From assembly GCA_913057985.1 (NCBI GenBank), contig CAJXPL010000001.1, positions 1 to 64,000 on the forward strand: a DNA stretch of 64,000 nucleotides. Direction: 5' to 3'. Each line of letters starts with the position of its first letter. The first letter of the stretch is position 1. Below are positions 1 through 64,000 of the stretch, piece by piece. Source of the DNA: an uncultured Synechococcus sp. Its GTDB lineage: Bacteria > Cyanobacteriota > Cyanobacteriia > PCC-6307 > Cyanobiaceae. Under the pieces are notes generated by a model. That model was not told where the DNA came from, did not search any database, and saw only the letters and a list, made by a program, of their open reading frames with translations. The translations under genes were made by a program, and so were the position numbers.

Positions 1-803
1 TACACCTGCCCCGGCTGGGGATCGAGCAGAGGTGCAATCGATTGCGCCGAACAATCCTGAACACACCAATAGCCCTCGGAATATCCAGGCCAGTCGCGCA
101 GGTCGCCGCTATGCCCAGAGATGCGCAGGCCATCAGGACAATCCACGATGGGCTCACTGCTGATACCAGCCGCGGCCAGATCCTGCTGCACCTGCGCAGG
201 GCTCGATCGCAACCGGTTCACCCGCAAATCCAGATCCGGTACGCGGTTGCAGGCGCTGGCAACCGCCGCGGCCCCCTCCGCCCCGCGCCACTCGATCAAC
301 AACTGGGTGAACCAATCCGGCAGGGAATGGGCCTGGGCGAGCTGAGCCGGCAGATTGTTGGGCAATTGCAGGGTTTCGCCGGCCTCCCGTGCTCGCAGCG
401 CTGCCCGGAGGACCCCATTCACCACAGGGGCCAGCCGGGCCAATCCCTTGCTGGATTTGGCCAACTCCACGGCGGTGTTCACCGCTGCTGAATCTGGAAT
501 CCGCTCCATCAACAGCAGTTGATAGAGACCCACATGCAACAGCCAGCGCAACTTGGGCGGCTGCTTCAACGCCGGCACCTTGCCCAGCCGATCCAGCCAG
601 GCATCGAGAGTGCGCCGTTGACGAATGGCGCCGTAGGCCAGCTCGGTCACCAGCCCACGATCCGAAGGCTTGAGGTCCCGCTCCCGCAGCACCCGCTCCA
701 GCGCCACATCGGCATAGGCCCCTGCCGCCACCGCCTGCAACACATGCCAGGCGAGACGGCGCGGCAGCAATCCAATCGGAGCCGGAGCAGACAAGAGCAC
801 CAC
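1..803 (-). CDS. rsmB: 16S rRNA (cytosine-967-C5)-methyltransferase RsmB, partial
   Basis: This gene runs off the left edge, so only about the first 267 codons are present. The frame reads an N-terminal NusB-like helical domain (PSDRGLVTELAYGAIRQRR, then HVGLYQLLLMERIPDSAAV). It reaches the start of the methyltransferase part near the edge (VQDRSAQSIAPLLDPQPG), a block typical of RsmB/Sun. The family methylates C967 of 16S rRNA with S-adenosylmethionine. The start is GTG at 803, because an in-frame TGA lies two codons upstream. It begins a few bases after the alkyltransferase-like gene ends, so the two are probably cotranscribed. The catalytic cysteines lie outside the window. Confidence 0.88.
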   Translation of the reverse strand, partial: MVLLSAPAPIGLLPRRLAWHVLQAVAAGAYADVALERVLRERDLKPSDRGLVTELAYGAIRQRRTLDAWLDRLGKVPALKQPPKLRWLLHVGLYQLLLMERIPDSAAVNTAVELAKSSKGLARLAPVVNGVLRAALRAREAGETLQLPNNLPAQLAQAHSLPDWFTQLLIEWRGAEGAAAVASACNRVPDLDLRVNRLRSSPAQVQQDLAAAGISSEPIVDCPDGLRISGHSGDLRDWPGYSEGYWCVQDCSAQSIAPLLDPQPGQV

Positions 804-806
804 GCA

Positions 807-1187
807 TCAATCTCCAGCATGGGCGTCCGGCTGCCAGAGGAACTGACGCAGTGGCAAACGCCCCTCCCCATCCACCGGAATGCCCTCAGCCAGCAGAAGA
901 TCCCGCTGGATCCAGTCACTGCCCTCACGGCTGAGGCTCATCGAAATCCGGCCCTGAGCGTTCACCACGCGGTGCCAGGGAACGCTGGACGGGAGCTTGA
1001 GCCGCCGCAAGGCCCACCCCACCTGACGCGCACAGCCATAGGCACCGATCAAATCAGCGATCTGGCCGTAGGTTGCCAAGCGACCGTGGGGAATGCGGGC
1101 CACCTGGCTCCAGACACGCTGATCAAACGTGCCGTCGGAGACGTACGGTTCAACGGAGGGATCCTTGAGCGGGATCTGGATGGCCAC
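807..1187 (-). CDS. Alkyltransferase-like protein (ATL) of the MGMT family
   Basis: A 126-residue MGMT/Ada C-terminal-like domain. It has the helix-turn-helix core (RIPHGRLATYGQIADLIG, then CARQVGWALRR), but the active-site motif reads PWHRVV where true O6-alkylguanine methyltransferases have PCHRV. The cysteine acceptor is therefore replaced by tryptophan, as in E. coli Atl (YbaZ) and fission yeast Atl1. Known ATL proteins bind O6-alkylguanine without repairing it and hand the lesion to nucleotide excision repair. The start is GTG at 1187. It is the upstream partner of rsmB. Confidence 0.88.
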   Translation of the reverse strand: MAIQIPLKDPSVEPYVSDGTFDQRVWSQVARIPHGRLATYGQIADLIGAYGCARQVGWALRRLKLPSSVPWHRVVNAQGRISMSLSREGSDWIQRDLLLAEGIPVDGEGRLPLRQFLWQPDAHAGD

Positions 1188-1270
1188 GGAAGCGCTGACT
1201 TCTTGATTGTCGTTCCAGACCCCAAAGCGTGGAAGGACCCCACCTGTTGCTCTCTCCCGACTGACCGCCC

Positions 1271-1960
1271 ATGCCCCTGCTGCCGCGACGGTTTGAGCGG
1301 CTGAAATCCGTGCTGAACCACCGCATGGCGGATCTCACGGTGCTGCTCGAACACGTGGAGAAACCCCACAACCTCTCCGCCATCCTGCGCAGCTGCGATG
1401 CCGTCGGGGCGCTGGAAGCCCATGCGGTGAGCTTCGACGGGCGTCCGCGCACCTTCAACAGCACGGCCCAGGGCAGCCAGAAGTGGGTGCCGTTGCACGA
1501 CCATCCCGACACCGAAACAGCCATTCGCCATCTCAAAGCGAAAGGGTTCCGGCTCTACGGAACCCACCTGGGGGTGGATGCCAAGGACTACCGGGACTGC
1601 GACTTCACCGGCCCCACCGCCTTCGTGCTCGGGGCCGAGAAATGGGGACTGACCGATCAGGCCCGAGATCTGATGGATGAAGCGCTGTTCATCCCGATGC
1701 GCGGCATGGTGCAGTCCCTGAACGTGTCGGTCGCCACGGCGACGCTGCTGTTTGAAGCGCTGCGCCAACGCCAGGTGGCCGGCCTGGCACCGACCCAGGG
1801 AGAAGGACTCAAGCCGGAGCAGTACAAGCAGTTGATGTTTGAGTGGTCCTATCCCGAGGTGGCCCGCTGGTGCCGGGACCAGCAACGGCCATACCCGGCC
1901 TTAAGTGAGGAGGGAGAGCTGATGGAGGAGTTACCGCGAACTGTGAAGCTGCGCTGCTGA
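1271..1960 (+). CDS. trmH: tRNA (guanosine-2'-O-)methyltransferase TrmH
   Basis: A 229-residue SpoU/TrmH-family methyltransferase that forms 2'-O-methylguanosine at position 18 of tRNA. The family motifs are visible: EKPHNLSAILRSCDAVGA near residue 30, LGAEKWGLTD (SPOUT knot) and MVQSLNVSVATATLLFEAL (motif 3, AdoMet binding). A C-terminal extension ends in ELPRTVKLRC. It starts at ATG 1271 and is divergent from the ATL gene with about 80 bp between starts. Confidence 0.9.
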   Translation: MPLLPRRFERLKSVLNHRMADLTVLLEHVEKPHNLSAILRSCDAVGALEAHAVSFDGRPRTFNSTAQGSQKWVPLHDHPDTETAIRHLKAKGFRLYGTHLGVDAKDYRDCDFTGPTAFVLGAEKWGLTDQARDLMDEALFIPMRGMVQSLNVSVATATLLFEALRQRQVAGLAPTQGEGLKPEQYKQLMFEWSYPEVARWCRDQQRPYPALSEEGELMEELPRTVKLRC

Positions 1961-2023
1961 TCCGACGGAAGACTTGTATCTCGGCGAACCCTGGGCCATA
2001 ACCAAAGCAGCGGATTGTCAGCA

Positions 2024-2197
2024 ATGGACAACAAACAGCTGCACCAGTACGCGGTCACCTACCACTGCGGCAACGAATGGGGCGAAGAAATGCTCCAGTC
2101 CGACGATCTCACCCATGCCGTGGAAGCGGCCCACGCCATCTTCCCCAGCTCCTGCCGAATTTCGATCCGTGAGGTGAAGGCACCGAAACCCGCCTGA
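2024..2197 (+). CDS. Small conserved-looking hypothetical protein, 57 aa
   Basis: A 57-residue soluble protein starting MDNKQLHQYAVTYHCG and ending REVKAPKPA. I chose ATG 2024 over the in-frame TTG at 2015. I do not recognise a domain. It looks like a compact folded protein with a single Cys in the N-terminal part, and lies between trmH and convergent genes. Short proteins of this style are common in marine Synechococcus. Confidence 0.6.
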   Translation: MDNKQLHQYAVTYHCGNEWGEEMLQSDDLTHAVEAAHAIFPSSCRISIREVKAPKPA

Positions 2198-2199
2198 GA

Positions 2200-2418
2200 T
2201 CAGCGCTGTCGCCGCGGTGCCCCAGGCAACTGAACCGCGGCGATCAACACCGCCGACTCCAGCAGCAGATTTCGGCTGACCAAGACCACCACCAGGAGCA
2301 GAGTGGTGGCCAGGATCCGCTCGAGCAAAGCGATCACGTCATCCGTGCTGTCGCAGCTCTTCTTCCAGAGCAACGCGGCCATGCTCAGCAACATCAAGCT
2401 GATCCACCAGGCCATCAC
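2200..2418 (-). CDS. Small membrane protein, 72 aa
   Basis: A 72-residue protein with two hydrophobic segments: MAWWISLMLLSMAALLW at the N terminus and a second around residues 33-50 (ILATTLLLVVVLVS). A charged loop separates them and the tail is basic. Function unknown. It lies 16 bp downstream of the peptide ABC permease on the same strand and could be cotranscribed. Confidence 0.6.
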   Translation of the reverse strand: MMAWWISLMLLSMAALLWKKSCDSTDDVIALLERILATTLLLVVVLVSRNLLLESAVLIAAVQLPGAPRRQR

Positions 2419-2434
2419 ACCCGTGCTGATGGAT

Positions 2435-3280
2435 TCAGTCTGACGCGGGCCGGGCTTCTGCGCCGCTCACCCAGGCCTCGATGCCTTCGCCAAGGAAGGA
2501 CAACCCCAGCACCAACACAAACATCGCCAGACCGGGGAACAGCGCCGTCCACCACACACCGGTGGGCACTGCTGCGAGTGCCAGGTTGAGATCACCGCCC
2601 CACTCGGGCACGGTCTCCGGCAGGCCCAGACCGAGAAATCCCAAGCCCCCAAGCACCAGCACCGCATCGGCGGCATTGAGGGTGAGCAGCACCGGCACTG
2701 AGGTGATCACGTTGCGGAACAAGTAGCGCCGCAGGATCCAGAGCGGCCCCGCCCCCAGGCTCTGAGCGGCTTCCACAAACAATTCGCTCTTCACCTGGGC
2801 AGTTTGGTTGCGCACCACCCGGAAATACTGCGGCACATAGACCACACAGAGCGCTGCTGCTGCATTGGGGATGCCCTTGCCCAACAGAAACGCCAACACC
2901 ACCGACAGCAACAGCACCGGCAGGGTGTAGAGCGTGTCCATCAGCAGCACCATCAGACGGTCGACAGCGCCGCCGAAATAACCACTCACCATGCCCAGGG
3001 GAACACCCACAAGTAGGGCCACACCCACCGCCAGCAACACCACCTGAAGCGCCACCCCACTGCCGGCCATGGTGCGCACACACACATCCCGGCCAAGCCG
3101 GTCGGTGCCGCACCAATGGCTCCAGCAGGGACCGGCATAGATCGGATTCTCCAGGCCGGCATTGGCATCCGGAAGGATGCCCACACTTACTAACACCGGT
3201 GTAGTTAAGGCCACCATCAGGTAGATCCCCACGATCACCAGGCCCCAGCGAGCCATGCGGGTGGAGAGGCTGCGGTACAT
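2435..3280 (-). CDS. ABC transporter permease, DppC/OppC (peptide/nickel) type
   Basis: A 281-residue inner-membrane permease. It has the DppC-type N-terminal block with CGTDRLGRDVCVRTM, where GTDxxGRD is the family hallmark. About five transmembrane helices follow, with a coupling-helix EAA-like segment (FVEAAQSLGAGPLWILRRY). The family works with a DppB-like permease, ATPases and a binding protein to import peptides or nickel. No partner gene is within the window on this side, so the substrate cannot be assigned. Confidence 0.85.
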   Translation of the reverse strand: MYRSLSTRMARWGLVIVGIYLMVALTTPVLVSVGILPDANAGLENPIYAGPCWSHWCGTDRLGRDVCVRTMAGSGVALQVVLLAVGVALLVGVPLGMVSGYFGGAVDRLMVLLMDTLYTLPVLLLSVVLAFLLGKGIPNAAAALCVVYVPQYFRVVRNQTAQVKSELFVEAAQSLGAGPLWILRRYLFRNVITSVPVLLTLNAADAVLVLGGLGFLGLGLPETVPEWGGDLNLALAAVPTGVWWTALFPGLAMFVLVLGLSFLGEGIEAWVSGAEARPASD

Positions 3281-3339
3281 AAATGTGTTGATAGCAAAAG
3301 TCTGCTTTCATTCTCCGCGTATTTGGCCAGAATGCAGAG

Positions 3340-4736
3340 ATGAGCTCTTCTTATCGCTGGCGAAGACGCTTGCTGGGCAGCCTGCAGGGACAGCTTCAGC
3401 TGGCGACATATTTGGTTGTTTTTGTTGGATTCACCGGAGCCTCATCGGTTGGTCAGTACTTGGGGCAGAGACGAATACACGCCGAAGAGCGCGCTTTGAT
3501 TAAGGCTATCGCGGATGAGTGCGAGCACGTCGTTAATAGCCTCAACAGCGATCCTGAGGGCCTTGAAAGAGCGATCCTCTTTCATTCAGGAATCAACAAT
3601 TTGATATGGGTTGAATATCAAAGCGGAGGCCTTTATTACCCGAAAATGCATGGAGCACCCAGCGCGGAATCATTGAAAATAGCCATGGATTCCAATCCAA
3701 TGCGCCAAACTGGGCTAAGGTCAATCACCGAAACAGATGGAAGGCAATACCGTTCAGAATTAATAAAAGAATTTCCGGACAAAACTAGGTTGTGGATTAT
3801 AAGCAGACTAGACGAAAACCTAAAAGCTTTAAACAGCTACTTAGCTTTCACGATAGCCATATGGGGAAGCTTCTTTATCATCACCATGTTTATTGCAGGC
3901 TTTGTACTAGAAAAAATTATCCAACCCCTCAAACAACTTAACACCTCCACATCCCAACTTACTGCCGACAGCCTGTCCCATACGAAACTGCAACTTAAGC
4001 GGGCACCAATAGAAGTAGAGGAACTCCAAGACAGCTTCAACGACTTGCTGCAACGATTAGCCCTCTCATGGACACAACAAAAACAATTTGTAAGCGCCGT
4101 AAGCCATGAATTAAGGACTCCCATGACGATTATTCAGGGCTATCAAAACGGACAATCAAGAGAAGTAAAAATCTTAGCGAAAGTGAGGCCAAAGGCTTAC
4201 AGATTGCCCACGACGAAACTATCCGAATGAGAGGACTTCTCGACGATCTCTTAGAGCTATCCCGAAGCGACTCAGGCATACTTTCGATATCCAACGAGCC
4301 TATTTCCCTCAACGAAAAGCTTGTACAAATCTCAACTCTTGCCCGGAATACAATCCCTCGTGATTTTCACCTCGTACTCCCAAAAGATAAGTGTTTAACT
4401 GCACAAGCTGACCCGGCAAAATTTCAACAAGTGTTGTTAGACCTTATTGAAAATGCCAATAAATATTCACCAGAAGGAACACCTATTAATATTGTCCTTC
4501 GCGAAGAGGCTGAAGGTCCTGCAATCGATGTCATTGATCAAGGCATTGGCATTCCACCTGAGGAGCTGGATTTGGTCTTTGAGCGGTTCCAACGTGCCAG
4601 CAATGCCCCACATAAGACTGGATCAGGGCTCGGTCTCTCTTTGGTCAAGCTGTTTGTTGAGGGAATGGGGGGCAGAATTGAAGTGGCGAGCCGTCTGGGG
4701 CAAGGCAGCCAGTTCACTGTGCACCTGAGGACGTGA
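3340..4736 (+). pseudogene. Sensor histidine kinase split by a -1 frameshift after the H-box
   Basis: The first frame (3340-4146) encodes a cytoplasmic start, a TM segment (LATYLVVFVGFTGASS), a periplasmic sensor region of about 130 residues, a second TM, a HAMP-like linker and the H-box FVSAVSHELRTPMTII. The frame is then lost in the run CAAAAC near 4145-4149. Adding one A restores GYQKRTIKRSKN and continues into the second frame, through ETIRMRGLLDDLLELSRSD, the N-box (LIENANKYSP), G1 (VIDQGIGIP) and G2 (TGSGLGLSLV), to 4736. The rebuilt protein is about 466 residues. The break is a real inactivation, a sequencing error, or (least likely) recoding. The gene looks more AT-rich than its neighbours, suggesting transfer. 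No response regulator is adjacent. Confidence 0.85.
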
Positions 4737-5086
4737 TTCCATTCCTAGTGTTCTGCTCACTGCTGATCCCGGTAAACCTCTGGGCTGCGATCACACCCCA
4801 CATGCACAGCGATGTGTCGATGCGAATCCTGCATGGCATCTGCACGGTGGTGTTGCTGCCGCTGCTGTGGACGCTCTGGAAGCAACGACGTCTGCTGCGC
4901 CCTGTTCCTGCACTGATCCTTGCGATCTTTGCGACGGTGATGGTGGTGGTGAACAGTTGGATCACCGCCATGGGCATGGGCGTGGAATTCGGCTGGCTGG
5001 ACCATCTGCTGCTGGCGCTGTCTGAACTCGCATTGATAGTGTTCTTCCTGATGGCTCCTGACCAAGAGCCGATCACCGACCCCTAA
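4733..5086 (+). CDS. Small integral membrane protein, 117 aa
   Basis: A 117-residue protein with three or four hydrophobic segments (residues about 3-20, 30-45, 58-77, 88-105). The start GTG at 4733 overlaps the TGA of the histidine kinase, suggesting translational coupling. Its base composition is like the host and unlike the kinase. No recognised family. It converges with the pilin operon, overlapping its end by 4 bp. Confidence 0.6.
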   Translation: MIPFLVFCSLLIPVNLWAAITPHMHSDVSMRILHGICTVVLLPLLWTLWKQRRLLRPVPALILAIFATVMVVVNSWITAMGMGVEFGWLDHLLLALSELALIVFFLMAPDQEPITDP

Positions 5087-5628
5087 CCAACACCCTGGGA
5101 ACTGACAGGCCCCCCCAGCCGGGTGCGTTGTTCGAGCTGCATCTGCAAGACCGGCAGCCCCGGGGGCTGGATGAGCTCAAAGCGATCCACGCCATCCAAG
5201 ACCACACGGTTCTGATAACGACTCCCGCTTCGAATTCCGCCCTGCAGATCAAAGGCAGGGCCGCAGCGCATCAACACATCACCGCGCCAGATCGCCGATG
5301 GCGCTGGCCCCAGGCTGTACACAACAGAAGCGGAGCCGTCTGTTGGGGTGATGGCGAGCTTCGGTTGCCGACCGGCCAAGCCACAGGGCCAACTCCCGGC
5401 GGGATCTGGGTCGATCTGCCAGCTGGAGCCGCGTTCCAGATCGCTTTTCACCAACTCCAGCGTGCGCCGTTGCCACTGCTTCAGCTGCAAGCTCTCGGCC
5501 AGCGCGCCCCCCTGGCGGGTTTCGGCGAACAAGAGCTGAAACACCACACCGCAAAGCACACAACCCAACAGAGCCGCCAGCATCAGCTCGACAAGAGTGA
5601 AGCCTTGAGCGGCGCGAGTCCTAGGCAT
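5083..5628 (-). CDS. Minor type IV pilin-like protein (PilW/GspJ-like)
   Basis: A 181-residue prepilin with a very short leader: MPRTRAAQG precedes FTLVELMLAALLGCVLC. This is the class III signal (Gly -1, Phe +1, Glu +5) cut by PilD. The rest is a soluble pilin head. ATG 5628 is preferred over the longer in-frame start at 5649 because it fits a normal leader. The start overlaps the upstream gene by 8 bp. It is the last gene of a four-gene minor-pilin operon (6970 to 5083) that probably primes pilus assembly. Confidence 0.8.
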   Translation of the reverse strand: MPRTRAAQGFTLVELMLAALLGCVLCGVVFQLLFAETRQGGALAESLQLKQWQRRTLELVKSDLERGSSWQIDPDPAGSWPCGLAGRQPKLAITPTDGSASVVYSLGPAPSAIWRGDVLMRCGPAFDLQGGIRSGSRYQNRVVLDGVDRFELIQPPGLPVLQMQLEQRTRLGGPVSSQGVG

Positions 5629-6163
5629 CCCTGGGTTGGCAGAGGGCACTGCTTAAGGAGCCACCTGGATCCCCCCGGTAAACACCACTGCGGCTGATGC
5701 CCAGGGGCAGGCCAATCACCAGACACAAGGCCTGGGCATGGCTGGGGTGAGACAACAGCACCAAACCGCCATCCAGCACCAGGCCATTGGTGCTGAAGCG
5801 AACGGCGTCCGGCAGGTTGCTGCGCAGCTCCAGCTCTCCTGAACCGGTCTCAGCCAAAGACGTCACACCTCCCCGACAGGCCGGCAGGTCGCCCGCCAGC
5901 GTCGGTTGCCAACCGGTCGCGCTCAGTTGCAGGGCACAGGGCTGGCGATCCCGTTGCGCTGCCATTCGGCCCCGATCCAGCCCCACCCGCAAGCGGCGCA
6001 GGCCGCTATCCAGTTCCAATCGCCGCTGCACGGCACTGGAGCTGGGAATCGCCAAGGTCGCCAGGATCCCCAGCAGCGCCACCACCACCAGGCACTCCAC
6101 CAGGCTGAAGCCATCGGGCCGATTGCTCCTCGACAAGCCAGAGCAGAGCAGATCACTGGGCAT
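5621..6163 (-). CDS. Minor type IV pilin-like protein (GspH/FimT-like)
   Basis: A 180-residue prepilin. ATG 6163 gives the leader MPSDLLCSGLSRSNRPDG, then FSLVECLVVVALLGILAT, with Glu at +5 and a long hydrophobic helix. The following LDSGLRRLRVGLDRGRMAAQ resembles the GspH/FimT region. The start at 6163 overlaps the upstream gene by 11 bp, against an implausible 86 bp if the longer frame at 6238 were used. Second-last gene of the operon. Confidence 0.8.
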   Translation of the reverse strand: MPSDLLCSGLSRSNRPDGFSLVECLVVVALLGILATLAIPSSSAVQRRLELDSGLRRLRVGLDRGRMAAQRDRQPCALQLSATGWQPTLAGDLPACRGGVTSLAETGSGELELRSNLPDAVRFSTNGLVLDGGLVLLSHPSHAQALCLVIGLPLGISRSGVYRGDPGGSLSSALCQPRDA

Positions 6164-6560
6164 CGCTGACCTCCCGCGAGCAATGCCCCAGCCCAGCGGG
6201 GGTGACCAACTGACCCCGCTTGAACGGGATCGCAGCATCGGAATCCGTCAGCTCGACGGCAAGCCAGAGGCCATCCGCTGCAGGTTCGAATCGCCATGAC
6301 GTTTCGAGGCTGGCGTCTTTGGGCAAACCCTCGAGAACACCGGCCACCGCATCAGGATCCCAACGACAATCAGCATTAGCGACTGGCGCCATTGCCAAGG
6401 CACGGCGACTGGCCAGGAGCCGTTGCTCCAGCAACCGCACCTGCTGATCCGTGCGGGCCGATGTGGCGGCGGCCTGGCTGGTGCGCGACCACCCCTGAAG
6501 CGACACCTGGCTGCTGATCCCCAGGATCACAGCGGAGACGACAACTTCCGTGAGCGTCAT
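6153..6560 (-). CDS. Pilin-like protein with no leader peptide
   Basis: A 135-residue protein beginning MTLTEVVVSAVILGIS, which matches the mature N terminus of a type IV pilin with Glu at position 5. Nothing precedes Met1 as a leader. The next in-frame stop upstream is 13 codons away and no ATG, GTG or TTG lies between. The start overlaps the upstream stop as ATGA (6557-6560), so coupling supports this start. It may be a PilV/GspI-type subunit that skips PilD cleavage. Third gene of the operon in map order. Confidence 0.72.
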   Translation of the reverse strand: MTLTEVVVSAVILGISSQVSLQGWSRTSQAAATSARTDQQVRLLEQRLLASRRALAMAPVANADCRWDPDAVAGVLEGLPKDASLETSWRFEPAADGLWLAVELTDSDAAIPFKRGQLVTPAGLGHCSREVSDAQ

Positions 6561-6970
6561 GGCAGCAGCTCCAGATCCAGACGGCTCTGGCGGCCATCAT
6601 TCCAACGCAGCTGCAGCAATCCAGCCATCGCGCCGTTGGGTTGCCACTCCAGCAGCTGCCAATCGCGATCGGCGACACGGCCGGATTGAAGGGCTGATGC
6701 ATTCGCATCAGGACAACGGTCGGGTGCGGGCCAGGCGCTGGAGGGCAACGTCAACAGGCAGGAATGGGCACCGGCGGCGTGTTGTTGAAAGACCATCGCC
6801 ACCGAACGCTCGGCATCGCGGTTCTGGGCGGTGGCCAACGCCTGACGACTGCGCTGGCGGGCATGCAAGGCGAGGGTCTGCAACGACAAACTGCTCAGCA
6901 GCAGCAGTGCTGAGGTGGTGAGCGCCAAGGGCAGGGCAAAACCCTGCTGATGTGGATCGGGCAATCGCAT
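6557..6970 (-). CDS. PilX/GspK-like minor pilin
   Basis: A 137-residue protein with leader MRLPDPHQQG, then FALPLALTTSALLLLSSLSL. As in the PilX/GspK family, Glu at +5 is replaced (here Leu). A head of about 100 residues with two cysteines follows. It is the first gene of the minus-strand minor-pilin operon and is divergent from the response regulator at 7046. Confidence 0.75.
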   Translation of the reverse strand: MRLPDPHQQGFALPLALTTSALLLLSSLSLQTLALHARQRSRQALATAQNRDAERSVAMVFQQHAAGAHSCLLTLPSSAWPAPDRCPDANASALQSGRVADRDWQLLEWQPNGAMAGLLQLRWNDGRQSRLDLELLP

Positions 6971-7045
6971 CCAAGCTCGGCAAACGTTGGATGAAGCATT
7001 CCCCGCTGGTGCGCCGTCTTAGCCTGAAGTGATTGCATCCAGCCC

Positions 7046-7759
7046 GTGAGCCCGGAGCCGAACCGGCTGCTGATCGTCGATGACGACCCGGAACTGCTGC
7101 GGTTCCTGATCGAGGAACTCGGCGGCGCCGGTCATCAGTGCATCGGCTGCGACAACGGCCAGGATGCCCTGCTGCGTTGGCGCCAGGAACCGTTCGACCT
7201 GGTGGTGCTGGATTGGACATTGCCGGACTTCTCCGGTGTGGAGCTCTGTCGTCGGCTGCGCAGATCGGCCAACACCACACCGGTGCTGATGCTGACGGCC
7301 CGGGACGATGTGGACGAGCGGGTGCAGGCCTTGGATGCTGGCGTGGACGACTACCTGACCAAACCGTTCAACCTCAAGGAACTGCACGCCCGGGTACGGG
7401 CCCAGCTGCGCCGCGGTGGCTACGAACAGGTCGCACGCAGTAATGCCAACAACCTGGAGCTGGGAGATCTTCGGCTGGATCCGATCGAACGCCACGTGCA
7501 ACGTGGTGCACGCCCGATAGCGCTCTCCCAACGGGAATTTGAGCTGCTGCACTTTCTGGTGAAGAACGCCGGTGATGTTCAATCCCGGCAGACGATCCTC
7601 GATGCGGTGTGGGGTGCGCCGTTTGTCGGCGATCCCAACACCCTCGACGTCTACATGGGCTATTTGCGCAAAAAGGTGGAAGCCCAAGGGGAGCCGCAAC
7701 TGATCCACACCGTGCGCGGTGTGGGCTTCATGGCGCGGGTGGGGGATCCGAAATCCTGA
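7046..7759 (+). CDS. OmpR/PhoB-family response regulator
   Basis: A 237-residue protein with an N-terminal receiver domain (acidic DDD near residues 12-14, phospho-acceptor in VVLDWTLPDFSG, TAR and KPF motifs). A C-terminal winged helix follows (SQREFELLHFLV, then LDVYMGYLRKKVE and TVRGVGFM). It starts at GTG 7046. Its 3' end overlaps the convergent histidine kinase by 32 bp, so the two probably form a cognate pair. Its position among pilin genes hints at pilus control, but this is inference. Confidence 0.9.
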   Translation: MSPEPNRLLIVDDDPELLRFLIEELGGAGHQCIGCDNGQDALLRWRQEPFDLVVLDWTLPDFSGVELCRRLRRSANTTPVLMLTARDDVDERVQALDAGVDDYLTKPFNLKELHARVRAQLRRGGYEQVARSNANNLELGDLRLDPIERHVQRGARPIALSQREFELLHFLVKNAGDVQSRQTILDAVWGAPFVGDPNTLDVYMGYLRKKVEAQGEPQLIHTVRGVGFMARVGDPKS

Positions 7760-9017
7760 AGCGCAATTGCAGATCAGCTCCACCACCCTGGGCATCACCG
7801 ATCACCAACTCTCCATGCATCGCCTGCATTAATTCCTTGGCTGTGGCCAGGCCAATCCCACTGCCCTGGCTTCCACTCGAGTTGCTGCCGCGAACAAACC
7901 GTTCCAGCACTTGCTCACGCTCCTCCATGGGAATACCGGGCCCTTGATCGCGCACGTGGAGGATGACGCGATCTGGAGATGCAGAGACCGCCAGCTGAAC
8001 CAACCCCGAGGAATAACGCAGGGCGTTCTCCACCAAAGCGGCCAAACATTGCTGAACCCGATCAGCATCGGCCTGAACCATAGGAAGGTTGGCCTGAACC
8101 GCTGGAGCCAACGTCAATCGATGGGCAGACAAAGCCTGCAACCGCTCAAAGGCATCGAGCAGCAACAGTTCAGGGTCCAAGGGTTCCAAGACCAGCGTTA
8201 AACGACCGGCATCGGCCCGGGCGAAATCAAGCATCACTGTCAGCAGCGCACTCAACCGTTGGACTTCCGCAGCGATCAATGTCGCAGCTGGCTTGGAGTT
8301 TTCCGAAGCCACGGCTTTCAGACGCTGCGCATGACTGGAGATCACCGTGATCGGTGTGCGCAGTTCATGGGCCACCCCATCGACAAAGCGGCGTTCCCGT
8401 TGCCAGGCCGTCGCCAGGCGGGACTGAAGCCGGTTGAAGGCCGTCACGATGGGCTGGAGCTCCTGGGGTTGAGCCGCAACATCGAGACTGTGCTGGCCAA
8501 GCGAATCGGCCTGGAGATTTTCCAGCTCCGTCGTGAGACGCGACATCGGCAGGATCAATCCACGCCAGATCACCAGACGCAACAGCGCTGAAGTGAACAG
8601 CACCGAACCACCAGCAGCGGCGATCAACAACAACAGTTCGCGCTGCCCCCGCTGCAGAGATGTCGTGATGTTCTGCCGCACCTCCAGAGCGCGCTGACCG
8701 TTTCCTGTTGAGGGAAACGCGGTGCGACTGACCAGCCAGACCGAGCCATCCTGTTGCTGCACCTGGGAAGGCGGCGCCTCAGACGCTGGGGCAGTCCAGC
8801 GCGCTTCAACGCCGAGGCCGATGGGCAAAGGCAGCTGGAGCTGACCGGACCTCAACTCCCGACTGAGGGTGGTCACCAATTGTTGATGGCGGTCCAAACG
8901 ATCCGCCTCTGCAATGCCACGACTCACTGCGAACAAGAGGCTGTAGCCAGCAAGGACGGCGAGGAGCGAACTGGATTGCAACCAGAGCCGCAGCGACGGA
9001 AGTGAACGGGAAGCCAC
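7728..9017 (-). CDS. Membrane sensor histidine kinase
   Basis: A 429-residue protein: TM1 (about residues 10-32), a short periplasmic sensor of about 100 residues, TM2 (ELLLLIAAAGGSVLFTSALL), HAMP, H-box (VDGVAHELRTPITVIS), N-box (ALVENALRYSSG), G1 (VRDQGPGIP) and G2 (GSGIGLATAKEL). All catalytic boxes are intact. It is convergent with and overlaps its probable partner regulator. The layout resembles cyanobacterial RppA/RppB-like systems, but I would not assign that name. Confidence 0.9.
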   Translation of the reverse strand: MASRSLPSLRLWLQSSSLLAVLAGYSLLFAVSRGIAEADRLDRHQQLVTTLSRELRSGQLQLPLPIGLGVEARWTAPASEAPPSQVQQQDGSVWLVSRTAFPSTGNGQRALEVRQNITTSLQRGQRELLLLIAAAGGSVLFTSALLRLVIWRGLILPMSRLTTELENLQADSLGQHSLDVAAQPQELQPIVTAFNRLQSRLATAWQRERRFVDGVAHELRTPITVISSHAQRLKAVASENSKPAATLIAAEVQRLSALLTVMLDFARADAGRLTLVLEPLDPELLLLDAFERLQALSAHRLTLAPAVQANLPMVQADADRVQQCLAALVENALRYSSGLVQLAVSASPDRVILHVRDQGPGIPMEEREQVLERFVRGSNSSGSQGSGIGLATAKELMQAMHGELVIGDAQGGGADLQLRFRISDPPPAP

Positions 9018-9158
9018 GAATCTGAGAGAAAACCTAAGAGCGTTCTTAGGGAAGCTTTAGCCAAGACTTCAATGCAAGCCAATGGCTGAAGCCATAGTTG
9101 AAATGTCAGCACCACAGGTGCTCAAACAACAAACAGTTCACCACTTCCGATAACAACA

Positions 9159-9572
9159 ATGACAACCCTCAACAGCAAGCTTCAACTGGCCCTGATCAAC
9201 CGCAAGAAGGGTAAAAATCTGCTTCAGAAGGGCTTCACCCTTGTGGAGCTGATGATCGTGATCGTGATAGTTGGCATCCTCTCGGCAGTAGCCCTACCGA
9301 ACTTTATTGGGCAAAGAGACAAGGCAAAGCTATCTGCCTGGAACGCTCAAGCAGACAACATTGTAAAAGCTTGTGAGGTAGCCAATATCGATGAAGCAGC
9401 AAGCCTTGTCGCAGACTCAGAGGTATCCAGACTCATCACCAACTCAGACGCGGAGGTGGTTACAACTGGCGTCACCGCAACAGCCTGCGTTGTAACAATC
9501 CCAGATACCCCAGCAGCCGTAACAACCGCTGGAAGCTACACAATGTTTGGAGCCAAAACCCCTGCATCATGA
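9159..9572 (+). CDS. Type IV pilin, PilA-like major subunit (copy 1)
   Basis: A 137-residue prepilin. A 25-residue leader ending in LLQKG is followed by FTLVELMIVIVIVGILSAVA and PNFIGQRDKAK, the classic PilA N-terminal helix. The head has two cysteines (KACEVA and TACVV) that could form the pilin disulfide. The first 35 mature residues are nearly the same as in the copy at 10318, while the heads differ. It is expected to be a main pilus fibre subunit. Confidence 0.9.
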   Translation: MTTLNSKLQLALINRKKGKNLLQKGFTLVELMIVIVIVGILSAVALPNFIGQRDKAKLSAWNAQADNIVKACEVANIDEAASLVADSEVSRLITNSDAEVVTTGVTATACVVTIPDTPAAVTTAGSYTMFGAKTPAS

Positions 9573-9696
9573 TGAATTCTGGAAAAACGAGCAAACACAG
9601 ACCAGTCATACGAATTAAGTCAACATCATTGGGCAAGTGCGCACAATTCACTGATTGCCCATGAAATCGACTTAGGCATTCGGGACAAACACAGAT

Positions 9697-9727
9697 CAAG
9701 GGCTGCAAACTCAAACTTCAGCCCTTG
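9697..9727 (+). terminator. Hairpin after pilA copy 1
   Basis: A perfect 9-bp stem (CAAGGGCTG / CAGCCCTTG) with a 13-nt loop lies 125 bp after the pilA stop. There is no strong T-run, so it may be a weak terminator or a 3'-end stabiliser for the abundant pilin mRNA. Confidence 0.45.
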
Positions 9728-9846
9728 GCTTTGATTGACTCCCAAACAAGAAGTCCTGCCAGAAAAACAAAAGCACGAATAATACCAAGAAAAACTTAAA
9801 ATCACCTTTTGCCAAAACTAAAATTGATTATGGAAAACAGGCAACA

Positions 9847-10167
9847 TTGAAAAAGCACAAAAAGGAAAATCAAAGACAAGGATTTACCATCACGGAATTA
9901 ATTATTGCATCAGCAATTATGAGCATTTTATCCGCGATTGCAATTCCAAATTATATTGCTCAATTATGTCGACCCAAATCAAGCGAGGCACACACAACAG
10001 TCAGCTCAATAAACACAATCATTACAGCCTTCGTTGACGAAACAAGTGAGCTATCAACGACATAGAACGAACTCACCAGTATCGCAGCAATCACGACCAA
10101 AGACGCTCCCCATGAAATCAGAATTGGAAGGCAAAATACTCATAACAAGGAAAGAGATAAGTATTAA
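9847..10167 (+). pseudogene. Minor pilin pseudogene with Trp-to-amber mutation
   Basis: From TTG 9847 the frame gives a leader ending RQG, then FTITELIIASAIMSILSAIA and PNYIAQ. It aligns without gaps to the intact pilin at 11028 over the first 62 mature residues. At residue 62 the intact gene has Trp, and here there is TAG (10063-10065). Homology continues past the stop (NELTSIAAITTKD against DNLDDIAAVMTDT), then fades into AT-rich sequence, with a TAA at 10165. The simplest reading is TGG to TAG followed by loss of the 3' half. Confidence 0.8.
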
Positions 10168-10317
10168 TAATTATCGACCTCGTCCGCGCAACGGAACCCA
10201 ATCCATGCATTATCGCATATCACAAATAATTATTACCAACCAAATCCCTCACTCAACCCAAACAATCAACTCACCAACTACTAATCAAAAAACATTCGAT
10301 TGAATCAGGATAGAAGC

Positions 10318-10740
10318 ATGCACAAAGCACAAATGAAAGCAGCTCCACAAAAAGGCTTCACTCTTGTGGAGCTGATGATCGTGATCGTGATCGTTGGCAT
10401 TCTCTCTGCCGTTGCGCTGCCGAACTTCCTGAGTCAAACCAACAAAGCACGGGCAACAGAAGGAAAGCAGCAGGTAGCCACGATTCTCAAGCAGGCAGGC
10501 GCTCTTTACGTCGAAACAGGAGCGATCACTGCTGCCAACTGCACGGAAATTGACGATACTTTAATCGCTGGATTGAATGACGGCTCACTGAAGAACAAAT
10601 ACGAATTGCCGTCTAATTGTGCCGCCGACGCAGCCACAATGACAGTGACAGCAACAGGAGCCAATGATAACTACCCAGATGGAACTGGAGTCATCACCTT
10701 TAACACTGGCGGCACAACCATCACAGGGTTTAACAGTTAA
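10318..10740 (+). CDS. Type IV pilin, PilA-like major subunit (copy 2)
   Basis: A 140-residue prepilin from ATG 10318 (an in-frame TTG at 10300 is possible). The leader MHKAQMKAAPQKG is followed by FTLVELMIVIVIVGILSAVA and PNFLSQTNKARATEGKQQV. The head has two cysteines (AANCTEI, PSNCAAD) and is rich in Thr, Gly and Asn, typical of an exposed fibre subunit. A strong terminator follows directly. Same role as the 9159 gene, with a different surface. Confidence 0.9.
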   Translation: MHKAQMKAAPQKGFTLVELMIVIVIVGILSAVALPNFLSQTNKARATEGKQQVATILKQAGALYVETGAITAANCTEIDDTLIAGLNDGSLKNKYELPSNCAADAATMTVTATGANDNYPDGTGVITFNTGGTTITGFNS

Positions 10741-10790
10741 TAAAGCTACTAATCCTATTACTAACCGCGCATAACAACATTAGGCAGCAA

Positions 10791-10816
10791 AGCCCCCTCT
10801 TTCGGGGGCTTTTTTA
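10791..10816 (+). terminator. Rho-independent terminator after pilA copy 2
   Basis: A 7-bp stem (AGCCCCC / GGGGGCT) with a 6-nt loop is followed by a T-run. It lies 50 bp after the pilin stop and separates this unit from the next pilin genes. Confidence 0.85.
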
Positions 10817-11027
10817 TTGAAAGCGCTCCAGAAAGCACTCGTGTCAGCAAACAAAATATGACAAAGCCATTGAGCAAAAGAAGCAACTTAAACCGCTATC
10901 CATTCACCAAGGCCTGCCAAGGCTCCAACAAGTCAAACGCCCCTAAGTCAACTTCAAAAGACAACTTATGATGACTTCTCAGCAATTCCTCATCCAGAAA
11001 GACTAGTTCCAGGCATAAAATCAAAAA

Positions 11028-11537
11028 ATGATCACAAAATCACTCTCTAAAAGTAAATGTTGTAGTGATAGCGAAACTAATGGTATTTCCCTGACCGAAC
11101 TCTTGGTCGCAATGGCCATTCTCGGCATCCTCAGCAGCATCGCCCTTCCCAACTACATGAATCAGATGCGCCGCACCCGCCAGCGGGAGACCGAGACGAT
11201 CGTCTCGCAAGTGATGATCCAGGTGGCTGCCCACAGTGATGAATACGGCATCAACGCTGAGGGCTGGGACAACCTCGATGACATTGCAGCTGTGATGACC
11301 GACACCGGCACTGCATCCGGCGGAACCTTCTCCACCATCACCTTGCCGGGTGGAAATTACAGCCTCGATATCAAGGGCCCATCCGGCAACGATTACATCG
11401 TCACCGCCACTCCGACGGACACCAACTCCAGCACTTTCAACGTGCTCGGCTGCATCAATGTGAGCACCGGAGCCAGCAACATTCAAGCCGGGGATAGCAC
11501 CACAGCCGCTGTCGAAGCCGATCTCACCTGCCCCTAA
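11028..11537 (+). CDS. Type IV pilin-like protein (PilE/FimU-like minor pilin)
   Basis: A 169-residue prepilin: leader ending SETNG, then ISLTELLVAMAILGILSSIA and PNYMNQMRRTRQRETETIV. The head contains the Gly/Thr-rich block TITLPGGNYSLDIKGPSG and two cysteines (VLGCINV, DLTCP). It is the intact relative of the pseudogene at 9847. It is followed after 12 bp by the large PilX-like gene, so they probably form one operon. Confidence 0.85.
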   Translation: MITKSLSKSKCCSDSETNGISLTELLVAMAILGILSSIALPNYMNQMRRTRQRETETIVSQVMIQVAAHSDEYGINAEGWDNLDDIAAVMTDTGTASGGTFSTITLPGGNYSLDIKGPSGNDYIVTATPTDTNSSTFNVLGCINVSTGASNIQAGDSTTAAVEADLTCP

Positions 11538-11549
11538 GCACGTCGCACC

Positions 11550-13271
11550 ATGACCCACTCCCGCCACCAGCGTCGATCCCCGGTCCCTCCTGTTGCGCTG
11601 CACAGCAAGCCCAGACAGGAACAGGGCATCGCCATGATGATCACGCTGATGGTGGGGATGCTGCTGCTGGCAGCCGGCACCGGTCTGCTGTCAAGGATGC
11701 TGATGGCCCGCAAGCTGGGTGCTGCCGAGAGCTATCAGCAGATGGCAGAAGCGGCAGCCCTGAATGGCTTCAACCGCATCCTTGGCACCCTGAACAAGAA
11801 CAGCGAGACGGACTACCGCGGCTACCTGCTCAGTGTTGACAATGCCGAGCCGGTCAATTCCTCCGATGCCTGGCCCTGGGAGACGGTGGCCCTCTCCACT
11901 GACGCAGCGCCTCCCCTGGAGGAACTCTGCACCAGCACCAGCAATGGCTTGCCGGCATCCGCTCCCAACAGCTGGCCACGCAGTCAGCTTCAGATCACCA
12001 GCGGCGCATCACAGCGCGACGACGGTCGAGGGGCGATTCAACTTTATTACCGCCTGAGAACTTACAAGAGCCCCGAAAACACCCAGGGGGAAGGCATCTT
12101 CCAAGTGGAAGGAGTCGTGCAAAGAGAGAATCAGACCGGAGACGATGACTACCTCGCGCGCTCTCTGTTAACGCGATCCCTCTATGTGCAATCGATCGTG
12201 GCGGGAGCAGACAACTGGGCAGTGATGGGGGGGCACCACATGCAACTCGGGGAGTCCAGCATCACCGATGAGAACGGTGGTGAAGGCTCCGGCCAGATCC
12301 TGCTGGATGTGGATACGGCAACTGCCGTTGATGTGAGCCGTTGCAGCGATAATGCCTACAAAACATCGCTGGTGAATGCGACGGCCAGCAGCCTGGGCGC
12401 CAAGGTGTGGCCCACCCTGAATCGGGGCTTACCCCTGCCCTCGCTGTTTGATCAAGACGGTGCCGTTGATTCCGACGACAACGGCGATCCGAGGCTCTGG
12501 AGTTTTGACGACAGTCCTGAACCGGACGACGCCGGGACAACCGTCCGCACGGACGCCAGCGCAAGTTTCCATTCCCAGTGCCCGAACGACGAGATCGTCT
12601 GTGTGCGCTCCCAGAACAGCAGCAGCTTCAGCACTCCAGCGGGTGTCACGGTCGCGAACGATGCCATCACCATCCACGCCGATGACATCTGCAGGAATCA
12701 GACCAGTTTCGAATGCCACATGTATGTGGAACATCTGGATCTGCGCAACACCCGGTTACTGATCGAGAACAGCGTCCGACCCGTGGTGCTGCATCTGGAG
12801 AAACCCCTCAACGACACCATCAATCCCAACCTCAGCGGCATGATTCAGCTGCGCAGCGGCAGCGTGCTCTGCGGCGTCAACAACGACAGCAGCAACTGCA
12901 ACCAGCAACCGGAACGGCTGGTGATCAGTGCCGGTGCCGGCAACACCGGCATGGGCTGCATCAACATGCCCCACACGGTGCGCTGGGAAGGCGACACGCT
13001 GGACACCTCCAGCCTTCCTCACGCCATTGTTCATCTGCCAAGGGGCATTGTCAGGCCACTGAGTGATGCGGCCCTGAACGGGGTGATCTGGGCCCACAGC
13101 ATCTGTGCCGACAACGGCGACATTCAATTGATCACCTCCACCAGCAACGGCACGGTGATCCGCGCAGCAGACACGCTCTGGCAATGGAGCGACAAGGGGT
13201 TTCCCGGCTATGGGCGCATGGTGACCCGTGGCATCCGCGGCACGGGCTTTGACACCTTCGAGCGCTGGTGA
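11550..13271 (+). CDS. Large PilX-like pilus protein, 573 aa
   Basis: The N terminus (PRQEQGIAMMITLMVGMLLLAA) is a PilX-like class III signal and helix without Glu +5. A 540-residue exported region follows, much larger than normal PilX (about 150-200 residues). The extra part is rich in Asn, Asp and Ser with several paired cysteines (CSDNAY, CPNDEIVC, CRNQTSFEC, CGVNNDSSNC). I do not recognise a catalytic domain. It could be a tip or adhesin subunit. Operon partner of the flanking minor pilins. Confidence 0.7.
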   Translation: MTHSRHQRRSPVPPVALHSKPRQEQGIAMMITLMVGMLLLAAGTGLLSRMLMARKLGAAESYQQMAEAAALNGFNRILGTLNKNSETDYRGYLLSVDNAEPVNSSDAWPWETVALSTDAAPPLEELCTSTSNGLPASAPNSWPRSQLQITSGASQRDDGRGAIQLYYRLRTYKSPENTQGEGIFQVEGVVQRENQTGDDDYLARSLLTRSLYVQSIVAGADNWAVMGGHHMQLGESSITDENGGEGSGQILLDVDTATAVDVSRCSDNAYKTSLVNATASSLGAKVWPTLNRGLPLPSLFDQDGAVDSDDNGDPRLWSFDDSPEPDDAGTTVRTDASASFHSQCPNDEIVCVRSQNSSSFSTPAGVTVANDAITIHADDICRNQTSFECHMYVEHLDLRNTRLLIENSVRPVVLHLEKPLNDTINPNLSGMIQLRSGSVLCGVNNDSSNCNQQPERLVISAGAGNTGMGCINMPHTVRWEGDTLDTSSLPHAIVHLPRGIVRPLSDAALNGVIWAHSICADNGDIQLITSTSNGTVIRAADTLWQWSDKGFPGYGRMVTRGIRGTGFDTFERW

Positions 13272-13439
13272 TGCCGACTCGATTTCAGCCAAATCTCAGC
13301 CAATCCTGAAACAACACCAAGCAACCTCTGACCACCATCCAAGTCACGGCGGGAGCTTCAACAAGAGGATGAAGAGGTTAAGAATCTCCTCATCAGAGAT
13401 TGAATCTCCAACGGTCGGCATCCAGGAGGTGAGGCCTCG

Positions 13440-13961
13440 ATGCATGCCAGTCTCGGCCGGAAAGCCTCTCAATCTGGAAGCATCTTCCAGCAGGGATTCA
13501 CCCTGGTGGAAGTGATGGTTGCCGGTGTGATCATGGTTCTGGTGATGGCAGCCGTCAGCCGGTTAAGCATCACAGCCCTCAGCAGTGGCTCCAATCAGGC
13601 CAAACGCGAACGGATCGAAGCCGCCATCAACAACAACATCCACATGCTGCAGAAAGAAGACAGCTATCTCCGCCTTGAGGCCCTTGGCAGTGAACAGGAG
13701 CGCAAGGATGCCTGCAATGCTCCAGCTGAGACCCTGGCCAGAGTGCTGGGCGACCGGGTGGCACCCCCCACCGTTGACGACATCAATCAAACCATCACAC
13801 GTGATTTCGTTCCAACCAACGACAGTGGCCTTGATCTTCTGATCGTGGAATATTCATTCATCGCCCCAAAAAATCAAGAAAAAAACCAGAACTACAAGGA
13901 ACGACGCACCATTGAATTGAACCCCAACTTCACCTCAAAGTGCTACACAACAGGCGCCTGA
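13440..13961 (+). CDS. PilV-like minor pilin
   Basis: A 173-residue prepilin: leader MHASLGRKASQSGSIFQQG, then FTLVEVMVAGVIMVLVMAAV. The start ATG at 13440 is preceded by a strong Shine-Dalgarno (AGGAGGTGAG at proper spacing). The head is hydrophilic with two cysteines (KDACNAP, SKCYT). The stop and the next start overlap as TGATG, indicating coupling. Confidence 0.82.
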   Translation: MHASLGRKASQSGSIFQQGFTLVEVMVAGVIMVLVMAAVSRLSITALSSGSNQAKRERIEAAINNNIHMLQKEDSYLRLEALGSEQERKDACNAPAETLARVLGDRVAPPTVDDINQTITRDFVPTNDSGLDLLIVEYSFIAPKNQEKNQNYKERRTIELNPNFTSKCYTTGA

Positions 13962-14602
13962 TGCCTTCGCATCGGGGAACATCCAAAGGCTTCACGTTAG
14001 TCGAGCTCGTGATCACAACGATCATCATCTCGATGATCTCGGCGTGGGCTCTCCCGAATTTCAACCGTCGAATCCGGCAAGGAGAAGTCGACCGCTACAC
14101 CCAAACAATCGAAACAGGCCTGTTCAGCCTGCGCAATCAGCTGGGAATCACGAGAAACAACTGCACCTTGCATTTCTCCAGCAGGAATCGTTATCAAAGC
14201 CCCTGGAACTTGCTGGAACTCCAGCAACCCAATGGCAGCGCAGCAACAGACAAGAGAATCAGCTGCAGTGGATCCAGCCTTGGAGAAGAGATTGACAACC
14301 TCAATGGGCTCCCTGCAAGTTACAGACTGATTCAACGAGAAGGGACAGCCGAGAACAATGCGGTGGAAGTTGCCGTATCCACCAATTCGTTCGAATTATC
14401 ACCACCGGGCATGAGCGTGGATACCGGAGAGCTCACCATTCGAATTCGCTCACTCAGCCAAAACAACTCCGACACTCAGAGTCAGAACAGGAGCCGCTTG
14501 ATCACGCGGTGCATCAAGATGTCGGGCACTGGATTCATCATGAGCGGTAACTGGGACGATCAAAACAATCAGTGCATTCCCAGGCAAAAGCAGACATCAT
14601 GA
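13961..14602 (+). CDS. GspH/FimT-like minor pilin
   Basis: A 213-residue prepilin from ATG 13961: leader MPSHRGTSKG, then FTLVELVITTIIISMISAWA and PNFNRRIRQGEVDRYTQ. The longer frame at 13940 would give an unnecessary extension. The head has four cysteines (NNCTLHF, ISCSG, TRCIK, NQCIP). Coupled to the PilV-like gene by TGATG. Confidence 0.8.
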   Translation: MPSHRGTSKGFTLVELVITTIIISMISAWALPNFNRRIRQGEVDRYTQTIETGLFSLRNQLGITRNNCTLHFSSRNRYQSPWNLLELQQPNGSAATDKRISCSGSSLGEEIDNLNGLPASYRLIQREGTAENNAVEVAVSTNSFELSPPGMSVDTGELTIRIRSLSQNNSDTQSQNRSRLITRCIKMSGTGFIMSGNWDDQNNQCIPRQKQTS

Positions 14603-14714
14603 AGATCTCAGACAACACTCATCACGGGTTCAACGACTGAATCACGAATTTAGTGATGATTGATTCATCAAAACTGCATGAGGCGACCAGCTCAAACTGT
14701 TCCCCTGAGGTGTT

Positions 14715-16325
14715 ATGCAAAGCCTTACAGAAGCCATGGTGGCAGGTGTTATCACCAGCTTGATCGTGTCTTCATCGGCGCTTTCCCTGCAATCAACAGC
14801 AAAACTGATTCGAAGCTCAGGCGATCAAGCCACACTGCGCCAGAACACGGTCAATGGCTTACGACTGATGCGCTCTGAGGTGGAACGCAGCTTGCACATC
14901 ATCGTCGACAATGCGGATGGGTTCCCGGAGAGCAAGCAACACCTCAGCCTTCAGAATCCTCAATACCAGGAAACACTGAGTGAATGCACACTGTTAGCAG
15001 GCACGCGCAGTTTCAAACCCTTATTCGCCGTCAACATGGCGGAACTGGTCAAGCCGGTGGTGTATGCGATGAGCACCAATTCGGATGGCTTTGGCTACAG
15101 CATTCAGCGCTGTGGGCCACCCCTGAACCCAGATGGACGATACAACGAAACGGAGGAGTTATTTCTCTCCACCACCCTCAATAACATCGCGAGCCTTCCC
15201 TGCACCAGCAGCGATCCAGACGCATGTCCAGACCCCAAACCCATCACCGATGTTCTGGAGGCCATTGATTTTCGCTTCTCCCAGGGATTAACACCCATCC
15301 GCCAGGTTCAAGAGCCAGCTCTGAGGCTCGAAACCGATTCAAACTTCAAGCTGGTGAAGTTCGTGGATCCCACGGCAGAAAATGATTCGGTGAAGGAAAG
15401 CTATCTCGTCAAACAGACAGCCACCGAGCAAACCGCCAAGCAAAACATTCACTTCGTGGCGTTCGCTCGCGCTGATAAACGGATCACCAGTGGCGACGAT
15501 TCAGGGGATGGTGGCATCCTCAGTGGTGCTTTCTTCCAGAACATCACCAGCAACAACGTTCGGTTCGCGATCGACGGATCAGGCTCCATGAGTGCTTGCG
15601 TGATGTGGGGCGATGGCTATGGCCCCCGCCGCACGTTCTACGACCCCAAAAAGAAGCGTTACCAGGAAACCAGCCGGATCTGCTCGCTCACCCGCATGGA
15701 AGCTCTGATCAGCGAGATGACCATGATCATTGGAGCCCTGTCCGACAACACCAAGATCGGCATCACATCTTTCAGTTCCAATGGCTATTCCAACCACAAA
15801 TCGTGGGAAGCCTCGGAAACAAACTTGGTCAGGCTGGGTGATGAAGGCCAGCGCGATGCTGCGATCGACTTTGTCAACACCCTCGATGACCAGAAAGTGA
15901 CGATCTGGGGTGGAACGGATCCCTGGAATGCCATTCAGCAAGGCTTCGACGACACGGAAACCGACACTCTTTATCTACTCACCGATGGTGAACCCAATCG
16001 GGATCCCCAGGGCGGCAAATGGAAGAAGAATGACCACGTGAGAACCGCCGAGCTCTATGCCTCGAACAATGAGGGGCGCACCCATGAGAGCCAGAATCAG
16101 CCCCTCATCGTGAACACGACGTCGATCGGCCTTCAATCCAACTGGCTCGAGGAGCTCGCGGCACTCACCAATGGCAGTTACAACCAGATCGACCAGGAAT
16201 CAATCGAAAGAGCCAACAACGGCCATGGCAACAACCAGGGCTTCTGCGACCCGAGTAACCCAAGCGCCAATTTTGATCACTGCAACGGTGATGACGACAT
16301 CGAACTCACCGGCAAGACTCCCTGA
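14715..16325 (+). CDS. Pilin-like protein with a C-terminal von Willebrand A domain
   Basis: A 536-residue protein. It starts MQSLTEAMVAGVITSLIVS, which matches a PilW-type mature pilin helix with Glu +5 but lacks a leader; an in-frame TGA is three codons upstream of ATG 14715. About 250 residues of PilW-like head follow. A vWA domain begins near residue 280 with an intact MIDAS: FAIDGSGSMS, GITSFSS, then WGGTDPWNAI and LYLLTDGEPN. vWA domains bind ligands through a metal ion, and tip proteins such as PilC/PilY1 and some pilins use them for adhesion. It is the last gene of the pilin cluster and probably a tip adhesin. Confidence 0.82.
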   Translation: MQSLTEAMVAGVITSLIVSSSALSLQSTAKLIRSSGDQATLRQNTVNGLRLMRSEVERSLHIIVDNADGFPESKQHLSLQNPQYQETLSECTLLAGTRSFKPLFAVNMAELVKPVVYAMSTNSDGFGYSIQRCGPPLNPDGRYNETEELFLSTTLNNIASLPCTSSDPDACPDPKPITDVLEAIDFRFSQGLTPIRQVQEPALRLETDSNFKLVKFVDPTAENDSVKESYLVKQTATEQTAKQNIHFVAFARADKRITSGDDSGDGGILSGAFFQNITSNNVRFAIDGSGSMSACVMWGDGYGPRRTFYDPKKKRYQETSRICSLTRMEALISEMTMIIGALSDNTKIGITSFSSNGYSNHKSWEASETNLVRLGDEGQRDAAIDFVNTLDDQKVTIWGGTDPWNAIQQGFDDTETDTLYLLTDGEPNRDPQGGKWKKNDHVRTAELYASNNEGRTHESQNQPLIVNTTSIGLQSNWLEELAALTNGSYNQIDQESIERANNGHGNNQGFCDPSNPSANFDHCNGDDDIELTGKTP

Positions 16326-16343
16326 GTCGACTGAACGGGGACA

Positions 16344-18158
<1,815 letters not shown>

Positions 18159-18229
18159 GCAGCGGCGGAATCCCGTCTCGGGTCCAGTAAGCGTCCTTGC
18201 CACAATCCTAAGGAGCGGCACCAGTGCTG

Positions 18230-18550
18230 ATGAGCCATCCCTGGACCCTGCTGCTGCTGGCGATCAGCGCTGAAGTGATCGGCACCTCCTGCCTGAGGCT
18301 GTCGGAGGGCATGACCCGACCGCTGCCCACCCTGCTGGTGTTCAGCGCCTATGGCCTAGCGATGTCCCTCCTCTCCAAGGTGGTGTTGAGCATTCCTCTG
18401 GGGATCACCTATGCCCTGTGGAGCGGCATCGGCACCGTGGTGATCGTGCTGGTGGGACGCTTTGCCTACAGCCAGATGCTCCAGCCCGCGCAGTTGATCG
18501 GAATTGGCCTGATCACCGCCGGTGTGGTGCTGGTGAATCTGGGGGAATGA
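18230..18550 (+). CDS. Small multidrug resistance (SMR) family transporter
   Basis: A 106-residue protein with four TM helices. The conserved membrane glutamate is in [20 protein letters not shown], and [16 protein letters not shown] in helix 3 is typical of EmrE/QacE/SugE proteins. These exchange protons for cationic drugs or guanidinium. ATG 18230 is used; a GTG lies two codons upstream. Divergent from lepA. Confidence 0.88.
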
Positions 18551-18553
18551 GCC

Positions 18554-20092
18554 TCAGGCGGTGAGCCCCAGCAAGGCATCGCTGCGCTCCCGCATCTGAT
18601 GCAGCACCTGCGGATCCTGCTGAGGATCCTCTTGGATGCTGGGCAACAGGGCTAGCAACCGCTGCTGCCAGGCCTCGCTGTCGAGCCGTTGCTTGAAGCA
18701 GCGCTGCAGCACCTCCAACATGATTGTCACCGCCGTGCTGGCACCCGGGGAGGCTCCCAGCAACGCCGCCAACGAGCCATCCCCGGAGGCCACCACCTCC
18801 GTGCCCAGCTGCAGCCGCCCGCCCTGCTTGCTGCGTTTGATGATCTGCACCCGCTGGCCCGCCACCGAGAGGGTCCAGTCTTCGGCGCAGGCGGTGGGCA
18901 TGAACTGCTGCAGCGCCTCATGCCGCTCTGCTGGGCTCTGGCGCAGCTGATTGATCAGGTACTGCACCAGTTCGAAGTTGGTGGCACCCACCTGCAGCAT
19001 CGGCACCAGATTGGTGGCGCGCACGGAAGCGGGCAGATCCAGCAGGGAGCCCTGTTTGAGGAACTTGCTGCTGAAGCCGGCAAAGGGGCCGAACAACAGC
19101 GAACGCTTGCCATCAATCCAGCGGGTGTCGAGGTGGGGCACCGACATCGGTGGAGCCCCCACCGCCGCCTTGCCGTAAACCTTGGCCCGCTGACGATCGG
19201 CCAGCTGGGCATCACCGCAGACGAGCCAAAGGCCGCTCACCGGGAAACCAGCGAAATCAGCCGCCTCCGGAATCCCGGAGCGTTGCAAGAGCGGCAGGGC
19301 ACCACCCCCGGCACCAAGGAAGACAAAGGGAGCCCGCACCTCTTTTTTGCCGGAGGGACCTTTGAGCACCACACGCCAGTCGGCCTCGGTCATGTCGCTG
19401 CGGCGCAGACGTTTGAGGTCGTGCACCTGGGTGCCGTACTCCACGCTGAGCGCTCCGCCGTTTTGCAACGGCATCAGATAGGCCCGGGTGAGGCTGCCGA
19501 AATCAACGTCGGTGCCCCGATTTATGCGCGTGGCCGCCACCGGCTGCTTGAGATCACGGCCCGCCATCACCAGGGGCATCCATTCGGTGAGCTCGCTCTG
19601 GTCTTCGCTCCAGCGCATCCGCGCAAAGGCCGGCAGCTCCTTCAGCTGGCTGTAGCGCTGACGCAGAAAGGCGATGTTCTCCGGCGTCCACACGGCGCTG
19701 ATGTGAGCCGCCTGGTGGAGGAAGCTGCTGGTGTCGAGGCCGCCACGCTCCTGCAGCGAACCCCAGAACTCAAGGCTGCGTTCAAACGAGGCATTGATGG
19801 CCACCGCCTTGGCCGTCGCGACCGTGCCATCTGCCTGCATCGGGGTGTAGTTCAGCTCACAGTTGGCGGCATGGCCGGTACCGGCGTTGTTCACCGCTGC
19901 GCTGCTCTCCAGAGCAGGCGCTTCGAGGCGCTCCACCAGAAGAATCCGCAACTGCGGATCGAGTTCGTGCAGCAGCGCCGCCAGGGTGGCACTCATGATT
20001 CCGGCGCCCACCAGCACGGCGTCGTAACGGGCCTCTGGGTTGAACGAACCGTCGTGCTGCACCGGAGCTGGAGGGTTAACCGCTCTCGTCAC
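18554..20092 (-). CDS. mqo: Malate:quinone oxidoreductase
   Basis: A 512-residue FAD protein. An N-terminal dinucleotide fold (DAVLVGAGIMSATLAALLHE) is followed by the Mqo-family blocks SSAAVNNAGTGHAANCELNY, RTPENIAF-like residues and FLGAGGGALPLLQ. It oxidises malate to oxaloacetate with quinone reduction at the membrane. The start is GTG 20092. It converges with the SMR gene, 3 bp apart. Confidence 0.94.
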   Translation of the reverse strand: MTRAVNPPAPVQHDGSFNPEARYDAVLVGAGIMSATLAALLHELDPQLRILLVERLEAPALESSAAVNNAGTGHAANCELNYTPMQADGTVATAKAVAINASFERSLEFWGSLQERGGLDTSSFLHQAAHISAVWTPENIAFLRQRYSQLKELPAFARMRWSEDQSELTEWMPLVMAGRDLKQPVAATRINRGTDVDFGSLTRAYLMPLQNGGALSVEYGTQVHDLKRLRRSDMTEADWRVVLKGPSGKKEVRAPFVFLGAGGGALPLLQRSGIPEAADFAGFPVSGLWLVCGDAQLADRQRAKVYGKAAVGAPPMSVPHLDTRWIDGKRSLLFGPFAGFSSKFLKQGSLLDLPASVRATNLVPMLQVGATNFELVQYLINQLRQSPAERHEALQQFMPTACAEDWTLSVAGQRVQIIKRSKQGGRLQLGTEVVASGDGSLAALLGASPGASTAVTIMLEVLQRCFKQRLDSEAWQQRLLALLPSIQEDPQQDPQVLHQMRERSDALLGLTA

Positions 20093-20142
20093 CCTATGGG
20101 GCCACTCCGTAACCTTGTGGCGTTGATGTCTGTTTCATCCCG

Positions 20143-20388
20143 ATGAGCACTGAAACCATGGCCCTCACACTTGAGAACGTGGAGAAGGTGCTGGATGAGC
20201 TGCGCCCTTTCCTGATGGCCGACGGCGGCAACGTCGAAGTGGTGGAACTGGACGGCCCGATCGTGAAGGTGCGCCTGCAGGGAGCCTGCGGCAGTTGCCC
20301 CAGCAGCACGATGACCTTGAAGATGGGCATCGAGCGCAAGATGCGCGAATCGATCCCTGAAGTGAGTGAAGTGGTGCAGGTGCTCTGA
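20143..20388 (+). CDS. NifU-like Fe-S cluster scaffold (Nfu)
   Basis: An 81-residue NifU C-terminal domain protein. It has [20 protein letters not shown] and the cluster-binding CGSC motif (residues 49-52) in GACGSCPSS. In cyanobacteria this small Nfu is the main scaffold for [4Fe-4S] clusters, including those for photosystem I. ATG 20143 or 20158 could be used. The stop overlaps the CTG start of the next gene. Confidence 0.93.
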
Positions 20389-20675
20389 AGCGCCTTTTCG
20401 TCTATGGATCACTCAAAAGCAACGGCAGTGCCCATCACCTTCTGAAAGGCACAGACCGCGACCGTGACGGCGTCGTCGATGGCTTCATCGAGATCGAGCA
20501 CCGGGGTTATCCGATGCTGCATCGGGGCAATGGGGCTGTCTCGGGCGAGGTGTACTGGGTTCCCGAGCCTTGCTGGCCTGATTTGGATGACTGGGAAGAG
20601 GTGCCTGAGGTGTACCAACGCACCAGCGTGACCCTTCGGGATGGCCGCAGCGCCTGGCTCTATGAAGCGGCGTAG
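20385..20675 (+). CDS. Gamma-glutamylcyclotransferase-like protein with CTG start
   Basis: A 96-residue frame with the GGCT/AIG2 signature: [19 protein letters not shown] at the N terminus, [17 protein letters not shown] and [11 protein letters not shown], where the Glu is the likely catalytic acid. No ATG, GTG or TTG precedes the YGSLK motif: an in-frame TGA is six codons upstream. The only fitting start is CTG at 20385, overlapping the nfu stop as CTGA. A standard start search would miss it. Exact substrate unknown. Confidence 0.75.
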
Positions 20676-20722
20676 GAACAACGCCCCTTAGCGTTGCCGA
20701 AGAACTAACGCCTGGCCTTGGA

Positions 20723-22705
20723 GTGAGCCTGCTGCTGCTGCTCTGGCCGTTGGCGCTGATCCAGCGGCCGGAAGCGGAGTCTCCGCTGTGGGCCCGACGC
20801 AGCCTGATCCTGTTGATCAGCGCCCTGACCCTTCGTTATCTGTACTGGCGCTGCACCGCCAGCCTCAATCTCGACAGCTCAGTTTCCACAAACCTCAGCG
20901 GCCTGTTGCTGCTGGCGGAAGGCTGGCTGCTGATCATCGGTCTGCTGCCGCTGTGGCTGGCCTGGCGTCGCTTCCCGGATCGACGTCGGGAAGCCCAACA
21001 ACGCCATCAAGACTGGCAGGCCTCGGAGTGGAGGCCCCACGTCGACATCCTTGTTCCCACCTACGGCGAACCGCTGGCGGTGCTGCAGCGCTCGCTTCTG
21101 GGCTGCACGCAGCAGAGCTATCCCCACACCAGCGTCTTGGTTCTGGATGACTCTGGCCGTGAAGAGGTGAAGCGGCTGGCCAAACAACTGGGCTGTCGCT
21201 ACCTGCATCGTCCCGAACGCCTGCACGCCAAGGCGGGCAACCTCAACGCCGGGCTGAGCTGCTGTGATGGCGAGCTGGTTGCGGTGTTCGATGCGGACTT
21301 CATCCCCCAGGAGCGGTTCCTGGAACACAGCATCGGCTTTCTGCTGGACCCCGACGTAGCCCTGCTGCAGACGCCGCAGTTATTCATCAATGCTGATCCG
21401 GTGATGCGCAACCTGCGGATGGAATCGTGGCTGCTGCCGGATGAGGAGAGCTTCTATCGCTGGATTGAACCGGTGCGGGACGGCTGGGGGGCCGTGGTCT
21501 GTGCCGGCACAGCCTTCGTGGTGCGGCGGCGCGCCCTGGATCAGATCGGTGGCTTCATCGAGGGTGCTTTATCGGAGGACTACGTCACCGGCATTGCCCT
21601 ACGTGCGCATGGCTGGAAGCTGCTGTACCTCCAGCAGAAGCTCAGTGCTGGGCTAGCCGCAGAGACCATGGAGGACTTCGCGCGACAGCGGCAACGCTGG
21701 GCCAAGGGCACCCTCCAAAGCCTGGCACTACCCCAAGGCCCGCTACGGGCCCATGGCCTCAGCCCCGGCCAGAAGCTGGCCTACCTGGAGGGCGTCATCC
21801 ATTGGCTCAACAACCTGCCGAGGTTGGTGCTGATGCTGATGCCGCTGAGCTACGGACTGCTTGGTGTCGCACCAATCCTGCTGGATCAGCGAGCCATCAT
21901 TGAATTGATGCTGCCCCTCTGGGGAACGGTGCTGCTCAGCATCGGCTGGCTGAACCGCAACAGCCGCTCAGCCCTGCTGACCGAACTGACCAGCTGGGTA
22001 CTCACCGTTCCGCTGGTGGTGAGCCTGATCTGGAATGTCCTCGGTTCCTCCGTTGGATTCCGGGTCACCCCCAAGCATCGCCAGCGATCCCGGGGCGGCT
22101 GGTCATGGTTTCTGGCGCTTCCCCTGATCGTGCTCAGCCTGTTCAACCTGGCGAATCTGCTGGGACTGATGCAGCAGCTGATGCACGGAGGCTGGGACGG
22201 AGTCGGACCGCTCCAATTGGGGCTGGTCTGGGCTGGGCTGAACCTGTTGGGAACCCTCATCGCTCTTCGCGCCTGCTGGAATCCTCCCCAGAGCGATCCC
22301 TCCCCCTGGCTCAGCCTGGATCACGCCGCGAACGTGATTGATTCCGGGGGCCATTGCCATCCCTGTCGGATCACCGCCATCAGTGAAAGCGGTGTGGAGC
22401 TGGCCTTCGCCACAAAGGTTCCGCCCCTGATGAACAGCAGCCAGCTGCAGTGGACAGCAGCCATCCCGCCTCTACCGGTTGTGATGCTGCAGATCCAAGA
22501 ACGGCAGGCGGCCTTGAACTGGGGCAACCTGAGCCAACAGCAACAACACAGCCTGATCCGCTGGTTGTTCTGCAGTGATGGGGTATGGCCGGACCGGCGC
22601 CCCAGACAGGAAGTGTTGGGACTACTGATGCTGCTGAAACGGATGCTCTTCGGGGGCCCAACTCCCCAAGTTTTCGACCGTTCCCTGGTTCCACGTCTTC
22701 CCTGA
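20723..22705 (+). CDS. Membrane glycosyltransferase, cellulose synthase (BcsA)-like
   Basis: A 660-residue GT2 enzyme. N-terminal TM helices are followed by the catalytic domain with HVDILVPTYGEPLAVL, VLDDSGREEV, AVFDADFIPQ (DxD), LSEDYVTGI (TED-like) and RQRQRWAKGTLQSL (QxxRW). TM helices follow, then a C-terminal segment (HPCRITAISESGVELAF) resembling a PilZ domain but without a clear RxxxR, so c-di-GMP binding is doubtful. It probably makes an extracellular beta-glucan; the product cannot be told from sequence. No BcsB-like partner is adjacent. Start is GTG 20723. Confidence 0.85.
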   Translation: MSLLLLLWPLALIQRPEAESPLWARRSLILLISALTLRYLYWRCTASLNLDSSVSTNLSGLLLLAEGWLLIIGLLPLWLAWRRFPDRRREAQQRHQDWQASEWRPHVDILVPTYGEPLAVLQRSLLGCTQQSYPHTSVLVLDDSGREEVKRLAKQLGCRYLHRPERLHAKAGNLNAGLSCCDGELVAVFDADFIPQERFLEHSIGFLLDPDVALLQTPQLFINADPVMRNLRMESWLLPDEESFYRWIEPVRDGWGAVVCAGTAFVVRRRALDQIGGFIEGALSEDYVTGIALRAHGWKLLYLQQKLSAGLAAETMEDFARQRQRWAKGTLQSLALPQGPLRAHGLSPGQKLAYLEGVIHWLNNLPRLVLMLMPLSYGLLGVAPILLDQRAIIELMLPLWGTVLLSIGWLNRNSRSALLTELTSWVLTVPLVVSLIWNVLGSSVGFRVTPKHRQRSRGGWSWFLALPLIVLSLFNLANLLGLMQQLMHGGWDGVGPLQLGLVWAGLNLLGTLIALRACWNPPQSDPSPWLSLDHAANVIDSGGHCHPCRITAISESGVELAFATKVPPLMNSSQLQWTAAIPPLPVVMLQIQERQAALNWGNLSQQQQHSLIRWLFCSDGVWPDRRPRQEVLGLLMLLKRMLFGGPTPQVFDRSLVPRLP

Positions 22706-22732
22706 ATTCAGGACAGCACCTCCGGCCAAAGC

Positions 22733-23419
22733 TCAGGGACAACGTTGCAAATCAAAGTCGCAGGCATAGACCGCAGGTTTTTGCCAACTCAAGGGAATCT
22801 CCAGCAGATCTCTTGTGCCGGTGATGCCCTGCATCACAAAAAGCAGCGCCGCCAGCACCGAGGCTGTGACGTGCAACCGGCGCAGGCGAAGGTCCCGCAA
22901 GATCTCAGGCCGGGCCGCCAGGGAAAACAGCATCAGACCGGTGACCGCAACACCAGCCCAGTAATGGGACTGCCAGAACGCAGGCGAAAGGGGATCATCC
23001 GATAGACGCCACACCTCCGGCTGCGCTCCGAGCGTGAGCACGCCAATCCAGGTGATCAAGCTGAAGCTGAGGCGCAGGGCAGCAGCTTTGCTTCGCCAGA
23101 GAGCGACCAGGCTCGCCCCCGTACCCAGCAGCACGATGCTCAGCTGGATGGCACGACCAGCGCCGCCAGAGAAATCAGCTGGTGGTGCCTTGGTGGCGAT
23201 GGCCACGGTCAAGGCGATCAGCACCAGAAGCACCACACCCGCCGCCAGCCAACGGCCCAGATCACTGTGATCGCGGCCAACCACTGGTGGATGCTTCACC
23301 TGGGCAACACGCCTCTGACGGGTCTGCCAGGCCAGACGCACCACCATCCCGATGAGGGGATAGATCAGAACAACCGCAAGGGCGGGATGAAGAATCCAGA
23401 GCCAATCAGTGATGGTCAC
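22733..23419 (-). CDS. DUF4079-like membrane protein
   Basis: A 228-residue protein with an N-terminal WLWILHPALAVVLIYPLIGM segment, a basic RLAWQTRQRRVAQVK loop and further TM helices. It ends in MQGITGTRDLLEIPLSW. It shares a blueprint with the gene at 45633 ([29 protein letters not shown]), so they are paralogues. Function unknown; the family is typical of oxygenic phototrophs. It converges with the glycosyltransferase. Confidence 0.78.
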   Translation of the reverse strand: MTITDWLWILHPALAVVLIYPLIGMVVRLAWQTRQRRVAQVKHPPVVGRDHSDLGRWLAAGVVLLVLIALTVAIATKAPPADFSGGAGRAIQLSIVLLGTGASLVALWRSKAAALRLSFSLITWIGVLTLGAQPEVWRLSDDPLSPAFWQSHYWAGVAVTGLMLFSLAARPEILRDLRLRRLHVTASVLAALLFVMQGITGTRDLLEIPLSWQKPAVYACDFDLQRCP

Positions 23420-23605
23420 AGGCCCGTGTCCATGCCCTTAGGAGCTCAAGCATGGCCAGCTGAATGAACCCAACACCCGGAAGACCGGCAAATTTAATTA
23501 ATCCAGAAAATTAAAATCAACAAAGCGAAATTTTTCGCACTGCACATTTACAGAAAATAAAAAATTCATGCCTTAGACCAAAGGCATGCCTAGCGAACCG
23601 TATCC

Positions 23606-24328
23606 ATGCAGGCCGCACCCAAGCCGATCAACGAAGCAGCCAGGCTGAGGTCCCTCAGTGAATATCGAATTCTGGGAACCAAGCCCGAACAGGCCTTTGA
23701 CAACATCACCCGGATGGCGTCAGAGATCTGCCAATCTCCGATTGCCCTGATCTCCTTGGTGGACGAGAAGCGTCAGTGGTTCAAATCGAAGGTGGGCCTT
23801 GAGGCCAGCGAAACCGACCGGGATATCTCCTTCTGTGCCCATACGATCCTCGATTCCAAACCTCTGGTGGTGGAGGACGCACTGTTTCACGAGAAATTCC
23901 GCGACAACCCCCTTGTGCAGGAAGAACCCCACATCCGGCTCTATGCAGGCTTCCCCCTCAAAACCGACATCAACCACCGCATTGGAACGCTTTGCGTGAT
24001 TGATCGCATTCCCAAATCACTCACCAATTCGCAATACAAGGTGATGGAAGGACTGGCGGAACAGGCCACCACCCTGTTGGAACTCAGACGCCGATCCCTG
24101 GCCCTCATGGATGAGTTCTGCCAGATGCATCATGCTCAGGGCTTAATCACCACCTGCAGCTACTGCAAGTCGATCCGCGACAGCGAAGGCTTCTGGCAAC
24201 CGATCGAACGATTCCTGATGCAGCACAGCACGCTGAATTTCAGCCATGGCATTTGCCCGGAGTGCATGAACGCTCACTTTCCAGAGGTCCAAACAAGCCG
24301 CGCAGGATCCTCAAACCATCACGGTTGA
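23606..24328 (+). CDS. GAF-domain protein with C-terminal cysteine module
   Basis: A 240-residue soluble protein. A GAF domain covers residues about 25-165 (PIALISLVDEKRQWFKS, then FCAHTILDSKPLVVEDA and GFPLKTDINHRIGTLCVID). A short linker leads to a C-terminal module with TTCSYCKSIRDSEGFW and SHGICPECM. The paired CxxC-like motifs are seen at the end of many bacterial signalling proteins and may bind metal. No output domain is present, so it may be a redox or ligand sensor acting through a partner. Confidence 0.8.
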   Translation: MQAAPKPINEAARLRSLSEYRILGTKPEQAFDNITRMASEICQSPIALISLVDEKRQWFKSKVGLEASETDRDISFCAHTILDSKPLVVEDALFHEKFRDNPLVQEEPHIRLYAGFPLKTDINHRIGTLCVIDRIPKSLTNSQYKVMEGLAEQATTLLELRRRSLALMDEFCQMHHAQGLITTCSYCKSIRDSEGFWQPIERFLMQHSTLNFSHGICPECMNAHFPEVQTSRAGSSNHHG

Positions 24329-24394
24329 GTCGATTGGAGATGAACTGGTGAGATCAGCACCACCATGCTCACTTGACATCACCAGAAAATATGA

Positions 24395-24649
24395 ATGAAG
24401 TTCAAGGATTGCGCCATGCGAATGGCAGATTTTCTGTATCGCAAGCTTGGGCTCAATATTTTCAAAGCGGCACCCCACCTGCGAACTCTGACGCCAGACG
24501 CTCCCGCTCCAAAAGTGGTGGACCCGGAGCCCTTGGAACCACCAACCCCCATCCGCATATCGGCATCGGATGTGATTCACATCGGCCCAAGGGGTGGCCG
24601 CTACAAGGTTGATGCCAAAGGTCGCAAGATCTACCTCAAGGCCAGCTGA
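24395..24649 (+). CDS. Small protein with basic GPRGGRY adaptor-like motif
   Basis: An 84-residue protein from ATG 24395. A helical N terminus and a Pro-rich linker are followed by the C-terminal motif HIGPRGGRYKVDAKGRKIYL. This motif resembles the PBCV-specific basic adaptor repeat. Function unknown. Confidence 0.6.
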   Translation: MKFKDCAMRMADFLYRKLGLNIFKAAPHLRTLTPDAPAPKVVDPEPLEPPTPIRISASDVIHIGPRGGRYKVDAKGRKIYLKAS

Positions 24650-24806
24650 TATCGTCCAAACCGACAGATTGGACGACAAGCTGAGTTGAAATACTGATCA
24701 ATTTGGTTCAGTAGCAAACACAACCACCATCGGTTGAACCTGTACGACAAGGTTGAAGCAAATGGCGAGCTCGAGGTGAACACTGGTCCTGCTTGCCCCA
24801 TTCGAT

Positions 24807-24941
24807 TTGGCACCCTTGAACACCAATAAGGAATCGCTCGCCGATCAATGTCTGACGGCCGCAGAAATCGAATGGCGACGTTGGTCGGGCTGGCAGATGG
24901 AACGCACCGCTGAAAAACAGTTCAGAAAAAGGTGGGCCTGA
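24807..24941 (+). CDS. Possible small protein, 44 aa
   Basis: From TTG 24807 a 44-codon frame reads LAPLNTNKESLADQCLTAAE, then a Trp/Arg-rich tail (WRRWSGWQMERTAEKQF). The amino-acid pattern looks protein-like, but the start is weak and no family is recognised. It sits just upstream of the broken aminotransferase stub. Confidence 0.35.
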   Translation: MAPLNTNKESLADQCLTAAEIEWRRWSGWQMERTAEKQFRKRWA

Positions 24942-25032
24942 GTCGTTGACGAAAGCTCTAAGTCCCTAAAAAGCAACGCAGCCTTGCCAACGTGGTGATA
25001 CCGACCCTTTGGCTCAGGCCACTGCCGTGACC

Positions 25033-25080
25033 ATGCGCGACCTCTGCCCTGCCCTGCAGAACAAGATCTACTTCAACTAG
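25033..25080 (+). pseudogene. 15-codon 5' stub of the interrupted class V aminotransferase gene
   Basis: ATG 25033 opens MRDLCPALQNKIYFN and then a TAG. The same stretch appears in the intact gene at the other end of the element as LRDACPALANKVYFN followed by YGG. The stub ends exactly in the shared core TACTTCAACTA. It is the original 5' end of the host gene, cut off by integration. At DNA level the two 5' ends differ strongly, so they are not a recent duplication. Confidence 0.85.
25069..25079 (+). repeat. Left attachment core (attL)
   Basis: TACTTCAACTA, identical to 41657-41667 and in the same orientation. It lies at the point where similarity between the aminotransferase stub and the intact gene stops, as expected for the crossover core. 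Confidence 0.75.
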
Positions 25081-25148
25081 ACCCGCTCTACCTCAGAACA
25101 GCCAAGAAAGCCAATCTTTACTGACCTGCCTAGATCATCGGATTGGAG

Positions 25149-25170
25149 CTTGACCCACGGCTTGACCCAC
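25149..25170 (+). repeat. Left pair of 12-bp repeats, candidate integrase arm sites
   Basis: Two tandem copies of the unit GCTTGACCCAC(G/A), 12 bp apart. The 22-bp block recurs with one mismatch at 41584-41605, in the same orientation, and both blocks are just inside the element ends. This spacing fits arm-type binding sites of a lambda-like integrase. Confidence 0.55.
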
Positions 25171-25251
25171 ACTTGCAGCCCACCACTAGCCATGCTTTCA
25201 CCGCTGCTCAAAGCCTTTCTCGGGATGCTGGCAGGGGCCTACATCAGGCAA

Positions 25252-25277
25252 TAAAAAAACCGCCCAAGGAGGGCGGT
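25252..25277 (-). terminator. Terminator for the minus-strand operon of the element
   Basis: A 7-bp stem (ACCGCCC / GGGCGGT) with a 5-nt loop. Read on the minus strand it is followed by a run of six or seven T. It would stop transcription coming from the operon at 28390-25852 before it enters host DNA. Confidence 0.8.
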
Positions 25278-25295
25278 GAATAAGCCGTAGAGATT

Positions 25296-25475
25296 CCCAT
25301 CACCCGGCCTAATCACTACATCTATAGCGATGGGGAAAGCCTAGGGCAGCATTCCGTCACATCTATCGATGTGCAGATTTGCACAAGACTCACTTTAAGA
25401 AAGGTGTTTTGTTCACCACAGCACTGGATGTAGTGCTGTACGCGCGTTACGTTTGAAATCCCCATCACCCGGCCT
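25296..25475 (+). repeat. 15-bp direct repeat pair in the left intergenic region
   Basis: CCCATCACCCGGCCT occurs at 25296-25310 and 25461-25475. Between the copies lies a hairpin with a 7-bp stem (CAGCACT / AGTGCTG, 25419-25438). The second copy runs into a terminator. Purpose unknown; a decayed duplicated regulatory unit or an untranslated RNA are both possible. Confidence 0.5.
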
Positions 25476-25497
25476 GTCCTTGCGACGGGCTTTTTTG
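25472..25497 (+). terminator. Rho-independent terminator, plus strand
   Basis: A stem GCCTGTC / GACGGGC (one G-T pair) with a 5-nt loop is followed by TTTTTTG. No recognised gene lies directly upstream on this strand, so a small untranslated transcript may end here. Confidence 0.6.
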
Positions 25498-25851
25498 TTG
25501 GTGAACACCACATCTGGTGTACGAATTGGTGGCCACAGATGGGAAGAGAAAGAGGAGGGCGAGAACCAGAACTCCTGTCGGCTTACTCGCTCAGCGCCAT
25601 GGCGATGCCTGCAGCCTCGCTCACTAGATCCATGCGGCAGTGGTTGCTGTTCTCCCAATTCCGCAACCGCCCTGTATTTGCAGGGGTGGTGGCCCCAGAG
25701 GAATCACATCACGATGAAAAGCGATGCGATCCGTCTGGTTTCTGTAGCCAGGCAGCACATACCCCCCACCCCTCTCTTTCTCAGATGGAGGGGGTACACG
25801 GGGGGGATCTGTCGCGCCTTGTATACGTATGCCTCTTCAGAAATTTGGAAC
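25498..25851. other. Non-coding stretch at the left part of the element
   Basis: Open frames here have no protein-like composition and I see no RNA gene. Together with 25081-25471 it forms an 800-bp left margin holding only the repeats and terminators listed. Confidence 0.5.
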
Positions 25852-26148
25852 CTATTTGGCCTGGAAGGGGTCGTAGGTCTCGTCTGAATCGGCGTAGAGG
25901 TACTCCAGGGAGCGCGTCAGAGCACCCAAATCAGCCACGTGTTCGTTGTCAGGCTTGAGGGTGACGCCGCTGTTGGAGAGCCATTTGACGGCCTCTGCCA
26001 GCAGGCGCGGGTTTACCTCGCCGGTCTCGTCCAGCTGCTGCTGAATCGACCCTTGGAAAGCCTGCAGAAGCAGTGCTGCCAGAGCGTTCATGTCGCCAGT
26101 AGTCACACCATCGATCTGGTGTTTCTGTTTTTTGTCTCTGTAAGCCAT
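25852..26148 (-). CDS. Small protein resembling T7 small terminase subunit (gp18)
   Basis: A 98-residue protein from ATG 26148; a GTG nine codons upstream is possible. The C-terminal part reads NPRLLAEAVKWLSNSGVTL, then KPDNEHVADLGALTRSLEYL and an acidic tail. From memory this resembles the order of residues in T7 gp18 (SPQLYNAINKLLDRHKFQI, a KLQPD block, then LGGLAGALEEY). Small terminases pick viral DNA for packaging, and satellites such as PICIs carry their own to redirect helper capsids. The match is by eye, so homology needs a profile search. Last gene of the operon. Confidence 0.45.
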   Translation of the reverse strand: MAYRDKKQKHQIDGVTTGDMNALAALLLQAFQGSIQQQLDETGEVNPRLLAEAVKWLSNSGVTLKPDNEHVADLGALTRSLEYLYADSDETYDPFQAK

Positions 26149-26276
26149 TGGTTTTGCATCTTTGATCTGATCCACGGCTTGTGCGTGGCGATGTATTGGT
26201 CAACCTCACGGGCCACCTGGTGATGCCGATAAAGCATCCAGGCAGTTCCCAGGCGGTCACCGAGTCGGTTGTCCAT
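26103..26276 (-). CDS. Hypothetical protein, 57 aa
   Basis: From ATG 26276 (MDNRLGDRLGTAWMLYRHHQ) a 57-residue basic protein with one helical stretch. It overlaps the start of the terminase-like gene by 46 bp, long but possible in phage-like operons. No family recognised. Confidence 0.42.
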   Translation of the reverse strand: MDNRLGDRLGTAWMLYRHHQVAREVDQYIATHKPWIRSKMQNQWLTETKNRNTRSMV

Positions 26277-26362
26277 GGGGTTAGTTCTGTTTGTTGCTGC
26301 GTGGGGCGTTGAAGCCAAACCAGGTTCCGAAGCCGAAGCTGATGGCCATCAAGACTTGGACT

Positions 26363-26563
26363 TCAAGCATCAGAGTCCTCCTGGTGTCGCATCTTGAGGA
26401 GCTGATCCATCTGCCAGGAGAGCTCAGCTGCGTGGATCGCATCACCCCGCTCTCTTGCCTTGTCGAGGTTCTCCCTGGTGATCCGAATCACGAAATCCAA
26501 ATCAGCTCCGCCCACTGGACTGGATCTGATGGATACGGCTTTCAGCCACTTGGGAGTTTTCAT
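26363..26563 (-). CDS. Hypothetical protein, 66 aa
   Basis: A 66-residue charged protein (MKTPKWLKAVSIRSS, then a helical RITRENLDKARERGDAIHAA). ATG 26563 overlaps the upstream stop as ATGA, which supports the start and an operon. No family recognised. Confidence 0.55.
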   Translation of the reverse strand: MKTPKWLKAVSIRSSPVGGADLDFVIRITRENLDKARERGDAIHAAELSWQMDQLLKMRHQEDSDA

Positions 26564-26757
26564 TTGGCCTTCCTCTGACCAGCCCGCTTCACCTTGGGTT
26601 CGGGGACTGGCTCAAGAGGTGGCCGGTTGTGGCTGTACACCCAGCCCTGATCGTTCGCGACTCGCCTGCCAACACGGTCCACTGAAGGCCGGTGATGAGT
26701 CTGGGCGTTGTTCGTCGGCGGCTCTGTTGCAGGCCGCGTCGACGGTTCATAGGTCAC
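26560..26757 (-). CDS. Hypothetical Pro-rich basic protein, 65 aa
   Basis: I place the start at GTG 26757, which overlaps the upstream stop as GTGA; the longer frame to 26826 would overlap by 73 bp. The product is low-complexity, rich in Pro, Arg and Thr, with a basic C terminus (PKVKRAGQRKAK). Probably disordered. Function unknown. Confidence 0.5.
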   Translation of the reverse strand: MTYEPSTRPATEPPTNNAQTHHRPSVDRVGRRVANDQGWVYSHNRPPLEPVPEPKVKRAGQRKAK

Positions 26758-27094
26758 AGGACCTGAAGCTTTGAGTGATCGCCCTGATTGACGGGCTGTC
26801 CTTGGACCTGCTTGCCATTGATCCACAACTCGGATCTGTGGCTGCCCTCGCTGGAGCTAGCCAGGCCAAAGCTGTTCGAGGTGATCCCTCGATCCTTGGC
26901 GTCCTGAGCATTGAGGTCCAGGATCTCCTGCCGCTTCTCAGCAGCTTCCCGAGCACGAACCTTGTACTCGATGTCGAAGTTCTCAGCGGTAATCGCTTCA
27001 CCCCCAACTTCTTCTTCGCGGCAGCGATCTTGCGCTTAGCCCGCTTCTTGAGTTCAGCGGCAGTGGGCTTCTTCTTTTTCTTCTGTTGGGTCAT
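26754..27094 (-). pseudogene. Lysine-rich hypothetical protein with a poly-G frameshift
   Basis: ATG 27094 opens a very basic N terminus (MTQQKKKKKPTAAELKKRAK). The frame breaks in a run of five G near 27005. Adding one G joins it to GGEAITAENFDIEYKVRARE and on to LWINGKQVQGQPVNQGDH, ending at TGA 26754. The second frame overlaps the next gene as GTGA, so both halves were one gene. Either a true single-base loss, an assembly error, or recoding. The rebuilt protein is about 113 residues. Confidence 0.65.
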
Positions 27095-27537
27095 CGTTCC
27101 TGAACCTCCTTGACGGTCTTGGTGAGCCGCTTGATGGCTCGTTCGAGGAATGCGATCCGCTTCTTGGCGTCATCGAGCTCGGCAACCAGTGCCGCAGGTG
27201 CCAGACGTCGGCGCTGCTCCGCAAGAGCTTCACGCTCGACCTGCAGCTCAGCAGCGATACGAGCCTTCTCGGCCTCATGGTTCGAGTTGTTCTTGCTCAT
27301 ATCGGGAGCAGTCACACGCTCACCGGTGGGATTCACCAGCTCGCCGTGCTTATCGCGCACCTGTGGCTTCAGCTCTTTTCCATGCCCCTGGATAGGCACA
27401 GAAGCCCGGGGAGTGAAGTGGGAAGCAGAGGAGTGGAACTGGCCATCAGAGCCAACGACTCCGTTGACCTGCTCACCAGCCTTTATGGCCTCAATAGCTG
27501 CATCGGTAAATTCGATGCCACCAACTTTTGTAGACAT
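27091..27537 (-). CDS. Hypothetical protein with C-terminal coiled coil, 148 aa
   Basis: N-terminal MSTKVGGIEFTDAAIEAIKA, a polar middle, then a long charged helix from about residue 85 (EAEKARIAAELQVEREALAE onward) likely to form a coiled coil. Its stop overlaps the next ATG (ATGA). The leader before ATG 27537 holds two TCAAC units. Could be a scaffold-like or structural accessory protein; not recognised. Confidence 0.6.
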   Translation of the reverse strand: MSTKVGGIEFTDAAIEAIKAGEQVNGVVGSDGQFHSSASHFTPRASVPIQGHGKELKPQVRDKHGELVNPTGERVTAPDMSKNNSNHEAEKARIAAELQVEREALAEQRRRLAPAALVAELDDAKKRIAFLERAIKRLTKTVKEVQER

Positions 27538-27568
27538 AGTTCTTGTTGAGTAAGTGTTGATTTATTGA

Positions 27569-28390
27569 TCAGATGTGAATAGAAATGAGCCCATTCGCGG
27601 CTGCATGGAAGATTGCTTTTCCAAGGTTTGGATCACGCATAACCTCAGCCACAACCTGGGACTTCTTGATCGTCCCTTGTTCCAGTTGCAGTGAATACTG
27701 AGCGATCTGACTTCCAATGGTGTCGCCATACCGCGAGCAAAGTTCACCAACTTGACCAGGATCAAGGGCACTTGCTTCACTGCCAATCCAGTCGGGATTC
27801 TTCTGAAGCAGTTGAAGTCCACGAACAGCTCCATGGATTTCATAAGCCTCGCCTTCTTCGAAGATTCGGTTTAGCTCTTGGTTGGTTTCACGTTCGAAGT
27901 TATCGGCAGCAAATTGAAGTGCACCATCGACAACTTCATCACCGAGCTCAGCGCGCATTGCCTGACCGATGTCTTCGGTGGCAACTTCGGTCTGCAGCGT
28001 TGGATCAAGTCCCTGCTCCTGAGCCTGCACAAGAGTGGCAGCAAGCTTTTCAGCTTCAGCAGCGAGCCTCGCTTGCTCCACGGGTGAAGTCGATCTGTGC
28101 AACTTCTGTTGCGTCTCCATCAAGAGCTGCTCTGTGGCAGCGATCTGAGGATTCACGTTTCCGCGATCAACGTCCTCATCAGAGGTGTGGGATGCGTTGT
28201 GCTCGAGGTTTGCTCGACGTGAAAGGTTCCTAGCTGCCTGTTGCAGCTGATGCTCCTGGACCTCTTCGAGGCTTCCAAGACCATTCGCTTCTGAATGAGC
28301 GCTGTCGGACTTCGAGGAGATATTGACGGGTTGACCGCCATGGGTTTGTTCACCCTGTCCAGTTGCAGGGTTATAAGTAAATTCTGGCAT
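27569..28390 (-). CDS. Hypothetical acidic protein, 273 aa
   Basis: First gene of the minus-strand operon running to 25852. The N-terminal 90 residues are polar and low-complexity (MPEFTYNPATGQGEQTHGG). Helical Glu/Gln-rich sequence follows, ending RDPNLGKAIFHAAANGLIS. The size, acidity and helical content would suit a scaffolding-type protein, but there is no motif to prove it. Leader motif ACATCAACA sits directly before ATG 28390. Confidence 0.6.
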   Translation of the reverse strand: MPEFTYNPATGQGEQTHGGQPVNISSKSDSAHSEANGLGSLEEVQEHQLQQAARNLSRRANLEHNASHTSDEDVDRGNVNPQIAATEQLLMETQQKLHRSTSPVEQARLAAEAEKLAATLVQAQEQGLDPTLQTEVATEDIGQAMRAELGDEVVDGALQFAADNFERETNQELNRIFEEGEAYEIHGAVRGLQLLQKNPDWIGSEASALDPGQVGELCSRYGDTIGSQIAQYSLQLEQGTIKKSQVVAEVMRDPNLGKAIFHAAANGLISIHI

Positions 28391-29114
28391 TGTTGATGTA
28401 TGTCTCCAGGCTCATGTCCTGGGATCTAGCAATTAGGTTTGCCGCAACCTCTCGACAATCGTGTCGGAGTCTCAACGCCTGTTCTGCGTTGGTAAATGCG
28501 AAAAGAGCAGCAGTTCCATTCGGTGGAACACCTCACGGCTTATTGCTGCCAAAAGAAATGACGAATTGAAATGACTTGATGGAAAGCAAGAAAGGCCACT
28601 CACCAAACAATCTCTAATCGGTTTACGAGGAGGCATGTACGAATACCTCCAAGTCACCGCAATTGAACCTTGCAAGAGTCGCAAGGAACGTATCCACAGA
28701 CGGTTGTACCACTCACCGTCATTAACTCAGCTGTATTAGGTGCCCAGCTGTTGGCACAAGGGTGTCCGAAGAATTGCACTTCGACAGCGTCTGGTTATGA
28801 ACCTCTGCTGGCTTACCCACCCAAGAAAGTGATACCCCCGGTCGAAGCCAAAAAGAAGTATCAAATGTGCCCGATAAAGAAAAGCACAACATTTGAATCA
28901 TTCGTCCAGGATCCCGGCTCGCGCGCCTGCAGATCTCGGGCCTCCTCATTAACCCTGTAAAGGAAGTTCTGGCACTAACGCAGGTCCCGCGCTCGATCAT
29001 CAGCTCAACAAGTGGCAGTAGCCTCCGTGTCATCAGCCGCTGAGGACGACAACGCGCAGAAGCCCATGCAAGGTCTGCTAAACCATTTCGAGCCCAGGAT
29101 TTTCAGGAGAATGT
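28391..29114. other. 724-bp gap, no convincing gene
   Basis: Short frames on both strands have Cys/Ser/Arg-rich composition typical of shadows. It should hold the promoter of the operon starting at 28390. I see no terminator or RNA gene. Confidence 0.5.
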
Positions 29115-29570
29115 CTAGTTGAAACCAGGCTCTATTTTTGTAATTACTGGCTTACCGGGAGGCACTGTAAATGAATCAATAAGTACAACAGGTTCATTTC
29201 CAAGGTTTGCTGCAGACATTGGAGTATTTGGCGGCATGTAATAGCACTCGCCCGGACCATATACCGCATCCTCTTTTCCCTCAACGAAGTCTGTTATCTC
29301 GCCCGAAACAATGCACGTAAAACCTCCAAATTCATGCACATGAATGGCGACTCTTGTCCCAGGGAGTCTGGTACCCCTGGTGACACTTAATTGCATTCCA
29401 TCTGGTCGGATTGTATCGATTAGCAGCTTTGTGTTTACGAGCCCAGCCACGGTTCCTGGTGGTTTTTTCCCATTAATCAGGCTTGTAGGAGATATTCCTG
29501 CAGGCTTGGCGCTGACTGAAGTGAAAGCGCTCATAGCGATAGCTACTGCAGTGAGGGCGGTGCGGATCAT
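29115..29570 (-). CDS. Secreted single-domain cupin
   Basis: A 151-residue protein with an N-terminal signal peptide (IRTALTAVAIAMSAFTSVSA). A conserved beta-barrel cupin follows: motif 1 VAIHVHEFGGFTCIVSGEI with metal-binding His/Glu, and motif 2 GPGECYYMPPNTPMS. Substrate unknown. It is a single cargo-like gene, downstream of the RNA polymerase gene in the direction of transcription, 147 bp after its stop. It may act on an extracellular metabolite of the host or its surroundings. Confidence 0.75.
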   Translation of the reverse strand: MIRTALTAVAIAMSAFTSVSAKPAGISPTSLINGKKPPGTVAGLVNTKLLIDTIRPDGMQLSVTRGTRLPGTRVAIHVHEFGGFTCIVSGEITDFVEGKEDAVYGPGECYYMPPNTPMSAANLGNEPVVLIDSFTVPPGKPVITKIEPGFN

Positions 29571-29717
29571 TTGGTTGGGATTAGTGGTTTGGTCTTGAGG
29601 GGATGAAGGACGGGGAGTTTTCTCATATGTAAAGGATGGCAGCGATTTCAGCTCTTGCCCTCAGTTATGCGCGGGGACTTGCGCTTCCGGATCTTGAGCA
29701 CGTCGCCAACCGCTCCA

Positions 29718-32700
29718 TCAGCAGATGAAGTTCGCTGCTGTCCCACCGGCAAGGACCGCCGGGTCGAAGTAATCCTCATCATCTGTGCTCCGACGTATCA
29801 GAGACACGATGTGCGGAAGTCCGATGGACTTGGCGAATAGGTCGAGGGGTCGTTGATCGCCAGTCTTCTCACCAAAGAGCTTGGCAATGGCATCACCCAT
29901 CGCAGCCTTGAGAACGTCGCCTTCCCCCACTCGAACCCAGAAGCAGTCATGGACTTGCTGGTTGGGCACACCTCGCTTGTTGAGCTGAAGCTTCAGTTCG
30001 GTCAGCGTGGCTGAGTCGAGGCTGTGGCAGAGGTTGGCGACGATGGCGTCGAGATGCTCAGGGATGTCGACCTCACGGTTCTCAGGCGGAACCGAATACG
30101 TCTTCCAGTACTGCTGACTTTCGTGGGGTTGTAGCTCGAGAATCTCGCAGTCCTCACCGCTCTCGATGGCGTCGTGCACCATCTGGGCGAGGTACTGCAG
30201 CGGCTTCTCCGATGGCGGAGTTGGGCTGCTGAAAACCATCATCTTTTTGCTGCGATCAGCGTCACCGTGTGTGCAGTGACGTTGGCTCGTACGCCAACCG
30301 TGAGGCATGTCCCAGATGAGGGCACCGTCTTGGCGTGACACAGCATCCCAGTCGAGGTCGTCCTTGACGTGCTCCTTGACCACATCGCGGAAGTTCACGA
30401 TGGATGGAGCAACCAGAGCCAGACCTTCACGCAGGGCTTCGGTCAGGTTCTTGATCAGGGGGTCGACGTCACTGGGATACAGCTCACCGACCTTCCGCTT
30501 GAGTAGCGACAACCCATGGGCTTCCCGAACAGCGTTGATGTACAGCTGCACCGCATCGATGCGTTCGGCTACTTTCTGATTGAAAGCAGCGCGGACGTGA
30601 GGCGTGGCATCCCAGGCCTCTTTGAGCTCCTCGTACAGCCCCAGTTCCGCCTCGTAATCAGACTTCCCTTGTGGGGTGTCGAGCTTGTACTTGGCTTCAT
30701 TGGGTGGCTGTGGCGGCTCATCCGAGAGGGGCTTGAACAGCGTCATCACTGACGGCGGTTTTTCACCCTTCTTGGTGTTGGCCAACAGGGCGTCGTCCTC
30801 AGCCTTGATGGCATCAACAACCTGGAGGGTCTGAGCGATTGCCAATAACTCGGAAGCACGGGCATCGTCATCGGAACCACGTGCCTCCTCGACCTGTTGG
30901 CAAAGCCAAATGTGCATCTGCTTTTCAGCAGCGTCATCGAACGGCTTGAAGCGTGGGATGAACGGGTTACCGCTTTCCTCCATCGCTTCCCGCACCGCCC
31001 GCTTGTTCGTGTCAGCACTGGCCGAGTACAGGCATGTCATCACCACAGGTTTGGCGCTTGAACGACCAATCCCGTAGGCGTCGATTCGGTCTTCGATTTC
31101 TGCGTCGGCGATCACCTTGACGGACGTGAAACCGCTCTTGAACGTGAATCCGTTCCGCAGCAGTTCAGCCGCCTTGGCGAAGACCTTGATGTAAATGTCA
31201 GCCGGAAGGCCGTTGCCTGGGAAGGCGTTGACCAACTGCGCGCCGCTTTTGGAGCACGCAGAAAGCGATGCCATCTGGAGCCCACTGGCCGTGCAGTCCT
31301 TCGTGATGGCGAACCTTGTCTCAGTACGGCGCTTTTCACCAAGGAACAGCTCGTAGTACTCATGACACGCAGCCATGAAGCTGAACGGATCAGACGCACC
31401 ACCTTCGATGACCTCGCGGCCCAGATGATCGCGGCCGAGTTGACCAGCCCAAACCTTGAAGCCCTCGTAGCTGAGCGGCGATTCCGCCACCAGCTTGATC
31501 GTGGCGATCTGTGTCCGAGCCCAGTTGACTAGATCAGATTCGCTGAGCTTGTCGCTCTTGGCCCCCATGTCCGTCTTGGCTCCCCAGGTCGTGGCGATCT
31601 GCCAGAGCAGGTCGTCTTGAACCTTGGAGCGATTGGCATCGGTAACTGCGAGCGGGTCAGCCATCAGCAGCAGCGCTTTGCAGACCTCGCGTTCGATTGG
31701 ATTGAGCGCGCCCAACCCGTAAAACCTCCTGCGAGAGTCACAGAACCAGACCACGTAAAACCGCTCCGTCGCGTTGAACTTCCGCAGAAGCTCGACACTC
31801 TCGAAGACGGTCTGAATGCGGCTGGCTGATCCACGCTCCTTGATGGCCTGCTCATGCAGGCGTGTGATGCGGCTCTTCATGACACCGATCACCTTGGACC
31901 GGTCGAGAAGCCGCTGACATCTTTCAGCCTCAGTGGAAGCAGCATCCGGTCGGATTGCATTCCGCTTGGCGTTGTAGGTCTTCTTGAGATGGTCAACGTC
32001 CTCAGCACGGGCCTTCGACATGAGCGTCAGGCTGTGCACGTTCATGAAGCGGTATTTGTTCTCCGTGATCGGAGCTCCGTCTTTCCGCAGTGAATCGATG
32101 ACACCGAAGACATGCTCATTGAGAGCCATCGGTTGGTCCTGAGCCATGTTCAGGGCCTGCAGCCATTCAGGTTCTTCACCCGACTCACTCACCTCATCGG
32201 TGGTGTGCAGGGCGAGCTTGCTGTGGCTGATCGTCTTCCGGTTGGTCTTGGTGTAGGCATCGAGGAGATACCCACCGACTGACCGACCTTCGACCACACC
32301 ACCCTTGTACGCGCTGTGGGGTACAGGAGGGATGGTCATAGGGACATGGCAGTAGGACGACCCGAGATTGCGAGCGATCACATCACCCGCAAGCTGTTGT
32401 CCTTGCTCTGTCAGTTGGACGATGTCCACAGAGTGGCCGTTGCGCGCTTTGACACCGAAGACCCGAAGGAAGCCAGCGCTTTTGAAGAGGTCGACATAAG
32501 CGCTACCAACGCGCTTGCATTTCTCGTCATCCCACTTCGCCAGGTAGTCCTGATCGGTAGGGAGTCTCAGGTCGTCGTACTCATCCAGCTTCTCGATCTG
32601 TGCCTGGCTGATGCGGCGGCTCTTGATTTGCTGCTTCACCCGACGCTCAACTGAGCGAGTCATCCGCATGAAAGCGTTATCCCGGGAGATGCCAGCAGGC

Positions 32701-33404
32701 AGCCGACGAACGTCCTGCATCCAGCGATCCAGGTTCAGCCGGGCAAAGCCAACTGTTTGGAGCTCACGGTTGCAGGCCTCACCGATCTGGCGGCAGAGGT
32801 CGATCTCAGTGATGTTCCGATTCTTGGGATTGTCCCGATCAGCCATTGCACCGATCACATCGACGATCACCCGAGAGACGGTCAAACCGATCGAATAGAG
32901 GTTGACGTAACCGAGGACACCTGGGTCATCCACCTTGTTCAGGTGATGGGCGGGCTTGACGAAATCAGGCCTTGCATCACTGAGGAACTCAGGACCGAGC
33001 GCCAGATGAAACAGGCTGATGACATCGGCAGCGTTCTGATCGCGCTTGTCCTTTTTGCAGAAGCGGTAGTACCGCTCAATGAACAGCGTTGTCAGCGTGA
33101 ACGCCAGCTCATCACCGAGTGACTTGCTGCTGAGCGTTCCCTTCTTGATTGCCTTGGTCATCTCATCGACAGCCTTGGCTCGAGCCAGCAGATGCGACTC
33201 AATCTCCAGGTCCATCTCCCGCTGAATCTGTTCGCCAGTGATGCCGCGCTGGGCATAGATGACGCGAACACCAGCGTCGACGTCAGAGCTCCAGACACCA
33301 CGGGTGCCTTGGTTCTGCTCAACGAGGACAGGGCTGATCTTGTTGTCAGCGTTCAGATGGTTGTTTTGAAACTCCTTTGGAAGCGTCGTTGTCCGTAAAG
33401 CCAT
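29718..33404 (-). CDS. Single-subunit (T7-type) DNA-directed RNA polymerase
   Basis: A 1228-residue protein from ATG 33404 (MALRTTTLPKEFQNN); a longer frame to 33491 overlaps the recombinase and is less likely. T7-family motifs are visible in order: VVWFCDSRRRFYGLGALNP (T7 DxRGRVY...NPQ block), motif A KDCTASGLQMASLSACS (metal Asp), motif B GRSSAKPVVMTCLYSAS (catalytic Lys), IVANLCHSLDSATLTELKL (T7 PNFVHSxD block), and motif C QVHDCFWVRVG (HDSF-type metal Asp). At 1228 residues it is much longer than phage enzymes (about 800-900); an N-terminal region of about 500 residues and an insertion of about 250 residues between motifs B and C are unassigned. Catalysis looks intact. It probably transcribes the element from its own promoters. 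Confidence 0.88.
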   Translation of the reverse strand: MALRTTTLPKEFQNNHLNADNKISPVLVEQNQGTRGVWSSDVDAGVRVIYAQRGITGEQIQREMDLEIESHLLARAKAVDEMTKAIKKGTLSSKSLGDELAFTLTTLFIERYYRFCKKDKRDQNAADVISLFHLALGPEFLSDARPDFVKPAHHLNKVDDPGVLGYVNLYSIGLTVSRVIVDVIGAMADRDNPKNRNITEIDLCRQIGEACNRELQTVGFARLNLDRWMQDVRRLPAGISRDNAFMRMTRSVERRVKQQIKSRRISQAQIEKLDEYDDLRLPTDQDYLAKWDDEKCKRVGSAYVDLFKSAGFLRVFGVKARNGHSVDIVQLTEQGQQLAGDVIARNLGSSYCHVPMTIPPVPHSAYKGGVVEGRSVGGYLLDAYTKTNRKTISHSKLALHTTDEVSESGEEPEWLQALNMAQDQPMALNEHVFGVIDSLRKDGAPITENKYRFMNVHSLTLMSKARAEDVDHLKKTYNAKRNAIRPDAASTEAERCQRLLDRSKVIGVMKSRITRLHEQAIKERGSASRIQTVFESVELLRKFNATERFYVVWFCDSRRRFYGLGALNPIEREVCKALLLMADPLAVTDANRSKVQDDLLWQIATTWGAKTDMGAKSDKLSESDLVNWARTQIATIKLVAESPLSYEGFKVWAGQLGRDHLGREVIEGGASDPFSFMAACHEYYELFLGEKRRTETRFAITKDCTASGLQMASLSACSKSGAQLVNAFPGNGLPADIYIKVFAKAAELLRNGFTFKSGFTSVKVIADAEIEDRIDAYGIGRSSAKPVVMTCLYSASADTNKRAVREAMEESGNPFIPRFKPFDDAAEKQMHIWLCQQVEEARGSDDDARASELLAIAQTLQVVDAIKAEDDALLANTKKGEKPPSVMTLFKPLSDEPPQPPNEAKYKLDTPQGKSDYEAELGLYEELKEAWDATPHVRAAFNQKVAERIDAVQLYINAVREAHGLSLLKRKVGELYPSDVDPLIKNLTEALREGLALVAPSIVNFRDVVKEHVKDDLDWDAVSRQDGALIWDMPHGWRTSQRHCTHGDADRSKKMMVFSSPTPPSEKPLQYLAQMVHDAIESGEDCEILELQPHESQQYWKTYSVPPENREVDIPEHLDAIVANLCHSLDSATLTELKLQLNKRGVPNQQVHDCFWVRVGEGDVLKAAMGDAIAKLFGEKTGDQRPLDLFAKSIGLPHIVSLIRRSTDDEDYFDPAVLAGGTAANFIC

Positions 33405-33429
33405 AGTTGATGTGTAGATGTTGATGTCT

Positions 33430-34041
33430 TCAGGCGAGGCAAGCCAGCACGTCGCTGTCACTTGCATCGAGGTATTCGCCAAGGGGACCAAGCGACTTGT
33501 GTCCGGTCAGCGCCATCACGTGGCGTAGCGGAGCGCCTTTGTCCACCGCTGCCTGAGCAGCAGTACGGCGGAAGCTGTGGGTTGAGATGCCTTCGACACC
33601 GATCAGAGCAGCCGTCTTGCGGAGCTGTTTGTCAGCTGCCTGGCGGCTCATCGGTTGAGTCACCGAGTCATCCGTGTGGAACAGGAAGTGGCCCGGCTGT
33701 ACATCAAGACACGTGGCGCGGTAACGATCGATCTCTGCAGCAAGTGCAGGGCAAATCGAGACCTGACGTGTCCGCTTGGATTTGGTCGTCGCTTTTAAGA
33801 AAGTGACGCGACCACCGGCAGTGGCGGCCCAGGTGACCTGGAGCGCTTCGCCAATGCGAGCCGCTGTGTACCGCTGAAGTGCCCAGAGCATCCGGTACTT
33901 GGGAGATGGAGCCGCATTGAGCAGATCCTGGAATTGCTGATCCGTGAGGGCTGAAGCTTTGCCGTTTCGAGCAATTTTCACGATTGATATGGGGGTTGAT
34001 ATCGGGTCTTGCACCCAGTGATCCGGCAATAAGACCGTCAA
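33430..34041 (-). CDS. Small tyrosine recombinase, catalytic domain only
   Basis: About 203 residues from TTG 34041. All catalytic elements are present: Arg in YTAARIGEALQV, Lys in TTKSKRTRQVSIC, STHSFRRTAAQ (HxxR), LTGHKSLGPLGEYLDA (His and Tyr). The usual N-terminal SAM-like core-binding domain is missing, so it is either a minimal recombinase or truncated. It lies 25 bp upstream of the RNA polymerase start. It could resolve multimers or drive excision. Confidence 0.8.
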   Translation of the reverse strand: MTVLLPDHWVQDPISTPISIVKIARNGKASALTDQQFQDLLNAAPSPKYRMLWALQRYTAARIGEALQVTWAATAGGRVTFLKATTKSKRTRQVSICPALAAEIDRYRATCLDVQPGHFLFHTDDSVTQPMSRQAADKQLRKTAALIGVEGISTHSFRRTAAQAAVDKGAPLRHVMALTGHKSLGPLGEYLDASDSDVLACLA

Positions 34042-34056
34042 CCTACGAAAGTCAAG

Positions 34057-34067
34057 GGGTAGTACCC
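34057..34067. promoter_or_regulatory. GGGTAGTACCC motif before the small recombinase
   Basis: A near-palindromic GGGTAGTAC site 16 bp upstream of the recombinase start. The same 9-mer occurs at 34524-34532 and, inverted, at 38283-38291, all in intergenic DNA of the element. Candidate operator or polymerase-specific promoter element. Confidence 0.45.
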
Positions 34068-34176
34068 AAACTCTCAGGACTTACTCAGCAAATAGCTGAA
34101 GCCAAGACCACGCCAAGGCCACGGACCTTGGAGCCCAGCTGACTGGGACGTGGTGGGATTGCCGTCGTTTTTCGCC

Positions 34177-34452
34177 TCAGGCTTCCCAGGCGAATTCATC
34201 CAGGGCACGAGCCAGAACGCGCAGGCTCTCGATGGCATCGAGCTTGCGGGCTACCTGCTTCAGCTTCAGCTGAAAGTCAGGGTCATCAATGGGAACGCTG
34301 GCGTCTTCGCGTATCGACTGCTCAGCAATGTCCAGCAAAGCCTTGGGGTTATTGCGGACCTCTTTGGTCTTCAAAGCAACCTTGCGGCCCAGCACGATCA
34401 GAGCAACTTCTGAAAGCGCATTTCGGTATTCCCAATCGGTTGTCTGTGTCAT
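34177..34452 (-). CDS. Hypothetical helical protein, 91 aa
   Basis: A 91-residue acidic protein (MTQTTDWEYRNALSEVALIV, later KLKQVARKLDAIESLRVLAR). Helical, no recognised domain. The leader has three TCAAC-like units before ATG 34452, with the composite repeat at 34499-34532 upstream. Confidence 0.6.
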   Translation of the reverse strand: MTQTTDWEYRNALSEVALIVLGRKVALKTKEVRNNPKALLDIAEQSIREDASVPIDDPDFQLKLKQVARKLDAIESLRVLARALDEFAWEA

Positions 34453-34498
34453 GAGTTGAGTTGATATTGACGTGTGGTTAAGCCTTCAAGGTGCTCTT

Positions 34499-34532
34499 CA
34501 ATGGGAAGGCAAAATGCAGCAACGGGTAGTAC
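34499..34532. promoter_or_regulatory. Composite repeat, copy A (CAATGGGAAG-N2-AAAATGCA plus GGGTAGTAC)
   Basis: The 20-bp block at 34499-34518 recurs at 38257-38276 with two mismatches, and in both places a GGGTAGTAC element follows within 6 bp. Copy A lies 47 bp upstream of the gene starting at 34452. Candidate promoter for the T7-type polymerase, or an operator for the element's regulator. Confidence 0.5.
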
Positions 34533-34748
34533 CGTTACATCAAGTCACGCTTTGCCGAATCTCGGCAACACCTGGAGCTGAGAAAAGCTCGATGGTGGTG
34601 GTGGCGAGAAGACGCTCACCCCCTGGAGTTGGAATGCAACAGCGGGTCTTCTTTGCCAAATAGAGGGGAGGCTTCTACGCCTCCTTTCTGCTTTTTCAGT
34701 ACTCAGTCGCCGCAATCCACGGAGCAACCACACACCACTCACCCGCAG

Positions 34749-34865
34749 ATGCAAAGGTCCAAAGTTCTGACCGTCCTGGTCTTTGTCTTGTTTTTCGCTT
34801 GGGTGTCCACCAATGCATCTGAGCGAATACCGAAACCCACCACCCCACAAATGGTCGGCAAATAA
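34749..34865 (+). CDS. Possible small membrane or secreted peptide, 38 aa
   Basis: ATG 34749 opens a 38-residue frame with a strong hydrophobic segment (KVLTVLVFVLFFAWVS) and an Ala-Ser-Glu site that could be cut by signal peptidase, then a polar Pro-rich tail. A hairpin with a 6-bp stem and T-rich tail (34667-34690) lies upstream. Opposite in strand to its neighbours. No clear ribosome binding site. Confidence 0.35.
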   Translation: MQRSKVLTVLVFVLFFAWVSTNASERIPKPTTPQMVGK

Positions 34866-34970
34866 ATAGTTGGGTGGTCGTCACTTCTGGTCGTATAGCT
34901 CCACGGCATCCACCAGGTGAGCCAAAGCCATGCGGTTACTGCTCGGCATGATTCGGCCATCTTTGAACTA

Positions 34971-35075
34971 CCACGGAATACGGGCGAGCTTGCAATCAGG
35001 GGTGTGGACTTTCGTGTTGGTACTGCCGCAGTACTCGCAGAGGTACTGAATCGGCTCATTGCTGGGATAGGTCAT
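34971..35075 (-). CDS. Tiny zinc-finger-like protein, 34 aa
   Basis: ATG 35075 overlaps the upstream stop (ATGA). The 34-residue product has YLCEYCGSTNTKVHTPDC: a CxxC followed by His and Cys, enough for one zinc site. A further 22-codon frame (34881-34949, MPSSNRMALAHLVDAVELY) lies just downstream and may also be translated. Confidence 0.5.
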
Positions 35076-35338
35076 AGGTATCGGGGGTCGATGAGGTCGG
35101 TACTGCTGAATTTATCGAGATACGCAGCTTTGATTTGAGCTGCTTGCTCCTCGACGTACTCCAAGGTCTTGGGGTTGGTGAAGACTCGGAATTGATTGGA
35201 TAGCCGACGGAAGTTGCAGTACTCATTCCAAACATCCAGTCTGTCTTCATACACCATTTGTTCCACAGGCTTGTGGCTCTTGGCGTCAAAGGGTGGCGGT
35301 AGTTGTACCGCAAGGGGTTTTTCCATTGTTGTTGTCAT
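35072..35338 (-). CDS. Hypothetical protein, 88 aa
   Basis: From ATG 35338 (or ATG 35323, MEKPLAVQLPPPFDAKSH) an 88-residue soluble protein with aromatic and charged helices (DRLDVWNEYCNFRRLSNQF). First gene after the putative origin, coupled to the zinc-finger-like gene. No family recognised. Confidence 0.6.
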   Translation of the reverse strand: MTTTMEKPLAVQLPPPFDAKSHKPVEQMVYEDRLDVWNEYCNFRRLSNQFRVFTNPKTLEYVEEQAAQIKAAYLDKFSSTDLIDPRYL

Positions 35339-35508
35339 GAGAGAGGAATTGAGGTGCTAGATGGCCCACAGGCCATAGCGATATTCGAAGACCCAGGAAC
35401 GTTTGGGGACAGGCTTGAGCTTTTCGTCAGCCTTTGGTTCGTTAGTGTTATCCGCAGGCTTATCCGGCTCGCGGGGTTTGGGATGTTTCATTGGGAAGAG
35501 ATAAAGGA

Positions 35509-35724
35509 GTTACGCCCAGTTACGGGTGCAGTTACGGGCTAGATCGCTGAGATGTACTGTTATAACTGAGGAGTTACAGCAGTTACGCCAGTTACGGACA
35601 TCGGAAGGGCAAAATAAAATTGCGAGGGACCGAAGCAGATAGAGAATTGATCTATACCCCGTAACTGCCGTAACTCGCCAGTCATAGCTTGAAAGTGCCC
35701 GTAACTGCAGTTACACCCAGTTAC
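35509..35724. other. Iteron array, probable replication origin of the element
   Basis: Eleven copies of GTTAC in 216 bp; the fuller consensus is GCAGTTACGG. Six direct copies lie at 35509, 35519, 35531, 35573, 35582 and 35591. Five more lie at 35661, 35670 and 35701 (inverted) and 35710 and 35720 (direct). Between the clusters is a 65-bp segment with an AT-rich core. Two iteron clusters flanking an AT-rich core are the known plan of SaPI and P4-type satellite origins. It is directly downstream of the primase and helicase genes. Confidence 0.72.
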
Positions 35725-35726
35725 GC

Positions 35727-37106
35727 CTAAAAGTCAGAATCATCGATCTTTGTTGAGAACTTGGGGCGATGACGCTCTTCAGCTTTGTACGCCTCCTGAT
35801 AGTTCTCGTATTGATTCCATCGAGGATGCACAAACAGGCACTGCTGAGTTCCACCTTTGGTGAGCCTCACGTGCTTCATTGACCAGTTGTGCTTCTGCAT
35901 GAACCCGTTGATCTGATCATCAGTCGGTACGAATTCACCGCCACCTTGGATTGCTCCCCTCACATCATTACGGCTGAGGAAGATTCGGTTCTCGAAGTTG
36001 AGCTTGTCGCAGCAATCCTCATACCAGCGTGATTCACTCACGAAGTCAGAGGTGAAGGCATCGAGATCAGCAAGGACCTCTTCGACATGCTTCAGCTCAC
36101 GGCCTACCCAGTTGCGGAAGTACTCCTAGACAGCAGCGGCCCAGATGCCATCACGTGCATCGAACAGCTTCTGAGCATCACCGAGTCGAAACTCACCCTG
36201 CTGCAGATGGAACAGGTTGATCGGCAGGAACCTGCGGCGCAGATCATTCGGGATGAAGTTGGCCAGGTTGCTGGTACCGAAGACGACCCACGTTCGAACG
36301 AATGGCTGAGCATTCTTGTTCTTGATAGGTGTCACGGATCGACCAGCTGAGAAGAACGTCTTGATGACGCTGTGCGGAACCGACTTGGTGAACGCATCGG
36401 CTTCGCTGATTTCGAGGATCAGTGACTGCTTGGCCGCGACGAGGACCTGATCGATCTGGTACTTGTTCGCCTGTGGCTCGGTTGTATTACCAAGGTCGAA
36501 GGGAGCAAGGTTGGCCATGAATGACTTGCCAATCTCACGCTCACCCAGCAGCACCGGACAGAAGCGGTAGTAACATCCAGGCCCAAACGTCCGGGCAACT
36601 GCAGCAACGAGAAACAGCTTGAGAATCTCGTTTGCATGGGGCGACTTGATGTCATTCCCAAAGGCCCAGGTAGCCAGGTTGTTGAACTTGTAAACGTCGG
36701 CATCGGCATGACGCAGACCTTCGAAGTACTCGACCAACGTGTTGAACTCATTGGCCCTAGCCATCCGTCGGATCGTGTCGATCACCACGGTCTTGTCAGG
36801 GTTCTCGTCATGAGCTTTCCCGAGTTCGATGTAGAGGCCAGCGATGGCTTCGATGTCATGGGGCACCCATTGACCTGAGTCCTTCTTGCGGATCTCGATC
36901 ACATCCTTCAGCAGGTTGAACCGCACACGTCCATCCCAGAACTTCTCAGTGAGTCGGGTGGTGTCCAGCACTGACAGCTTGTAGGCCTTCTTCTTTTCCT
37001 CCGGCGCTACCGGCGGCGCTGCCTTCAGCTGTTCGTTCTCTTGTTGCAGTTGGGCGATCAGTTTCGCCAGCTCACCAATGTCTTCAAATGTCGTAGGCGT
37101 TTCCAT
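35727..37106 (-). pseudogene. VirE/DUF5906-like replicative helicase with an in-frame amber stop
   Basis: ATG 37106 opens METPTTFEDIGELAKLIAQL. The P-loop is LLGEREIGKSFMANL, followed by helicase blocks (AKQSLILEISEADAF, then VRTWVVFGTSNLANF and NDLRRRFLPINLF). At 36126-36128 an in-frame TAG follows GIWAAAV. The frame then stays open as EYFRNWVGRELKHVEEV through a winged-helix-like C terminus to 35727. Rebuilt length is 459 codons. CAG to TAG would explain the stop. The family loads at origins with a primase. Confidence 0.78.
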
Positions 37107-38094
37107 CGCTGGTATCTCCTACGGCGTTCAAGGTATTGATGCGGCGCTCACGCTTCGCGACGGTGTTGAAGCTTTCGACTTGGTACTCGTCCGTCTCGGG
37201 GTTCTCCTTGAAATAGAGGAAGTACTCCTTGAGCTTCCGGAACCCACCAGGATTGGAGTCGAGTGATTCCCACAGCCGTTCGCAGGCTTCAGGATCGAAC
37301 TCGGCATAGTCACGAGCAGACCACTCCTCAAATCAGGAGTAGGCCCAGTCATATCCATGTCCTTCGATATTCCGAAGACAGCCAGCAACACGGACCCACG
37401 TATCGCGGGAAGTGTTGGGGATGTTGTGAAGCCAGAACTGCACGCGCTGAAGACTTGAGTCCTCTTCGTATCCACGGTTCGCGGCCACGTAGCTCTGATG
37501 CTGCAGTTTCTTCTGTGCATCGGCGATGGGCCGGTGAAAGTAGACCGTCTTGGTCGGCAGTCGATTGTCCAGATTGAAGACGTGAGTCTCCGCACCTGGG
37601 TTGCCATACAACAGGCTCGCGGCATTGATTGCCGGGTCAGACCCTGGGCACTCCATGGCCAGTCCCTCAATCAAACGATCGAAGACCTGAGCATCAGTGA
37701 CCACATGGTCCAGGGCAAAGACAACGCGAAAGCGATCACCCTTGCCGGGCTTGCCATGGCTGGCTGATGTGTAGGCGAAGGCGGCGAACTGGTTGAAGTA
37801 GGGATGCTCTTTGCAAGCAGCCCAACTGAGGTTCGCGTCGAAGTCCAACAGCAAATAACTGGCCTCGAGAAAGACCCCGCGCTTTTTGCTCTTGTATCCA
37901 TTCCGCCAACGGGCTGGCGTCACGGCGTAGCCCTTCTCGGCCACAGCGTTGAGCAGATGCTCGGGCTGAGCACCGGGTGCCCAGATCCATTGATCACCCA
38001 GCATCAGTCCCCGAAGGGAATCAGCGGGTGGTTTTCCCACGACGTTGTCGCGGTAACTAAAGCCTCCTTGGAATGGTGGCGATTCATTAGTCAT
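37084..38094 (-). pseudogene. PrimPol-type primase with an in-frame opal stop
   Basis: ATG 38094 opens the frame. The archaeo-eukaryotic primase motifs are visible: ASYLLLDFDANLSW (catalytic DxD), YTSASHGKPGKGDRFRVVF (SxH region and Arg) and GSDPAINAASLLYG. A PriCT-2-like region follows (RDTWVRVAGCLRNIEG). A TGA at 37333-37335 interrupts it after DWAYS; the frame continues as FEEWSARDYAEFDPEACERL to a stop at 37084, as expected for the PriCT-2 domain. It overlaps the helicase start by 23 bp. CGA or TGG to TGA would explain the stop. Confidence 0.78.
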
Positions 38095-38185
38095 TGAAGT
38101 AGTTGATGTTGAGGTTTTGAACTCACTGACTGAGTTGATTGGAGTCAGGTGACACGGCGATTGAGTTCGTTATCCGTGCCCCTTG

Positions 38186-38233
38186 ATGCCACCAACCGGC
38201 ATCGAACCGGTTGACCATCCGCTGTGGTGGCAT
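38186..38233 (-). other. tRNA-like hairpin upstream of the primase gene
   Basis: An outer stem of 9 bp (ATGCCACCA / TGGTGGCAT) encloses a 13-nt single-stranded part and an inner arm ACCGG-TTCGATG-CCGGT. On the minus strand the inner arm looks like a tRNA T-arm (5-bp stem, 7-nt TTCGA loop) stacked on an acceptor-like stem, but there is no anticodon or D arm. Not a working tRNA; perhaps a mimic or a regulatory leader. Confidence 0.45.
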
Positions 38234-38256
38234 TGATGTTTTTCGGGCGTTCCCTG

Positions 38257-38291
38257 CAATGGGAAGCTAAAATGCATACCCAGTACTACCC
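38257..38291. promoter_or_regulatory. Composite repeat, copy B
   Basis: CAATGGGAAG-CT-AAAATGCA followed by an inverted GGGTAGTAC element (38283-38291). Partner of the copy at 34499. It lies about 165 bp upstream of the primase start, in the only regulatory region of the replication operon. Confidence 0.5.
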
Positions 38292-38384
38292 GATAACAAT
38301 TAATGAGTCGCGCTGGCATTACTATCCTCTCCGCTTCCGGGAGGCTGCTGGGGTCCCCTGATCGCCCCGTCTTGTTGGTTGCCA

Positions 38385-38410
38385 ATAAAAAGCCTGTCTC
38401 GAGGACAGGC
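38385..38410 (-). terminator. Terminator, minus strand
   Basis: A 7-bp stem (GCCTGTC / GACAGGC) with a 5-nt loop. Read on the minus strand it is followed by TTTTTATT. It ends the operon 39685-38463, so the primase operon must have its own promoter in 38100-38385. Confidence 0.8.
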
Positions 38411-38462
38411 CAAATGAAGAAGACACCAGCTAGGCAAAGGACCTGGATGGATATTCAATTAA

Positions 38463-38903
38463 TTAAAAATCAAAATCTTCAGGGGTCTCTTCGTCAGATA
38501 CATTCTTTTTAAGCAGCTCTTCTAAACGCTTGGCAAGTTCGTTGCCTTTGCCAACGGCCGGCGACTCTCCTTCCCACCATGAAATGGCCTGAATATCTGA
38601 CCCGATAGCATTAAGCATCAGGCCAAAAAGCCTACCTTTCATTTGATCTGTCTGGTTTGACCAAGGCAGTGCCCTAAATCGCGTCGTAGATTTTTTATTA
38701 ACTCTCCTTGAAATCTTTATAGCCGATATCTCTTCATCCATTAACAAATGAAGTAGAAACCCTGCAGTAAACTCTTCAACAAAAACATCGCATCGATGCT
38801 GACTTCCCTCATAAGTAACGAGGATCTCAACAGCAATGCCAAGAGGAGTGTTCCGCTTGGCAATCACTTGATCGAAACGAACTCCGCAGATTAGGTTTTT
38901 CAC
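38463..38903 (-). CDS. Hypothetical protein, 146 aa
   Basis: GTG 38903 lies 4 bp after the upstream stop, and is preferred to the longer frame at 38966. A 146-residue soluble protein (VKNLICGVRFDQVIAKRN, VEILVTYEGSQHRCDVFVEE) with an acidic C terminus (EETPEDFDF). No family recognised. A terminator follows. Confidence 0.6.
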   Translation of the reverse strand: MKNLICGVRFDQVIAKRNTPLGIAVEILVTYEGSQHRCDVFVEEFTAGFLLHLLMDEEISAIKISRRVNKKSTTRFRALPWSNQTDQMKGRLFGLMLNAIGSDIQAISWWEGESPAVGKGNELAKRLEELLKKNVSDEETPEDFDF

Positions 38904-38907
38904 TAGA

Positions 38908-39066
38908 TCAGTCCTCCAGGCTATGGTTTGCGAGTTCAGCAAGGAGCTTGTCTTCAAGTCGATCAAACTTCGTCCATTCAGGAGAGTTTTCTTCGACCTG
39001 AATCAGCAACTTGCGAACATCTTCCAGCTGGTAAAGTAGGTTGTCGAGGTAAGAATGTGGGGTCAT
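38908..39066 (-). CDS. Hypothetical helical protein, 52 aa
   Basis: ATG 39066 opens a 52-residue, strongly helical acidic protein (LDNLLYQLEDVRKLLIQVEE, then RLEDKLLAELANHSLED) with heptad-like leucines. Possibly a coiled-coil regulator or antirepressor-like peptide. The following gene starts after 4 bp. Confidence 0.5.
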   Translation of the reverse strand: MTPHSYLDNLLYQLEDVRKLLIQVEENSPEWTKFDRLEDKLLAELANHSLED

Positions 39067-39151
39067 TGGTGCAGAAAAAAGAGGAAGTACAGGTAGGAAA
39101 TCAAACGGCCCATAAAAACTGACAAGACTCCGAAGAGAAAGCCTGTCATCG

Positions 39152-39487
39152 CTATGAAGATGTCTCTTTCCACAAGCCAAGCTCCAGTTGAATTTCAGGA
39201 CCTTTCGGCTCATGCGCCTCGAGCCAGCCAAGCGGAAATGCATTTGCATCCATCGTCCGCTCAGTGTCGATGCAGTAAAGATCGACATCTATTGCTGATT
39301 GAGTAACAACGATTGAACCAATCGGGTACCACTGTGATGACCAGATTCGATACGCCTCGTCCACCGCGAAGCAGTATCCGACACCATGCCAGCCTTGCGT
39401 TTGGCATCTGGTTAATTTTCCACACTCGAGATTCCTACGACCACCACAATTGATGGTCGGTCCCATCCGGATCGGGTTGTTCTTCAT
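39152..39487 (-). CDS. Hypothetical protein, 111 aa
   Basis: ATG 39487. A 111-residue protein with six Cys (NCGGRRNLECGKLTRCQ in the first third, then YCFAVDEAYRIW) and an acidic tail. The Cys cluster could bind metal. No family recognised. Confidence 0.55.
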   Translation of the reverse strand: MKNNPIRMGPTINCGGRRNLECGKLTRCQTQGWHGVGYCFAVDEAYRIWSSQWYPIGSIVVTQSAIDVDLYCIDTERTMDANAFPLGWLEAHEPKGPEIQLELGLWKETSS

Positions 39488-39502
39488 TTTTATATGTATG
39501 AA

Positions 39503-39685
39503 TTATTGGGACTTATTATTATTTTGCATTTTCATCCACTCATTCATTATCCATTTGCCCATGAAGGCGGGACCGATGAGGACTGGACGAAATGTATCTA
39601 CCTCCATGACAAGAGGCATGCGACGGTAAGGATCGCCACCTAAGGAACTACAAGGAGCCAAGTTGGGATTTCCAAAAAGCGCCAA
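39503..39685 (-). CDS. Possible small protein, 60 aa
   Basis: A 60-residue frame (MALFGNPNLAPCSSLGGD, then GPAFMGKWIMNEWMKMQNN). Composition is protein-like, but the start is uncertain and no family is recognised. First in the minus-strand operon leading to 38463. Confidence 0.38.
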   Translation of the reverse strand: MALFGNPNLAPCSSLGGDPYRRMPLVMEVDTFRPVLIGPAFMGKWIMNEWMKMQNNNKSQ

Positions 39686-40001
39686 GGCTTTCTTTCCTAT
39701 TGCCTTTTGTGCTCGGCCTTTTGGCCTCTAAGGACTTGTAGGCCGAAATACGTAGCTTGAAGCGAACATGAATTGAAGTCGAACGACAGGGTTCGGCTTT
39801 GGCCCCAACTGTTGACCTCGTCGACCGCCATTGCCTGGTCGAGGGCGTTCAGAGTGGTCCTTCAAACTTAGTGTTCTGTAGACAAAATTGCAAGCTCGAA
39901 CACTACGGGTGGGGGCAAATGGTGATGACAGGAAGAATCTGGATCTGTCAGTGACTACCCATTGACTCTCCTTTACCATTCAGTAGGTAGGACTAGGTGG
40001 C
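39686..40001. promoter_or_regulatory. Divergent regulatory region; candidate promoter of the RHH-like gene
   Basis: The 316-bp gap lies between the plus-strand regulator and the minus-strand early genes. A -35-like TTGACT (39962-39967) and a weak -10-like TAGGTA (39984-39989, 16-bp spacer) precede ATG 40002, with AGGTGG just before the start as a Shine-Dalgarno. The -10 match is poor. Confidence 0.35.
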
Positions 40002-40334
40002 ATGGCAGTACGTCAAGAGTCAGCAGCAGGTAATGGACGCATCAAGCGGCCCCGCCTTCAGATAGTTGTGAGCGAGCCGGTAGTCGAGAAGGTCGAAGCC
40101 TTGGCAAAAGAGCGGGGCACCAGCGTCAGCGCGACATGCGCGTGGATTCTTGAGCGCCACTTCGAACAAGCTCCCAGCCCATCACCCAGGGGCAAGTTCA
40201 CCGATTACTACGAAGACCTGGTGGCCAAGAAAAAGGCGGAAGCCGAGTCAGTTGATGACGACGAAGCCGACCTCGAGAAGATGATGAAGCTGATTCAGAT
40301 GATGAAAATGGCCAAGAAGGCCGGAATCTTCTGA
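40002..40334 (+). CDS. Ribbon-helix-helix-like DNA-binding regulator
   Basis: A 110-residue protein. After a basic start, RPRLQIVVSEPVVEKVEALA and KERGTSVSATCAWILERHF fit a ribbon-helix-helix fold (beta strand, two helices). A long acidic/basic C-terminal helix follows (MMKLIQMMKMAKKAGIF). It converges with the integrase (4 bp apart). It is the only obvious transcription regulator of the element and could bind the repeated GGGTAGTAC sites. Confidence 0.65.
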   Translation: MAVRQESAAGNGRIKRPRLQIVVSEPVVEKVEALAKERGTSVSATCAWILERHFEQAPSPSPRGKFTDYYEDLVAKKKAEAESVDDDEADLEKMMKLIQMMKMAKKAGIF

Positions 40335-40338
40335 CGAG

Positions 40339-41583
40339 CTACTGAATCGACCTAATCATTTCCACGTATCGCTCCCAGTTCTTGCCCCCATACGTGCTGT
40401 TGGTGTCCAAGGCTGAGTGACCCATCAACCGTTGGATATTCACTTGGTTGTAGTCGTGCTCCCTCAGCTGGGTGGCGAAACGATCCCTGAAGTCCTTGGG
40501 TCTGATGCCGGTCACCTTCTTGCATGGCTTGGCCAAGTTGTGCCCCCATCGGATGACCTCAACGCCAGCTGTCTTCGTGGTCGTCATCAGCCGAGGCCAG
40601 ATGTGACCGCTGCCATTGCTCAGTGGCTCCACAACCTTGATGAGCGATGGGTGCAGTGGAATATCCCGAACTGAGTTAGCCGTCTTCAGGCTCCGCTCTT
40701 CCGACCACTCAACGCTGATGTGGTCTTCGTGAATGTCCTCAGCTTTCAAGCCTGCGATCTCTGCCAAGCGTGCTCCCGTGAAATACAGCAGCTGGAACAC
40801 AGGCACGTAGATCGAACCGGTCCACTCCTCGTATGGAATGACGGGCTCGAACGATTGATTGCGCTTCGACTGTGCTGCGCGAAGTGCTTTGCTCTTGGTC
40901 GTTTCGTCCAAGGTGCCCGGTAAGCCCTTGAAGATGTGCTCACCAGTTCCCTGTTTCTCGACCAACGTCGTCCACAGTCCAGCCAGGTAGGCCAGCTGGG
41001 TCTTTGCAGAGCCACGGCCCATCCGGGTCAGCAGAGCGTCCTTGTAGGCCACAGCATCGGCTCGGGTGCATTGGAAGGGCTTGCTCTTGGTGGTGAAGGC
41101 CATAAAGGCGTCGAGCGCTTTGACCCATCCCTGAAATGTTCTCGGTGCAGGCTCACGGTCTAGCCGTCTTGCCTGGAGCAATCCCTCTGATGACAGCAGC
41201 GCGTTGGCCTTGCCTGCCTTGACCGCTTCAGCCATGGCAACCATCGACTCGAACGCTGGGTTCGGACTGCCGTCATCCAGATACATGCCGACCTGAGGGT
41301 TGGCCTCTTCAGCAAGCACGACAGGACTCCAGCCCTCAACGTCGCCTTGCCTGATGACCTTCTCCTCATTGGTCAGCTGCTCACCCCGTGCTTCGGCGAT
41401 GAGTGCATCAGTCCAGGAGAGGAACTCTGGCAGCTTTGCCCGCGCCTCGTTGATTGTCTTTCCCCCTCCCTGTTTCCACTTCTTCTTGCCAACCTTGGCC
41501 TGACAGTCGCTGGGCACACCACGCACCAACTGGTAGCTGGCTCGTGCTTTGACGATGTAGTTGGGAACCTTGCGGAAAACCAC
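40339..41583 (-). CDS. int: Tyrosine recombinase/integrase of the element
   Basis: A 414-residue phage-type integrase. The N-terminal arm-binding-like part (KVGKKKWKQGGGKTINEAR) is followed by a SAM-like domain and a catalytic domain with Arg in FTGARLAEIAGLKAED, KDFRDRFATQLRE (HxxR block with Lys for His), LMGHSALDTNSTYGGK (His and nucleophile Tyr). It lies 74 bp from the right att core, the usual place. Its start codon abuts the right arm-like repeat, so Int binding could repress its own gene. Confidence 0.88.
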   Translation of the reverse strand: MVFRKVPNYIVKARASYQLVRGVPSDCQAKVGKKKWKQGGGKTINEARAKLPEFLSWTDALIAEARGEQLTNEEKVIRQGDVEGWSPVVLAEEANPQVGMYLDDGSPNPAFESMVAMAEAVKAGKANALLSSEGLLQARRLDREPAPRTFQGWVKALDAFMAFTTKSKPFQCTRADAVAYKDALLTRMGRGSAKTQLAYLAGLWTTLVEKQGTGEHIFKGLPGTLDETTKSKALRAAQSKRNQSFEPVIPYEEWTGSIYVPVFQLLYFTGARLAEIAGLKAEDIHEDHISVEWSEERSLKTANSVRDIPLHPSLIKVVEPLSNGSGHIWPRLMTTTKTAGVEVIRWGHNLAKPCKKVTGIRPKDFRDRFATQLREHDYNQVNIQRLMGHSALDTNSTYGGKNWERYVEMIRSIQ

Positions 41584-41605
41584 CTTGACCCACGGCTTGC
41601 CCCAC
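41584..41605 (+). repeat. Right pair of 12-bp repeats, candidate integrase arm sites
   Basis: Near copy (one mismatch in 22) of the block at 25149-25170, same orientation. It lies between the integrase start and the right core, and inside the 5' end of the aminotransferase frame. Confidence 0.55.
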
Positions 41606-42787
41606 GCAGATGGTAGTGACCTCAGGGATGCCTGTCCAGCACTAGCGAATAAGGTTTACTTCAACTACGGCGGCCAAGGGCCTTTGCCCAATCCATCCCT
41701 GGAGGCGATCACCGCAAGCTGGGCGCGCATTCAGGAGTTGGGGCCGTTCACTGCAGATGTTTGGCCCTACATCGCCAAAGAGGTGAACAGCACCCGCCGC
41801 CTTCTGGCCCAGTGCTGCGGTGTTCCGCCCCACCGGCTTGCCCTCACCGAAAACGTCACCAGCGGCTGCGTGCTGCCGCTCTGGGGGTTGCCCTTTACCG
41901 AAGGGGACCGGCTGCTGATCGGCGACTGCGAACACCCCGGAGTGGTGAGTGCCTGCGTGGAACTGGCGCGGCGCCAGAACCTCGCCATCGACGTGCTGCC
42001 GGTGAAGCATCTGCGGGGTGATCAGACCCACTGCGATGCCTCCGTGCTCGAGGCGATTTCCCAAACCCTCACCCCCCGCACCCGCCTGGTGGTGCTGAGC
42101 CATCTGCTCTGGAACACAGGACAAGTGATGCCCATTGCGGCGGTCGCCAACCAGCTGAACCAACACCCCCAACAGCCCTTTCTGTTGGTGGATGCAGCCC
42201 AAAGCTTCGGACAAATCCCCGTCGACGAGGCCGCTGCAGCAGCAGACATCTACGCCTTCACCGGCCACAAGTGGGCCTGCGGGCCCGAAGGACTGGGGGG
42301 CGTGGCGCTGTCGGAACGAGTGCTGGAGGATGCCGCACCGACCGTGATCGGCTGGCGCAGCCTGCGTGATGAAAGCAAGACCAATCTGAACAGCAGCGAC
42401 CTGTTTCACCACGACAGCCGCCGCTTTGAAGTGGCCACCAGCTGCGTGCCCCTGATGGCTGGGCTGCGCAGCTCACTGCAATTGCTGGACCAAGAGGGAT
42501 CAGCCCAACAACGCTGGGACCGCATCCAAACGCTGAGTGGCAAGCTCTGGCAGGCACTCGAAGGGCTGGAGCGCGTCAAGCCCCTGCTGGAGACATCACC
42601 CTCAAGCGGACTGGTGAGTTTTCAGATCAACGGCGATGTGCCCCCTGCAGAGCATGTGAAGCAGTTGGGTGCCCAAGGGCTGTGGATTCGCGATCTGGCG
42701 GATCCCAGTTGCTTGAGGGCCTGCACCCACATCATCAGCACGGCAGACGACATCAACGCCCTGGTGGCAGCGATCAGCACTGTTTGA
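41597..42787 (+). CDS. Class V aminotransferase / cysteine lyase-like PLP enzyme, 5' end supplied by the element
   Basis: A PLP enzyme of about 396 residues. KVYFNYGGQGPLPNPSLEAI is followed by ALTENVTSGCVLPLWGLPF, VVLSHLLWNTGQVMPI, LLVDAAQSFGQIPVDEA and the PLP lysine in YAFTGHKWACGPEGLGG. It resembles cyanobacterial cystine lyase C-DES and NifS-like proteins. The start is uncertain: only TTG codons (41561, 41585, 41597) are available, because the native ATG stayed at the left end of the element. From 41657 onward the sequence is host. Expression now depends on element DNA. Confidence 0.82.
   Translation: MPHADGSDLRDACPALANKVYFNYGGQGPLPNPSLEAITASWARIQELGPFTADVWPYIAKEVNSTRRLLAQCCGVPPHRLALTENVTSGCVLPLWGLPFTEGDRLLIGDCEHPGVVSACVELARRQNLAIDVLPVKHLRGDQTHCDASVLEAISQTLTPRTRLVVLSHLLWNTGQVMPIAAVANQLNQHPQQPFLLVDAAQSFGQIPVDEAAAAADIYAFTGHKWACGPEGLGGVALSERVLEDAAPTVIGWRSLRDESKTNLNSSDLFHHDSRRFEVATSCVPLMAGLRSSLQLLDQEGSAQQRWDRIQTLSGKLWQALEGLERVKPLLETSPSSGLVSFQINGDVPPAEHVKQLGAQGLWIRDLADPSCLRACTHIISTADDINALVAAISTV
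41657..41667 (+). repeat. Right attachment core (attR)
   Basis: TACTTCAACTA, identical to 25069-25079. It codes for YFN and the start of the next Tyr in the aminotransferase, so recombination at this core keeps the reading frame on the right side. Confidence 0.75.
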
Positions 42788-42792
42788 GCGCT

Positions 42793-44298
42793 TCAGACCA
42801 ATCTCAAACGCAAGGCTCGTTCCGCTTGCTCACGATCGTCAAAGTGCACCTTCTCGGTGCCGAGAATCTGGTAATCCTCGTGCCCCTTGCCAGCCACCAG
42901 CACCAGATCATTCGCCTTGGCCTCTGCAATGGCTAAGGCAATCGCCTTGGCTCGATCACCCTCCACAAGCAAATCGCTACCGGCCGGGATCCCCGCCACC
43001 ACGTCATCCAGGATCTGCTGAGGATCCTCAGTGCGGGGGTTGTCGGAGGTGACCACCACGCTGTCCGCCAGGCGTGCCGCAATCGCCGCCATCTGCGGAC
43101 GCTTGCCCCGATCCCGGTCACCACCGCAACCGAACACACAGATCAGCCGACCGGTACAGAACGGACGCGCTGCGGAAAGCGCATTGTCCAGACCATCGGG
43201 AGTGTGGGCGTAATCCACCAGCACCGGCGGCAAATTCGCTGCATCCACACCGTTCAGGATCACCCGCTCCATCCGGCCAGGCACGCCACCGAAACGGCCG
43301 ATGGCCTCCAGCAGCACCGGCAAAGGCAGCTTCTGCTGAAGCAGCACCCCCACCGCCTGGAGCAGGTTCATCAGGTTGAAGCGACCCAACAAGGGCGAAC
43401 GGAAACGACCCTCACCCACAGGGCTGATCAAGCGACCCTCCACCCCAGCAGCCGTCATCTGCAGGTCGCTCATGTGCAACTCGGCCGAGGGATCCTCAAG
43501 AGAGCTGCGCCAACAGGCGGCCCCAAGCCGTTCGGCCAGGCGCGCCCCCCAGGGGTCATCGCTGTTGACCACCGATCGCACGCCGTCGGCAAGCAGCAAA
43601 GGATCTGAAAACAGCGACGCCTTGGCCTCGAAGTAGTCCTCCATGGAGGAGTGGTAATCGAGGTGGTCCTGGGTGAGGTTGGTGAACACGGCGCCCGCGA
43701 AGCGGCAGCCAGCCACTCGCTGCTGCGCCAGGGCATGGGAACTCACCTCCATCGCCGCCAGGCCGCAACCGGCGGAGGCAGCCTCGGCGAGTTGCCCCTG
43801 CAGGCGGTCGGCAAAGGCCGTTGTGTGGGTGGCCGTGATGCTGTGGCCCGGCCAGCGGTTCACCAACGTGCCGAACAAGCCCACGGCTTGGCCGGACGAA
43901 GCGGCCAGATGCTCGATCAAATGGGTGGTGGTGGTTTTGCCATTGGTGCCGGTCACACCAATCAGGGCCATACGCCTGCAGGGGTGGTCCCAGTACGCCG
44001 CAGCAATTTCACCGATTCGACGCGCCACCGGCTCTTGGATCACCACCACAGGGTCATCAGCACCTGGCGGTTGTGCAGCAGCAGCTTCAGCTCCAATCAC
44101 AGCAGCGGAGGCACCGGCCTCAAGGGCTTGGCCCCAGAACGTGCCTCCATCCACCCGTTCGCCGGGGAGTCCGAGAAACAGGGTTCCAGGGCCGACGCGG
44201 CGGGAATCGGTGGTGATCGCCTCCAATCCAGGGTTCACCAGCCCCGGCGGCACTGCGATGCCTGCATCACTCAACAGGGCATGCAACGCCTGCGTCAT
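42793..44298 (-). CDS. murE: UDP-MurNAc-tripeptide ligase MurE
   Basis: A 501-residue Mur ligase from ATG 44298. ATP site [20 protein letters not shown], then [20 protein letters not shown] with the carbamylated-Lys region, and [14 protein letters not shown] near the C terminus (DNPR binds diaminopimelate). It adds meso-diaminopimelate in peptidoglycan synthesis. Converges with the aminotransferase, 5 bp apart. Confidence 0.95.
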
Positions 44299-44334
44299 CC
44301 CATCTCCCCTCTGCATGGGGGAGTTTTAAGCCGT

Positions 44335-44610
44335 TCAGAGCGCCGTGGACAGACAGCGTTGCAACCAATTCAACAGTCCCTCGCCCGTAAGACGTGGGGA
44401 GACCCGGGGAAGCTCAGATCCATCGAGAGCGAGCACGGGCACCTCGAGGTCGTAGCGCGCCTTCAGCTCCTGGGGGGTGCCGGTCGCATCGATATCAATC
44501 ACCGTCAGCTCGATCGACAGCCTCAAGAGATCGAGGGCACGCAAGCGGGATTCCAAGCCTTCACAGAGGCAGCAACCGGCGCGGCTGTACAGGGTGAGCT
44601 GCTTCATCAA
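44335..44610 (-). CDS. Glutaredoxin-like protein
   Basis: A 91-residue thioredoxin-fold protein: [20 protein letters not shown] with a CxxC motif (CCLCEG), [13 protein letters not shown] (cis-Pro) and a helical end. The CCLCE type belongs to the DUF836 glutaredoxin-like group. Overlaps yidD by 4 bp. Confidence 0.85.
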
Positions 44611-44852
44611 TCGGGCACCGGGTCACAGCCACAAGGGGTGAAGGGATGGCAGCGCAGCAGGCGTTTCACGGTGAGCCAGCCCCCCTTCCAGGGACCATGC
44701 TTCTGAATGGCCTCCAGGCCATAGGCGCTGCAGGTGGGCGTGAAGCGACAGCGTGGCCCAATCATCGGGGAGATGAAGCGCCGATAAAAGCCAATGCCGG
44801 CCAGGAGAACAGCCGCCAGAGCCTGGTTCACTGCCTGTCGTAACTGGGCCAT
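44607..44852 (-). CDS. yidD: Membrane protein insertion efficiency factor YidD
   Basis: An 81-residue protein from ATG 44852. [19 protein letters not shown] and [16 protein letters not shown] are hallmark YidD blocks, with [14 protein letters not shown] at the end. It assists YidC-dependent membrane insertion. The longer frame to 44951 is not used. Divergent from rpsD. Confidence 0.93.
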
Positions 44853-44961
44853 CGGGCCGCCAGATACAGTGGTTGATTCGTGCATCGCGGCAGATGCCTG
44901 GGGCTGTTTCGGTTCCAGCATGCCCAACACCTGCACGATCTCAACACACACCTTCCCACCT

Positions 44962-45570
44962 ATGTCTCGTTACCGCGGCCCTCGCCTGAGGATCACGCGG
45001 CGCTTGGGAGACCTCCCCGGTCTCACCCGGAAGGCCGCCAAACGGTCCTATCCCCCCGGTCAGCACGGCCAAGCCCGTCGCAAGCGCTCTGAATACGCGA
45101 TCCGTCTCGAAGAGAAGCAGAAGCTTCGCTTCAACTACGGCGTCTCCGAGCGTCAGCTCGTGCGCTACGTGAAGAAAGCGCGCGCCCAGGAAGGTTCCAC
45201 CGGAACCAACCTGCTCAAGCTGCTCGAGAACCGTCTCGACAATGTTTGTTTCCGCCTCGGCTTCGGTCCCACCGTGCCCGGCGCCCGTCAGCTGGTGAAC
45301 CACGGTCACGTGACCGTGAACGGTCGTGTGACCGACATCGCCAGCTACCAGTGCAAGCCCGGCGATGTGATCGCCATCCGCGAGCGCAAATGCAGCAAAA
45401 AGCTGGCTGAAGCCAACCTCGAGTTCCCTGGTCTGGCCAACGTGCCGAGCCACCTCGAGCTGGACAAGTCCAAGCTGAGCGCCAAGGTCACCGCCCGTTG
45501 CGAACGCGAATGGGTTGCCCTGGAAATCAACGAACTGCTGGTGGTGGAGTACTACTCCAGAAAGGTCTGA
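44962..45570 (+). CDS. rpsD: 30S ribosomal protein S4
   Basis: A 202-residue S4 from ATG 44962 ([20 protein letters not shown]). The S4 RNA-binding domain is seen in [20 protein letters not shown] and [15 protein letters not shown]. The upstream 56 codons of the open frame are non-coding leader. A strong terminator follows 30 bp after the stop. Confidence 0.97.
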
Positions 45571-45600
45571 TCCAGATCCGCAGTTCAAATCCCCACGATG

Positions 45601-45634
45601 CGCAACCCTGGTTTCAGGGTTGCGTTTTTTTTTT
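45601..45634 (+). terminator. Terminator of rpsD
   Basis: A perfect 10-bp stem (CGCAACCCTG / CAGGGTTGCG) with a GTTT loop and a run of ten T. Very strong. The next gene's start codon lies in the end of the T-run. Confidence 0.93.
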
Positions 45635-46253
45635 GGTTGATCCCCAGGCACTGCAAGCGCTCACCAGCCACGACTGGCTCGGATTGATCCACCCCGTGCT
45701 GATGATCCTATTCGTCTACCCGGTGGTGGGCGCCACGATCCGGCTGGGAATCCTGGCGCGGGAGAAACGATTAAAGATCAACCCAATCGCCGACACGGTG
45801 CCGGTAGAGCACGCGCAACACGGAGCCTGGGTTACCGGCGGGGTGCTGGTGGCGGTGCTGATCGGCCTCGGCCACAGCCTCTGGAGCAGCCATCCCCTGG
45901 GTCTGGTCGTCACCGGCAGTGCTGTGATGTTCAGCTTCGGGCGCCTGCTGACGACCCGGCTGGTCTGGCAGCGCTTTCTCTGGGCTATTGCCAGTGCCTG
46001 CGGCCTGCTTCTGCTGGGGCTGCATCCGGCCGTGGAGCGGTTCAGCGATGTTCCCTGGAGCCCCCTGTTCTGGCAGTCCCATTGCTGGATGGGACTGTTG
46101 CTCACCGCCCTGTTGCTGAGCTCAACGGCGCTGCAGCCCTTGATTGGTCATTCCGTGCAGGCCAGGCGCATTCACATCAGCAGCAATCTGCTGGTGGCAT
46201 TGCTGCTGGCCATGCAAGCGATCTCGGGAACGCGAAATCTGCTGCTGCACTAA
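45633..46253 (+). CDS. DUF4079-like membrane protein (paralogue of the 22733 gene)
   Basis: A 206-residue protein. TTG 45633 is the best start ([20 protein letters not shown]), since the only frame extension runs back through the rpsD terminator. It has TM helices with [20 protein letters not shown], the basic [12 protein letters not shown] loop, [12 protein letters not shown] and [13 protein letters not shown] at the end. Same plan as the 22733 gene. Function unknown. Confidence 0.75.
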
Positions 46254-46816
46254 GCCAAAGCTGAAAGCTGCTGACGCAACCAGGGAAGACTCAGGCCGAT
46301 CACGTTGGAATAACAGCCATCCAAGCCATCAATGCAGAGGCCGCCGCGGCCCTCGAGGGCAAACCCACCGGCACATTGCAACGGCTCACCACTGGCCACA
46401 TAGGCCTCGATCTCGGCCTGACTGAGCGAGGCAAAGCGCACCAACGTTTCCACGCAGGCCAGCAGCTCAGGTTGCCCGCGACGGATCAGGCAATGGCCCG
46501 TCAGCAGAGATCCGCAGCCGCCAGCCATCCGCTGCCAACGCTCGATTGCCTCAGCTGGCCCTGAGGGCTTGCCGAACACCTGCCCTTCAAAACTGAGCAC
46601 CGAATCACAGCCCAGCACAGCCGTGATCTCGGCATCGCCCACCGGGTCAAGCGTCTGGGCGACAGCTGTGGCCTTGGCCTGAGCGAGCAGTTTCACCAGC
46701 TCTGCGGGCTCCACATGCTGGATCTGGTCTTCATCCACACCGCTGACGCGCACCTGATGCGGGATTCCCGCTTGCTCAAGCAAGCGGCGACGCGCCGGCG
46801 AGGCAGATGCAAGCAT
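46250..46816 (-). CDS. maf: Maf-family nucleotide pyrophosphatase
   Basis: A 188-residue protein from ATG 46816: [18 protein letters not shown] (Maf signature, SASxxR), [19 protein letters not shown] and [20 protein letters not shown]. The family hydrolyses modified or canonical NTPs as house-cleaning enzymes. The ATG shares a CATG with the divergent gene's ATG at 46815; GTG 46822 is an alternative. Confidence 0.9.
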
Positions 46817-47258
46817 GAGCACGGGGACACACCGCAGAACAACGCTCCGTAGGCTGCCAGGGACGGGAGGCCTTGCCATCGCTCACCCCACCGACCTGCT
46901 GGATCGACGCAGCCGTGACCGGGCCTGCCGGGCCATGGGATGCCTGCCCTTTTCTGAGGCCCTTTACAGGGATCTTCAGCAGCAAGGCCTGGATGCCGGC
47001 GACCTCTGGAGCGAACCCAGCCGCTACGGCCGCAAAACACGCTGGTTCCGCAACAGCGAAGCCCTCGAGGACGATCTCCGTTGGCTGATCAGTGTGGGCG
47101 TGCTGCGCCGGGAAGTGGATGGGCAAGGGCTGACCAGCCGTTTCAGGCTCACGCCCCTGGGTCGCCAACTCCTCGATGACGACCCCGCACTCCTGCAGCG
47201 TTCGATTCCGGTGTTGGAGCGTCTGCGTCACAGCCTGCGTCGGCACTGGCCGCTGTGA
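46815..47258 (+). CDS. Npun_F0494-like cyanobacterial protein
   Basis: A 147-residue protein. [20 protein letters not shown] and a C-terminal winged-helix-like block ([20 protein letters not shown], then [10 protein letters not shown]) match a conserved cyanobacterial family of unknown function. The region before MGCLPF is conserved, so the start must lie upstream; ATG 46815 is the best fit. Overlaps cobQ by GTGA. Confidence 0.7.
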
Positions 47259-48751
47259 CCCGCACCACGCCACGACCGCTGATGGTGCTGGGCACCTCCA
47301 GCGGTGCCGGCAAATCGCTGATGACGGCGGCGCTGTGCCGGGTGCTCCAACGCCGTGGGGAACAGGCACTGCCCTTTAAGGGCCAGAACATGAGCAACAA
47401 CGCCTGGGTGGATGCCGATGGCGGGGAGATGGCCTACTCCCAGGCCATGCAGGCCTGGGCGGCGGGCCTTGAGCCCTGCTGCGCCATGAATCCCGTGCTG
47501 CTGAAACCCCGGGGAGACAGCACCAGTGAGGTGATCCATGGGGGCCAAAGCGTGGGGATCGCCCGCGCCGAGCACTACTACCGCGACTGGTTCCGCCCCG
47601 GTTGGCAGGCGATCCGCACCGGCCTGATGCAGCTCCAGCAGCAATGGCCCCAAGGCCGGCTGGTGCTGGAGGGGGCGGGAAGCCCGGTGGAAGTGAACCT
47701 GCAACGCCGCGACCTCACCAACCTGCGCCTGGCCCAGTACCTGCGGGCCAACTGCCTGCTGGTGGCCGACATTGAGCGCGGCGGTGTCTTCGCCCAGATC
47801 GTTGGGACGCTCGCTTTGTTACGCCCGGTGGAGCGCCCGCTGATCAAAGGAATCCTGATCAACCGCTTCCGCGGCCGTCGGGAGCTGTTTGATGAGGGTC
47901 GCCAATGGCTGGAAGCCAACACCGGGGTACCGGTGCTGGGGGTGATGCCCTGGCTCAACGAGCTGTTTCCACCCGAAGATTCCCTCGATCTGCTGGAACG
48001 CAAACCCACCCGCGGGGCCACCGATCTGGAGATCGCTGTGCTGCGGTTGCCCTCCTTGAGCAACTTCTCGGATCTCGATCCGCTCGAAGCCGAAGCCAGC
48101 CTGAAGCTGCGCTGGATTCAACCCGGGGAACCCCTGGGTGAGCCGGATGCCGTGATTCTTCCGGGAAGCAAGCAGACGCTGCGGGATCTCGAAGCGTTGA
48201 ACAGCTGTGGACTGGCCGATCAACTCAGGAGCTACGCCCAGGCTGGGGGATCCGTCCTGGGCATCTGCGGCGGCATGCAGATGCTGGGCAAAACGTTGAA
48301 CGATCCGGAGGGACTGGAGGGCACCGATCAGCGGGGACCCCAGAGCGGCCTGGGCCTCCTGCCCCTGGACACCACCTTCAGCGGCACGAAACGGCTGAGC
48401 CAGCGCAGCATCGATGGCCTCTGGCCCATGGAAACACCGCTGAACGGTTTTGAACTGCACTACGGCACCACCACCCCAGATCCCGGTCTTCAGCCCCTGA
48501 GCAGCGACCCTGGTTTGGGGTGGTGGGCTCCCGGGCCAAAGGGTTCGAGCGTGGTGGGCACCTACCTGCACGGCTTGCTCGACAACGGCCCCTGGCGACG
48601 GGCCTGGCTCAACCGGCTTCGCGAGCAACGGGGATTGCAACCGCTGGCCAACGATCCCAAGAACCACAGCGCCCACCGTGATCTGTTGCTCGATCGCCTC
48701 GCCGATGCCTTCGAGCAACATGTGAACCTTGCTCCATTGCTCCAGCCATGA
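47255..48751 (+). CDS. cobQ: Cobyric acid synthase CobQ
   Basis: A 498-residue enzyme that amidates four side chains of adenosylcobyrinic a,c-diamide in cobalamin synthesis. The N-terminal P-loop domain has [19 protein letters not shown]. The C-terminal class I amidotransferase has [15 protein letters not shown] with the nucleophile Cys, and a His in [12 protein letters not shown] 47255 overlaps the previous stop. Marine Synechococcus make pseudocobalamin, fitting the presence of the gene. Confidence 0.94.
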
Positions 48752-48987
48752 CGTCGATTCCTGTGCGCTGGCCCGATGGGCGCATCACCCACGAAACCAT
48801 TGGCCAGGACTGGTTGGTGGCCGCCAGTGGAGCGGGCATCAGCATTCCCACCGGTTGCCTGGGGGGCAGCTGCGGGGCCTGCGAGATCGACGTGAACGGC
48901 AAGACGGTGCGCGCCTGCATCAGCACCGTTCCGGCATCGAAATCAGCGAAACTCAGTGTTGAATTCGCCACCGACCCGCACTGGTGA
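48748..48987 (+). CDS. Plant-type [2Fe-2S] ferredoxin-like protein
   Basis: A 79-residue protein with [19 protein letters not shown]: the C-x4-C-x2-C pattern, and a fourth Cys in RACIST. Shorter than photosynthetic ferredoxin. ATG overlaps the cobQ stop and its own stop overlaps the next start, so it is in the same operon. May serve an oxygenase or cobalamin step. Confidence 0.88.
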
Positions 48988-50210
48988 CTCGCCTACGCCT
49001 CAGCCTGATGGCCCTGTTCACCGGCACCCTGAGCGGCGCCGGTGTGGCGGTTGTGATGGGCTGGATCGGCGGCTTAAGCCAGCTGCTCTGGGGAGATCCG
49101 GTGCTCGAGGGCTTGGATCGCGGCCTTCCCCTGGGCTGGTCGATGTTGATCTGCGGCAGCAGCGGCTTGATTCTTTCGCTGCTGCATCGCCCCGGCCCCA
49201 ACACCTTGCTGCCTGAGCTGCGGGACACCCTGAGTGATCTGCGTGATCCCGACCAGGCGCCGAAACGCGATGAAGCTCGCGGTCTCCTCGGAGCGGCGCT
49301 GGCCCAGATCGGGGGAGGATGCATCGGGCCTGAGGCCCTGATGAGCCGCATGGCCGCCCTGATCAGCCAACGAATCTGGCGTGGTCGTGACCAGAAACTG
49401 CAGGAGGCAACGGTGGCAGGGAGCCTGGCCTTGTTCGGAGCTCCACTGCTGGGGGGGGCTGTTGTTGGCGAAGCCTCTCACCCAAAAAACCGGAGGCAAA
49501 CCTTCCTCGACCGCTGGTTGCCCGGCAGCCTCGGCGGTGTAGCAGGGTTTGCAGCCTTCCACGGCATCGGTGCTGCCAGCGGGGGATCACTGCAACGGCT
49601 TCCTTACATCTGGCCCAGCAGCCTGGGGGAAGATCTCGGCACCCTCAGCGCAGGTTTGTTGGGAGGAGTGGTCGGTTGCGGCCTGGGCTGGCTGTTGCTG
49701 CAGTGGCAAGGCTGGCTGGAGCAGCGCCAACTCCTGGCCCGATGGCCCTGGTGGCCGCTGCTGACCGGCCTGTTATTGGGGGCCTGCATGCACTGGTTGC
49801 CGTTGGTTCCCTTCGCCGGAGAAGACCAGCTGAGGCCCCTGCTGGAGGGCCAGAACTCAACTGAGGCCTGGGTGCTGCTTCTCTCAGCGATCGTGAAACT
49901 GCTGATGCTCGGTCTTTGCCTGGAAACCGGCTGGCGGGGCGGAGTGTTCTTTCCACTGTTCCTGGTGGCCTGCGCACTCGGGATGGGACTTCACCTGCTG
50001 CTGCCCGATCTGGGCAGCCTGGGCAGTTGGTGCGGTGCCCTCACGGGTGCGTTGTACCGCTTCGTGCTGCCTGCTCCCATGGCGGTTCTGGTGCTCGGGA
50101 TTGCTCTCCTGCAGGGTCACGGCACAGCAGGCCTGCTAGTGGGCCTCGGCATGGCGCAGCTGATCAGGCGCCGTGCTGAGCGGGATGGTGGCCCTCCACT
50201 TCGCCCTTGA
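48984..50210 (+). CDS. ClC-family chloride channel/antiporter-like protein
   Basis: A 408-residue, multi-TM protein. Conserved ClC features: [18 protein letters not shown] (GxEGP-like selectivity region, altered), [17 protein letters not shown] and a [20 protein letters not shown] helix. The first conserved Glu gate motif is degenerate (CIGPE), so transport type is unclear. GTG 48984 overlaps the ferredoxin stop. The last 47 bp overlap the convergent cbbX end. Confidence 0.78.
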
Positions 50211-51069
50211 ACACACGGCTGGCCCGGATGTCGGCCTCCTCAATCGTGATGAGATCCTGCTTGGTGAGGGCTTCTCCCATCCGCGAAAACAACCGGTTGG
50301 CCTGGCGCAGACGGGCCCGGTCCAACGCATTGCGAACCGAGCGCGCGTTGGCGAAGAAAGGCAGCTGCCGCCGACGCGAGACATAGTCGGAGAACGCCGT
50401 CTCGGCCTCGGCACTGAACTGATAGTGCTGGGCCTCGAGGAGCAGGCCTGCAATCGCCATCAGCTCGTCGTCGCTGTAGTCGGGGAAATCGAGATGGTGC
50501 GCCACCCTTGAGGACAGGCCTGGATTGGAGCTGTAGAAGGTCTCCATCCGATCCCTATAGCCCGCAAAGATCACCACAACGTCGCTGCGCCGGCTCTCCA
50601 TCTCCTGCAGGAGAATCTCAATCGCTTCGGCGCCGTAATCGCGTTCGTTGTCTGGCTTGTAGAGGTAATAGGCCTCATCGATGAACAGCACGCCACCCTG
50701 GGCACGCTTGAGCATCTCCTTGGTTTTCGGGGCGGTGTGACCCACGTACTGACCCACGAGATCGTCGCGGGTGGCCGTCACCACATGACCCTTGCGGAGG
50801 TAACCCAGGCGATGCAGGATTTGCGACATCCGCTGAGCCACGGTGGTCTTGCCCGTGCCGGGATGGCCGGTAAACGACATGTGCAAACTGGGCGCGGTGC
50901 TGGGCAACTCCAGTTGCTGCCGCGCCTGATCCACCAGCAACAGCGCTGCGATCTCTCGGATCCGCGTCTTCACCGGCGCCAGGCCGATCAGTTCACGGTC
51001 CAGTTGGTCCAACACCTCAGCCACACCGGAATCGGCATAGGCCGAAGCCAGATCAACTGAGGAGGGCAT
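50164..51069 (-). CDS. cbbX: CbbX, AAA+ Rubisco activase
   Basis: A 301-residue AAA+ protein from ATG 51069. Walker [16 protein letters not shown], pore loop [15 protein letters not shown], Walker [13 protein letters not shown] and sensor-1 region [13 protein letters not shown]. CbbX pulls the C terminus of red-type Rubisco large subunits and is also found in alpha-cyanobacteria. It is last in the CO2-module order and overlaps the acRAF-like gene by 17 bp. Confidence 0.92.
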
Positions 51070-51304
51070 CGATCTCTGCGGCAAAGGCTCGATCGGCTTC
51101 GCTCAGCTGGGCCTCGGGGCCGTCATCCTCCGGCCGGATCGTGATGTTCACGTAGGTGCGCCCAAAGCTGATGTCGGGAAAGCGCTGGGTCGCCTCGCTG
51201 TGATCGCCGAGTTTGTCAAGAAAATCCCTGGTGGCGTCGTAGCTCTCAAACTCGAAACGACACTCGAGGCATACGGGTCGTTTCCGCTCCTGCCACTGAT
51301 TCAT
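51053..51304 (-). CDS. PCD-like Rubisco assembly factor (acRAF)
   Basis: An 83-residue protein of the pterin carbinolamine dehydratase fold: [20 protein letters not shown]-like core, then [15 protein letters not shown]. In alpha-carboxysome loci this PCD-like protein is acRAF, which helps Rubisco assembly and lacks dehydratase activity. Directly upstream of cbbX. Confidence 0.82.
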
Positions 51305-51338
51305 CAGAGTCCCCGTTCAGCCTGAACCTGCTGGAAAC

Positions 51339-52478
51339 CTAGAGGAGCGCCACCCGCTGGCAGCCCATCAAGCGCCCTGACCAGGCCTCGGCGTAGGCCC
51401 GATTGGCGGCCTGCTGCTCGGGGTCATCGGTGTCCAGCGGATGCGGCATCGTGCCGGCGATGGCGGCATTGGTGACGCAGAACATCGACTTCTGGAAGCT
51501 GACGCAGATCTGCACGTGCACATCCGTTTGGCCTCGACCGTTGTCGTCGTACCAGAGGCTCAGTTCCTCGGGCAGGTGGCGATACATGTCCTGCATGCAG
51601 AGGCTGGGGGGAATGCCCGCACCCATGCTCGGAATCGGGTCGGCGTAAAGGGCGCCGTACTTGAAATCACTGATGTCCGGTGAAATCTGCCGGGCCTGGG
51701 CGTTGTACGACACCGTTCCAAGGAAGGGCATGCCGCGAAAGAAAACGGCCTCCACGTAGGGCACCGCAACATCCACCAGAAAGGTGAGACCCGCCTCAGG
51801 GGGGAGGACCCAGATCTCTTCACCACCGATCGTCACCTTGTATTCAATCGGGCTTCCGGCCGCCGCCACCAGGCCATCGCGGATGTGATGCACCACATCG
51901 TTGACGCAGGTGACTTCCTTGATCGCGTAGCGGCGGGCCAGGTCGACAAAGATGTCGCTCATCACGCGCCAGAACAGACCGAGGCAATAAATCGTGGTGA
52001 GCGAACGGATGGCCTCGGGGGCGAAATCGGGATAGAGGCGGTTGTTGAGGGCCAGCAGAGGGTCGCGCGCCGACTTGCGCTTGATGATCCGCTGGCAGGC
52101 CTCGGCGAACTCAGGCGTGTCGAGGTAGGCATCCAACCCGCCGGTGCCATGCCAGAACATCGCCTTCTGGCAGTACTCGGCGTACTCAAAGTTGATGCGA
52201 TCCCCCATCAGATGGGTCCAGAGGCGCTTGAGGTTGAACCCCTCATGGAAGAAGCGGAACACCGGGAAGGGATTGAGCATCTGCTGCTCGCCCTGATCCA
52301 CCAGGTTCTTGCTGTAGGCATCGAGAACAAGCCCATAGCTCTCGAGCACATTCACCACCTGCAGCAGATGGTCGGGGGTGTCCTTGAGCAGCGGCGTGTC
52401 GCTGAGCAAACGACGGATCAACTCCTCCTGATCAGGAAGCACCGGAGGTTGAACGGGGGATGCGGATGTCGGGGTCAT
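51339..52478 (-). CDS. chpX: CO2 hydration protein CupB/ChpX
   Basis: A 379-residue protein of the CupA/CupB family: KRLWTHLMGDRINFEYAEYC, FWHGTGGLDAYLDTPEF and ITIGGEEIWVLP-like residues. With NdhF4/NdhD4 it forms the constitutive low-affinity NDH-1 CO2-uptake complex that turns CO2 into bicarbonate. It overlaps the ndhD4 stop by ATGA, fixing the start. I choose CupB because the neighbours are F4/D4. Confidence 0.92.
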   Translation of the reverse strand: MTPTSASPVQPPVLPDQEELIRRLLSDTPLLKDTPDHLLQVVNVLESYGLVLDAYSKNLVDQGEQQMLNPFPVFRFFHEGFNLKRLWTHLMGDRINFEYAEYCQKAMFWHGTGGLDAYLDTPEFAEACQRIIKRKSARDPLLALNNRLYPDFAPEAIRSLTTIYCLGLFWRVMSDIFVDLARRYAIKEVTCVNDVVHHIRDGLVAAAGSPIEYKVTIGGEEIWVLPPEAGLTFLVDVAVPYVEAVFFRGMPFLGTVSYNAQARQISPDISDFKYGALYADPIPSMGAGIPPSLCMQDMYRHLPEELSLWYDDNGRGQTDVHVQICVSFQKSMFCVTNAAIAGTMPHPLDTDDPEQQAANRAYAEAWSGRLMGCQRVALL

Positions 52479-53965
52479 GACAGATCTCCAGTGATCAGGC
52501 TGAGGCCCGTGGTGGCCGCCTCACTGAGGTTCGACAGCAGCTCCGGGGCAAGGCCAAGCACCAGCACAACGAGGCTGAGGGCGATGGCCGGGGCCTGCTC
52601 CCGCAGCGCCACGCGGTTGAGGATACGGGGATTCACCACCTCGCCGGGGGCGATCGCCAGGCGACCGAAGAAGGCGCGATTCACCAACAGCAGGAAATAC
52701 ACCGCCGTCAGTCCCGATCCCACCATGGAAAGCAGCGTGGCCAGGGGGAAGGGCTGAAGGCTGCCGCGGAAGATCAGGAATTCGGAAATGAAGCCGGCCA
52801 TGCCGGGGATTCCGGCACTGGCCATCACCCCGATGATCATCAGAGATCCAGTGAGCGGCAGGCCGCGCTGGGGGTTGAGCAGGCCACGCAAGACGTTGAG
52901 GTCGCGGGTGCCGGTCTGGGCGTAAACGACACCCACCACCAGGAACAGCACGCCAGAGATCAGGCCGTGGCTCACCATCTGGAACAGGGCCCCCATCAAC
53001 CCGAGCGGCGTGGCGGCGGCGGCGGCCAGCAGCACGTAGCCCATGTGGCCCACCGAGCTGTAGGCCACCATGCGCTTCATGTCGGTCTGGGCAATCGCCG
53101 CAAGGGATCCGTAGAGCACTGAGATCGCAGCCCAGCCGGCCAGCCAGGGAGCAGCCACCTGCCAGGCGTCGGGGAACAATCCAAGGCAGAAACGCAGCAG
53201 GCCGTAGGTGCCCAGCTTGAGCAGCACACCTGCCAGAAGAACCGAAACCGGTGTGGAGGCCTCGGTGTGAGCATCCGGCAGCCAGGTGTGGAAGGGAAAG
53301 AGGGGAATCTTGATGCCGAAGCCAATCAGCAGAGCACCCATCAGCACCAGCTGGGGCGTCATGCCCAGTTCACCGGCAAGGATCGGCCGGAGGCTGAAGT
53401 CCATGGTCCCGGTGACAAAGGCAATGCCAAGGAAGGCGCCCAGGATCAGAACGCCCGAGACGGCGGTGACGATCAGAAACTTGGTTGCGGCGTAGGCCCG
53501 GTTAGCACCACCCCATACGGCGATCAGCATCCAGAGGGGGATGAGTTCCAGTTCGTAGAACAAGAAGAAGAGCAGCAGGTTCTGTGCCAGGAAGGCTCCA
53601 TTCACGGCGCCAGAAATCACCAGCAGCAGGGCGAAATAAACCCGGGGGCGGTTCTCGATCGTGCGGGAGGCGATGGCCGCCACCAGGCAGAGCACACCGT
53701 TCATCAGCACCAATGGCAAGGACAGGCCATCCAGCGCCAAGGCGTAATCCAGGCCGATGGCATGCACCCAGCGGGCCTGTTCCACCAACTGCAAACCTGC
53801 GTCGGCGGCATCGAAGGGCAGCAGCAGGGCGAAGCTCGCCAAGCACTGCACCACCAGCAGCACGATGGACACATCGCGCAGGCGTGCACTGGACGGGGAT
53901 CCCGGCCAGAGGATCAGAGCCAGAGCCCCGAGGAAGGGAATCAGAAGCAGGAGGGAAAGAAGCAT
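52475..53965 (-). CDS. ndhD4: NADH dehydrogenase subunit NdhD4
   Basis: A 496-residue NuoM/NdhD antiporter-like subunit with about 14 TM helices. FFLFYELELIPLWMLIAVWG carries the key Glu, FPFHTWLPDAHTEASTPVSV the Lys/His region. The D4 type is inferred from the ndhF4-ndhD4-chpX order. Proton pumping drives CO2 hydration. Confidence 0.93.
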   Translation of the reverse strand: MLLSLLLLIPFLGALALILWPGSPSSARLRDVSIVLLVVQCLASFALLLPFDAADAGLQLVEQARWVHAIGLDYALALDGLSLPLVLMNGVLCLVAAIASRTIENRPRVYFALLLVISGAVNGAFLAQNLLLFFLFYELELIPLWMLIAVWGGANRAYAATKFLIVTAVSGVLILGAFLGIAFVTGTMDFSLRPILAGELGMTPQLVLMGALLIGFGIKIPLFPFHTWLPDAHTEASTPVSVLLAGVLLKLGTYGLLRFCLGLFPDAWQVAAPWLAGWAAISVLYGSLAAIAQTDMKRMVAYSSVGHMGYVLLAAAAATPLGLMGALFQMVSHGLISGVLFLVVGVVYAQTGTRDLNVLRGLLNPQRGLPLTGSLMIIGVMASAGIPGMAGFISEFLIFRGSLQPFPLATLLSMVGSGLTAVYFLLLVNRAFFGRLAIAPGEVVNPRILNRVALREQAPAIALSLVVLVLGLAPELLSNLSEAATTGLSLITGDLS

Positions 53966-53975
53966 CTCGGGGCGA

Positions 53976-55820
53976 TCAGGTGAGGAACCAGCTCACCGCG
54001 GTGAGGAAAAGAACGATGGCCAGGAGCACCGTCAGCACGTACGACTGGCTCTGGCCGCTGACGCTGAGCTTGAGGCTGTCGGCACTGGCCAGGGAGAAGC
54101 GCGCCACTCCATTGAGAAGACCATCCACCACATTGCGGTCGAACCAGGAGGCCAGGCGAGAGAAGCCAGCCACCACGTTGACGATGGTGAGGCGATAGAA
54201 GCGCTCGGTGTAGAAGTCGTAGGCCAGCAGGTCCTGCCACCAGCGCAGAACAGGATTCAGCGAGCGGGACCAGGCCTTGCTCAGGGGGAGAACGGCGCCA
54301 GCGAGCAGGCCCAGCAGTCCGCTTCCCACCACAAGAGCTGCTGCCCAGAGGGGGAAGGCCAACAAACCATCGAGCGATTCAAGCCGCACCAGCAACAGCG
54401 GGGTGATCAGCACGATCACGGTGAGCGCCACCATTGGGAACGCCATCTGCCAGTTCACCTCGGCAGCCCGACGGGACTTGATCAGGGAATCCCCCATGAA
54501 CACATGGCGGAACACCCGCACCAGACCCATGGCGGTGAGTGCGTTGGTGAGCAGGAACACCGCCATGAAAGGCACCGAGCGCACGCTCAGCAGTTCAATC
54601 GATTGGGCCAGGGCCAGGAAGCCACCCAGGGGGAGGAAGCCCACGAGACCAGCACCACCCACCAGAAACGCCGTGGTGGTAGCCGGCATGCGGCTGCCCA
54701 ATCCCCCCAGCTCGGTGATGTCCTGACAGTTGGTGGAGGCAATCACGCCGCCAATGCTCATCGACAGCAGCGCCTTGGACACGGCATGGGTGAACAGCAG
54801 CAACAAGGCCAGAACAGGGATCTGCAGCGCAATGGCGATGAAGACAAGGCCCATGTGGGCCGTTGTGGAATACGACAGCGTGCGTTTGATGTCCACCTGA
54901 GCCAGGGCCACCAAAGAGCCACCGATCGCACTGATGCTGCCGATCACGAGCATCACGCCGATGGCGATGGGCGAGAGCTGAAGGATCGGCATCACCTTCA
55001 GCAGCACGATGGCGCCGCAGGTCACCACCACCGAGTTCCGCAGAATCGAAGCGGGGTTCGGGCCCTCCATGGCTTCGTCCAGCCAGAGGTGCATGGGGAA
55101 CTGGGCGCATTTGCCCGTTGGGCCAGCAACCAAGCCCAAACCCAAGAGCGTTGCCGCCAAGGGAGAGAGGGTGTCTTGAGCGGCCCAGGCGTAAAGGTCG
55201 TTGAACCCCATCACGCCGGAATAGCTGCAGAGCGCCACCACACCCATCAGCAGCAGCACATCACCAACGCGCTTGGTGAGGAAGGCATCCCGGGCTGCTG
55301 TGACCACCAGGGGTTGGGCGTACCAGAAACCCACCAATAAATAAGTGGAGAGCGTCAGCATCTCCAGCAGGAAATAGCTCTGGAACAGGGAGTCGCTGAG
55401 CACGACACCACTCATCGCACCCTCGAAAAAACCAAGCAGGGCAAAGAAGCGGGCCAAGGCCCATTCCTTGTCCATGTAGCCCAGGGAATACACCTGCGAC
55501 AGCAAGCTGAGGCCCGTGATCAGTTCCAGGGCCACCAGGTTGGTGAGCGACAAGCTGAAGCTGATGTTCAGCTCCAGATCAGCCACGCTGAGCCAGGGGA
55601 AGGCCAGATCCACCGGCCCTGATTGGTACACCTCCTGCAGGATCAGGCTTCCGTGGGCGAAGGCCAGCAGGGTGAGAAGAATGTTGAGGTAGGCCGCCGG
55701 TCGATGGGCATCTCGGCGGAACCAGCCACAGGCCCAAGGGAGGGAAACCAGCATCCCGATGAACCCATAGAGCGGGATCAACCAGGCGGTCTGGATGGGA
55801 AGCGAAAGCTCCGGGGTCAA
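53976..55820 (-). CDS. ndhF4: NADH dehydrogenase subunit NdhF4
   Basis: A 614-residue NuoL/NdhF-type subunit: SYFLLEMLTLSTYLLVGFWY, FPMHLWLDEAMEGPNPASIL and TLSYSTTAHMGLVFIAIALQ. It starts at 55820 and lies 10 bp upstream of ndhD4. First gene of the CO2-uptake operon, downstream of the carboxysome genes on the same strand. Confidence 0.93.
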   Translation of the reverse strand: MTPELSLPIQTAWLIPLYGFIGMLVSLPWACGWFRRDAHRPAAYLNILLTLLAFAHGSLILQEVYQSGPVDLAFPWLSVADLELNISFSLSLTNLVALELITGLSLLSQVYSLGYMDKEWALARFFALLGFFEGAMSGVVLSDSLFQSYFLLEMLTLSTYLLVGFWYAQPLVVTAARDAFLTKRVGDVLLLMGVVALCSYSGVMGFNDLYAWAAQDTLSPLAATLLGLGLVAGPTGKCAQFPMHLWLDEAMEGPNPASILRNSVVVTCGAIVLLKVMPILQLSPIAIGVMLVIGSISAIGGSLVALAQVDIKRTLSYSTTAHMGLVFIAIALQIPVLALLLLFTHAVSKALLSMSIGGVIASTNCQDITELGGLGSRMPATTTAFLVGGAGLVGFLPLGGFLALAQSIELLSVRSVPFMAVFLLTNALTAMGLVRVFRHVFMGDSLIKSRRAAEVNWQMAFPMVALTVIVLITPLLLVRLESLDGLLAFPLWAAALVVGSGLLGLLAGAVLPLSKAWSRSLNPVLRWWQDLLAYDFYTERFYRLTIVNVVAGFSRLASWFDRNVVDGLLNGVARFSLASADSLKLSVSGQSQSYVLTVLLAIVLFLTAVSWFLT

Positions 55821-55931
55821 AACGGCGAGCGGGATGGTGATCGAGCTGGTCGCTGGTTGGCCGGCGAATCTAGGAGCCGGTCAGGAGCAAAAGGGCTCTT
55901 TGTGAACGGCTGTGAGGAGGCTTTTATGCCT

Positions 55932-56468
55932 TCAGCTGCGGCGAGCGGCACCACTGCCGGCCAACACCGGCTCCACCTCTTGATGGGGACGGGCAATGAT
56001 GTGAGCAGCGACGAGGCCGTCGCCCACGCGCTCGCAGGCATCGGCACCGGCACGAACAGCGGCATTCACTGCACCGGTTTCGCCACGCACCATCACCGTG
56101 ACGTAGCCACCACCCACGTACTCACGGCAGATCAGGCTCACCTCAGCAGCCTTGGTCATCGCATCGGCTGCCTCAATGGCAGGAACCATGCCGCGGGTTT
56201 CGATCATGCCCAGTGCCACACCGGGAACGATGGGGGAAGGGGTGGCAGCGGGCTTGGTCACGGCCGAGCCACCGCCGGATCCGGTGTTGGAAGCGCTGCT
56301 GCGACGTGTTGTAGTGGACGCACGACGGGTGGTTGAAGCAGGAGCTGCCTTCGCGGGAGTCGACGCGGGAGCAGGAGTGTTGGCCACAGGCTTCACGTCC
56401 ACAGTCTTGTTCGCCGCGGCGGTGCTGCGGGTGGTGCGACGACGGGGGGTGGGGGAAGGAGTGGCCAT
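55932..56468 (-). CDS. csoS1E: Carboxysome shell protein CsoS1E-like (BMC domain with N-terminal extension)
   Basis: A 178-residue protein. Residues about 1-80 are low-complexity Ala/Thr/Arg/Pro (RRRTTRSTAAANKTVD), probably disordered. The rest is a standard BMC hexamer domain (GVALGMIETRGMVPAIEAAD, GGGYVTVMVRGETGAVNAAV). It matches CsoS1 with 9 of 10 residues in most blocks. Extended CsoS1E is known in some Prochlorococcus and Synechococcus. The Arg-rich tail may bind cargo or nucleic acid. Confidence 0.87.
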   Translation of the reverse strand: MATPSPTPRRRTTRSTAAANKTVDVKPVANTPAPASTPAKAAPASTTRRASTTTRRSSASNTGSGGGSAVTKPAATPSPIVPGVALGMIETRGMVPAIEAADAMTKAAEVSLICREYVGGGYVTVMVRGETGAVNAAVRAGADACERVGDGLVAAHIIARPHQEVEPVLAGSGAARRS

Positions 56469-56521
56469 GGATTGGTAGGTGTGGAAGCGGAACGGAAACG
56501 GCGGAGGGAAATGAAGGATCC

Positions 56522-56773
56522 CTATCCGTCCGGATTCCAGAAATCGATGATGCCACCGATGGTGAGATCGGTGAGAACGGTGTTGTCAGGGCAGGCATGC
56601 CGGGCAGCCGAACCGCTGGCGGTGAACACCCAGTTGCCCTCACGGGCACCCACGGGGTCAACAGCCACCAGCTTCTTGCCCTTGTTGTTCTTGAGAATGC
56701 GCAGGTGCATGTGATCCAGACCGGCAACCCGGTAGGAGCAGACCAGCGTTCCCATCACCTGCATGATCTCCAT
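56522..56773 (-). CDS. csoS4B: Carboxysome vertex protein CsoS4B
   Basis: An 83-residue pentamer-forming BMV/EutN-CcmL protein: MEIMQVMGTLVCSYRVAGL, GKKLVAVDPVGAREGNWVFT. It closes the twelve vertices of the alpha-carboxysome. ATG overlaps the csoS4A stop (TGATG). Confidence 0.93.
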   Translation of the reverse strand: MEIMQVMGTLVCSYRVAGLDHMHLRILKNNKGKKLVAVDPVGAREGNWVFTASGSAARHACPDNTVLTDLTIGGIIDFWNPDG

Positions 56774-57084
56774 CAGCTGGCCTTGCCTACCGCGGGTTTG
56801 CTGGGGCTGGGGGACGGAGAGGGAGCGGAGGTCTTCGGGGGGTCGGGTTCCCAGTGGTCAATGATCCCCACGATCGTGAGGTCACTGGGATACGACTTGC
56901 TGCCGGCAGCTTCACGGGCGGCCGAGCTGCTGACGCAGATCACCCAGTCCCCAGGTTTCGCACCCACCGCATCGACGGCCACCTTTTTAGTGCTGCCATC
57001 CAGGACCACCTGGAGGTGTTTGTGCTCGAAATCGGGAATCCGGTTGGTGGAAACGAGCGGCTTGACGACCTTGACGATGAGCAT
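56773..57084 (-). CDS. csoS4A: Carboxysome vertex protein CsoS4A
   Basis: A 103-residue vertex protein from ATG 57084 (MLIVKVVKPLVSTNRIPDFE). The EutN/CcmL fold is followed by a Pro/Ser-rich tail (PKTSAPSPSPSPSKPAVG), longer than the usual 83 residues. It starts 2 bp after csoSCA. Confidence 0.93.
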   Translation of the reverse strand: MLIVKVVKPLVSTNRIPDFEHKHLQVVLDGSTKKVAVDAVGAKPGDWVICVSSSAAREAAGSKSYPSDLTIVGIIDHWEPDPPKTSAPSPSPSPSKPAVGKAS

Positions 57085-57086
57085 GA

Positions 57087-58832
57087 TCAGTGAGCCTCCG
57101 GAAGTTGCGGGTCGAGCGTGGAACCGACGACCTCGGCCGGAGCCGTCTGGTTGCGGTCGCGAATGGTGAGACAAGTGTGGAGCAGACCCTCATCAACGAG
57201 AGCTGCGTAGCGATCGGCGATGGCCTGGTTCACCCGTTGGCAATCAGCGATGGCCCGTTCCCGAGCACCGGGCACGCGGCCGGAATAGTCGAAACGCACC
57301 ACAACCGGAATCGGCAGATCCCGGGACACATTTAGACCCTTGAAAATTTTCACGCCCACATCGAGATCAGGGGCGCCCTCCTCGACGGTGTCGAGGTGAG
57401 CGAAATAGGTGAGGTTGCGCAGATGCACCTCTTTAAAACCGATGCCAACGCCAATGAAACGCTCGGCGTGCCCGGCATCCGGGTACGTGCCCCCGTGCAG
57501 ATCCTGCACGTAGTCGATCTGGGAGAAGTTATTGGCGAGCAAACGGGTCAGGAACGACACCATCCCGGCATCCATGGGGCCAGGAGCAGAGCTCTCAACG
57601 GCTTCAGCAATCTGTGCCATCGCTTGGTCGGCACTCATCGATGCCGTGGCGGCATGCAGTTCCCTGGCGCAGAGCCAACGGTCGCGCACCATTTCGCTGT
57701 CACGGCTTGGGGGATGCACCCGAATGGCATCGGTGTCGGTGTCGAGGCCGATCAGCAGAAGGTCAACGGAGGCACCGCAACAGAAGCTGTTTTCCACCGA
57801 CTCACGGAAATCGAGCAGGCGTTGATGGCCCGCCGCTGCCGCCAGTTCGTCATTGCTGCCATGGGCAGCGCAGCCCTGATGGGAGGGATCGAGGGAACTG
57901 AAGTGGTATGTCACCACCTTCAGGTAACGGGTCGGTTCCGTGGAGGGATTGGGTGAACCTTCGCGGTAGCGACGGTGCTCGGTTTTGACCCAGCGGTTCA
58001 CCGTGTTCTCCACGTCGAACATGGCGCCAGCGTGGGAACGGCGACGCACAGCGCTGAAGGGAATGCGCAGGGCATAGGCCACGGTGTGAGCCAACCGACC
58101 ATCGGCACAGGGCGTCAGGTCGAGCAGATGGATCCCGCAGTCGAGCAGGAACTGTTCGAACTCCCGGGAGGCAGCACTGCCCGTACCGGCATCCAGAGGA
58201 TCGTCCTGGAAGAAGCGGTCACTGAACAGCCGGTGGCTTTCGAACACGCACCAGGCGAACAGGGCGCGCATGTCGAGAGGGCGAACCCAGGCCCGCTGCA
58301 GAATGTGATCCGGCAGATCAAAGCCGAGTTCAGCCCGGCACAACCGCTGGGCCTGCGGAATGAAATCGGTTTCGTGCTGAAGCGCTGAAACCTGCTGCAG
58401 CAGGGGAACAATCCGATCAAAGCGGCCCTTGATCTCCTGCTCATAGGCCTGAAGACGGGCATTCGACGCTGCATCCGTCAACGGATGGCGCCGGTGGGTG
58501 ATCGGCAGAGAGCTGCGGCTCAGATTGAAAGGAACCGCCCGGGTGGCTGCCTTTTCACGGCGGACCCAGCCTGGCTGAGTGGGAGCGGGACGCTGAACGT
58601 CCTTGCTGGAGCGAATCCGACCACCACCAACCGGGGCGCCGCCCAGTTGAGCGGCCTTGCCCGCGGTGGTGAGGGCACGGCGCCGATCCAGAGCGGCCTT
58701 GCGGGTGGAGGACTCCACGTCAGACGTGGTCTGAACGGAATCAGACGTTGTGGCCAGCTGTTGAAGCTGACGACGGGTGGGTGCCGAGGGGGCCTGAGGT
58801 CGCCCGCCACGGAGAGGCTTGGAGCGAACCAT
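57087..58832 (-). CDS. csoSCA: Carboxysomal carbonic anhydrase CsoSCA
   Basis: A 581-residue epsilon/beta-like carbonic anhydrase from ATG 58832. The basic N terminus (RSKPLRGGRPQAPSAPTRR) binds Rubisco in related organisms. Zinc ligands are probably the Cys in FAWCVFESHRL and the His/Cys in TYHFSSLDPSHQGCAAH. It makes CO2 from bicarbonate inside the carboxysome. Confidence 0.95.
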   Translation of the reverse strand: MVRSKPLRGGRPQAPSAPTRRQLQQLATTSDSVQTTSDVESSTRKAALDRRRALTTAGKAAQLGGAPVGGGRIRSSKDVQRPAPTQPGWVRREKAATRAVPFNLSRSSLPITHRRHPLTDAASNARLQAYEQEIKGRFDRIVPLLQQVSALQHETDFIPQAQRLCRAELGFDLPDHILQRAWVRPLDMRALFAWCVFESHRLFSDRFFQDDPLDAGTGSAASREFEQFLLDCGIHLLDLTPCADGRLAHTVAYALRIPFSAVRRRSHAGAMFDVENTVNRWVKTEHRRYREGSPNPSTEPTRYLKVVTYHFSSLDPSHQGCAAHGSNDELAAAAGHQRLLDFRESVENSFCCGASVDLLLIGLDTDTDAIRVHPPSRDSEMVRDRWLCARELHAATASMSADQAMAQIAEAVESSAPGPMDAGMVSFLTRLLANNFSQIDYVQDLHGGTYPDAGHAERFIGVGIGFKEVHLRNLTYFAHLDTVEEGAPDLDVGVKIFKGLNVSRDLPIPVVVRFDYSGRVPGARERAIADCQRVNQAIADRYAALVDEGLLHTCLTIRDRNQTAPAEVVGSTLDPQLPEAH

Positions 58833-58839
58833 CAATGGA

Positions 58840-61200
58840 TCAGCCCCGTGCGCCGCCGGAGACGGTGATCAGGGAACCTTTCTCGGTGTTGCCGCTGGAA
58901 CCGGTCACACGGCTCACAGGCCATTCGTTCTCCTCGTTGCGCTTGCGCTCGAAGGGAGACATGGCACTCATTGGGCCAGGACGGCTGGGATTACGACGGC
59001 GGGCCGAAGCACCCTCAGTACCGGTCACGTGCTCACCACGATCCCAGTCATCACCAGTGATCTTGGTGGAGGAGCCCTCGCCGGTCACCCGGGATGCAGG
59101 CTTCTCGGAAGGCTCGCTGACCACAGCCACTGTGGGCTGGAACTGGCGCTGCTGACGGTTCTGGAACTCGCGGTTGTCGAAGCGGAATTGCTCGGTACCG
59201 GTCACCTTGCCGCCAGCCATATCAAAAGGGCCGGTGATGCGATTCCCCTGCTCATAGGAAGTACCCGTCACACCGGACGCGGCCTCACGTTGCTGCTGAG
59301 CAGCACGGGCGGGAGACACCACGCTGAAGCGGGTCCAGGCGGCACCCTCAGGAGCTTGGCCGTGGGTGTCGGTGCCAGCAGGAGCGTCAGCGCCGCAGGC
59401 AACGGCCAACTGATCAGCACCCACGTAAGGCGTGCCGGTGACGGCTTCACAAGCACCACGCTTGTCGCCGGTCATCACACCGCCCACACCAGGCTGGATG
59501 CCGGTCATGGCAGCGGAAGGGGTGCCGACACGCACAGGCGTGCGCTCTCGGATGGCCTGAACTGCAGGGGTGCCGCAGTGCTGGCCGGCCTGCTCAAGAC
59601 CTGCATAGGGGGTGCCGGTGACAGCCTGGCAGCTGCCGGGCTCATCGCCAGTCACGTTCTCTGAACGGCCCGTACGGGTGCCGCTCACCACCTGGTTGCG
59701 GTTGGTGACGCTGAAACCAACTTTGGCTGCTTCGGGTTCGGGCTTGGAACCACAGAAGGCATTCACCTGCTCGGCACTGATGTATTGATCACCCGTCACG
59801 CGGTGGCAGGAGCCGAACTCATCGCCGGTCACCTGAGCCGAACGGCCCACCATGGTGCCGGTCACACCAGTGCCGGAGAGAGTTCCGGAAAGGCCCACCT
59901 TGGCGGCAGGACGTCCTTCGGGCAGGGGATCTGAGCCGAGGTACTGATCGCCGGTGAGGCTGCGGTTGGCACCGGCTTCATCGCCAGTGACGCTGGCGGA
60001 GCGGCCCACCATCACACCACTCACAGGACGCCCCTGTTCGGTGAGGCTGTGGCCCACCTTGCGCGGGGAGGTCACGCCACCACCGCAATAGGCAGCGGAC
60101 TGGTTGGCGGAGATGTACTCGGTGCCGGTCACGCTCTTGCAAGTGCCGGGCTCATCGCCGGTGACCTTTTCGGAACGGCCGACTTCATTGCCGGTGACGC
60201 GATTGCCGTGGCTGGTGGCGGTGACGCGCACCTTGGCCGGAGTGGTGGCAGCGGGAGCGGTCTGGCAGAAGGTCTGGAAGACTTCGGCGCCCAGGTACTC
60301 GGTACCGGTGATCGAACGGCAGGTGCTGGCTTCGTTGCCGGTGGTTTTCACCGAGCGATTGGCCTGAGTGCCGGTCACGGTCTGGCCGCTTGTGGTGGTG
60401 CTTTCACCCACCTTCCAGTGGGCATCAGCGGCAGCGGCTTGCTTGGCGCCGTGGCGGTTGGGACCGGTGGGGCGGGTCACACCAGCGCTTTGCTTGTTGC
60501 GGGCGCCGGCCTTGGTGCGCAGCTCACGCACCTGTTGGGCCAACTCACGGCTGGTGAGGTCAGGGTTGGCCTGACGGGCAACGGCAGCTGCGCTGGTGGG
60601 TTGCTTGCCAGCGGTTTTGCCGTGCTTCGCCATGGCTTCACGACGGGCCAGCACCAGCGCGCGGCTGGGGTTCTCGATGGCACGACGTTTGGGAGTGGCC
60701 GAACGGCGCTCGGTGCGACCAGAAAGCTTGGGGGCCGGAGCACTGAGGGAAGCCTTTTCAGAGGCACGCTTGCCACCGCAGCCACAGCTCTTGGTGGTTT
60801 CAGCGGGTGCAGCAGCAGGAGCGGCTGCCTTGGTTTGACGGGCAACATCAGCGCGGTTGCGATCGCGGCTGGTGTCGGCGGTCTTACCGCGGCGGGACAG
60901 GGCGTCACGACGGGCGAGCACCAGCTCGCGGCTGGGATCGCGATGGGGCTTGACCTGGGAGCTGCGGTTTGCGGGAGCAGCTGTGAAGGAGGTGGTCCGC
61001 TGCGGAGCTACAGCAGCGGGGGTGGCAGGTGCAGAGGCAGGCTCAGCAGCTGCGGCAGCGTTGGTGCGGGTGGGACGCGCATCAGCAACGGTGCGAATAC
61101 GGTTGGCGCCATCACCAGCCGCTACCGAGGACTTCTTACCGGAAGTGGTCAGCGCCTTGCGGCGTTCAAGTGCGAGTTCGCGACTGGAGAGTCTTGCCAT
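58840..61200 (-). CDS. csoS2: Carboxysome assembly scaffold CsoS2
   Basis: A 786-residue, intrinsically disordered repeat protein. Four N-repeats bind Rubisco (SSRELALERRKALTTSGKK, PSRELVLARRDALSRRGKT, PSRALVLARREAMAKHGKT, LTSRELAQQVRELRTKAG). A middle region of VTGT/VTGD repeats binds the shell, and a C-terminal anchor ends HVTGTEGASARRRNPS. It organises carboxysome assembly. I saw no obvious slippery site, so a single full-length product is likely, but this was not searched fully. Confidence 0.95.
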   Translation of the reverse strand: MARLSSRELALERRKALTTSGKKSSVAAGDGANRIRTVADARPTRTNAAAAAEPASAPATPAAVAPQRTTSFTAAPANRSSQVKPHRDPSRELVLARRDALSRRGKTADTSRDRNRADVARQTKAAAPAAAPAETTKSCGCGGKRASEKASLSAPAPKLSGRTERRSATPKRRAIENPSRALVLARREAMAKHGKTAGKQPTSAAAVARQANPDLTSRELAQQVRELRTKAGARNKQSAGVTRPTGPNRHGAKQAAAADAHWKVGESTTTSGQTVTGTQANRSVKTTGNEASTCRSITGTEYLGAEVFQTFCQTAPAATTPAKVRVTATSHGNRVTGNEVGRSEKVTGDEPGTCKSVTGTEYISANQSAAYCGGGVTSPRKVGHSLTEQGRPVSGVMVGRSASVTGDEAGANRSLTGDQYLGSDPLPEGRPAAKVGLSGTLSGTGVTGTMVGRSAQVTGDEFGSCHRVTGDQYISAEQVNAFCGSKPEPEAAKVGFSVTNRNQVVSGTRTGRSENVTGDEPGSCQAVTGTPYAGLEQAGQHCGTPAVQAIRERTPVRVGTPSAAMTGIQPGVGGVMTGDKRGACEAVTGTPYVGADQLAVACGADAPAGTDTHGQAPEGAAWTRFSVVSPARAAQQQREAASGVTGTSYEQGNRITGPFDMAGGKVTGTEQFRFDNREFQNRQQRQFQPTVAVVSEPSEKPASRVTGEGSSTKITGDDWDRGEHVTGTEGASARRRNPSRPGPMSAMSPFERKRNEENEWPVSRVTGSSGNTEKGSLITVSGGARG

Positions 61201-61258
61201 GTCCGCCCGAGGATGTCGTCGTGAAGTGGAAGGGCACTTGCCCCTCCGGAAAAAGCTG

Positions 61259-61281
61259 GAGCCCTGATCAGGTCAGGGCTC
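61259..61281 (-). other. Intergenic hairpin between cbbS and csoS2
   Basis: A 9-bp stem (GAGCCCTGA / TCAGGGCTC) with a 5-nt loop. It has no T-run. It may stabilise cbbLS mRNA or reduce read-through so that csoS2 is made at lower level. Confidence 0.55.
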
Positions 61282-61301
61282 GGAACCAAGGGTTCGAAGG
61301 A

Positions 61302-61643
61302 TCAGCGTCCTTCGAAGACCACGAAGCAGGCACCCTGGCTCTGGGTGTAGGCGTCGTAACCGACGATGCGCACGTGGTGATCGGGGTATGCGCGGTGGCA
61401 AGCCTCGAGCTCACTGACAACGACGTTCAGATCCTTCTCACCGAAGAAGGGGAGCTTCCAATACGACCAGTAGGTGGCCATGGAGTTGCTGGGGTGGACG
61501 TGCTCGACGAGCGGGCTCCAACCCTGGGCAATGATGTAGGCGATCTGGTCGTAGATCTCGTCCTGGGTCATCGGCGGGAGGAAGCCGAAGGTCTCCAGGG
61601 TGGCGACTGTTTGATAGTCACCCACGGTGCTCTGGAAAGGCAT
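61302..61643 (-). CDS. cbbS: Rubisco small subunit, Form IA
   Basis: A 113-residue protein: FETFGFLPPMT-like N terminus, YIIAQGWSPLVEHVHPSNSM, ATYWSYWKLPFFGEKD and a conserved end. Forms L8S8 with CbbL. It follows cbbL after 59 bp. Confidence 0.96.
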   Translation of the reverse strand: MPFQSTVGDYQTVATLETFGFLPPMTQDEIYDQIAYIIAQGWSPLVEHVHPSNSMATYWSYWKLPFFGEKDLNVVVSELEACHRAYPDHHVRIVGYDAYTQSQGACFVVFEGR

Positions 61644-61702
61644 GGGGATCCTGGGTGTAAGAAAAAGGGGTGGCCGGTTGCATCAACCGGCCGTTGAGAC
61701 GA

Positions 61703-63118
61703 TCAGTTCTGGACGTCGAGCTTGTCGACGGTGTCGAACTCGAACTTGATCTCCTTCCAGGTCTCGAGGGCGATGGCCAGCTCGGGGCTGTGCTTCGCGG
61801 CTTCCGTGAGGATGTCGCGGCTCTCTTTCTCGAGATGACGGCCGGCGTTGCGTGCCTTGACGCAGGCCTCGAGGGCCACACGGTTGGCAGCAGCACCTGC
61901 AGCGGAGCCCCAGGGGTGACCGTGGGTACCACCACCGAACTGAAGAACGGAGTCGTCGCCGAAGATGGTGACCAGGGCGGGCATGTGCCACACGTGGATA
62001 CCGCCGGAAGCAACGGCGAACACGCCAGGCATGGAACCCCAGTCCTGATCGAAGAAGTTGCCGCGGCTGCGGTCTTCGGGCACGAAGGATTCGCGCAGCT
62101 GGTCGATGTAGCCGAGGGTGGTCTGACGATCACCTTCCAGCTTGCCGACCACGGTGCCGGTGTGGAGCTGGTCACCACCGGACAGACGCAGACACTTGGC
62201 GAGAACGCGGAAGTGGATGCCGTGCTTGGGGTGACGGTCGATCACCGCGTGCATGGCGCGGTGGATGTGCAGCAACATGCCGTTCTTGCGGCACCACTTC
62301 GACAGACCGGTGTTGGCCGTGAAGCCACCGGTGATGAAGTCGTGCATGATGATCGGCATGCCGAGTTCTTTGGCGAACTCAGCGCGCTCGTACATCTCCT
62401 CGGGAGTGTTGGCGGTCACGTTGAGGTAGTGACCCTTGCGCTCGCCGGTCTCCTGCTCGGACAGCTTGATGGCTTCCGCAACGAATTCGAAGCGGTTCTG
62501 CCAACGCTGGAAGGGCTGGGAGTTGATGTTCTCGTCGTCCTTGGTGAAGTCCAGACCGCCGCGCAGGCACTCATAAACAACACGGCCGTAGTTCTTACCG
62601 CTCAGGCCGAGCTTCGGCTTGATGGTGCAACCCAGCAGAGGACGGCCGTACTTGTTCATCCGGTCGCGCTCGACCTGGATGCCATTCGGCGGGCCGTAGC
62701 AGCTCTTGATGAACGCCATCGGGAAGCGGATGTCTTCCAGACGGAGGTGGCGCAGAGCCTTGAAACCGAACACGTTGCCGACCAGGGAGGTCAGAACGTT
62801 GGTGATGGAACCCTCTTCGAACAGGTCGAGGGGGTAGGCGATGAAGGCATAGAAAGACTCCTTGTCACCAGGGACGTCTTCGATGCGGTAGCAACGGCCC
62901 TTGTAGAAGTCGAGATCGGTGAGGAGCTCGGACCACACAGTGGACCAGGTGCCGGTGGAGGATTCAGCAGCCACAGCAGCGGCAACTTCTTCCTTGGGCA
63001 CACCTTCTTGGCCGGTGCACTTGAAGCAGGCCAGCAGGTCGGTGTCGAGGGGGACGTAATCAGGAGTCCAGTAGGTATCCCTGTACTCCTTGACCCCAGC
63101 GTCGTACTTCTTGCTCAT
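61703..63118 (-). CDS. cbbL: Rubisco large subunit, Form IA
   Basis: A 471-residue protein. Active-site Lys in [17 protein letters not shown], carbamylated Lys region [17 protein letters not shown], His in [17 protein letters not shown]. Short N-terminal sequence typical of Form IA in alpha-carboxysomes. Transcribed after csoS1A. Confidence 0.98.
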
Positions 63119-63189
63119 GGGAAAACTCCGTTAGGTCGGTGAAGAGGTTGAGACGTTCGCGTGCCTCGTCAGAGGCTCAGCGGAAGATC

Positions 63190-63501
63190 TCAGTCCTTCT
63201 GACCAAGGAAGTTGCCGTTGCCCAGAGCAGGCTCCACTTCGCGGTGGGGGCGGGCAATGATGTGAGCGGCGACCAGGCCGTCACCGACGCGCTCGCAAGC
63301 GTCAGCGCCAGCGCGCACAGCAGCGTTGACAGCGCCAGTTTCGCCGCGAACCAGAACGGTGACGTAGCCGCCGCCGACGAACTCACGACCGATCAGGCGC
63401 ACTTCGGCAGCCTTGGTCATGGCATCAGCTGCCTCGATGGCGGGGACCAGACCGCGGGTCTCGATCATGCCGAGGGCGATGCCCATGGTTTCGTTAGCCA
63501 T
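63190..63501 (-). CDS. csoS1A: Carboxysome shell hexamer protein CsoS1A
   Basis: A 103-residue BMC-domain protein: GIALGMIETRGLVPAIEAAD, GGGYVTVLVRGETGAVNAAV. The main facet protein of the alpha-carboxysome. First gene of the cso operon. Confidence 0.96.
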   Translation of the reverse strand: MANETMGIALGMIETRGLVPAIEAADAMTKAAEVRLIGREFVGGGYVTVLVRGETGAVNAAVRAGADACERVGDGLVAAHIIARPHREVEPALGNGNFLGQKD

Positions 63502-63858
63502 TGCCTACCGGGAGAAGGGGTGGAATGTTCGGTGGGGACATTGCTCCGCCAGAACCCTTCCCGTCAAGCGATTTGGACAACTTTCTCGATCACTGTCCAT
63601 AGTGAACTAAATAAGCCGGGCTTATCACCCTGTGCCTCACTGTTCCGGTCTGCTGTGGCGGTTCATGTGATCACATCCCCACAAGTCGTTGTCGGCAGTG
63701 GTGAAGCTCCATAGGTTCATGTAGCGCCACCTTCCCAAAGCCTTGCTGCGGGGTGGAATGTTCAACCCAAATGGGTGTCGCTGGGTCGAATCCAGAGATT
63801 GTTAGTCCCTAGCCCCAACCAGCCCGCACAATGGGAGGCCCTCTTTTGTTGGCCTTCC
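63502..63858. promoter_or_regulatory. Divergent promoter region between csoS1A and rdgB
   Basis: A 357-bp gap between divergent genes must hold the carboxysome operon promoter. I see no confident -35/-10 pair or terminator. A short inverted pair around ACCCAAATGGGTGT (63758 onward) may form a small hairpin. Confidence 0.4.
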
Positions 63859-64000
63859 TTGGCGCTTCAGCTCACCATTGCCACGGGCAACCCGATCAAG
63901 GTTGCCGAAATCGAGGCCATGCTGGGACCTCTTCCTCTGGACGTGCAGCGTCAACCTGCCGATCTGGACGTTGAAGAGACGGGGAGCACCTACCGCGAAA
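63859..64000 (+). CDS. rdgB: XTP/dITP pyrophosphatase RdgB (HAM1), partial
   Basis: From TTG 63859 the frame gives LALQLTIATGNPIKVAEIEA and DLDVEETGSTYRE, the HAM1 signature (ATGNxxKxxE). It runs off the right edge. The family clears non-canonical purine NTPs. Divergent from the carboxysome operon. Confidence 0.85.
   Translation, partial: MALQLTIATGNPIKVAEIEAMLGPLPLDVQRQPADLDVEETGSTYRE

Follow-up and report, generated by a model that had tools for sequence, protein, structure and literature searches.

PICIs are phage satellites of about 16 kb which carry an integrase, a regulator, a primase/helicase and a small terminase subunit (TerS), and which have no capsid genes. Tycheposons are tyrosine-recombinase integrative elements with cargo found in marine picocyanobacteria. 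A relic prophage in Synechococcus WH8016, lying in an island tied to a DNA polymerase, and uncultured temperate cyanophages were also reportedly described by Flores-Uribe in 2019.

The element described here lies in a 64,000-nucleotide stretch of DNA from an uncultured Synechococcus sp. (the window). Like PICIs it is about 16 kb in length, with an integrase, a regulator, primase/helicase genes, a possible TerS and no capsid genes found; unlike PICIs it carries a single-subunit RNA polymerase (RNAP) and a candidate helper-type site consisting of a large terminase (TerL)-end RNA and a promoter position. It resembles tycheposons in being a picocyanobacterial tyrosine-recombinase integrative element with cargo, but sits in an aminotransferase gene and carries a phage-type polymerase and the TerL-end module. 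As in WH8016 it is a phage-derived island in a marine Synechococcus, but it is a bounded element with an RNA rather than a DNA polymerase, and a scan of its ORFs gave no structural genes.

The RNAPs of the T7-like cyanophages Syn5, P-SSP7 and S-SRP01 (Autographiviridae) are of the same family as the window enzyme and have the same catalytic residues, and in these phages an integrase gene adjoins the RNAP gene or is one gene off, similar to the arrangement in the window element. The phage enzymes are 777–779 aa in length, whereas the window enzyme, at 1228 aa, has additional sequence in its N-terminal region and in the B-to-C interval. A literature search returned no paper combining 'phage satellite' with 'single-subunit RNA polymerase'. 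One study looked for stable T7-like lysogens in marine Synechococcus and found none (PMC8776855).

Results

The polymerase frame is open over 1228 aa if translation starts at the ATG and over 1257 aa if it starts at a TTG further upstream, and spans 1262 aa from stop to stop. By comparison, stop-free runs reached at most 497 codons when 60 sequences of 64 kb were simulated with a first-order Markov model trained on the window. The protein matches Pfam RNA_pol PF00940 (E = 1.1e-21, 77.6 bits vs a cut-off of 22) and, over residues 87–850, PHROG 414 'RNA polymerase' (phrog_414, E = 2.8e-67). When aligned to T7 RNAP it is identical at D421, R423, R425, Y427, K472, D537, Y571, R627, K631, Y639, H784, D787, H811 and D812, while the mismatches among the 18 T7 positions displayed are S539 (T), R632 (P), G640 (S) and A883 (C). 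The B-to-C interval runs from R781 to H1127, compared to R627 to H784 in T7. Judged by its sequence, the product is an intact, very divergent T7-family single-subunit RNA polymerase. The original prediction of an open frame of about 1228 residues, far longer than the cyanophage enzymes, with T7-family membership by profile search, the key Asp, Lys and His residues on the T7 positions (among them D537, K631 and D812) and a long B-to-C insertion, is thus borne out; the catalytic residues R627, Y639 and H811 are likewise identical.

Identity of the window polymerase to other members of the tree set reached at most 25% (over 779 columns), and was 26–29% over the core when compared to 13 viral enzymes; the best local stretch was 37% identical, to the polymerase of the related locus L091. 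In the tree it was not nested within the sampled cyanophage clades, a placement which is unsure because its row has the longest branch; the RNAPs of loci L094 and L097 were nested within these clades. Structure models had pLDDT values of 38.8 and 41.1, too low for use. The polymerase was found in 7 of 148 genomes (own genome included), on divergent elements, and was not found in the two relatives with empty sites, G003 and G029. Relatives of the L091 polymerase were sought in viral contigs, giving 43 stretches of which none was confirmed. Differences between the L091 and L092 polymerases fell at 61% of third codon positions and 30% of second.

The gene belongs to an integrative element with defined bounds, 16.6 kb in length and of a recurrent type (Table 1). 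Window positions 22700–25079 and 41657–43000 are contiguous in G003 (L215) and G029 (L216) with an 11-bp overlap; because both relatives have this empty site, the bounds can be placed at the two core repeats, and the earlier claim that the polymerase is located in a bacterial chromosome holds. Three divergent elements at three sites are of 16,588, 16,326 and about 16,829 bp, and the polymerases of the two relatives at other sites are 19–21% identical to that of the window. No near-identical DNA was found in phages for the whole element, or in plasmids for positions 33430–41583. The window element and L096 have few proteins in common; the noncoding region and a protein of about 260 aa are recurrent neighbours of the polymerase. 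The 203-aa recombinase is 49% identical to an ORF of L096 and 53% identical to one of L094, and adjoins the polymerase in the window, with one small ORF between them in L096, one gene in L091 and three in L092.

Table 1 Features of the window element, with coordinates in the window.
Feature	Coordinates	Strand	Evidence
Complete integrative element (16,588 bp and the second core copy)	25069–41667	.	Empty sites in relatives
Left 11-bp core repeat TACTTCAACTA	25069–25079	.	Empty-site comparison
22-bp direct repeat, ~70 bp inward of left core; possible integrase arm site	25149–25170	.	21/22 identical to 41584–41605
Putative TerS, 107 aa, tentative	25852–26175	-	phrog_891 E = 0.0015
Three overlapping short ORFs, 66, 88 and 115 aa	26363–27094	-	No PHROG match with function
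148-aa protein, common to L092	27091–27537	-	tblastn 30% identity, E = 1.6e-8
273-aa protein, accompanies RNAP in sister elements	27569–28390	-	In 3/146 genomes (G000, G014, G066)
Noncoding region, blocks common to L091, L092 and L096	28391–29114	-	Alignment, blocks judged by eye
Diverged copy of cyanophage TerL-end RNA motif	28620–28719	-	Covariance model R1 on 28687–28727
49-bp block at promoter position of motif; candidate polymerase promoter/operator	28716–28764	-	94% identical to L096 7084–7131
tRNA-like stretch, assigned by eye	28757–28823	-	Fold z-score -0.64, predicted fold not cloverleaf
Cupin-domain protein, 151 aa; probable cargo	29115–29570	-	PF07883 E = 2e-9
Single-subunit T7-family RNA polymerase, 1228 aa, intact	29718–33404	-	PF00940, phrog_414, T7 alignment
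Tyrosine recombinase (203 aa), immediately upstream of RNAP	33430–34041	-	PF00589 E = 9e-19
VapE-like replicative helicase, in-frame TAG 36126–36128	35727–37106	-	PF05272 E = 7.5e-21 on 36126–37106
Primase-like protein, in-frame TGA 37333–37335	37084–38094	-	PHROG matches on 37333–38094
Probable ribbon-helix-helix regulator (weak match), 110 aa	40002–40334	+	RHH_5 E = 3.8e-4, under Pfam cut-off; Arc-like repressor E = 0.009
Tyrosine integrase, 414 aa, right end; probable integrase of element	40339–41583	-	PF00589 E = 2.7e-10; phrog_1 E = 7.9e-23
22-bp direct repeat, ~50 bp inward of right core	41584–41605	.	Pairs with 25149–25170
Right 11-bp core repeat	41657–41667	.	Within 5' part of class-V aminotransferase ORF (41561–42787)

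Capsid, portal, tail and TerL genes had no PHROG match among the 20 element ORFs scanned. As expected of a phage satellite, the element is bounded, has an integrase at its end and showed no structural gene set of its own in these scans, and the structural genes or TerL of a T7-like prophage, or their remnants, were not found among the ORFs scanned in 25069–41667. An endolysin match on 35727–36041 (E = 0.048) was disregarded, as the segment belongs to the helicase frame. The terminase small subunit family phrog_891 was matched weakly in the window element and more strongly in L096 (E = 6.6e-5), and TerS was not seen in the scanned ORFs of L091, the contig of which is cut, and L092. A short ORF of L097, chosen by eye as a possible TerS, gave no BLASTP alignment with the 107-aa candidate. 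The 273-aa protein had no match with E ≤ 1 in 50,697 phage records, and its identification as a scaffold protein was rejected (E = 0.23 vs the Syn5 scaffold).

The primase-like segment matched phrog_25531, of unknown function (E = 1.6e-12), and phrog_2135, DNA primase (E = 0.0027). Both replication genes are broken by one in-frame stop each, as originally predicted. We judged recoding of these stops unlikely because the frames are open on both sides and because TGA and TAG terminate other ORFs of the element. Since both genes carry stops, the primase and helicase of the window copy probably do not suffice for its replication, and this copy would therefore either depend on a helper to replicate or be in early decay. 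The open polymerase frame had been taken as a sign of selection or recent decay; this is weak ground, because two random stops would both spare the polymerase with P = 0.47 by length.

A hairpin RNA motif was found downstream of the large-terminase gene of T7-like cyanophages: in 49 of 54 contigs, counted with a TerL tail pattern written after the tails had been inspected, the loop lies 13–38 nt beyond a TerL-like ORF; all ten ORFs tested ahead of the motif were TerL. Its 7-bp helix is 99.5% paired (60 double-change cells, 0/500 shuffles), and it was single-copy in 15 of the 19 phage records selected, a set that includes some used in the model. In Syn5 the motif is abutted by the polymerase promoter, already known from an earlier study (PMC3950665). 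The motif is a candidate replication or packaging start which marks the phage genome end beside TerL, and it may serve as the packaging site.

In the window the order is a hairpin with GAGUGGUAC, GUGGAUA, an extra hairpin, UUGCGGUGA and a further hairpin. The phage-only covariance model R1 gave this copy a modest score (17.2 bits, E = 0.01, 199 kb searched), in a search which was not blind as the initial pattern was derived from these elements. Scores elsewhere were 61 bits in L092, 45.7 directly after TerL in L097, 26.8 in L091 and 19.6 in L096; the strongest remaining match was 13.1 bits, below that of the window, and no credible motif was found in the polymerase elements L093 and L095. A genome-wide R1 run with stricter filters gave no motif match in the window's own genome. 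The fold z-score of the window motif was -1.07, with 31 of 200 shuffles equally good. Across 146 relatives the RNA model had matches of E ≤ 1 in 73 genomes, from which we used those with E < 1e-4 (G066, G014 twice, G024 and G013) and that in G020 (E = 0.018, location known beforehand); matches in G056 (5.7e-4, apparently coding) and G104 (7.8e-4) were dropped.

The 49-bp block is shared at the same position by the window and L096, despite their polymerases being just 19% identical. Sub-patterns of the block occurred once in the window with no additional copies, and a search of viral contigs with part of it gave two matches, both coding by eye, and no phage with the block. TGGGCACC by itself was not enriched (7 found vs 4.19 expected). 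A palindrome pattern sought in 146 relatives, exact in the own genome and G020 and with 2–3 mismatches in 7 other genomes, was left unused; its reversed-pattern control had 2 matches among the matches listed. The noncoding region had no Rfam match at gathering score (best c-di-GMP-II, 17.8 bits vs 53.5, E = 0.79), and its tRNA-like stretch was called by neither ARAGORN nor Rfam.

Discussion

The original prediction was right about the family, catalytic residues and chromosomal location of this polymerase but overlooked its context, a bounded 16.6-kb element with a phage RNA and promoter-site module. We lean towards an integrative element that behaves like a satellite of T7-like cyanophages and has its own polymerase together with a phage promoter, RNA and genome-end module. 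The 414-aa integrase would insert the element at the 11-bp core in the host aminotransferase gene, and the ribbon-helix-helix regulator would probably hold it silent. Infection by a T7-like phage would lead to excision, after which the element's polymerase would transcribe the left half starting from the 49-bp block, which sits at the position of the Syn5 promoter, directly before the TerL-end motif, and so may be used as a promoter. The motif and the possible TerS could then let the helper package the genome of about 16.5 kb.

The main rival, which we consider rather unlikely, is a relic prophage: a temperate T7-like phage would have entered the chromosome and then shed its structural genes, and what is seen now (polymerase, recombinase, primase and helicase, the possible TerS and the TerL-end RNA) would be decaying remnants. 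The two genes with stops fit this, as do L097, a T7-like phage contig with TerL in the relative G014, and the ability of T7-like cyanophages to integrate transiently (PMC8776855). Against it stand the three divergent elements of near-equal size at three sites with a partly common gene set, and the location in an aminotransferase gene rather than tRNA-Leu; in addition, the L091 and L092 polymerases vary mainly at third codon positions, and the window polymerase, unlike those of L094 and L097, falls outside the sampled cyanophage clades, although its place is unsure. It is less probable still that the element is a self-sufficient one of tycheposon or plasmid type, which captured a phage polymerase, recombinase and RNA cassette and transcribes only its own genes with no helper. 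It does have its own integrase, probable regulator, primase-like, helicase and cupin genes, and no helper was found in the search of viral contigs with part of the 49-bp block, but the TerL-end motif, possible TerS and common size would be left unexplained.

A domesticated polymerase, serving the host as a dedicated transcription system, would account for the intact frame and catalytic residues; its detection in so few genomes, on divergent elements, and in neither of the empty-site relatives makes this very improbable. The genome is a draft in 61 contigs, yet an assembly artefact or phage-contig contamination is hardly credible given the uninterrupted host DNA on either flank, the empty sites in two relatives and the 11-bp repeat at the junctions.

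If the satellite reading is true, phage-type transcription systems exist in the chromosomes of abundant marine cyanobacteria, with a candidate promoter which can be tested in vitro. More tentatively, there may be a class of marine picocyanobacterial satellites of about 16.5 kb with orthogonal transcription, each with a highly diverged polymerase, its own promoter and the phage genome-end RNA, at which the polymerase would initiate either replication or packaging in helper particles, the phage motif being a general RNA or packaging signal. Satellite transcription would in that case be coupled to theft of the packaging motor, and the motif would be made by the phage polymerase and be general in T7-like cyanophages. 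The TerL-end motif itself would be either a conserved RNA or a polymerase start site for these phages, and the 49 contigs, whose sequences differ where transcription would begin, offer a ready-made set for studying polymerase-promoter specificity.

Element boundaries and polymerase

In two genomes (G003 and G029), the counterparts of window 22700-25079 and 41657-43000 are contiguous and overlap by 11 bp, TACTTCAACTA, which delimits the integrative element. The aminotransferase site into which it is inserted is an integration hot spot: in genome G013 it carries an integrase region related to window 40274-41667 (74% identical at the DNA level), and G014 and G020 have pieces there that match at 68-70%.

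Features of the element and their positions in the window
Feature	Position	Strand	Remarks
Integrative element	25069-41667		
Polymerase	29718-33404	-	1228 aa counted from ATG
Noncoding region	28391-29114		
Putative motif copy	28620-28719	-	
49-bp block	28716-28764	-	
Possible TerS ORF	25852-26175	-	
VapE-like helicase frame	35727-37106		one TAG; same frame open on both sides
Primase-like frame	37084-38094		one TGA; same frame open on both sides
Integrase	right end of element		414 aa
Probable ribbon-helix-helix regulator	within element		
22-bp repeat			~70 bp inside left core, 50 bp inside right core
Integration target			5' part of class-V aminotransferase ORF

The original prediction of an intact, large T7-family RNA polymerase of about 1228 residues was borne out. 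The open reading frame is real and far above chance (stop-free runs in 60 simulated sequences of 64 kb reached at most 497 codons), and the proposed profile search placed the protein with Pfam RNA_pol (E = 1.1e-21) and PHROG 414 (E = 2.8e-67). In the alignment its residues are identical to T7 D421, R423, R425, Y427, K472, Y571, R627, Y639, H784, D787 and H811, as well as to the predicted key residues D537, K631 and D812, and differ from T7 S539, R632, G640 and A883. The interval from R781 to H1127 spans 346 residues, compared with 157 in T7, which confirms the insertion described between blocks B and C. By sequence, the only solved structures matched were mitochondrial RNA polymerases, and weakly (best E = 0.0093). 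The polymerase was matched by 406 phage records, all with <60% identity and none reaching 80% coverage. Viral contigs yielded 135 candidate stretches, of which 131 were relatives, the best 80 of them at 26-31% identity.

Related polymerase loci

The polymerase was found at 8 loci in 7 of the 148 relatives searched, its own genome included. The phages and relatives of the host suggest that it is a marine cyanobacterium of the Synechococcus type. Two loci look like T7-like phages or prophages: the polymerases of L094 and L097 nest with those of cyanophages in the tree, L097 carries the large-terminase gene (TerL) and L094 has phage replication genes, judged by eye. The remaining polymerases form long, deep branches whose order is unsure. 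L091, L092 and L096 share the neighbourhood seen in the window, namely a recombinase near the polymerase (with one intervening gene in L091, three in L092 and a single small ORF in L096), the noncoding region and then a protein of ~260 aa. This protein was related to that of the window by search in L091 and L092, while in L096 the kinship was weaker (20% in an alignment) and a search of its genome, G020, gave no match. In L096, no proteins of the window other than its recombinase (49%) and its polymerase (19% identity) were matched. From flank matches, the elements measure 16,588 bp in the window, 16,326 bp for L096 (27-bp overlap) and ~16,829 bp for L092, the last against a more distant reference (the window's own genome) in which the flanks lie ~96 bp apart.

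The L092 element, in G066, also contains a permuted tmRNA (RF04321, 61.6 bits; L092 15565-15711, minus strand). G014 holds both the L091 element and the T7-like phage contig L097 (contig C12), in which the motif directly follows TerL. L097 also carries an RNAP and, judged by eye, an integrase-like ORF close to a tRNA-Leu; it is a stable prophage or else a phage that was captured together with the cell. Repeated 6S RNA gene sequence flanks the G024 locus (L095 2757-2819 and 13308-13370), suggesting that ~10.5 kb integrated in the 6S RNA gene.

Noncoding region and phage motif

The noncoding region of the window aligns blockwise with L091, L092 and L096 and had no credible match in Rfam. A search pattern taken from its 3' part, as found in the sister elements, matched 54 viral contigs, in 49 of which a tail pattern identified a TerL-like ORF whose stop lies 13-38 nt before the start of the motif loop. 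All ten ORFs tested by profile (nine from pattern-matching contigs, plus L097) were TerL. Four of the other contigs (L143, L149, L151 and L160) were by appearance chance coding matches and the fifth, L146, has a different upstream ORF. The matched stretch extends beyond the annotated TerL in Syn5, P60, SS120-1 and S-TIP28, and in S-CBP42 lies where no gene is annotated.

Across 31 phage copies, the 7-bp helix of the motif was 99.5% paired with 60 double-change cells (0/500 shuffles), compared with 50-65% paired in slid controls. A search at E <= 0.1 with a model built from these copies found one copy each in 15 of 19 chosen records, at least four of which 19 (Syn5, S-TIP28, S-CBP42 and G151) also contributed to the model, and none in P-SSP7, S-SRP01, CRP-113 or T7; six contigs outside the model scored 26-28 bits. 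L092 scored 61 bits, L097 45.7, L091 26.8 and L096 19.6, and the putative window copy 17.2 (E = 0.01; best of the other matches 13.1), in a search of the elements that was not blind since the pattern derived from them. The window copy was not reported in a genome-wide run with stricter filters, and the further polymerase loci L093 and L095 had no credible motif. Fold z-scores of the motif region were -1.07 (window), -2.77 (L096), -2.35 (L092) and -3.85 (L091), with an extra hairpin within the motif in the window and L096. A putative tRNA-like stretch was picked out by eye upstream of the motif; in the window its fold is not a cloverleaf (z-score -0.64). Copies of this phage TerL-end motif also occur in two bacterial contigs, L173 (G024 C1:871741) and L174 (G013 C65:4508), with no polymerase match nearby in the search of the 148 relatives.

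Replication genes and nature of the element

As predicted, both replication genes are broken while the polymerase stays open. By length alone, both stops would miss the polymerase with P = 0.47, and the intact frame on its own therefore does not speak for selection. Between the L091 and L092 polymerases (53% identity, 1047 aligned codons), differences at codon positions 1/2/3 were 38/30/61%, with synonymous sites saturated. This is the pattern expected from past purifying selection in this sister pair; the window copy has no close relative.

PHROG scans of 20 element ORFs gave no match to capsid, portal, tail or TerL; an endolysin match (E = 0.048) on part of the helicase frame was disregarded. 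The possible small terminase matched at E = 0.0015 in the window and 6.6e-5 in L096, and none was seen among the L091 and L092 ORFs scanned. We consider it somewhat probable that the element is a satellite of T7-like cyanophages, and rather unlikely that it is a relic prophage. As a satellite, it would be packaged with the aid of a helper, its polymerase would use a promoter at the motif and the motif would have a role in the element.

Promoter position

A promoter of the Syn5 polymerase is described in PMC3950665. The Syn5 motif lies directly after it, and the promoter has one further occurrence, inside the RNAP gene, in the two Syn5 stretches examined. Because the promoter directly precedes the motif, the phage polymerase should start RNA at the first base of the motif. 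The 49-bp block stands at the promoter position and is 94% identical between the window and L096 despite the divergence of their polymerases. The block may serve as a promoter, as a terminase site or, given the imperfect palindrome that it holds, as an operator; its sub-patterns have a single occurrence in the window.

The stretch just before the motif differs from phage to phage while the motif itself stays, as seen at L165 2798-2812 and in 49 viral contigs. As the pre-motif sequence in Syn5 is the known promoter, these variable sequences provide a natural series for studying polymerase-promoter specificity.
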